Source of the DNA: a virus
Direction: 5' to 3' (one strand)
IMG/VR virus record: IMGVR_UViG_3300013285_000073
Location: 1-24,840 of that record
Length of the DNA stretch: 24,840 nt
In this document: piece after piece, positions 1-24,840 of the stretch
How the letters are laid out: each line of letters starts with the position of its first letter
How positions within the stretch are numbered: the first letter of the stretch is position 1
Notes under the pieces: generated by a model
Told to the model about the DNA's origin: nothing
Databases searched by the model: none
The model's input: only the letters and a program-made list of their open reading frames with translations
Position numbers and translations under genes: made by a program

Positions 1-197
1 AACGTGTTATTCATACTCCGGGAATTTTTAGTGCGACAGATTTTGTTTCTTACGACCAAATTTCCGAAGACATGGCCCTATCGTGGGCTCAAACTGATCC
101 CGGATTCAACGATGTTGTTAATAGTTTAGCGGCGAGATTACAAAGTATGCCTGCTGTTATTCGAAAACAAGTAGTTCCTTGGTCTACATCAACATAA
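1..197 (+). CDS. C-terminal end of a small DUF7936-like phage protein (5' end outside window)
   Basis: An open frame enters from the left edge (first full codon at base 3) and stops with TAA at 195-197, giving 64 residues. The piece FVSYDQISEDMALSW lines up with FVPYDTVTKEQLLTW in the gene at 489 and FIPFNQLTQPAVEQM in the gene at 813. The end VVPWSTST recalls the proline/tryptophan end LPRPW of the 813 product. I therefore read it as the C-terminal half of a third member of the same family. The family appears in many tailed phages as short proteins near tail genes; its function is unknown to me. Family naming (DUF7936) is from memory. Function unassigned. Confidence 0.6.
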   Translation, partial: RVIHTPGIFSATDFVSYDQISEDMALSWAQTDPGFNDVVNSLAARLQSMPAVIRKQVVPWSTST

Positions 198-219
198 TTT
201 TATCCTGATTAAGTGCATA

Positions 220-227
220 TATAAATA
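220..227 (+). promoter_or_regulatory. T4-type late promoter (TATAAATA)
   Basis: Exact match to the T4 late consensus TATAAATA in the gap between two genes. With T4 geometry (motif about -13 to -6) transcription would start near 233, just ahead of the Shine-Dalgarno AGGAG at 236-240. It would drive the small genes at 247, 489 and 813. Confidence 0.65.
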
Positions 228-246
228 ATTGAAACAGGAGACTTTT

Positions 247-465
247 ATGCAACAAACAGCACCACAGGCAAATAGCCAAGCACAACCTACCATTAATTTA
301 ACAGAGTTATCTATTGACGAAGTCAATGTTATTATTATGGGGTTGGTAAAATTACCTTACGAAACTTCTGCACAGGTAGTAGATAAGGTTAGGATGCAAG
401 CATCTGCACAACTTCAACCAGCACAAACAACACGACCCGACGGAATTACAGTCAATCCACAATAA
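247..465 (+). CDS. Small hypothetical phage protein (72 aa)
   Basis: I place the start at ATG 247 rather than the in-frame TTG at 229, because AGGAG at 236-240 sits 6 nt before ATG 247 and TTG 229 would lie before that ribosome site. The product is Gln/Ala-rich at both ends (MQQTAPQANSQAQPT at the N-terminus, QLQPAQTT near the C-terminus). Between them is a short predicted helical core, LTELSIDEVNVIIMGLVKLPYETSAQ. It has no Cys, signal peptide or membrane segment. It lies between two DUF7936-like genes and is probably a late virion-associated or tail-region protein by context. I do not recognise a function. Confidence 0.7.
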   Translation: MQQTAPQANSQAQPTINLTELSIDEVNVIIMGLVKLPYETSAQVVDKVRMQASAQLQPAQTTRPDGITVNPQ

Positions 466-468
466 ATA
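462..468 (+). promoter_or_regulatory. Late-promoter-like motif ATAAATA overlapping a stop codon
   Basis: ATAAATA contains the TAA stop (463-465) of the gene at 247. T4 spacing would put the start of transcription near 474, just before the Shine-Dalgarno GAGGAG (476-481) of the gene at 489. One base differs from the full 8-bp consensus. Confidence 0.4.
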
Positions 469-488
469 GTATATTGAGGAGACTTTAA

Positions 489-809
489 ATGGCTATTACT
501 TACGAATGGGACGTCCAGTCAATTGATGTCATTTCTGAATACAATACTAGCAAGGATGTTGTTAGTAGAGTTGTATGGAAATGCACAGCAAATGATGGAA
601 CATATACAAAAGAAATGACTGGGGTCCAAGACCTTAATATTTCTAATCTTGATCCAGAAAATTTTGTTCCGTACGATACTGTCACAAAAGAGCAGTTACT
701 AACCTGGGTTAAAGTTTGGGTTAATGTTCCGGCAGTTGAGCGTTCTTTAATCCCTAATGTGTATACACGCCATTTTGCAGGAGATTCTCTTGCACAGCCG
801 GAGGCTTAA
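489..809 (+). CDS. DUF7936-like small phage protein (106 aa)
   Basis: The start ATG 489 is fixed by GAGGAG at 476-481 with a 7-nt spacer. The protein opens with AITYEWDVQSIDV and has the pattern VVSRVVWKCTANDGTYT, FVPYDTVTKEQLLTWV. This matches my memory of the DUF7936 family (N-terminal ITYxW strand, central W-x-x-x-A-x-DGT turn, then FxPYxxLT and a C-terminal helix). It is a paralogue of the gene at 813 and of the truncated gene at the left edge. It is soluble, with no signal peptide or membrane segment. The gene at 813 follows after 3 bases. The role is unknown; it is probably a small virion or tail accessory protein by location only. Confidence 0.75.
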   Translation: MAITYEWDVQSIDVISEYNTSKDVVSRVVWKCTANDGTYTKEMTGVQDLNISNLDPENFVPYDTVTKEQLLTWVKVWVNVPAVERSLIPNVYTRHFAGDSLAQPEA

Positions 810-812
810 TAA

Positions 813-1145
813 ATGGATGTTATCTTAACATACACTTGGGAATTTGGTCGTTTTCTTGCACACCCTGCATTAAACGATTTAACCAATGTTGTTTATAATA
901 TAGAATTTATTTTATCAGCAACTGATCAAGACGGCCACGGATCTCAATATTTTGGAAACATAGGGCTGAGTGAGCCAGATCCCCTACTGTTTATTCCGTT
1001 TAATCAACTCACACAACCTGCTGTAGAACAGATGGTTATGACAGCACTAGGTGATGATGCTATCGCTGACCTTAAGGCAAATCTAGCAAATCAAATTGCG
1101 CAACAAATCCAGCCTGCTACGGCTCAACTTCCGCGTCCTTGGTAA
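813..1145 (+). CDS. DUF7936-like small phage protein (110 aa), paralogue of the preceding gene
   Basis: It starts at ATG 813, with GGAGG (800-804) inside the 3' end of the preceding gene, so translation is probably coupled. The protein shows the same layout as its neighbour: LTYTWEFGRF at the N-terminus, then ATDQDGHGSQYFGNIG, FIPFNQLTQPAVEQMV, and a helix LKANLANQIAQQIQP ending in LPRPW. Similarity to the gene at 489 is low but collinear, as expected for old tandem duplicates. Its TAA (1143-1145) touches the stop codon of the converging Nudix gene with no base between them. Function unknown. Confidence 0.75.
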   Translation: MDVILTYTWEFGRFLAHPALNDLTNVVYNIEFILSATDQDGHGSQYFGNIGLSEPDPLLFIPFNQLTQPAVEQMVMTALGDDAIADLKANLANQIAQQIQPATAQLPRPW

Positions 1146-1574
1146 TCAGGACAACATTTCTAGCAACAATTCAATTTTAGTTTTATTAGTCTTGTTAGAA
1201 AGACTACGTTTTACACCTTGGTGTAAAGGCTTTGGCCATTGACCGTAATTGCACCAAGCATAGCCTACATGCTCGTCATTTAGTGTAGGAATAAATTCTT
1301 TATCAATTAATAGTACATAGGTATTATAAAAGAAGTGTTGATCCTCGCTTGTAAAAAGTTCTAAAGGAATAACTTTTTTAATTATGGGAGTCTTACCTAC
1401 TTCTTCTTTAATTTCGCGTTCTAATGCTTCGTAAGGAGTAGCATCTAATGGTTCTTTCTTACCACCTACAATACCCCAAGACCCTGCTGTGCGTCCTTGG
1501 CTACGAAGTAAAAATAAAAATCGCCTAGTATCTTTTGCTATAAAAAATCCGCCACTGCATACTATGTCTGTCAT
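1146..1574 (-). CDS. Nudix hydrolase (142 aa)
   Basis: A Nudix-box region is visible: GGKKEPLDATPYEALEREIK followed by EEVG. The catalytic REIKEEVG half is intact. The first half has one extra residue compared with GX5EX7REUXEEXGU, so the usual first Glu is replaced by a Glu/Asp nearby. Nudix enzymes hydrolyse nucleoside diphosphates linked to another group, for example oxidised dNTPs or capped nucleotides; the substrate here is unknown. I chose ATG 1574, which overlaps the TGA of gp15 as ATGA and suggests translational coupling; an in-frame ATG at 1589 would add five residues. It is the last gene of the inverted gp14-gp15 cassette and converges on the gene at 813. Confidence 0.8.
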   Translation of the reverse strand: MTDIVCSGGFFIAKDTRRFLFLLRSQGRTAGSWGIVGGKKEPLDATPYEALEREIKEEVGKTPIIKKVIPLELFTSEDQHFFYNTYVLLIDKEFIPTLNDEHVGYAWCNYGQWPKPLHQGVKRSLSNKTNKTKIELLLEMLS

Positions 1575-3028
1575 AAAACTAAACGCCAATCTCCTGGATG
1601 ATATATACCGTCAACGGATTTACTCCACTCAACACCGTCCCATTTGTATTGTGTACCTGTGTATGAATTAGTTATATAAGTTACTTCTTGTGGGACTGTA
1701 CTATCGAATATAACATTCCATTGTGTGCCGTTCCACTGAATGATGTCGTTAGCATGTGCAATTAATCTTTCAGTTTGGGTGTTAGATTGACCAAATTTTT
1801 TCCAAGTAATTGGTGCAAATTCTTCTGCTACACTATTATCTGTATTAATATCTTCTAAAATAAGATATCTGGTATCGGTATCAATATTTTGTCCAGGATT
1901 AAATGTTAGCGGATTAATAATAGCATTAATTGTTCCTCTAACATGATTATGTTCTAAATCATAAAGATCAGTATTAAGCAATGTTTCATTGTCGTATGTT
2001 AGACTTAACAATTCCATCTCGTCTTCTGCTAAAGGATTGATTGTTAAGTAAGCAATTACTTCTTTGCCGTCCGGCCTTTTAAATGCCGCGTAACTTAATC
2101 CTGCCCTAAATTTTCCAGGATAAAGATCTAACAGTTTATTCCATTGGATTTTAATATCGTTTTTAATAGGCACTTCTTCTAATGCATTATTGCGTGTATT
2201 TTCACCGGCATGCATCAATCTTGCTGTGCCGTCTGTTATTAACACACTATACTGCCCCGGGGTTACTATAACCTGAGCATTTGGATTACCAAAAATTAAC
2301 TCGCCGTTACCAACAGTACCTTCTGGCTCGGTAAAAATATTGGTAATAATTTTAGTAATAATTCCTAGTTTTCTAACCTTGGCAGGAGTTGTTATCCAAA
2401 TTGGGCAACTAAAAGTTAACGAAGCAATATCAATCTCTCCTAATGCTCCCTGACCTACGGTCCTGTTAGACCAATTTATATTAGATAATTCAACGTAACT
2501 TAAACTAGTCCAGTCAATATAATTGCTAGTGGTTTGTATTTCTAGTGCAGGTCTAAACAAAACTAAAATCTGCTCGAGCATTTGAAGTTTTTGTTCAGTA
2601 TTGGTACTCCAAATGTCAGCCATAAACTCAATAGTATAGGGGGTGGGCATCAATCTTTCGACTGTATAATTTTCTCCTTGTGTATTTCCGTAGTCTTTTA
2701 TGACTTCGCCGTATGTAGGACTATCGGGATTTTCATCGACATACTCCCATTGTCTTTCCCTTACATTTATTTTACTAACAAAAGTAGGATCTTGTAATCG
2801 TTCTCTAGATAAGTTTAGACTTTTTATGTAACAGGCAATGAACGGAGCAGAGTTCATTATATTCTCACTATTCTGTGTAAGGATAGATGCTGCCTGGCGA
2901 CTCATATCGCCATAACGAACAGGTACCTGAATAGGGGTATTTTGATTATTTGAGTAACTAAAATTACTCATCAACCGCATAAATTGGGCCAAGTATCGGC
3001 GTATCTGCCCATCATAAAAAAGTTCCAT
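1571..3028 (-). CDS. 15: Tail sheath stabiliser / tail completion protein, T4 gp15-like, with C-terminal extension (485 aa)
   Basis: The N-terminus shows the gp15 pattern known from T4-type marine phages: YDGQIRRYLAQFMRLMSNF, then VPVRYGDMSRQAASILTQ, SAPFIACYIKSLNLSRERL, FVSKINVRER and MPTPYTIEFMADIWST. In T4, gp15 forms the hexamer that caps the finished sheath and tube and joins the tail to the neck. T4 gp15 is about 272 aa; this protein is far longer. The extra part (about residues 240-485) is Asp/Asn/Tyr/Trp-rich and contains IIQWNGTQWNVIFDS and YKWDGVEWSK, a small module also seen in gp14 and gp18 of this window. The ATG (3028-3026) shares one base with the gp14 TAA. It lies on the minus strand with gp14, opposite to gp13. 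Confidence 0.8.
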   Translation of the reverse strand: MELFYDGQIRRYLAQFMRLMSNFSYSNNQNTPIQVPVRYGDMSRQAASILTQNSENIMNSAPFIACYIKSLNLSRERLQDPTFVSKINVRERQWEYVDENPDSPTYGEVIKDYGNTQGENYTVERLMPTPYTIEFMADIWSTNTEQKLQMLEQILVLFRPALEIQTTSNYIDWTSLSYVELSNINWSNRTVGQGALGEIDIASLTFSCPIWITTPAKVRKLGIITKIITNIFTEPEGTVGNGELIFGNPNAQVIVTPGQYSVLITDGTARLMHAGENTRNNALEEVPIKNDIKIQWNKLLDLYPGKFRAGLSYAAFKRPDGKEVIAYLTINPLAEDEMELLSLTYDNETLLNTDLYDLEHNHVRGTINAIINPLTFNPGQNIDTDTRYLILEDINTDNSVAEEFAPITWKKFGQSNTQTERLIAHANDIIQWNGTQWNVIFDSTVPQEVTYITNSYTGTQYKWDGVEWSKSVDGIYHPGDWRLVL

Positions 3029-4263
3029 TAGTTATCTGCCTTTGGTTTGTTAGTTTTTAATGCTTTACTTAATGACTGGCGCTCTTTGACCGCTTTACCG
3101 TTAATAGTAGATGACGCATCATTATTAATAAACGATCCAATCTGTGTTTGCCTTGTTTTATTAATAGCATCTGGTTTACCGTCTACTGGCTTATTAGTCA
3201 TTGTCATGCGCACATTTGTTTCTTGGAATACCCAATGACGCCCGTCAAATTTAAATAATCGATTAGGCATATAATCTATTCTTAAACAAAATGCACCCTT
3301 GTAAGGACTATGTGGGAAATCAGTTCCTGAAGTGTAAGGAGCACCATTAGCCGGAACGCCATCGCCTGTTAGATATCCTACGTATATATTTTTTTCGGAA
3401 TTAACAAATACAGAACTAGCATCAACCGTAGAATCGTCTTCGCTAGCATCTCTTTCTTCGTCACTGGCATCTTGTAATGCCAATGAGTGATCATCTTTTA
3501 ATGGCAGTACGTACATTTGATTAGTATCATATCCGCTTAGGGGAGCATCTAATTCTGCTTGAGCAATAATCTGATTATTGATTTCGATATTTTTATTATA
3601 CAATGAAAATACATCTGCAAGTTTAGTTCCATCGGGCACACCTGTTGGTATACCTGTATTAGGATCTGCAGTTACTTCTTGATTAAGAATCTGAGCAAAT
3701 TCTTGTGCGTTGACCATTGGTTCACATTTAGCACGAAGTAAATGTGGATACCATGTTTGACTATAACCTGTTGCGGCACGATTAATTTCTGACACAACAT
3801 AAAACTTTCTTAATGCAACCATAGAATCATTTAGTGCATACTCATCACGTAAGTGAGGCAGTTCTAAAACATCACCTATCATCAATTTACGGCCTAACGC
3901 TTCGACAGTACTTCTTAAATGAAATGTAATCATTACATTATCGTTGCTCAAAAAGAATCCAAATTGCATTAGATTAAAATCTATATCTTGCATGGTATAA
4001 ATTCCACGCATTATGTAAATATCAGGTTCATATTTACGATCTCTGTTTTCCATAAACAGCACATCTTGTATCCCTAACTCTGGAATAGGATTGCCGTTAA
4101 CTGGAGTAGCGGGTGTTGCTTCACCAGAAACAGGATCTATAGGTCCTACATATTTGTGGACATAAACATCAACTCCGCCCACCTGAAATTGTTCAGCAAT
4201 GTTGCGGTCTAACATTTTGAAATCATTGCCCTTTTCAGGACGGTACATGGATAGTCTTGGCAT
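3028..4263 (-). CDS. 14: Neck protein, T4 gp14-like (411 aa)
   Basis: The start is placed at ATG 4263 (MPRLSMYRPEKGNDFK). This is the conserved beginning of gp14 in T4-type marine phages; an ATG ten codons upstream would read through the promoter. Further family-like pieces are EQFQVGGVDVYVHKYVGP, FMENRDRKYEPDIYIMRG, DIDFNLMQFGFFL, LGRKLMIGDVLELPHL and YALNDSMVALRKFYVV. In T4, gp14 and gp13 build the neck that joins the DNA-filled head to the tail. It is longer than T4 gp14 (about 256 aa): after about residue 215 comes an Asp/Ser-rich segment and a module GAFCLRIDY...LFKFDGRHW shared with gp15 and gp18. No Shine-Dalgarno is visible; TATAAATA ends 7 nt before the ATG. Confidence 0.85.
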   Translation of the reverse strand: MPRLSMYRPEKGNDFKMLDRNIAEQFQVGGVDVYVHKYVGPIDPVSGEATPATPVNGNPIPELGIQDVLFMENRDRKYEPDIYIMRGIYTMQDIDFNLMQFGFFLSNDNVMITFHLRSTVEALGRKLMIGDVLELPHLRDEYALNDSMVALRKFYVVSEINRAATGYSQTWYPHLLRAKCEPMVNAQEFAQILNQEVTADPNTGIPTGVPDGTKLADVFSLYNKNIEINNQIIAQAELDAPLSGYDTNQMYVLPLKDDHSLALQDASDEERDASEDDSTVDASSVFVNSEKNIYVGYLTGDGVPANGAPYTSGTDFPHSPYKGAFCLRIDYMPNRLFKFDGRHWVFQETNVRMTMTNKPVDGKPDAINKTRQTQIGSFINNDASSTINGKAVKERQSLSKALKTNKPKADN

Positions 4264-4270
4264 AGTCGTG

Positions 4271-4278
4271 TATTTATA
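4271..4278 (-). promoter_or_regulatory. Late promoter TATAAATA for gp14-gp15-Nudix (minus strand)
   Basis: The plus strand reads TATTTATA, so the minus strand has the exact late consensus. It ends 7 nt before the gp14 ATG (4263). With T4 spacing the mRNA would begin about 2 nt before ATG. It is head-to-head with the gp13 motif at 4280-4286. Confidence 0.65.
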
Positions 4279-4279
4279 G

Positions 4280-4286
4280 GTAAATA
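4280..4286 (+). promoter_or_regulatory. Late-promoter-like motif GTAAATA for gp13 (plus strand)
   Basis: GTAAATA ends exactly 5 nt before ATG 4292 and no Shine-Dalgarno is present. Together with the opposing TATAAATA at 4271-4278 it forms an inverted repeat (TATTTA, 4-nt spacer, TAAATA) that fills most of the 28-bp gap between gp14 and gp13. Confidence 0.5.
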
Positions 4287-4291
4287 GTAGC

Positions 4292-5050
4292 ATGAACGAA
4301 ACAGAAACCGAAAAACAAAAAGTGGTTGATTATATCAAGACCTCTCTAGGCGACGGTATGATTGACGTAGAACTGGATCCTAAACACTACGATCTTGCTA
4401 TAGATATTGCCCTGCGCAAGTATAGACAACGTAGTCAAAACTCCGTAGAAGAAAGTTTTGGATATCTAACACTGCAAACAGATGTTAACGAATACCAGTT
4501 AGCACCCGAAGTTATGCAGGTTAGACAGATTTTTAGAAGAAGTATCGGTTCTAGATCAGGCGGCGGCGATGGTGGTACGCTATTTGAACCATTTAACTTG
4601 GCCTATTCTAATACCTATCTATTAAGCAGTTCTAACATGGGCGGCCTAGCAACTTACATGATGTTTTCTCAGTACCAAAATCTAGTTGGTAAAATGTTTG
4701 GTTCGTTTATTAATTTTGATTGGAATTCAGTAACTAAAAAGTTAAGGATTACACAACGTCCTCGAGGCGAAGAAAATGTACTGCTTTGGATGTATAACTA
4801 CAAACCAGATTTTATATTATTTCAAGATACCTGGGCAGGTATTTGGATTAGAGATTACGCAACAGCACGAGCAAAAGTCATCTTAGGCGAAGCCCGCGAA
4901 AAGTTTGCTACCATTGCTAGCCCGCAAGGCGGAACAAATCTAAACGGAACGGCACTAAAGGCCGAAGGCAAGGCTGAAATGGAAATGCTAGAGCAGGATC
5001 TAATTAACAACAAAGATAACCAACAGCCGTTGACATTTGTCATAGGATAA
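4292..5050 (+). CDS. 13: Neck protein, T4 gp13-like (252 aa)
   Basis: The protein begins MNETETEKQKVVDYIKTSLG, then IDVELDPKHYDLAIDIALRK, YRQRSQNSVEESFGYLTLQ, a Gly/Ser-rich stretch, FINFDWNSVTKKLRITQRP and IWIRDYATARAKVILGEARE. It ends in a Gly/Asn loop and a helix. This order (an N-terminal Y-x-x-ALxxYRxRS helix, Tyr/Asp-rich beta core and C-terminal helix with WIRDYATARAK) is typical of gp13 of T4-type phages. In T4, gp13 binds the portal ring and, with gp14, closes the head and accepts the tail. It is shorter than T4 gp13 (about 309 aa). The neighbours fit: gp14 and gp15 diverge from the same 28-bp gap. The early promoter of the next gene begins inside its last codons. Confidence 0.85.
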   Translation: MNETETEKQKVVDYIKTSLGDGMIDVELDPKHYDLAIDIALRKYRQRSQNSVEESFGYLTLQTDVNEYQLAPEVMQVRQIFRRSIGSRSGGGDGGTLFEPFNLAYSNTYLLSSSNMGGLATYMMFSQYQNLVGKMFGSFINFDWNSVTKKLRITQRPRGEENVLLWMYNYKPDFILFQDTWAGIWIRDYATARAKVILGEAREKFATIASPQGGTNLNGTALKAEGKAEMEMLEQDLINNKDNQQPLTFVIG

Positions 5051-5058
5051 TATACACT
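5030..5058 (+). promoter_or_regulatory. Sigma70-like (early) promoter for the dNMP kinase
   Basis: TTGACA at 5030-5035, a 17-bp spacer, and TACACT at 5053-5058 (4 of 6 matches to TATAAT). Transcription would start near 5065, just before the Shine-Dalgarno GGGGAG (5072-5077). The -35 box lies inside the end of gp13. Confidence 0.55.
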
Positions 5059-5082
5059 ATAGCATCTACTTGGGGAGATACT

Positions 5083-5763
5083 ATGATTATTGGTGTATGC
5101 GGATTTATTGGGTCTGGCAAAGATACTATTGCTGACTATCTTACTAATTTCCACGGTTTTAGACGAGAAAGTTTTGCAGGCAGTTTAAAAGATGCTGTAG
5201 CACAAGTATTTGGTTGGGACCGAACCATGCTAGAAGGACGTACCAAATCTGCACGTGAATGGCGTGAACAAGTAGATCCGTGGTGGGCAGATCGTCTAGG
5301 TATGCCCGAATTAACTCCTCGTTGGGTATTACAGTATTGGGGTACAGAAGTATGTCGAAAAGGCTTCAACGATGATATTTGGATTGCCGCATTAGAGAAT
5401 AAACTACGCAACTCAAAAGATGACATAGTTATTAGTGATTGCCGTTTTCCTAATGAAATTAAATCAATATGGGATGCCGGTGGTATTGTCGTTCGTGTAA
5501 AGAGAGGCCCAGAGCCGGAGTGGTACGATGCCGCAATAGATGCAAATAAAGGCGACAGACATATGGGGTGGGCATTGGGTAAAAAACGATTGGAAGAATT
5601 TAAAATTCATGCAAGTGAAACAGCATGGGTAGGTACCAGGTTTGATCATATTCTGACTAATGACGGAACAATTGATGATCTATTTCATAAGATTAAAAAT
5701 CTGGTCGGAGATCGCCCTGACGCCATCGACCCCCATCTTTTCGAATCACTACAGAGCAATTAG
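5083..5763 (+). CDS. 1: Deoxynucleoside monophosphate kinase (T4 gp1-like, 226 aa)
   Basis: A P-loop GFIGSGKDT lies at residues 7-15, followed by IADYLTNFHGFRRESFAG. This is the N-terminal fold of phage dNMP kinases, which phosphorylate dNMPs to dNDPs for phage DNA synthesis. Further points are LQYWGTEVCRKGFNDDIW (acceptor-side helix), IVISDCRFPNEIKSIWDAGG with its D-x-R-F-x-N-E motif, and ITLTNDG-like HILTNDGTIDDLF near the end, as in T4 gp1 (about 241 aa). The start ATG 5083 has GGGGAG 5 nt upstream. It has its own sigma70-like promoter inside gp13, so it is probably made early although it lies among late genes. The last ~20 residues after DDLFHKIKN are encoded opposite the 3' end of the HNH gene and look like an acquired tail. 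Confidence 0.85.
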   Translation: MIIGVCGFIGSGKDTIADYLTNFHGFRRESFAGSLKDAVAQVFGWDRTMLEGRTKSAREWREQVDPWWADRLGMPELTPRWVLQYWGTEVCRKGFNDDIWIAALENKLRNSKDDIVISDCRFPNEIKSIWDAGGIVVRVKRGPEPEWYDAAIDANKGDRHMGWALGKKRLEEFKIHASETAWVGTRFDHILTNDGTIDDLFHKIKNLVGDRPDAIDPHLFESLQSN

Positions 5764-6028
5764 CACAGATAGTTTTCAAGTTGGCAGGATTAGCGTTTAG
5801 CAAATTTCCGTCAACATGAAATACATTAAACACCTCCTTGTGGAGACTTTTAAATCCACACTTGTCACAACTGGTCTTTTTCTTATATCCAAACTTAGCC
5901 CACGAGGGCTTGTCTGATAAGAATCCTCGAGCACAGTGATCACAGGTAGACCTGTAATAAGTCTTGCCTTCTTTATAATAGTTAACAGCCACCGGTCTCT
6001 GTTGACATTTTTTACAAGTATTACGCAT
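5693..6028 (-). CDS. HNH-type / four-cysteine zinc-binding endonuclease-like protein (111 aa)
   Basis: The protein has three CxxC pairs: CKKC near the start, CDHC at about residue 30, and CDKC at about residue 55. Then comes VFHVDGNLLNANPANLKTIC and CANC. The H-x-DG-N...N-x-x-NL...C-x-x-C pattern is the core of small phage HNH-like nucleases that bind zinc through the Cys pairs. The ending GGRWRQGDLRPDF recalls other phage HNH proteins, so the stop is credible. Such genes are often free-standing homing-type or mobile genes in T4-like phages. It runs against its neighbours and overlaps the dNMP kinase by 71 bp. It has a GGGCGG-type ribosome site close to ATG 6028. Activity not shown; some HNH-like proteins of this size may only bind DNA. 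Confidence 0.7.
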   Translation of the reverse strand: MRNTCKKCQQRPVAVNYYKEGKTYYRSTCDHCARGFLSDKPSWAKFGYKKKTSCDKCGFKSLHKEVFNVFHVDGNLLNANPANLKTICANCSVVIRKDGGRWRQGDLRPDF

Positions 6029-6056
6029 ACGCCGCCCTTTTTGATGCCCTTTTCAT
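6021..6056 (-). other. Possible 11-codon leader ORF ahead of the HNH gene
   Basis: The minus strand reads ATG at 6056-6054 and stops with TAA at 6023-6021, encoding MKRASKRAAYA. The stop overlaps the HNH gene start (ATG 6028-6026) by 8 nt. A CTTAAATA motif lies 3 nt upstream. It could couple translation of the HNH gene; it could equally be chance. Confidence 0.2.
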
Positions 6057-6059
6057 AGG

Positions 6060-6067
6060 TATTTAAG
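6060..6067 (-). promoter_or_regulatory. Weak late-promoter-like motif CTTAAATA (minus strand) for the HNH gene
   Basis: The plus strand reads TATTTAAG. It is the only late-like motif upstream of the HNH gene in the 102 bp between ATG 6028 and the gp18 start. It departs from TATAAATA at two positions. Confidence 0.25.
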
Positions 6068-6090
6068 CCAGCATTTTTTAACCATATGTG

Positions 6091-6097
6091 CTAAATA
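6091..6097 (+). promoter_or_regulatory. Late promoter CTAAATA for tail sheath gp18
   Basis: CTAAATA in the gap before gp18. With T4 spacing transcription would start near 6103, giving a 28-nt leader with Shine-Dalgarno GGAG at 6120-6123, so this gene is leadered. Confidence 0.5.
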
Positions 6098-6130
6098 TTG
6101 AGAAGAAAACCATTATATGGGAGATTTGAA

Positions 6131-9100
6131 ATGGCACTAAATTCACCAGGCGTACAAGTATCAGTTATCGATCAGAGTTTTTATCTACCGGCGGCTCCGT
6201 CGACAACTCCTATGATCTTTGTAGCGAGCGCAAGCAACAAAAAAAATGCTAGCGGAACAGGAACTGCTCCGGGCACGGATCCTGCTAATGCAGGTAAAGT
6301 TTGGCTAATTACTAGCCAGCGAGATTTATCAGAGACATTTGGTACTCCATTGTTCTACACAGACGCAAATGGTAATCCAATACATGGCGGAGAACTAAAC
6401 GAATACGGTCTGCAAGCCGCATACAGTTTGCTAGGTGTTAGTTCACAAGCATACATTGTACGTGCCGATTTAGATCTAGGATCTTTGCTTCCTCAATCTT
6501 CTAACCCAGAAGGAAAGCCAGTTAATGGAACTTACTGGTTAGATACATCAAATACTAAATGGGGTATTTTTGAGTGGAACAAAGTTAATCAAGCATTTAC
6601 AAACAAGATTCCGTTAATTATTGATAACGCAAATTTAGCAACTGCTACTAGTGATAATATGACGCCTAAAGACAGTTTTGGAACAAACGGTTCATACTGT
6701 GTCGTTGCTGGAACAACTGAAGTTCACTACTGGTACAAAAACAAAGACGGCAATTGGTTAGAAATTGGTAGCAATGTAGAAACTGGTTTTAGTGCTTCCG
6801 CTACTTGGAAATCTACTGTATGGCAAACTTCATGGCCTGTAGCAACAAGTACCAAGGCTAATCCAGATCTTTCCGCTTTTAATGGACAGACATTTGTAAT
6901 TAACAGACAGACTATTACATTAAGTGGCGTTACAATTACAGCGTTAGCCAACTCTATTAACACAGTTGGCCATACTAAAGGTTTTGGCGCTAGAATTAAT
7001 GCAAGTGGTTACTTAGACCTTTATGCAGATGCAACAGCAAAATCAGACGGCACAAACCCAGACGGTAAAATAGCCGTAACAGGAAATGGTACAGGTGGTA
7101 CTGCTATGTTGACCGCAATTGGTATTGATGGATTGCCTGCAACATGTGCAGGGGTTACACTATTCCAAGGCCCTCATACTAAGCATCCCGACTACACACT
7201 GGATCCAACTGGATCAGTTTATGTTAAAACAACTTCGCCAAACGCAGGTGCAAATTGGACAGTAAAAATTTATAACGCCGCAAGTGGCGGATTTACAGGT
7301 GTAAACGCTCCAATATATGCTGACGGACAAACAGCCCTCAATACCTTAGGTACTGCGGCAGTAGGAAGTTTATTTGTTGAACAGAACTATGATAAGGGAA
7401 CAGGAGTATGGAGTACATCAAGTGATAATACCCAGTTTGCAAAATTTAATATCTGGCGTAGAAATAGCACAGGTCCTACAACAGTTTTATCCACTGCAAC
7501 TACTGCTGTTGTAAGCACAGCATCAAGTTTCAATATTATTGAAGGTCTAAAAACATCAACTGGCGGTGTTGCTAACTATAGCAATCCTGTGACAGTAAGT
7601 TTAGCACGTAATGATACACTTGATGCAATCATTGGCAAAATTAATGCCGCTGGACTAACTTATGTTTCAGCAGTTCCTGGAAGTTACGATGACATCGGTA
7701 ATGCTACTAGTGTAAGTATTCAACACTCAGCAGGTGGTGAAATTAAATTCCTAGATGGATTGGCAACACCTTTGTCAACATTGTTACGATTAACTCCATG
7801 GGGAAGAAACACAGACGGCATGGAAACAGGTACGCAAAACTTCTATGCCGCTGGCGAGTTTGAAGGCGACGGATACCAGTATTACGCAAGTAACTGGAAA
7901 CCATTGGTATACCAACCTGACTCAGTAGTACCTTACACTGACCCAGCAGACGGTACACTATGGTACAGTTCTGTTGTAGATCAGGTTGATATTTTATATC
8001 ACAACGGTAATAATTTTGTTGGTTATAAAGATGCAACAGCATTTCCTAACTCAGACCCAGCCGGTCCTATTGTATCTGCACTAGCACCTACTACACAAAG
8101 CGATGGTACACCATTGGTTAACGGTGATATATGGGTTGACACATCCGATATTGATATGTATGGAAAGAACATTTATGTTTATAACGGAACTACACTGAAG
8201 TGGGTAGCACAAGATGCAACAGATCAAACAACACCAAATGGTTGGTTGTTTGCTGATGTACGTTGGGCAAATATGGGAACAGACGGTCCTACAATTAACA
8301 CAACAGTTAAAACTCTGTTAACAAGCAATTATGTAGATCCAGATAGTCCAGATCCAGCACTATATCCAAAAGGTATGCGTCTATGGAATCTACGTAGAAG
8401 CGGATTCAACGTAAAGAAATACGAATCTAACTACATCAATATTAACTCTAACGATGGTAAAAATGCTCGTTACGGTGATGAAGTTATGAACGGAGCAAAC
8501 AGTGGATCGACTTATGTTGCTGGACGTTGGGTTACTGTAAGTCCAAACAATGCTGACGGTTCTGGTGCATTTGGACATCACGCACAACGAGGATTTGTTG
8601 TTGCCGGTATGAAGGCACAAATTGATACAAATCAAGCGATCCGTGATACAGATTCAGTTATATTCAATCTAATTGCTTGCCCTGGATATCCAGAAGCAAT
8701 TCAAAACATGATTGCGTTTAATATTGATCGTGGCCAAACAGCATTTGTAATCGGCGATACACCGTTTAAACTAAAACCAACAGGTACAGATTTAGCAGCC
8801 TGGGGTAATAACACAAACGGTGCATTTGACAACAACGACACTGGTGCTGTAAGTTACGATGCTTACATGGCCATGTACTATCCAAGTGGTTACACAAACG
8901 ACAACACAGGAAACTACATTGTTGTTCCACCAAGCCATATGATGCTACGCACTATTGCATTAAGCGACCAACAAAGTTTTGAATGGTTTGCACCAGCGGG
9001 CACACGCCGAGGAAATGTTAACAATGCAACATCAGTTGGTTATGTTAAGGACGGCGAATTTAAGAGTACCGCTCTTCCAACCAGTTTACGAGATGTGCTA

Positions 9101-9514
9101 GCAGGTGTTAAAATTAATCCAATTGCTACACTAACAGGTGCTGGAATCGTTGCTTACGGACAATATACAAGGGCCGCTAATGCTAGTTCTTTAGATAGAA
9201 TTAATGTAGCACGTTTGGTATGTTACCTACGTAGACAATTAGATCGTTTAGTAAAACCGTATTTGTTTGAGCCAAACGATAAAATTACTCGTAACGAAAT
9301 TAAGGCAGCGGCACAAAGTTTCTTAATTGAGTTAGTAAGTAAGAGAGCACTTTACGACTTTGCGGTTGTGTGTGATGAAAGCAACAATACTCCAACAAGA
9401 GTTGATCGTTCTGAGCTTTGGTTAGACATTGCTGTTGAGCCTGTGAAAGCGGTAGAATTCATCTACATACCATTGCGTTTGAAAAACACAGGCGCTATCA
9501 AAGCAGGCCTATAA
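6131..9514 (+). CDS. 18: Tail sheath protein, T4 gp18-like, enlarged (1127 aa)
   Basis: The start is ATG 6131 (MALNSPGVQVSVIDQS) with GGAG at 6120-6123; the TTG 6098 further upstream lacks a ribosome site. The N-terminal domain (SPGVQVSVIDQSF...PMIFVASAS, YGLQAAYSLLGVSSQAYIVR) and the C-terminal domain (VAYGQYTRAANASSLDRINV, RLVCYLRRQLDRLVKPYLFE, KAVEFIYIPLRL) are the conserved ends of contractile sheath proteins. Sheath subunits polymerise around the tube and contract to drive it through the host envelope. T4 gp18 has about 659 aa; the extra ~470 residues lie in the middle. They contain four similar modules at about residues 131-150, 358-388, 605-635 and 663-697, with the pattern G-x-x-[WY]-x-x-[TS]...[IV]-[FYK]-x-x-N. 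These probably form surface domains on the sheath. Confidence 0.93.
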   Translation: MALNSPGVQVSVIDQSFYLPAAPSTTPMIFVASASNKKNASGTGTAPGTDPANAGKVWLITSQRDLSETFGTPLFYTDANGNPIHGGELNEYGLQAAYSLLGVSSQAYIVRADLDLGSLLPQSSNPEGKPVNGTYWLDTSNTKWGIFEWNKVNQAFTNKIPLIIDNANLATATSDNMTPKDSFGTNGSYCVVAGTTEVHYWYKNKDGNWLEIGSNVETGFSASATWKSTVWQTSWPVATSTKANPDLSAFNGQTFVINRQTITLSGVTITALANSINTVGHTKGFGARINASGYLDLYADATAKSDGTNPDGKIAVTGNGTGGTAMLTAIGIDGLPATCAGVTLFQGPHTKHPDYTLDPTGSVYVKTTSPNAGANWTVKIYNAASGGFTGVNAPIYADGQTALNTLGTAAVGSLFVEQNYDKGTGVWSTSSDNTQFAKFNIWRRNSTGPTTVLSTATTAVVSTASSFNIIEGLKTSTGGVANYSNPVTVSLARNDTLDAIIGKINAAGLTYVSAVPGSYDDIGNATSVSIQHSAGGEIKFLDGLATPLSTLLRLTPWGRNTDGMETGTQNFYAAGEFEGDGYQYYASNWKPLVYQPDSVVPYTDPADGTLWYSSVVDQVDILYHNGNNFVGYKDATAFPNSDPAGPIVSALAPTTQSDGTPLVNGDIWVDTSDIDMYGKNIYVYNGTTLKWVAQDATDQTTPNGWLFADVRWANMGTDGPTINTTVKTLLTSNYVDPDSPDPALYPKGMRLWNLRRSGFNVKKYESNYININSNDGKNARYGDEVMNGANSGSTYVAGRWVTVSPNNADGSGAFGHHAQRGFVVAGMKAQIDTNQAIRDTDSVIFNLIACPGYPEAIQNMIAFNIDRGQTAFVIGDTPFKLKPTGTDLAAWGNNTNGAFDNNDTGAVSYDAYMAMYYPSGYTNDNTGNYIVVPPSHMMLRTIALSDQQSFEWFAPAGTRRGNVNNATSVGYVKDGEFKSTALPTSLRDVLAGVKINPIATLTGAGIVAYGQYTRAANASSLDRINVARLVCYLRRQLDRLVKPYLFEPNDKITRNEIKAAAQSFLIELVSKRALYDFAVVCDESNNTPTRVDRSELWLDIAVEPVKAVEFIYIPLRLKNTGAIKAGL

Positions 9515-9537
9515 TATAAAGAACAAGGAGCAATAAT

Positions 9538-10173
9538 ATGGCAATCGCAAGTTTAAATAGATTTTCAGTACCAACAGCGGGTGCCAACAGTTCGCAAGGA
9601 CTGTTGATGCCGAAACTGAAATATCGTTTTAGAGTTTATTTTGAAAACTTTGGAACTGTTGGAAGTACAACTGAACTAACAAAGCAGGTAGTTACTGCGG
9701 CCCGTCCACAGGTACAGTTTGAAAATCAAACTATTCACGTGTACAACAGCCAGATTAAGTATGCTGGTAAACCGACATGGCAGGCAATGGCAATTAGTAT
9801 TCGTGATGATGTAAACAGTAATGTTACCAAAATCGTTGGCGAGCAACTACAAAAACAATTTGACTTCTTTGAACAGGCAAGCGCGGCAGGTGGTATTGAT
9901 TATAAATTCCAGACACGTCTTGAAATGTTAGATGGCGGTAATGGAAGTCATGATCCAAAAGTGCTAGAGACATGGTTAATAAGCGGATGTTATTTACAAA
10001 CAGTTAACTATAATGAACTAGCCTATGCTGAAAGTACTCCAATGGAAATTGCATTAACAATTGAATATGATAATGCTATCCAGGTAGCCGCAGGCGGCGA
10101 CAATGAACTAGCCGAATTGGCAGGTGCATTTGTGGTTAATAAGGCGGCATTCCCTCAGTCAGCAACGGGTTAA
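9538..10173 (+). CDS. 19: Tail tube protein, T4 gp19-like (211 aa)
   Basis: AAGGAG (9525-9530) lies 7 nt before ATG 9538, 23 bp after gp18. The protein has the tube fold order: KLKYRFRVYFENFG, TKQVVTAARPQVQFENQTIH, YAGKPTWQAMAISIRDDVN, QKQFDFFEQASAAGG, LETWLISGCYLQTVNYNELA and MEIALTIEYDNA. Tube subunits stack as hexameric rings inside the sheath and carry the DNA. It is longer than T4 gp19 (about 163 aa), with an Ala/Gly-rich C-terminal tail of about 30 residues. It is co-transcribed with gp18, and a terminator follows at 10188-10220. Confidence 0.92.
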   Translation: MAIASLNRFSVPTAGANSSQGLLMPKLKYRFRVYFENFGTVGSTTELTKQVVTAARPQVQFENQTIHVYNSQIKYAGKPTWQAMAISIRDDVNSNVTKIVGEQLQKQFDFFEQASAAGGIDYKFQTRLEMLDGGNGSHDPKVLETWLISGCYLQTVNYNELAYAESTPMEIALTIEYDNAIQVAAGGDNELAELAGAFVVNKAAFPQSATG

Positions 10174-10187
10174 TTTTATTAACTAAC

Positions 10188-10220
10188 GTAAAAAGGCTCA
10201 TAAACTGGGCCTTTTTTTAC
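10188..10220 (+). terminator. Rho-independent terminator after gp19
   Basis: GTAAAAAGGC pairs with GCCTTTTTTTAC across a short loop and ends in a T7 run. The near-symmetric A and T runs mean it could also work on the minus strand. It closes the gp18-gp19 unit, and a late motif for the next gene begins 3 bp later. Confidence 0.75.
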
Positions 10221-10222
10221 GG

Positions 10223-10229
10223 CTAAATA
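10223..10229 (+). promoter_or_regulatory. Late promoter CTAAATA, 5 nt before ATG 10235
   Basis: CTAAATA immediately after the gp19 terminator. The string TAAATATTAGTATG here is identical to that at the gp17 start (15241-15254). No Shine-Dalgarno is present; T4 spacing would start the mRNA at the A of ATG. Confidence 0.6.
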
Positions 10230-10234
10230 TTAGT

Positions 10235-11932
10235 ATGAGCAACATACTGAGTAGTTTTCTTAACGGAGTTTTTGGACCAGATTTGAAAAGTTATTCTCAC
10301 GCTTCAAGATTATACGTAGATAACTTTTATCAATATGCTCCAAAAAATGGCTGGATTTATTATGTGGTGTTTAACATTAACAGAAGCATTACTCTACCAT
10401 TAGTAAAAAGTTTTGCAGACAATAATCCAACAATAGGTGCATTAGTTAAAACTGCTGAACTTCCTAAATTTAAAATTGCAACAGAAGTATTGAACCAGTA
10501 CAATAAAAAAACGTATGTTCAAAGCAAAATAGAATATACTCCTGTTAGTTTAACACTTCATGACGATCATGATAATACAACAACTGCATTATGGGAAGCA
10601 TACTATAGATATTACTTTGCTGATAATAGTGAACCGTCAACTGATTTCAATTTAGGGCCAAAAAAATTCGATGATCAAAAATACAGACCGCAGGTAGCCA
10701 ATGGGTCCCGAGTTGATTATGGCCTTAATAATGGCATAAAACAATACCTTCCGTTTTTTAGAAGTATATCAATTTTTCAACTCAATAGACAACAATTTAC
10801 TGGATTTAATTTAGTAAACCCTGTAATAACTGATTGGGCCCATGACACATTAAATCAATCTGAAAGCAAATTCTTAGAAAATAAAATGACTATTGGTTAC
10901 GAAACTGTGCAATATGCAACTGGAAAATTAAAAGGTAGTAATCTCGGTCCTGACGCTTATTTAGAAATTATATATGATAAAACTCCTAGTCCGCTAGGTG
11001 TAGGCGGATCTGGGGTGTCAAAAGCAATAGGTGGAATATTAGGTATCACTGATTTACTTGGTGGAGATGCGGCAAAATCTGGATTTATAGCATATCCGTT
11101 AGGCGGCGATGAATTTAGTGCAGTACCCGGAAGACCTGCAAGGTCGGCAACCGGTATTACTACAATTGGTGGTAAGACTTTAGGTGGGATTGCAGGAGGA
11201 TTTCTAAAAGGGGCAATAGGAGATACAGTGGGCAAAGGACTACAACAGTTAGGATTGTCATCTAATATAGCATCAAGGGTAGCAGGAGTAGCCGGTGGTA
11301 TTGGCACATCATTAATTTTAAACGGAGTCTCAATCCTACTTACTCCTACAAAAGCAGGAGTAAATGGACAACGCCCAATACAGAATCAACCAGGTGCTGG
11401 TAATCCTCAAAGTTCAGATCCGGCACAAAAAGCCGCACAAGCCCAACAGACTATTAATAATTCTCAAGGTGCCACAAGTAATGTCGACACCGCAAACCAA
11501 GCGGTTGCTGACGCACAAAATAATGTTACAGATATTCAAGATAAAATAACAACCAACCAGGCAATCAAAGACCAGTTTCAATCTGAACTTGACGCGGCAG
11601 ATGCATCGGGAGATCCGGCACAAAAAGCCTCTGTACTTGCAAGATTATCAGCCGCAGGATACACAGATCCTGCAGAATTAGAAAATAATTTAAGTCAAGC
11701 ACGTCAGCAGAGAGACAAAGCACAATTACAATTAGAACAGGCTACACAACTGCAAGATCAAGCAAAATTATCTTCTGAAGCAGAAGGTGATAGCCCTCCA
11801 GGACAACCGGCGGTGACTACAGATCTTCAACCGAAAAATCAAATAGACTATAATAACTTTGATTTTGAACAGCCAACTTACGCAAATAGCAATAGTGAGA
11901 ATAGTGATAACTCTATAGATTTTGGACCTTAA
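10235..11932 (+). CDS. Tail-tube-fold / baseplate tube-initiator-like structural protein with coiled-coil tail (565 aa)
   Basis: Residues ~30-250 look like a tube-type fold: WIYYVVFNINRS, LVKTAELPKFKIATEVLNQY, KIEYTPVSLTLHDDHDN, ALWEAYYRYYFAD, and a second half ending FLENKMTIGYETVQYATGK. This order resembles gp19 and the related T4 gp48/gp54 tube-initiation proteins, so a baseplate-tube junction role is likely but inferred. Next is a Gly/Ala-rich region (~250-385; GGILGITDLLGG, TIGGKTLGGIAGGFLKG, SRVAGVAGGIGTSLILNG) that might insert into a membrane or serve as a flexible core. A Gln/Ala/Asp-rich coiled-coil-like segment follows (~395-515; VADAQNNVTDIQDKITTNQ), then an acidic Asn/Ser tail. 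No Shine-Dalgarno; a late motif ends 5 nt before ATG. Another structural role cannot be excluded. Confidence 0.65.
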   Translation: MSNILSSFLNGVFGPDLKSYSHASRLYVDNFYQYAPKNGWIYYVVFNINRSITLPLVKSFADNNPTIGALVKTAELPKFKIATEVLNQYNKKTYVQSKIEYTPVSLTLHDDHDNTTTALWEAYYRYYFADNSEPSTDFNLGPKKFDDQKYRPQVANGSRVDYGLNNGIKQYLPFFRSISIFQLNRQQFTGFNLVNPVITDWAHDTLNQSESKFLENKMTIGYETVQYATGKLKGSNLGPDAYLEIIYDKTPSPLGVGGSGVSKAIGGILGITDLLGGDAAKSGFIAYPLGGDEFSAVPGRPARSATGITTIGGKTLGGIAGGFLKGAIGDTVGKGLQQLGLSSNIASRVAGVAGGIGTSLILNGVSILLTPTKAGVNGQRPIQNQPGAGNPQSSDPAQKAAQAQQTINNSQGATSNVDTANQAVADAQNNVTDIQDKITTNQAIKDQFQSELDAADASGDPAQKASVLARLSAAGYTDPAELENNLSQARQQRDKAQLQLEQATQLQDQAKLSSEAEGDSPPGQPAVTTDLQPKNQIDYNNFDFEQPTYANSNSENSDNSIDFGP

Positions 11933-11938
11933 ACACTC

Positions 11939-12301
11939 ATGTATAATAACATACCGTCACAAAAAACATCATCATCTAGCGATGCAACAGTACAATTTTT
12001 TAACAATCAAAAACCCTCCCAAATAGATAACAATATATTAGTTGCTATGACAGGTATTTTAGAAACTAGAGGGTGGACTACTGAATCTGCTGAAAACATT
12101 TCAATTGCTATTTTAATTCAAGCCAAGAAAGATGGCTACAATGCCATGCAAATATTAGAGTCTATTAAAGGACTAGCACAATCTGACCTTAGCGTATTAG
12201 TAGCAGAAATACTTAATAACAATAGATACAAGACAAGTAGTTTAGGAGTTATTCAAAATGTAATTCCAGTTGACAATGTTAAACGTAATATAATAGCATG
12301 A
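11939..12301 (+). CDS. Small virion-type hypothetical protein (120 aa)
   Basis: It begins 6 bp after the preceding stop, without a clear Shine-Dalgarno, and its TGA overlaps the ATG of gp4 as ATGA, so it is part of one transcript. The N-terminal ~30 residues are Ser/Gln/Asn-rich and probably disordered. The rest is a helical domain (ILVAMTGILETRGWTTESAE, NISIAILIQAKKDGYNAMQI, LAQSDLSVLVAEILNNNRYK). It has no Cys, signal peptide or membrane segment. By location, between a baseplate/tube-like protein and head completion gp4, it may be a tail or baseplate part. I do not recognise the family with certainty. Confidence 0.7.
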   Translation: MYNNIPSQKTSSSSDATVQFFNNQKPSQIDNNILVAMTGILETRGWTTESAENISIAILIQAKKDGYNAMQILESIKGLAQSDLSVLVAEILNNNRYKTSSLGVIQNVIPVDNVKRNIIA

Positions 12302-12735
12302 GAGCAACAGCCCGAGGAAAATTTATAATACGTAATCCTGACAAATATGTAGGAGTAGGAGAACCAACGTACCGGTCAAGTTGGGAAATGACTTTTATGA
12401 TGTTTTGTGATAACAACCCATCAATACAACAATGGGCCAGTGAAAGTGTTAAGATACCGTATCGAGATCCCTTAACTGGCAAGAACACAGTATACGTTCC
12501 TGATTTTTTAATTGTATATGTAGATAAGAATATGAAAAAACATGCAGAACTTATTGAAATTAAACCAAGAAATCAAGCCGTGTTAGAGTCTGTAGGAAAA
12601 AATCCTTATAATCAAGCTCAATATGTTAAAAATATGGCAAAATGGCAGGCCGCACAAGCATGGTGTAAACGAATGGGATTAAGATTTAGAGTTGTAAGTG
12701 AAGAAGATTTGTTCCATACCGGTAAAAAACGATAA
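12298..12735 (+). CDS. 4: Head completion protein, T4 gp4 (gp50)-like, nuclease fold (145 aa)
   Basis: The protein reads GKFIIRNPDKYVG, YRSSWEMTFMMFCDNNPSIQ, IPYRDPLTGKNTVYVPDF, KKHAELIEIKPRNQ and KMAKWQAAQAWCKRMGLRFR. This is the T4 gp4 layout (about 150 aa), with a TnsA/PD-(D/E)xK-like core: Asp in PDF and E-I-K in LIEIKP, plus a Gln helix after it. In T4, gp4 acts on the DNA-filled head before tail joining. It may trim the DNA end left by terminase; that activity is inferred from the fold. It sits directly before the terminase genes and starts by ATGA overlap with the preceding gene. Confidence 0.85.
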   Translation: MRATARGKFIIRNPDKYVGVGEPTYRSSWEMTFMMFCDNNPSIQQWASESVKIPYRDPLTGKNTVYVPDFLIVYVDKNMKKHAELIEIKPRNQAVLESVGKNPYNQAQYVKNMAKWQAAQAWCKRMGLRFRVVSEEDLFHTGKKR

Positions 12736-12743
12736 GTAAAATT

Positions 12744-13220
12744 ATGACAAAAAAACTAGAAGAACTGTTTAACGTTCCTCCTACAGAAGACCCCATTATT
12801 GAGCCTGCTGAAGTTACTGATCAGCCAATGATTAGTTTAGAAGATAAACTTGAACAATTTGATAAAATTGCGGCCGCCTTGCCTAGAGTTAAAGGATTGG
12901 GCGATGTTAGCGATGCTGAGTTAGATAGTCTGGCCAATAAAGCAGAACAGGCTTACGATGATCTCATGGATTTAGGAATGAATGTAGAAGCACGGTATGG
13001 CGCCCGTATGTTTGAAGTTGCCGCACAAATGATGAACGCCGCAATTACTGCTAAATCTAACAAAATAGACAAAAAACTGAAAATGATTGATCTACAGATT
13101 AAGAAGTACGGTATTGATAAAAAGCAAGGAAATCAAGACCCTGAAGCAATCCAAGCAGAAGGTTACTTAATTACAGACCGTAATAGTCTCCTTGAGAAAC
13201 TTAAAAAGATGGATAAATAA
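12744..13220 (+). CDS. 16: Small terminase subunit, T4 gp16-like (158 aa)
   Basis: An acidic N-terminal region (PPTEDPIIEPAEVTDQPM) is followed by a helical pair: SDAELDSLANKAEQAYDDL and ARYGARMFEVAAQMMNAAI, then TAKSNKIDKKLKMIDLQIKK. The R-x-F-E-V-A-x-x-M hairpin is the central coiled-coil of T4-type small terminases, which form a ring that regulates gp17 and recognises replicated DNA. The length is close to T4 gp16 (164 aa). It lies two genes upstream of gp17, whereas in T4 genes 16 and 17 overlap. Shine-Dalgarno weak. The stop codon is embedded in a late-promoter-like motif for the next gene. Confidence 0.8.
   Translation: MTKKLEELFNVPPTEDPIIEPAEVTDQPMISLEDKLEQFDKIAAALPRVKGLGDVSDAELDSLANKAEQAYDDLMDLGMNVEARYGARMFEVAAQMMNAAITAKSNKIDKKLKMIDLQIKKYGIDKKQGNQDPEAIQAEGYLITDRNSLLEKLKKMDK
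13213..13219 (+). promoter_or_regulatory. Late-promoter-like ATAAATA over the gp16 stop codon
   Basis: ATAAATA ends 7 nt before ATG 13227, with no Shine-Dalgarno in between. The motif partly reflects the gp16 end codons Asp-Lys-stop, so it could be chance. Confidence 0.35.
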
Positions 13221-13226
13221 AATATC

Positions 13227-13817
13227 ATGAAATCACTCAAAGAATATATCACCGAATCAAAGAAAACCTGGTCCTTTCGTGTAAAGGTAGCGGGTGATGT
13301 CACCACAGAGGATGAGACTAAATTACGCGGATTACTTGATCGTTTCAGTATAACTGACTTCAAAAAAACAGCACAAACACCAGTCCAATCATTTCCTCTA
13401 GACTTTCCAAAAATTAGAAATCGTAATGTTAATGTATGGGAAGTAACACTTGATTATCCTACTACAGCAAACGAATTAACAGAATACCTAAGCTCAAACT
13501 TAGGAAGAACAAACGAAGAATTAGTTGTTCGTTCACCTTACGAACCAACTGAAGAATATCAACAGCCTATTGGCGAGTTTAGAGACACTGCGCTACTAAA
13601 CGATCCCGACTACAAAGAATCACCTAATGCTAATTGGGACGATCATTGGGGTCAAAAGCACAATGAAAGTTTAATTAAAACTTTAAGTGCTGAATCAAAG
13701 AAACGTAGAGCCGAGCTTGGTGAAAAAATTCCATCCGGTGAAACCCAGTCTGTAATGGACAACACGGTATATAGTAAAGCCCCAATAACACAGGCTCCAG
13801 ATCCTAGAAGGAAATAA
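13227..13817 (+). CDS. Putative internal head protein with capsid-targeting-like N-terminus (196 aa)
   Basis: The first ten residues MKSLKEYITE match the capsid-targeting peptide of T4 internal proteins (MKTYQEFIAE in IPIII) in length, charge and the I-x-E end, where the prohead protease gp21 cuts. The rest has a beta/alpha core: KKTWSFRVKVAGDVTTEDE, LRGLLDRFSITDFKK, PVQSFPLDFPKIRNRNV and WEVTLDYPTTANELTEYL. A flexible Pro/Glu/Lys-rich C-terminal half follows (EPTEEYQQPIGEF, NANWDDHWGQKHNESL). It lies between small and large terminase genes and has a late-type motif. I infer that it is loaded into the prohead, processed, and perhaps delivered with DNA. Function otherwise unknown. Confidence 0.75.
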   Translation: MKSLKEYITESKKTWSFRVKVAGDVTTEDETKLRGLLDRFSITDFKKTAQTPVQSFPLDFPKIRNRNVNVWEVTLDYPTTANELTEYLSSNLGRTNEELVVRSPYEPTEEYQQPIGEFRDTALLNDPDYKESPNANWDDHWGQKHNESLIKTLSAESKKRRAELGEKIPSGETQSVMDNTVYSKAPITQAPDPRRK

Positions 13818-13819
13818 TT

Positions 13820-15196
13820 ATGCAAATGATCAATGTACTAAAACGCCTAGCAGAACTAGACGCACAAAATCCAAGAGTTGAAAAACCCAGAGTAATGGAG
13901 ACACCTGTATTAGGTGGTAATGGTATCAAACAGTTAGATGTGAATATGCCTGAGCCAGATATGAAAACATTACGTCAATTATCGGGTTTAATGGAAAGCA
14001 GAGAGTTTGGCAATTCAATTGCCGAATGTGGTATGCCAGGAATGGGTGCTCCTATGCCAAGTACTCCAGCAAGTTTAAGTATGACAGCAGGCAATGCTAA
14101 CGAGATCGTCACTATGATGCGTGGTCTTGCTGATATTGCAAGCGGTGCTTCACATTCTGGTATGCCAGGAATGGGTGCTCCTATGCCAACTGGCGCCGAT
14201 ATGTTAGGTGGAGGTGATATGCCTTCTCCTATGGATTTAGATCACGACGGCGATATGGACGGTGTTGCAATGGATATGGGTGCAGAACCAGAAATGAGCG
14301 GTGACGAGTTAGGCGGTGGTCCAATGGGCGGTGACGAATTAGCCGACATGGTAAACAAATTAAAAACAGGTCAGCCAGTTAAGATTAGCACAAACATGCC
14401 AGTTAAAGTTAAAACTTCTAACCCAGTATCCGATGGTGACAAGCCAGGTGCAGATGACGAAGATGAAAGCATGGCGGAAGACATGAGAGTATGGGATACA
14501 AGTCCTAAAGAACAAACCCGTGACTACAATCCAAATGACTTTGCTCAAATGTTTAACAAGATCAAAGATCTAGATGTTGCTAAAGCCGCTACTAGGGCAG
14601 ATAATCCGTTAAAAAGAGAAAGCGTTGAACAACAACCGACAGATTCATTAACAGAATTAACAAATCAGTTGTTTGCTGACTACCAAGCATTTGTAAATGA
14701 AGGCAAAGGTACATGTTGCTGTAAAACAAAGGGCGAAGCAAAATGCCCAGTACATGGTAAAATGGACGAAGCAAGAGCCAAAGAAGGCAACGCTTTTGGT
14801 AAAGCAGTACGTGATGCTAAAAAAGACGGAGTTCAACCTGGCGAAAAAATTAAGGTCGGTGGCAAATCATATCCAGTTAAAGAAGCCGAACGCACCATGA
14901 GCAGAGCAGCCAAGGGTGTAATGAAGTACGGAAAAGACGGTATGCAAGCATTAGCAAAGGCCGGAAAAGAAGGTAAAAATCTAGATAAAGTTAGAGACAA
15001 ATACAATAAGTATGACGAAGCCTATAATGTAAATGGTGTAGATGCAGAACATGCTCGTAAAATAAAAGCACATCATAGAGCAGAACTTAAAAAGAAAGCA
15101 GATGCCGGCGATGAAAATGCTAAAGCAAGATTAGCCCAGGCAGAAAAGAATGATGCGAGCCGTCGTGCAGATTTTGACGCTCGCATGGAACGTTGA
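13820..15196 (+). CDS. Met/Gly-rich acidic virion or prohead-core-like protein (458 aa)
   Basis: GAAGGAA (13807-13813) precedes ATG 13820. The first ~70 residues are helical and hold three [LI]-x-E sites (LAE 10-12, LME 57-59, IAE 67-69) of the kind cut by T4 gp21. Next is a low-complexity Met/Gly/Pro part with a 32-nt exact DNA repeat (GMPGMGAPMP twice). It includes a Ca-loop-like D139-L-D141-H-D143-G-D145-M-D147-G. Then come an acidic linker and a Cys/His cluster C299-C-C301-x7-C309-x2-H312. The C-terminus is a basic, Lys/Ala-rich, charged helix (RDKYNKYDEAYNVNGVD, AELKKKADAGDENAKARL). I do not recognise it. Position before gp17 and composition suggest a scaffold/core or packaged protein. 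A strong terminator follows. Confidence 0.75.
   Translation: MQMINVLKRLAELDAQNPRVEKPRVMETPVLGGNGIKQLDVNMPEPDMKTLRQLSGLMESREFGNSIAECGMPGMGAPMPSTPASLSMTAGNANEIVTMMRGLADIASGASHSGMPGMGAPMPTGADMLGGGDMPSPMDLDHDGDMDGVAMDMGAEPEMSGDELGGGPMGGDELADMVNKLKTGQPVKISTNMPVKVKTSNPVSDGDKPGADDEDESMAEDMRVWDTSPKEQTRDYNPNDFAQMFNKIKDLDVAKAATRADNPLKRESVEQQPTDSLTELTNQLFADYQAFVNEGKGTCCCKTKGEAKCPVHGKMDEARAKEGNAFGKAVRDAKKDGVQPGEKIKVGGKSYPVKEAERTMSRAAKGVMKYGKDGMQALAKAGKEGKNLDKVRDKYNKYDEAYNVNGVDAEHARKIKAHHRAELKKKADAGDENAKARLAQAEKNDASRRADFDARMER
14029..14060 (+). repeat. Direct repeat copy 1 (32 bp)
   Basis: Exact 32-nt match to 14158-14189, 129 nt apart; encodes GMPGMGAPMP. It lies within the Met/Gly-rich part of the gene at 13820. 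Confidence 0.9.
14158..14189 (+). repeat. Direct repeat copy 2 (32 bp)
   Basis: Second exact copy of the 32-nt repeat at 14029-14060. Identity at third codon positions points to a recent duplication or to gene conversion rather than selection on protein alone. Confidence 0.9.
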
Positions 15197-15210
15197 TATT
15201 ACTAACTCCA

Positions 15211-15237
15211 AATAGGCTCTTCGGAGCCTATTTTTTT
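15211..15237 (+). terminator. Strong Rho-independent terminator (TTCG tetraloop)
   Basis: AATAGGCTC pairs perfectly with GAGCCTATT around a TTCG loop (15220-15223), followed by a T7 run. It separates the gp4-gp16 unit from gp17. The next late motif begins 3 bp after it, the same terminator-then-promoter layout as at 10188-10229. Confidence 0.93.
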
Positions 15238-15239
15238 CA

Positions 15240-15246
15240 GTAAATA
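15240..15246 (+). promoter_or_regulatory. Late promoter GTAAATA, 5 nt before the gp17 ATG
   Basis: GTAAATA followed by TTAGT and ATG 15252; no Shine-Dalgarno. The 14 nt from T15241 to the ATG are identical to those at 10224-10237. Confidence 0.6.
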
Positions 15247-15251
15247 TTAGT

Positions 15252-16844
15252 ATGGCAAAAATATTAGACGGTAATTTAATTAAGAAAGCACACACTACTC
15301 AGAAATTTTCTGAGGAGGATATTGAGCATCTAATAAAATGCCAGGATCCAGTCATTGGGCCGCATTATTTCTTAGACAACTTCTTTCACATCCAACACCC
15401 TACTAAAGGTAAACTAAAGTATGTGGCATATGATTATCAACGTAGATTAATTGACAGTTATCATGATCATAGATTAAACGTTAATTTACTACCTCGACAA
15501 ACAGGTAAGACAACAACAGCCGCCGGCTATCTGTTATGGTACGCTATGTTTGTTCCAGACAGCACTATCCTAGTTGCCGCGCACAAAGGTTCAGGTGCTA
15601 TGGAGATCATGGGCCGTGTACGTTACGCATACGAACTTTGCCCTGACATCATACGATGTGGTGTTACAAGTTATAACAAACACAGTATTGAGTTTGACAA
15701 CGGATCGCGTATTGTTGCGCAGACAACAACTGAAACAACTGGTCGCGGTATGTCATTATCATTACTATACGCCGACGAGTTTGCATTCGTCGAACCTAAT
15801 ATTGCGGTCGAGTTTTGGACTTCAATTTCGCCTACACTAGCAACTGGTGGTAAGGCAATTATTACAAGTACTCCAAACTCGGACGAGGATCAATTTTCAC
15901 TAATTTGGCACGAAGCAAATAAGATGACCGACGAGCATGGTAATAAGACAACAGTGGGTCGCAACGGATTCTTTCCGTTTAGAGCACATTGGGAAGAGCA
16001 TCCAGACCGCGATCAAACTTGGGCAGATGAACAAATGTCACAGTTAGGCGAAGAACGTTTCCGTCGCGAGCACGGTTGCGAATTCTTGATCTTTGACGAA
16101 ACACTGATTAACTCCATTGCTCTTGCAGGTATGGAAGCCAGTGAACCTATTATGAAGATGGGGCAGGTCCGGTGGTACAAGAAAATTGACCCTCGTCATT
16201 TGTATCTAATAGCACTAGACCCTGCACTAGGTACGGGCGGCAACTTCTCTGCTATTGAAATTCTAGAACTACCTACGTTTGAACAAGTAGGAGAATGGCA
16301 TCACAATACAACTCCTATACAAAGTCAAGTTAGGATCTTGCGAGAAATATGTAAGTTTATCAATAACGAAATACAAAGTGATAACCCGCAAAATCCGCAG
16401 ATCTATTATTCTGTAGAAAACAATACAGTTGGTGAAGCCGCATTGGTTGCTATCAACGAAATGGGCGAAGAAAGTATTCCGGGGATGTTTATGAGCGAGC
16501 CTATTAAAAAAGGACATGTACGAAGATTTCGTAGAGGATTTAATACCACAAATCAAAGCAAGATTGCGGCCTGTGCTAAGTTAAAACAGTTAATTGAGCA
16601 AAAGCGTCTAAAGGTACATTCCTCAAGTTTAATATCAGAACTCAAAACTTTTATTGCTAAAGGTATTAGTTTTGAAGCCAAAACTAACGAATACGATGAC
16701 CTCGTAGCGGCTATGTTGCTAGTAATGCGTATGGCAGGGATGATGGGAGATTGGGATCAAACTGTATACGAAACTATGATTGAAGACCGTGCTTTAGAAG
16801 ATTATGATCTACCCATGCCCGTTTATATCGGTAATTGGCAATAA
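15252..16844 (+). CDS. 17: Large terminase subunit, T4 gp17-like (530 aa)
   Basis: This is the packaging motor ATPase with a nuclease domain. The ATPase part has Walker A PRQTGKTT at residues 81-88, Walker B LLYADE at about 171-176 and the coupling motif ITSTPN at about 204-209. The nuclease (RNase H fold) shows LIALDPALGTGGNFSAIEIL with Asp ~324, YYSVENNTVGEA with Glu ~390, and EYDDLVAAML with Asp ~482, matching the acidic residues of T4 gp17. The length is somewhat below T4 gp17 (610 aa), mainly because the N-terminal region is short. It is placed alone behind a strong terminator with its own late motif and probably a leaderless start. The next gene begins 9 bp after its stop. Confidence 0.95.
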   Translation: MAKILDGNLIKKAHTTQKFSEEDIEHLIKCQDPVIGPHYFLDNFFHIQHPTKGKLKYVAYDYQRRLIDSYHDHRLNVNLLPRQTGKTTTAAGYLLWYAMFVPDSTILVAAHKGSGAMEIMGRVRYAYELCPDIIRCGVTSYNKHSIEFDNGSRIVAQTTTETTGRGMSLSLLYADEFAFVEPNIAVEFWTSISPTLATGGKAIITSTPNSDEDQFSLIWHEANKMTDEHGNKTTVGRNGFFPFRAHWEEHPDRDQTWADEQMSQLGEERFRREHGCEFLIFDETLINSIALAGMEASEPIMKMGQVRWYKKIDPRHLYLIALDPALGTGGNFSAIEILELPTFEQVGEWHHNTTPIQSQVRILREICKFINNEIQSDNPQNPQIYYSVENNTVGEAALVAINEMGEESIPGMFMSEPIKKGHVRRFRRGFNTTNQSKIAACAKLKQLIEQKRLKVHSSSLISELKTFIAKGISFEAKTNEYDDLVAAMLLVMRMAGMMGDWDQTVYETMIEDRALEDYDLPMPVYIGNWQ

Positions 16845-16847
16845 ATA
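16841..16847 (+). promoter_or_regulatory. Late-promoter-like ATAAATA over the gp17 stop codon
   Basis: ATAAATA includes the gp17 TAA (16842-16844) and ends 6 nt before ATG 16854. No Shine-Dalgarno for the downstream gene. Confidence 0.4.
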
Positions 16848-16853
16848 CACATT

Positions 16854-18839
16854 ATGAATATTATTGAAATGATAGCCCAAGACGTGTTTGATAAAGTACG
16901 TTCTCGCTTCAGCAACCTAGAAATGGGTGACGGTGAGGGTAATACTACAAACAATCCAAAAGAAGCTCGATTTTTTGACTTCGATTTTGCCATTGAGGGT
17001 AACACTCTTGGCAGAGTTAGTGTTAGTATCAATGACATAGGTACACTTAAGGTGTATTATGGACAAGGTATTACTGAAGGAACTGACAGCGTTATTAGAG
17101 GTGTATGGTACGATTTTTTAAAAGAAATGCGTATGTTTGCCATGCGTAGAATGTTACGGTTTGATACAAGAGATATCAATAAAGGCAATTTAAACAAAAA
17201 TGATTTTCAATACCTCGCCACAAACGGACCTAAGGAAAGCAACATGACCGAATCACAATATTTTGGTAGTTCTAAAACAAGTTATAGAGCACTAGAAAAC
17301 ACAAAACTTATTATCAAGCATAGTCAAGCAGTTAACGAAACACAGCCTGGTGCCAGAAGTAGACACATTAGCGCATTGTTTATTGAAAATTCAGATGGTG
17401 AACGTTTTAAATATCCGTTTAATCACTTGTCTGGTGCAAAAGCCATGCAACGTCACGTAGCCAATGGCGGCCGCCCATATGATGATAAAGGCACAGCAAT
17501 TATTGATATGAGTGAAAGTATTATTCAACTAAATGTTTTTAAACGTCAAGCCGCTCGTGAAGGATTTGTTAATGAAAGCACACAAGATATTTTTGAACGT
17601 GCTATGGTTAAGTTAGAACAACTACGTCAAGATTGTACTAATTTAAGCAAACAAACATATTATGAAAATTGGTCTAATAACTTTAAGACTAATGCTCGTG
17701 CTGAATTGGACGAAGTTACTTTAGAAGATTACAAAGATAAATTCACAGTTCGTCAGTTTGAAGATAACCTAACAAGCATTTTTCCTCTACTACATGCTAT
17801 CATGCAAGAAACCAGCGAGATCGATCTTGCTGATGTTATTGAAAGTACAGAAAAATGTGGTGAATGTGGCATGATGGAATGTGAATGTGATCATGTTGAG
17901 GAAGCAAATGACAACGATCCTCCATTTGATCCAGATCCTAAAAAGAAAAATCCTCCTGCAAAACCGGGTAAACATGGCCAAGGATATTCTACCGCAAAAC
18001 ATCTTGCCAAACAAGGAATGAAACAAGCAGAAAAATCTGCATCAGAAAGTTTTGAGATGTTTGATGAATGGGCAGATGCTATTGTTGAAGGTTATTTAGA
18101 GCCAGATACAATTATGGCTCTTAAGGATCTTTTAGACAACGGTTTAACATTAGGGGCAGATGCTACTAGTGCTGTTGAAGCACTAGAAAGTATTGGAATC
18201 CATGACGAAGATTTGGCAGATGCATTAGAAGGTCTTGCTAAAGTCAATCCAGAAGCCGATCCAAGAGAAACTATTGTAGCATGGGTAGCACACACTGACC
18301 CAGAAGCCGCTCAAGAATTAAGTGCTGAGCCAGCCGCAGAGCCAGCACCCGAACCTGCTCCAGTAGAACCCTCTCCTGAAGCACCAGTTGAACCTGCACC
18401 GGAGGCCGATCCGGCCGCAATGGCACCGGCCCCCGAAGCACCAGTAGCAGAAGATGAGGACTCTATGGATAACGAAGAACCACAACCACAACGTGCAAAT
18501 ATGAGAGAGATTGCTGAAGTAGTTAAATCATTCTATGATCGTGAAACAGGACGTTTCCCCAAAGGTGAAACAGGAGTTGTTGTTCACTGTAAGAAAATGT
18601 TCGGCGATCAAGGCGGACAACTTGCAGAACGTCTAGTTGCTCATCTAAGCCAACGCTCACATCAGCAGATGGCCTATGAAGATATAACTCGTATGTTAAA
18701 ACTAGCCGGCATCAAAGAAGGTGTTGAAAAAAGTCAAATACCTGCGTACAAACGTAAAGAAAAAGGCGGCGATTGGAAAATGTCTACCAAAGATTTGGAA
18801 GATGAAAAACCAAGAGCCCTACAAGTAGCGCAGGCCTAG
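16854..18839 (+). CDS. Conserved large virion-type protein of unknown function (661 aa)
   Basis: Residues 1-~230 form a conserved-looking globular domain: FFDFDFAIEGNTLGRVSVSI, LKEMRMFAMRRMLRFDTRDI, FGSSKTSYRALENTKLIIKH, GARSRHISALFIENSDGERF, YPFNHLSGAKAMQRHVANG. I have seen this pattern in proteins of other large environmental phages, always without a function. A helical part follows, then a Cys/His cluster C335-x2-C338-x4-C343-x-C345-x-H347, a DPPFDPDPKKK linker, and a helical domain (~400-480). Next is a PEPA-type Pro/Glu/Ala repeat (~490-545) and a C-terminal helical domain (MREIAEVVKSFYDRETGRFP, YEDITRMLKLAGIKEG). The last codons may be out of frame with the following gene; see the finding at 18806. 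Confidence 0.8.
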   Translation: MNIIEMIAQDVFDKVRSRFSNLEMGDGEGNTTNNPKEARFFDFDFAIEGNTLGRVSVSINDIGTLKVYYGQGITEGTDSVIRGVWYDFLKEMRMFAMRRMLRFDTRDINKGNLNKNDFQYLATNGPKESNMTESQYFGSSKTSYRALENTKLIIKHSQAVNETQPGARSRHISALFIENSDGERFKYPFNHLSGAKAMQRHVANGGRPYDDKGTAIIDMSESIIQLNVFKRQAAREGFVNESTQDIFERAMVKLEQLRQDCTNLSKQTYYENWSNNFKTNARAELDEVTLEDYKDKFTVRQFEDNLTSIFPLLHAIMQETSEIDLADVIESTEKCGECGMMECECDHVEEANDNDPPFDPDPKKKNPPAKPGKHGQGYSTAKHLAKQGMKQAEKSASESFEMFDEWADAIVEGYLEPDTIMALKDLLDNGLTLGADATSAVEALESIGIHDEDLADALEGLAKVNPEADPRETIVAWVAHTDPEAAQELSAEPAAEPAPEPAPVEPSPEAPVEPAPEADPAAMAPAPEAPVAEDEDSMDNEEPQPQRANMREIAEVVKSFYDRETGRFPKGETGVVVHCKKMFGDQGGQLAERLVAHLSQRSHQQMAYEDITRMLKLAGIKEGVEKSQIPAYKRKEKGGDWKMSTKDLEDEKPRALQVAQA

Positions 18840-18862
18840 CCCGTAAGAAAAAAGAACTAGGA

Positions 18863-19210
18863 ATGAGTGAAGAAAGTCATCAATCTGCTACTACAATGAA
18901 GCATGTTAAGAACCCAACTAAGGGTGAAAAACAAGCCGCTAAAGATATCAAACCAGGTATTGCAGGATACCGCGATCGTATTGATATACTACAAAGTGCA
19001 AAGAAAGATGGCAGATTAAAGAACGAAGCATCCAAACCTAGCGCAGGATTGAGCAAAGGTCAAAAATCTTCAATTGCCAAAAAAGCAAGAGCAGGTAGCG
19101 ATATTGGCAAGCCAGGCAAAAGTTTTGACAAAGTAGCCAAAGCCGCAGGCGGTGGCGAAAAAGGCAAAAAGATTGCGGCCGCCGCAATGTGGAAAAATGC
19201 CGCCAGATAA
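18863..19210 (+). CDS. Small Lys/Ala/Gly-rich basic protein (115 aa), possibly the frameshifted end of the preceding gene
   Basis: From ATG 18863 the product is MSEESHQSATTMKHVKNPTK..., strongly basic, with GLSKGQKSSIAKKARAGSDI and FDKVAKAAGGGEKGKKIAAA. Such KxxxAKKARAGxDIGKPGKxF stretches occur in small phage and bacterial DNA-binding-like proteins, but I cannot name the family. The ATG has only AGGA two bases upstream, a poor ribosome site. The same frame is open back to 18806 and reads KTKSPTSSAGLARKKKELG just before this Met, overlapping the end of the 661-aa gene in the -1 frame. So it is either a separate overlapping gene or the C-terminus of a longer protein. A terminator follows at 19243. 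Confidence 0.65.
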   Translation: MSEESHQSATTMKHVKNPTKGEKQAAKDIKPGIAGYRDRIDILQSAKKDGRLKNEASKPSAGLSKGQKSSIAKKARAGSDIGKPGKSFDKVAKAAGGGEKGKKIAAAAMWKNAAR

Positions 19211-19225
19211 TTGGCAAAAAATTTG

Positions 19226-19254
19226 TTGACAGTATAAATAGAAGTGTGTATAGT
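19226..19254 (+). promoter_or_regulatory. Consensus sigma70-like (early) promoter of the gp32-uvsX operon
   Basis: TTGACA (19226-19231), a 17-bp spacer, TATAGT (19249-19254; 5 of 6 matches). Transcription would start near 19261, leaving a leader of about 75 nt ahead of gp32. Confidence 0.7.
19233..19240 (+). promoter_or_regulatory. Late promoter TATAAATA nested in the early-promoter spacer
   Basis: Exact TATAAATA between the -35 and -10 boxes of the early promoter. With T4 spacing it would start RNA near 19246, so gp32 and the recombination genes could be made both early and late. Confidence 0.5.
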
Positions 19255-19279
19255 TAACTCTATGCACACTTTTTCTTTT
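19243..19279 (+). terminator. Rho-independent terminator overlapping the early -10 box
   Basis: AGTGTGTATAG (19243-19253) pairs with CTATGCACACT (19260-19270) with one G-T pair around a 6-nt loop, followed by TTTTTCTTTT. The left arm includes most of the TATAGT -10 box. It would stop late transcripts arriving from the gene at 18863. Confidence 0.7.
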
Positions 19280-19335
19280 AAGTCAGTTGGCTTTAAAGAA
19301 ATGGCATAATACAACATTTATTAAGGAAAAACATT

Positions 19336-20307
19336 ATGGCAACTTTAGCAGAAATCCGCGCAAAACTTCAAGCATCATCTCAACAAAACACCGGCAATAG
19401 CGGAAGCGGTGGAGACAACGCAATTTACCCCCATTGGAATATGCCAGAAGGCACAACGACTACAGTTCGTTTCTTGCCCGACGCTGACCCTAACAATACT
19501 TTTTTCTGGATTGAACGAGCAATGATCAAATTGGATTTTGCTGGAGTCAAGAATGAAGCAAATTCCAAGATTGTTACTGTACAAGTTCCTTGTATGGAAA
19601 TGTGGGGCGAAACATGCCCTATTCTTTCTGAAGTACGTCCTTGGTTTAAAGATAAATCTTTGGAAGAACAAGGTCGTAAGTATTGGAAGAAACGTAGTTA
19701 CTTGTTCCAAGGTTTTGTAGGCGAAAGTGCTTTCAAAGAAGAAGGCAAGACTCCTGAAAATCCAATTCGCCGATTTATCATTGGCAGTCAAATCTTTAAC
19801 ATTGTTAAAGCCGCATTGTTAGATCCAGATATGGAAGAAATTCCAACAGACTTCCTGCGTGGTACAGATTTCCGTATTACTAAAACAAGTAAAGGCGGTT
19901 ATGCTGACTACTCTACTTCTAACTGGGCACGCCGTGAACGTGCATTGAGCGAAGAAGAAAATGCCGCTATTAAGCAGTACGGCACATTTAACTTGAAAGA
20001 CTTTTTGCCTAAGAAACCAGGCGAAGTTGAATTGAAAGTTATGATGGAAATGTTTGAAGCATCTGTAAACGGTGAAGCGTATGACGCAGAACGCTGGGGA
20101 CAGTATTTCAAACCAGCAGGATTTAATAGTAACAACGCCGCTCCAAAAGCAAGTGCTCCAGCACCCGTAGCAAGTAGCGTTGATGAAGAAGATCCTCCAT
20201 TTGAACCAACTACTACTGCTAAACCAGTAGCAACTGAAGATACTAAATCAGAAGCAGGAAGTCGTGCTCAAGACATCTTAAAGATGATTCGTAGTCGTCA
20301 ACAATAA
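19336..20307 (+). CDS. 32: Single-stranded DNA-binding protein, T4 gp32-like (323 aa)
   Basis: AAGGA (19323-19327) lies 8 nt before ATG 19336. The N-terminal MATLAEIRAKLQ is a basic helix like the LAST-type self-interaction region of gp32. The core has IYPHWNMPEGTTTTVRFLPD, FFWIERAMIKLDF, CMEMWGETCPILSEVRPWF, YWKKRSYLFQGFV, FIIGSQIFNIVKAALLD and FRITKTSKGGYADYSTSNWA. gp32 coats ssDNA during replication and recombination and works with UvsX and UvsY, which follow directly. The T4 zinc site (HX12CX9CX2C) is incomplete: I see Cys-x7-Cys but no CxxC, so zinc binding is doubtful. The C-terminal part is acidic (DEEDPPFEP, residues ~283-291) and ends in a basic helix AQDILKMIRSRQQ. The length is close to T4 gp32 (301 aa). 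Confidence 0.9.
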   Translation: MATLAEIRAKLQASSQQNTGNSGSGGDNAIYPHWNMPEGTTTTVRFLPDADPNNTFFWIERAMIKLDFAGVKNEANSKIVTVQVPCMEMWGETCPILSEVRPWFKDKSLEEQGRKYWKKRSYLFQGFVGESAFKEEGKTPENPIRRFIIGSQIFNIVKAALLDPDMEEIPTDFLRGTDFRITKTSKGGYADYSTSNWARRERALSEEENAAIKQYGTFNLKDFLPKKPGEVELKVMMEMFEASVNGEAYDAERWGQYFKPAGFNSNNAAPKASAPAPVASSVDEEDPPFEPTTTAKPVATEDTKSEAGSRAQDILKMIRSRQQ

Positions 20308-20319
20308 TAGGAGGTTGAT

Positions 20320-21375
20320 ATGGGAAAAGCATTTGATATCACCAAGTTTCGTAAATCTATCACTAAATCTATTGAAGGGTTAGGTGTTGGATTTAACGAT
20401 CCTACAGACTGGATATCAACTGGTAATTATGCACTAAACTATCTTATCAGCGGGGACTTCTATAAGGGAGTTCCCCTTGGTAAGGTAACTGTGTTTGCTG
20501 GTGAATCCGGAGCAGGCAAGTCCTATATTTGTTCTGGCAATCTTATACGTCATGCTCAAGAACAAGGCATTTATGTTATTTTGGTTGACTCTGAAAATGC
20601 ATTAGATGAAGATTGGCTTAAGGCATTAGGCGTAGATACTTCAGAAGATAAACTTCTAAAGCTCAACATGGCTATGATTGACGATGTGGCAAAGACCATC
20701 TCTGAATTCATGAAAGAATACAAAATTATGCCCCAGGAAGAACGTCCTAAGGTGTTATTTGTAATTGATTCTTTGGGTATGTTGTTGACTCCTACAGACG
20801 TTAACCAGTTTGAAGCAGGTGAAATGAAAGGTGACATGGGCCGTAAGCCTAAGGCACTTACAAGTCTTGTTCGCAACTGTGTAAACATGTTTGGTTCGTA
20901 TAATGTTGGTATGATTTGTACTAATCACACATACGCAAGTCAAGATATGTTTGACCCAGATGACAAAATTTCAGGTGGACAGGGCTTTATCTATGCTTCA
21001 TCAATTGTTGTTGCTATGAAAAAACTCAAACTCAAAGAAGACGAGTCTGGTAACAAGGTTAGTGAAGTATTAGGTATTCGATCAGCGTGTAAAGTCATGA
21101 AAACTCGATATGCCAAACCTTTTGAATCAGTACAAGTTCAAATTCCTTACTCAACAGGCATGAAACCCACAAGTGGTCTAGTGGATTTGTTTGAGAAGAA
21201 AAATGTCTTGACAAAAAGCGGAAATAAGTTACAATATATAAGTAAGACGACAGGAGAAGTCGTGTCAGAATTCCGTAAAAACTGGACAGAAGATAAACTT
21301 AAAGTTATTATGGACGAATGGGATGAGTCAGCAATGACTACAACTGTAACTACAGAAGAAACTGAGGAAGCATAA
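20320..21375 (+). CDS. uvsX: UvsX RecA-like recombinase (351 aa)
   Basis: AGGAGG just before ATG 20320 is an excellent ribosome site. The RecA core is clear: Walker A GESGAGKS at residues 61-68, VILVDSENALDEDW, Walker B VLFVIDSLGML at about 148-158, and MICTNHTYASQDMFD plus DKISGGQGFIYASSIVVAMK for the DNA-binding and L2 region. UvsX forms the presynaptic filament on ssDNA, displacing gp32 with UvsY help. It is slightly shorter than T4 UvsX (about 390 aa) and ends in an acidic tail (VTTEETEEA). Its TAA shares one base with the ATG of the 83-aa gene, so the following genes are translationally coupled. Confidence 0.95.
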   Translation: MGKAFDITKFRKSITKSIEGLGVGFNDPTDWISTGNYALNYLISGDFYKGVPLGKVTVFAGESGAGKSYICSGNLIRHAQEQGIYVILVDSENALDEDWLKALGVDTSEDKLLKLNMAMIDDVAKTISEFMKEYKIMPQEERPKVLFVIDSLGMLLTPTDVNQFEAGEMKGDMGRKPKALTSLVRNCVNMFGSYNVGMICTNHTYASQDMFDPDDKISGGQGFIYASSIVVAMKKLKLKEDESGNKVSEVLGIRSACKVMKTRYAKPFESVQVQIPYSTGMKPTSGLVDLFEKKNVLTKSGNKLQYISKTTGEVVSEFRKNWTEDKLKVIMDEWDESAMTTTVTTEETEEA

Positions 21376-21626
21376 TGGAAGAAGCACTAATTATGGAAGT
21401 TTGGGATACTTTTAAGGAGTATATCCCAGAAAAAAATAAGGACATGGCGGCAAATCAATACGTTGATTTTTTGTTAGGTAAAGATGTGCCGGCAGATGTT
21501 CTCGAAAGTCTCACAGGATATGACACTCATCTTGACGATGCAATTCGCACCGTGGTAGAAGAGGAAAAAGGCTATGATGAAGAAGAAGAAGGCGATGATT
21601 TTGGGTATGAAGACGAGGAGTACTAA
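21375..21626 (+). CDS. Small very acidic protein between uvsX and uvsY (83 aa)
   Basis: The start ATG 21375 overlaps the uvsX stop (TAATG), and its own TAA overlaps the uvsY ATG 21626 in the same way, so the three are coupled. The N-terminal ~60 residues form a helical domain (LIMEVWDTFKEYIPEKNKD, MAANQYVDFLLGKDVPADVL). The last ~22 are nearly all Glu/Asp (VEEEKGYDEEEEGDDFGYED). It has no catalytic motif. An acidic tail of this kind could mimic DNA or interact with UvsX or gp32, but that is inference from position and charge. I do not recognise a named T4 homologue. Confidence 0.8.
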   Translation: MEEALIMEVWDTFKEYIPEKNKDMAANQYVDFLLGKDVPADVLESLTGYDTHLDDAIRTVVEEEKGYDEEEEGDDFGYEDEEY

Positions 21627-22081
21627 TGAATTGGTACTCAAAGGTGAGCAAGGACATTGCTCATCTTCCAGATTGTATTGATCACTACTATACTCAACTC
21701 GATGAAGCAAGAGGTGAGGTTAAAATCTACGGTATTGTAGAAAAAGCCTCATCCTCTTTGCCTGGTATTGTTGAGCAACGGTTTAATCAACTACAAGAAA
21801 TTGAGGGTATTTTAGAATATCTGAATATCGAACTCCGTAGGATTCGTTCTAAGACGTTTCGCAAATATTTAGAAAATTATCAACGTGCTCTTAGTTCAAG
21901 AGACGTAGAAAAATACGTAGAGGGCGATGCTGACGTAGTTGATATGGAAAAAATTATTAACGAATTTGCCTTACTGCGAAATCAATGGTTAGGTATCATT
22001 AAAGGCCTTGACATAAAGCAATGGCAAATCAGTAACATCATCAAATTGCGTACCGCAGGTATGGAAGATATACAAATTTAA
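21626..22081 (+). CDS. uvsY: UvsY-like recombination mediator (151 aa)
   Basis: A small all-helical protein placed between uvsX and uvsW. The piece QEIEGILEYLNIELRRIRSK, TFRKYLENYQRALSSRDVEK, YVEGDADVVDMEKIINEF and WQISNIIKLRTAGMEDIQI resembles the middle and end of UvsY of T4-type cyanophages. These read RxLxDYxEARxxSxxDAxxYxxGExxVVD and QISNVTRLxxxGIDD, from memory. UvsY helps UvsX load onto gp32-covered ssDNA. The size is close to T4 UvsY (137 aa). The first ~60 residues (MNWYSKVSKDIAHLPDCID) are less familiar. It starts by TAATG overlap with the acidic gene. Identification rests on the pattern plus the neighbourhood. Confidence 0.7.
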   Translation: MNWYSKVSKDIAHLPDCIDHYYTQLDEARGEVKIYGIVEKASSSLPGIVEQRFNQLQEIEGILEYLNIELRRIRSKTFRKYLENYQRALSSRDVEKYVEGDADVVDMEKIINEFALLRNQWLGIIKGLDIKQWQISNIIKLRTAGMEDIQI

Positions 22082-22088
22082 GGAAATT

Positions 22089-23249
22089 ATGTTCTTAGAA
22101 GATATCATTCAAGAATCAGTGTTGTTGCCTAGTCTCCGTCTGGGAGATGCTACCATGCTGGGCAGTTTTAATTCTCAAATTTGGATGGGTAAGGGCCTGA
22201 CACAGAAGCAAATTGATGCGGCTGTGAAATTGTTGAGAAAATACTCAGAAACTTTGAGTTTAAAATTGATGGCCGATGTAAAACCTCACCTTGACTCACC
22301 TGTAATGAAACTAGGAGTTCGCCAAATAGTACCACAAGCAAAAAGAATTACATTCATCGACGACATCCCTAAGCAATTTTTGATAAGTTTTCCATATGAC
22401 GAAGAAATGGTGAGAAAAATGCGGTCTTTCAATGAAAAAAACAAGGCCGATGCATGTGAATGGGATCCAGAATTAAGAGAGTGGAAGGTTCCACTAACTG
22501 AAAGAGCAGTATTGTTTTTAAAAAATGTGCTATGTCCAGCGGGTTTTGAGGTATGTGAAAAAACTGGTGAATTTTTTGGTCAAATTGACGAAATTTTGGT
22601 CAATTTTGAGGAGTATGTGCCCCAACTGGTTCAGAAAGATGGCAATTTTTATTTTAAAAATACACACTCTTCGATACCGCAACCAGAAGGTATGTCATTT
22701 TTGGAAACCTTATACCATGCTAAACGCTATGGCATTACCATTTGGGACGAAGATATTGAAGAAAACCTAAAAAATGGAGATTTTTCCATTTTTACCAAAA
22801 AATTCCTAAATCCCAAGACCGACGATGATCTTACGTTTAATGGGGATGAGCACTCAATTGAAATTTTTAACGAGTTGATTGATCAAATGACCCCGTGCCT
22901 TGTGGTCATTCCGCCTAACAGTGAAATTCAAAACTTAAAAAAATGGTGGTCCTATCTAACTACCAAAAATTTCACAAAAACTCAGATTTCTGTGATGTTT
23001 AGGACTGACAACGGTAATGACAGAATATTTAACGAAATGGTTAAAGAACAAGGATTGAATAGTCCCATCACCGAAGATACAAAATTTGTGTTTGTCAGCC
23101 ACAAACTTCCCAAACCAATTGTAAAAAGTGGCATTAAGTTTAAATCAGTGATAAATCTAGGTACAATTCCTGGAGTTCATTACTCATTACAAAGTTATCT
23201 TGCTGACTTTCCCGATCAAGTCATGTACTATAGTAAAAAGAAGGTATAG
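22089..23249 (+). CDS. Protein with HARP-like segment, probable partner of UvsW (386 aa)
   Basis: AAGGAA precedes ATG 22089. After an N-terminal helical part (GKGLTQKQIDAAVKLLRKY) comes FLISFPYDEEMVRKMRSF and CEWDPELREWKVPLTERAVL (about residues 97-147). The pattern F-x-[FP]-Y-x-x-x-[LV]...[YW]-[DP]...W-x-[FV]-x-L resembles the HARP domain that in SMARCAL1-type annealing helicases sits before the motor. There is no Walker A or DEAD box. The C-terminal third (CLVVIPPNSEIQNLKKWW, TKFVFVSHKLPKPIVKSG, INLGTIPGVHYS) looks like alternating strands and helices, possibly a decayed helicase-like lobe. UvsW starts 3 bp after its stop. I infer a DNA-fork binding accessory protein; the HARP link is by eye only. 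Confidence 0.6.
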   Translation: MFLEDIIQESVLLPSLRLGDATMLGSFNSQIWMGKGLTQKQIDAAVKLLRKYSETLSLKLMADVKPHLDSPVMKLGVRQIVPQAKRITFIDDIPKQFLISFPYDEEMVRKMRSFNEKNKADACEWDPELREWKVPLTERAVLFLKNVLCPAGFEVCEKTGEFFGQIDEILVNFEEYVPQLVQKDGNFYFKNTHSSIPQPEGMSFLETLYHAKRYGITIWDEDIEENLKNGDFSIFTKKFLNPKTDDDLTFNGDEHSIEIFNELIDQMTPCLVVIPPNSEIQNLKKWWSYLTTKNFTKTQISVMFRTDNGNDRIFNEMVKEQGLNSPITEDTKFVFVSHKLPKPIVKSGIKFKSVINLGTIPGVHYSLQSYLADFPDQVMYYSKKKV

Positions 23250-23252
23250 ATT

Positions 23253-24707
23253 TTGTCAGTAAATTGTAAAATTATCATTAAGGATGAGGTCAATGTAAAG
23301 ATAGAAGGACTTGACTTAGACACTCGTAAATCACTGGTCAAAAAATTCAAGTATTTTGATCAAAAAGCCCGATATCTACCGGCTTATAAGTTAGGGCGTT
23401 GGGACGGCTGTACCTCATTTTTTGGTCTTGGTGGAACCACATACATGAGTATGCTTCCTCAAGTTATTGAAGAATTGATCAGTCAAGGCTATGATCCACT
23501 AGTAGAGGATCTGCGTGTTCCCTTAGACCTAAATTTCACCAAAATTTCTGAAGATTTTTGGGGTGATCAAACCTGGCCAGAAGGACATCGATTTGCTGGA
23601 GAAAAGATTAGACTTCGTGATGACCAAGTAGAAGTTGTCAACAAGTTCCTTGAGAATCCCCAATGTATCCAAGAGATTGCCACTGGTTTTGGCAAGACCA
23701 TTACCACCGCAACTTTGAGCAAAATCTGTGAAAAATACGGTCGTACAATAACCATTGTTCCCAACAAGAGTTTAGTTGAACAAACAGAAGAAGACTTCAT
23801 TAACTGTAAATTAGATGTTGGTGTTTACTACGGCGATCGAAAAGATCTTGGAAAAACGCACACTATTTGTACTTGGCAAAGTCTCAATATTTTAGAGAAA
23901 AAATCACACGATGACGACATTGCATTAGATCTTGCCACATTTTTAGACGGTGTCAATTGTGTAATGGTTGACGAAGTACACATGGCCAAAGCCGATGTGT
24001 TAAAGAAACTTTTGACCAATTATATGGCAGGTGCTCCCATACGCTGGGGACTAACAGGTACGGTTCCAAAAGAGGACATAGACTTTCAAAATATCAAGGC
24101 GGGATTAGGCGAAGTTGTGCATACAGTCAAGGCACACGAATTACAAGAAAAAGGCGTGTTGAGTAATTGTCATGTGAATATTTTACAAACTGCCGAATGG
24201 AAAGAATTTAAATCGTATCCTGAAGAATTAAAATATCTAGTGACTGATGAAACAAGAATGAACTATATCAGCGGGCTTGTCAAGACAATTTCCGAAGGTG
24301 GAAATACACTGGTACTGGTTGACAGAATAGAATCAGGACGTATAATATGTAGTAACATTGAGGATAGTGTGTTTATATCAGGTGAAGTAAAAACCAAAGA
24401 TCGAAAAGAGGAATATGATGGGGTGGCAACTGCTGATAAAAAGATTATTGTGGCGACTTACGGTGTGGCCGCTGTGGGTATTAATATCCCCCGTATTTTT
24501 AATCTGGTTCTTCTTGAGCCCGGAAAGAGCTTTGTCCGGGTTATACAAAGTATTGGGCGAGGTATTAGGAAAGCAGACGACAAAGACTTCGTACAGATCT
24601 GGGATATGACTGCAACAACAAAATACGCTAAGAAACACCTCACTGAAAGAAAAAAATATTATAAGGAAGCCAAGTATCCATTTGACGTGGAGAAAGTAAA
24701 ATACTAA
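23253..24707 (+). CDS. uvsW: UvsW-like DNA/RNA helicase (484 aa)
   Basis: It begins at TTG 23253, with AAGG 8 nt upstream. The first residues CKIIIKDEVNVKIEG match the N-terminal strand of T4 UvsW (IKVHFHDFSHVRID), so a later start would cut the domain. SF2 motifs are Walker A ATGFGKT at residues 143-149, DEVH at 240-243, LTGT at 267-270, ISGEVKTKDRKEEYDG, IIVATYGVAAVGINI (motif V region), and VIQSIGRGIRKAD (motif VI). UvsW unwinds branched DNA and R-loops and moves Holliday junctions, ending origin-based replication and aiding recombination-dependent replication. The length matches T4 UvsW (about 503 aa). Its TAA overlaps the next ATG. Confidence 0.92.
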   Translation: MSVNCKIIIKDEVNVKIEGLDLDTRKSLVKKFKYFDQKARYLPAYKLGRWDGCTSFFGLGGTTYMSMLPQVIEELISQGYDPLVEDLRVPLDLNFTKISEDFWGDQTWPEGHRFAGEKIRLRDDQVEVVNKFLENPQCIQEIATGFGKTITTATLSKICEKYGRTITIVPNKSLVEQTEEDFINCKLDVGVYYGDRKDLGKTHTICTWQSLNILEKKSHDDDIALDLATFLDGVNCVMVDEVHMAKADVLKKLLTNYMAGAPIRWGLTGTVPKEDIDFQNIKAGLGEVVHTVKAHELQEKGVLSNCHVNILQTAEWKEFKSYPEELKYLVTDETRMNYISGLVKTISEGGNTLVLVDRIESGRIICSNIEDSVFISGEVKTKDRKEEYDGVATADKKIIVATYGVAAVGINIPRIFNLVLLEPGKSFVRVIQSIGRGIRKADDKDFVQIWDMTATTKYAKKHLTERKKYYKEAKYPFDVEKVKY

Positions 24708-24840
24708 TGCAAATATTGACGCTAGAAAACAAGACTTATTATCTAAATGACTTACCAGAGGAGTTAGAGGAAGACATGCGATTTAGTGTGTTTGATAATA
24801 GTGATCCTGCTAACCCAGATTATTTTTATATCCCTCTTAT
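24707..24840 (+). CDS. N-terminus of a conserved phage protein of unknown function (cut by window end)
   Basis: ATG 24707 overlaps the uvsW stop (TAATG), and the frame stays open to the right edge. The visible 44 residues read MQILTLENKTYYLNDLPEEL, then EDMRFSVFDNSDPANPDYFY and IPL. The beginning is strand-rich and acidic, with no signal peptide or recognisable enzyme motif. Overlapping start and lack of any terminator place it in the gp32-uvsW operon. I recall proteins with a similar opening next to uvsW in marine T4-type phages, without a function; this is weak evidence. Confidence 0.7.
   Translation, partial: MQILTLENKTYYLNDLPEELEEDMRFSVFDNSDPANPDYFYIPL

Follow-up and report, generated by a model that had tools for sequence, protein, structure and literature searches.

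Putative T4-type late promoters placed at the start codon, and predicted leaderless late mRNAs, in a group of T4-like phages

Leaderless mRNAs require an AUG start codon and are characterised by 70S-type initiation, and the textbook leaderless message of a phage is that of a single gene, lambda cI. The features of lambda cI and of bacterial leaderless mRNAs, a 5'-terminal AUG and no Shine–Dalgarno (SD) sequence, as described in the available portions of PMC9031893 and PMC3160421, are also those predicted for the late genes analysed here; the difference is that here a whole late-gene class of T4-like phages, served by one phage promoter type, would be involved. A paper on phage AR9 says in passing, citing a lambda-type study, that phage transcripts are often leaderless, a remark that counts against the novelty of leaderless phage transcripts; the leaders that its available text gives for AR9 itself are 26–491 nt long (PMC5312081). 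In the open-access literature, covered by titles and abstracts, no report of leaderless late genes in T4-like phages was found.

Late promoters of the T4 type have a TATAAATA-like box about one turn upstream of the start site and no conserved −35 element, and depend on a gp55-family sigma factor, the gp33 co-activator and the gp45 clamp. Those of T4 itself have the first T of their box at −13 according to the portion available of PMC2988020, which puts five bases between the box and +1. The group studied here has in common with T4 the TAAATA box, its place at late structural genes, a gp55-family sigma factor and the occurrence of the box also at SD-led genes. By comparison, none of the 244 called genes of T4 has a box 4–7 nt before the ATG, most of its boxes being 12–29 nt away; and, unlike in T4 late promoters, TATAAATA shows only weak conservation of its first two bases in the studied group, as seen in profiles of the 30 bases before the ATG in the short-gap genes of the relatives. 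The late box reported for cyanophages (NATAAATA; PMC2984593, available text) is common to them and the studied group. A gp55-like late sigma factor (phrog_234) was found in four of the five long relatives searched (G001–G004, E values 1e-25 to 3e-24); G005, a fragment of 72 kb, gave no match to this family, and no such sigma factor came up among the 26 scanned ORFs of the 25-kb window.

The window, meaning the whole stretch of 24,840 nt that was analysed, contains six late genes for which an earlier note, made from the sequence alone, had given gaps of 5–7 nt between TAAATA and ATG, and all six gaps were borne out on re-measurement. The putative gp13 promoter (core TAAATA 4281..4286, plus strand) lies 5 nt from the ATG at 4292 of the gp13-like head-tail adaptor gene (4292..5050, plus strand; PHROG head-tail adaptor; predicted leaderless); back to back with it, the putative gp14 promoter (TATAAATA 4271..4278, minus strand) lies 7 nt from the ATG at 4263 of a gp14-like structural gene (3028..4263, minus strand; PHROG virion structural protein), predicted to be leaderless or to have a 2-nt leader. 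The other four genes and their features are on the plus strand. The tail tube paralogue gene (10235..11932; PHROG tail tube protein), predicted to be leaderless and without an SD, begins 5 nt after a core at 10224..10229, directly 5' of which a terminator-like hairpin and T run were identified by eye (10187..10221). This hairpin and T-run arrangement is also visible in many homologues of the gene. A core at 13214..13219, overlapping the stop of the preceding gene, lies 7 nt from the ATG at 13227 of a virion structural gene (13227..13817; PHROG virion structural protein), for which an mRNA with no leader or one of 2 nt is predicted. The gene for gp17 (15252..16844; PHROG terminase large subunit; predicted leaderless) begins 5 nt after a core at 15241..15246 and has a terminator hairpin and T run, again found by eye, directly 5' of its putative promoter (15210..15237); and a core at 16842..16847, overlapping the gp17 stop, lies 6 nt from the ATG at 16854 of a further virion structural gene predicted to be leaderless (16854..18839; PHROG virion structural protein). 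The string TAAATATTAGTATG, said to recur at the 10235 and gp17 starts, is present in exactly two copies (10224–10237 and 15241–15254).

The claim that none of the six genes has a visible SD stands as regards a usable one but not to the letter, as gp13 has a formal 4-nt match, AGGT; the last base of this match is also the first of the motif, and the match would be missing from the RNA. An automatic gene caller finds five of the six starts, because the longest gp14 ORF begins upstream at 4293; the gp14 start at 4263 was set by homology, the seven homologues placed all having a gap of 5 or 7. Five called genes at gaps 4–7 compare with 0.3 expected (P = 2e-5), the expectation being taken from the rate at gaps 8–45, which itself rests on three genes. 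TATAAATA is not in excess in the window (66 matches at up to one mismatch versus 58 expected); the signal lies in where TAAATA sits with respect to the ATG and not in how often it occurs. The three late genes with a more distant motif, 19–33 nt 5' of the ATG and also on the plus strand, all have an SD, as the earlier note had it: gene 247 (TATAAATA 220–227, gap 19 nt, AGGAG 236–240, ATG 247), gene 489 (TAAATA 463–468, gap 20 nt, AGGAG 477–481, ATG 489) and the tail sheath gene gp18 (TAAATA 6092–6097, gap 33 nt, GGAG 6120–6123, ATG 6131).

Across 80 related loci the distance from TAAATA to ATG was bimodal, with 239 cases at 4–7 nt, 20 at 8–16 and 121 at 17–27, over a background of about two cases per gap at 0–3 and 8–16; there was a further bump at gaps 30–31 (42 cases). 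Gap 5 alone accounted for 147 of the 239 short-gap cases, and at this gap the 147 ATG codons compare with no GTG, two TTG and three CTG. GTG occurred three times at gap 4, and none of the three alternative codons had a short-gap peak. The variant TAAGTA is tolerated (seven cases at gap 5 versus 0.55 expected). Permuted hexamers peaked lower, at 72 or fewer at any one gap and mostly at positions expected from overlap with TAAATA; chance as the origin of the spacing was ruled out by these, by shifted spacing and by collection-wide controls. The valley between the two humps is not empty, with 14 genes at gaps 8–13 in the nine long relatives, seven of them in G001.

Counting SD matches by gap over whole genomes, set beforehand as a test that could refute two modes of translation, favoured them in the nine long relatives: an SD match was present in 9 of 77 genes at gaps 4–7 versus 90 of 114 at gaps 14–45 (Fisher P = 3e-21), a contrast that is partly forced, since the motif fills the position of the SD and the association is to this extent mechanical. 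Genes without a nearby motif had a match in 440 of 763 cases. The other 68 of the 77 short-gap genes lack a 4-nt match, and the nine matches comprise six upstream of the box and three, all TAAG, overlapping or following it. A pyrimidine occupies position −1 in 74 of the 77 short-gap genes versus 390 of 763 genes without a near motif (P = 5e-17), which is fitting for a transcription start at the A of the ATG. The first 40 nt of short-gap genes also fold more weakly than those of strong-SD genes (mean −2.1 versus −3.5 kcal/mol); this tracks lower G+C, and composition alone may explain it.

Individual gene families mostly keep the short gap. It is 4–7 nt at 35 of 42 homologous starts in the 10235 tube-paralogue family, at 68 of 75 in the 16854 family and at 50 of 77 in the gp17 family; in the gp13 family it is 5 nt in 8 of 10 homologues, the other two having gap 16 with an SD, and gp14 homologues have gap 5 or 7 in 7 of 7. 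Seven of the 27 gp17 starts outside gaps 4–7 have a longer gap and no SD, and the remaining exceptions include TAAGTA, with seven cases at gap 5 and four at gap 7 by direct reading. A gp16-like gene has neither box nor SD in 24 of 48 homologues. The 13227 family has switched at least four times between a short gap and an SD-led long gap, its SD-led homologues sharing the first residue (with an offset of 0 in most of the rows listed); among independent pairs the SD never changed in the opposite direction, and the test of such pairs, for this family alone and with gap 8 counted as short, was not significant (median P 0.125). The earlier proposal of two translation modes for late genes gains support from the SD tally, the depleted mid-gap interval, switching within a family, the −1 pyrimidine and a start codon that is almost always ATG.

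At the gp17 start, terminator, TAAATA, five variable bases and ATG often form a fixed cassette, which recurs across IMG/VR. A DNA-only scan of that collection with the pattern T7C-NN-TAAATA-N5-ATG matched at least 120 stretches and, among the matches listed, the ATG opened an ORF (at least 80 aa, or at least 40 aa if running off the contig) in 111 of the 119 ATGs read, versus 4 of 23 in a control with gap 10 and 1 of 67 with TTAAAA. Upstream terminators, counted with a home-made detector, preceded 13 of 82 genes with a short gap, 5 of 117 with a long gap and 7 of 780 without the motif.

Among cultured phages the short-gap class is clear in the pelagimyophages HTVC008M and Mosig, which have the gap-5 class as in the studied group. 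In the stretch of HTVC008M that was covered, all nine gap-5 ATGs are deposited starts, including those of tape measure, end protector, head closure and tube cap genes; an SD match of at least 4 nt is found in 5 of the 13 short-gap genes of HTVC008M, one of them AAGGA. Melnitz and SCTP-2 have a weak gap-5 peak and none over gaps 4–7 as a whole, SCTP-2, a genome chosen for having bS21, with eight genes at gap 5 versus 2.4 expected. No gene at gaps 4–7 was found in T4, the cyanomyophage S-SSM5, Meroveus, ORM_20, Aeromonas phage 25 or Desulfovibrio phage 7757, and one each in Vibrio D494 and PA5oct; PA5oct is the nearest cultured relative by gp17, yet lacks the class. The cyanomyophage P-SSM2 was rejected as a member, its six genes being at chance level with a −1 pyrimidine in one of six. 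The short gap as a property of all T4-like phages was ruled out, as it is absent or at chance in nine. Prediction of late promoters failed in pelagimyophages, according to the text available of PMC7029224; that the box lies right against the ATG may have contributed to this.

From the box spacing and the −1 pyrimidine we infer leaderlessness, and the reading that we consider very probable is that T4-type late promoters of these phages fire at the A of the ATG and give leaderless mRNAs, beside late genes led by an SD. A gp55-like sigma factor on the host RNA polymerase would recognise T4-type late promoters with the core TAAATA, tolerating TAAGTA. In one group of late genes, the promoter would lie so near the reading frame that RNA synthesis begins on the A of the ATG or within about two bases of it, and translation of the leaderless message would need recognition of the 5'-AUG; elsewhere in that phage, late genes would have a leader of about 12–28 nt with an SD. 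Since a short-gap ATG without an SD would be read efficiently only on RNAs that start there, read-through RNA from upstream genes would stay silent and firing of the late promoter would gate translation. For the short-gap genes we infer start site, translation route and gating alike.

Late start positions may vary somewhat, and this would suit a less likely variant in which initiation occurs a few bases upstream and leaves SD-less leaders of 1–4 nt; it overlaps the leaderless reading, in which a start up to two bases away is accepted. The variant is also favoured by the gaps of 6 and 7 nt in 11 and 12 of the 77 short-gap genes, which would leave leaders of 1–2 nt with initiation fixed at five. 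The exact gap 5 is preferred, however (45 of 77, with nine at gap 4), and the base preceding the A is a pyrimidine in 67 of the 68 genes with a gap of 5, 6 or 7 and in 7 of 9 at gap 4, which speaks for a start on the A. Functionally, the variant almost equals the leaderless reading.

It is improbable that the boxes are promoters while the working mRNAs come from upstream, with the ATGs reached by translational coupling and the SD displaced by the box. The boxes of the 13227 and 16854 genes do overlap the preceding stop codon, and the motif does preclude an SD at those positions, but gp13 and gp14 are divergent with back-to-back promoters and so have no upstream gene, the 10235 and gp17 starts sit behind terminators, and a fixed 5-nt spacing, a −1 pyrimidine and a terminator cassette would not be expected from coupling. 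That TAAATA is a translation signal, an A/U-rich enhancer in the SD's stead, and not a promoter is highly improbable: it is fixed relative to the ATG and stands in for the SD, but the same hexamer lies 17–27 nt upstream of genes that are mostly SD-led in the genome tallies, it follows terminators and is identical to the late box known from T4, and A/T hexamers with permuted bases show nothing of this extent. Misassigned start codons, with true starts downstream behind internal SDs, are the least credible explanation, for although the starts here are predictions, SD-led 13227 homologues mostly start at the same residue, the peak is ATG-specific and the deposited HTVC008M starts agree in all nine cases of the stretch covered.

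We regard it as doubtful, if conceivable, that the bS21 encoded by aquatic T4-like phages re-tunes host ribosomes toward leaderless late mRNAs and away from SD-led ones. bS21 is present in G001, HTVC008M, Mosig, Melnitz and SCTP-2, all with a gap-5 peak (weak in the last two), and of the nine genomes tallied that lack the class, only PA5oct was found to have it. The class occurs in five of six genomes with bS21 and none of eight without (P = 0.003), or one of eight without when P-SSM2 is included (P = 0.026); neither comparison corrects for kinship or takes in the shorter contigs G002–G009. bS21 was not found in the class-bearing contigs G002–G005 (72–151 kb, probably fragments); these and PA5oct, with bS21 and no class, count against the link. 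So does the description of bS21, in the available text of PMC6375957, as helping mRNA to pair with 16S rRNA. With HTVC008M bS21 in the ribosomes, the in vitro output of a GFP reporter was only about 5%, as given there, a low yield that the bS21 reading could explain if true; the reporter's leader is not given in that text. As for other translation factors, no IF3 was found in eight genomes, and no tRNA-Met that could be a phage initiator tRNA was called in G001 or HTVC008M.

The bS21 reading offers a testable hypothesis for the presence of this protein in aquatic phages, and the short-gap class suggests why pelagimyophage late promoters were missed. One phage promoter type appears to yield leaderless virion and packaging messages in pelagiphages as well as throughout a broad group of uncultured viruses, one virus with short-gap late genes having as its host Pelagibacter, an abundant ocean bacterium. 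The expression logic would be simple: an ATG is read only when transcription begins on it.

The 24,840-base record derives from a T4-like myovirus, as indicated by PHROG matches, among others to structural and packaging proteins (head-tail adaptor (gp13-like), gp14-like structural protein, sheath stabiliser, tail sheath (gp18), tail tube (gp19), head closure (gp4) and terminase large subunit (gp17)) and to proteins of DNA metabolism (single-strand binding protein (gp32), UvsX, UvsY and DNA helicase (gp41)). The nearest cultured match to its gp17 is that of the Pseudomonas jumbo phage PA5oct (54%). The small adjoining genes 489 and 813 (489–1145) hit one PHROG family of unknown function and therefore look like a tandem duplication; the tail sheath protein (6131–9514) is long, at about 1,130 residues, and matches large sheath families; and two consecutive tail tube family genes, gp19 then a longer paralogue, occupy 9538–11932.

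An earlier note proposed that in six late genes (gp13, gp14, the tube paralogue at 10235, the 13227 gene, gp17 at 15252 and the 16854 gene) the late promoter core TAAATA lies a few nucleotides before the ATG and a Shine-Dalgarno (SD) is lacking, with three contrasting SD-led genes (247, 489 and gp18). The sequence bears out each of the six short gaps, as well as the three genes that contrast with them; for gp14, position 4263 was assigned as the start from homology. Five automatically called genes in the window have a gap of 4–7 nt versus 0.3 expected.

The spacing was examined in relatives (the best 80 of at least 600 in IMG/VR; 59–76% in the best segment) by counting, on both strands, TAAATA followed by k bases and an ATG opening at least 80 codons. 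Counts at k = 4, 5, 6 and 7 were 34, 147, 18 and 40; k = 8–16 totalled 20, k = 17–27 gave 121 and k = 30–31 gave 42. Permuted hexamers gave lower peaks than TAAATA, some falling where overlap with it predicts (ATAAAT 72 at 6, AAATAT 57 at 4, AATAAT 37 at 3, ATAATA 37 at 2 and AATATA 27 at 5); the largest elsewhere were TTAAAA (30 at 3) and AATTAA (23 at 5). Non-ATG starts at k = 5 were rare (GTG 0, TTG 2, CTG 3). As the loci are homologous these counts are not independent events, which is addressed in part by genome tallies and a tree. The variant TAAGTA, which the genome tallies also show in excess at gap 5, stands exactly 5 nt before the gp17 ATG in seven relatives (L062, L071–L073, L075, L077 and L078) and 7 nt before it in four (L051, L052, L054 and L081).

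For nine long relatives, genes were called as the longest ATG ORFs of at least 60 amino acids, a rule that ignores motif and SD. The 973 genes comprised 77 at gap 4–7, 114 at 14–45, 14 at 8–13, five at 0–3 and 763 with no near motif, and the gap 4–7 excess was present in all nine (P from 6e-8 to 7e-3). The link between short gap and missing SD held genome-wide: SD matches of at least 4 nt preceded 9/77 short-gap and 90/114 long-gap genes (440/763 without a near motif). This contrast is partly forced, because TAAATA at −11 to −6 blocks the best SD positions; independent of it are the ATG-specific peak, the depleted 8–16 interval, upstream terminators, absence of the class from T4 and the pyrimidine at −1 (74/77 at gap 4–7, 66/114 at 14–45 and 390/763 without a near motif). 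The relative G001 (322 kb) has 17 short-gap genes, gp17 among them. A PHROG scan of eleven others gave hits for eight (polynucleotide kinase, virion structural protein, tail tube, peptide deformylase, baseplate wedge, ATP-dependent protease family and two unknown-function families) and none for three, so the class is not restricted to structural genes.

Among homologous starts that could be placed, gap 4–7 was found for gp17 in 50/77, the 16854 gene in 68/75, the tube paralogue in 35/42, gp13 in 8/10 and gp14 in 7/7, versus 0/40 for gp19 (long gap in 30/40, all 30 with SD) and 0/10 for gp18 (long gap in 9/10, seven of these with SD). In the relatives gp19 is SD-led, a long-gap box being present in most cases; its longer downstream paralogue is mostly short-gap without SD. 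A box within 45 nt was near-absent for dNMP kinase, gp32, UvsX, UvsY, gp41 and the 13820 gene (3/200 rows, gaps 9–11). The gp16-like gene, mostly without SD, was mixed (13/48 short, 9/48 long, 26/48 without box), a mixture for which the two-mode picture alone gives no account. The 13227 family amounts to a natural experiment on mode: 16 members are short-gap (15 without SD), 31 are long-gap (the 4-nt rule finds an SD in 26 of these) and one has gap 8, the long-gap members carrying about ten extra bases that usually include AGGA. On the gp17 tree its mode changed five times without the window and six with it, and starred branches force at least four of these changes; across independent pairs, which are too few for significance, SD switched together with mode or stayed, never the opposite.

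In nearly all relatives of at least 67% identity, a hairpin and a T run lie upstream of gp17, followed by TAAATA, a spacer of five variable bases, on rare occasions longer, and the ATG. A DNA-only IMG/VR scan for this cassette returned at least 120 stretches; among matches listed and read, the ATG opened at least 80 codons in 111/119, counting ORFs of at least 40 codons that leave the contig. Of the 110 proteins of at least 60 amino acids that were compared with those of the window among the matches listed, 92 were gp17 and four gp14, and 14 had no counterpart in the window. Control scans gave 23 stretches with four ORFs (gap 10) and 67 with one (TTAAAA).

Among cultured phages the signal was strong in the pelagiphages HTVC008M (11 genes at gap 5, P = 6e-14; gap 4–7 P = 1e-9) and, at exactly gap 5, Mosig (six genes, P = 8e-5; gap 4–7 P = 0.06). 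It was weak in Melnitz (three genes at gap 5, P = 0.04; gap 4–7 P = 0.6) and in SCTP-2 (eight genes at gap 5, P = 0.003; −1 pyrimidine in 6/8; gap 4–7 P = 0.5), where the tally covers 396 of 440 kb and the background rate includes a genuine long-gap hump. The HTVC008M end-protector and head-closure genes are divergent, in the same back-to-back arrangement as window gp13 and gp14. By gene tally the class numbered no or one gene in T4, Meroveus, ORM_20, Aeromonas phage 25, Vibrio D494, Desulfovibrio phage 7757, S-SSM5 and PA5oct, and the P-SSM2 short-gap count was at chance level. As PA5oct, the nearest cultured gp17 relative, lacks the class, the class either arose repeatedly or was lost. For PA5oct gp17, the deposited start falls within a terminator-like hairpin (L083, 2956–2985); the true start may be an in-frame ATG 27 bases downstream, right after the T run, with neither SD nor TAAATA box.

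Phage-encoded ribosomal protein bS21 was found in G001, HTVC008M, PA5oct, Mosig, Melnitz and SCTP-2, and not found in T4, 121Q, P-SSM2, S-SSM5, Desulfovibrio 7757, Vibrio D494, Meroveus, ORM_20 or Aeromonas 25. A gap-5 peak accompanied it in five of six phages versus none of eight tallied without it (P = 0.003, with long relatives G002–G005 left out, kinship ignored and the idea framed post hoc, after the data were seen). Nor was bS21 found in the class-bearing contigs G002–G005 (72–151 kb); these are probably incomplete, so its absence says little, and they lend no support to a bS21–class link. PMC6375957 describes HTVC008M bS21 incorporating into Escherichia coli ribosomes, with GFP synthesis dropping to about 5%, which its authors attribute either to factors that were missing or to incompatibility with these ribosomes. 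Both G001 and HTVC008M carry a tmRNA-like gene (L095:5644–6016, L140:6520–6861).

Genes for gp55-family sigma factors were found in G001–G004, PA5oct, 121Q, T4, P-SSM2, HTVC008M and SCTP-2. The T4 late box is placed from −13 in PMC2988020, and +1 therefore lies five bases past TAAATA; transcription of the short-gap genes probably begins at the A of their own ATG. According to PMC9031893, the 70S ribosome can bind an AUG located at the 5′ end or close to it, bS1 being dispensable. We infer that an SD-less ATG within read-through RNA would stay silent, which would gate expression. The two-mode interpretation, predicted leaderless beside SD-led late genes, is supported, and the predicted leaderless arrangement would represent a previously undescribed form of T4-type late expression.
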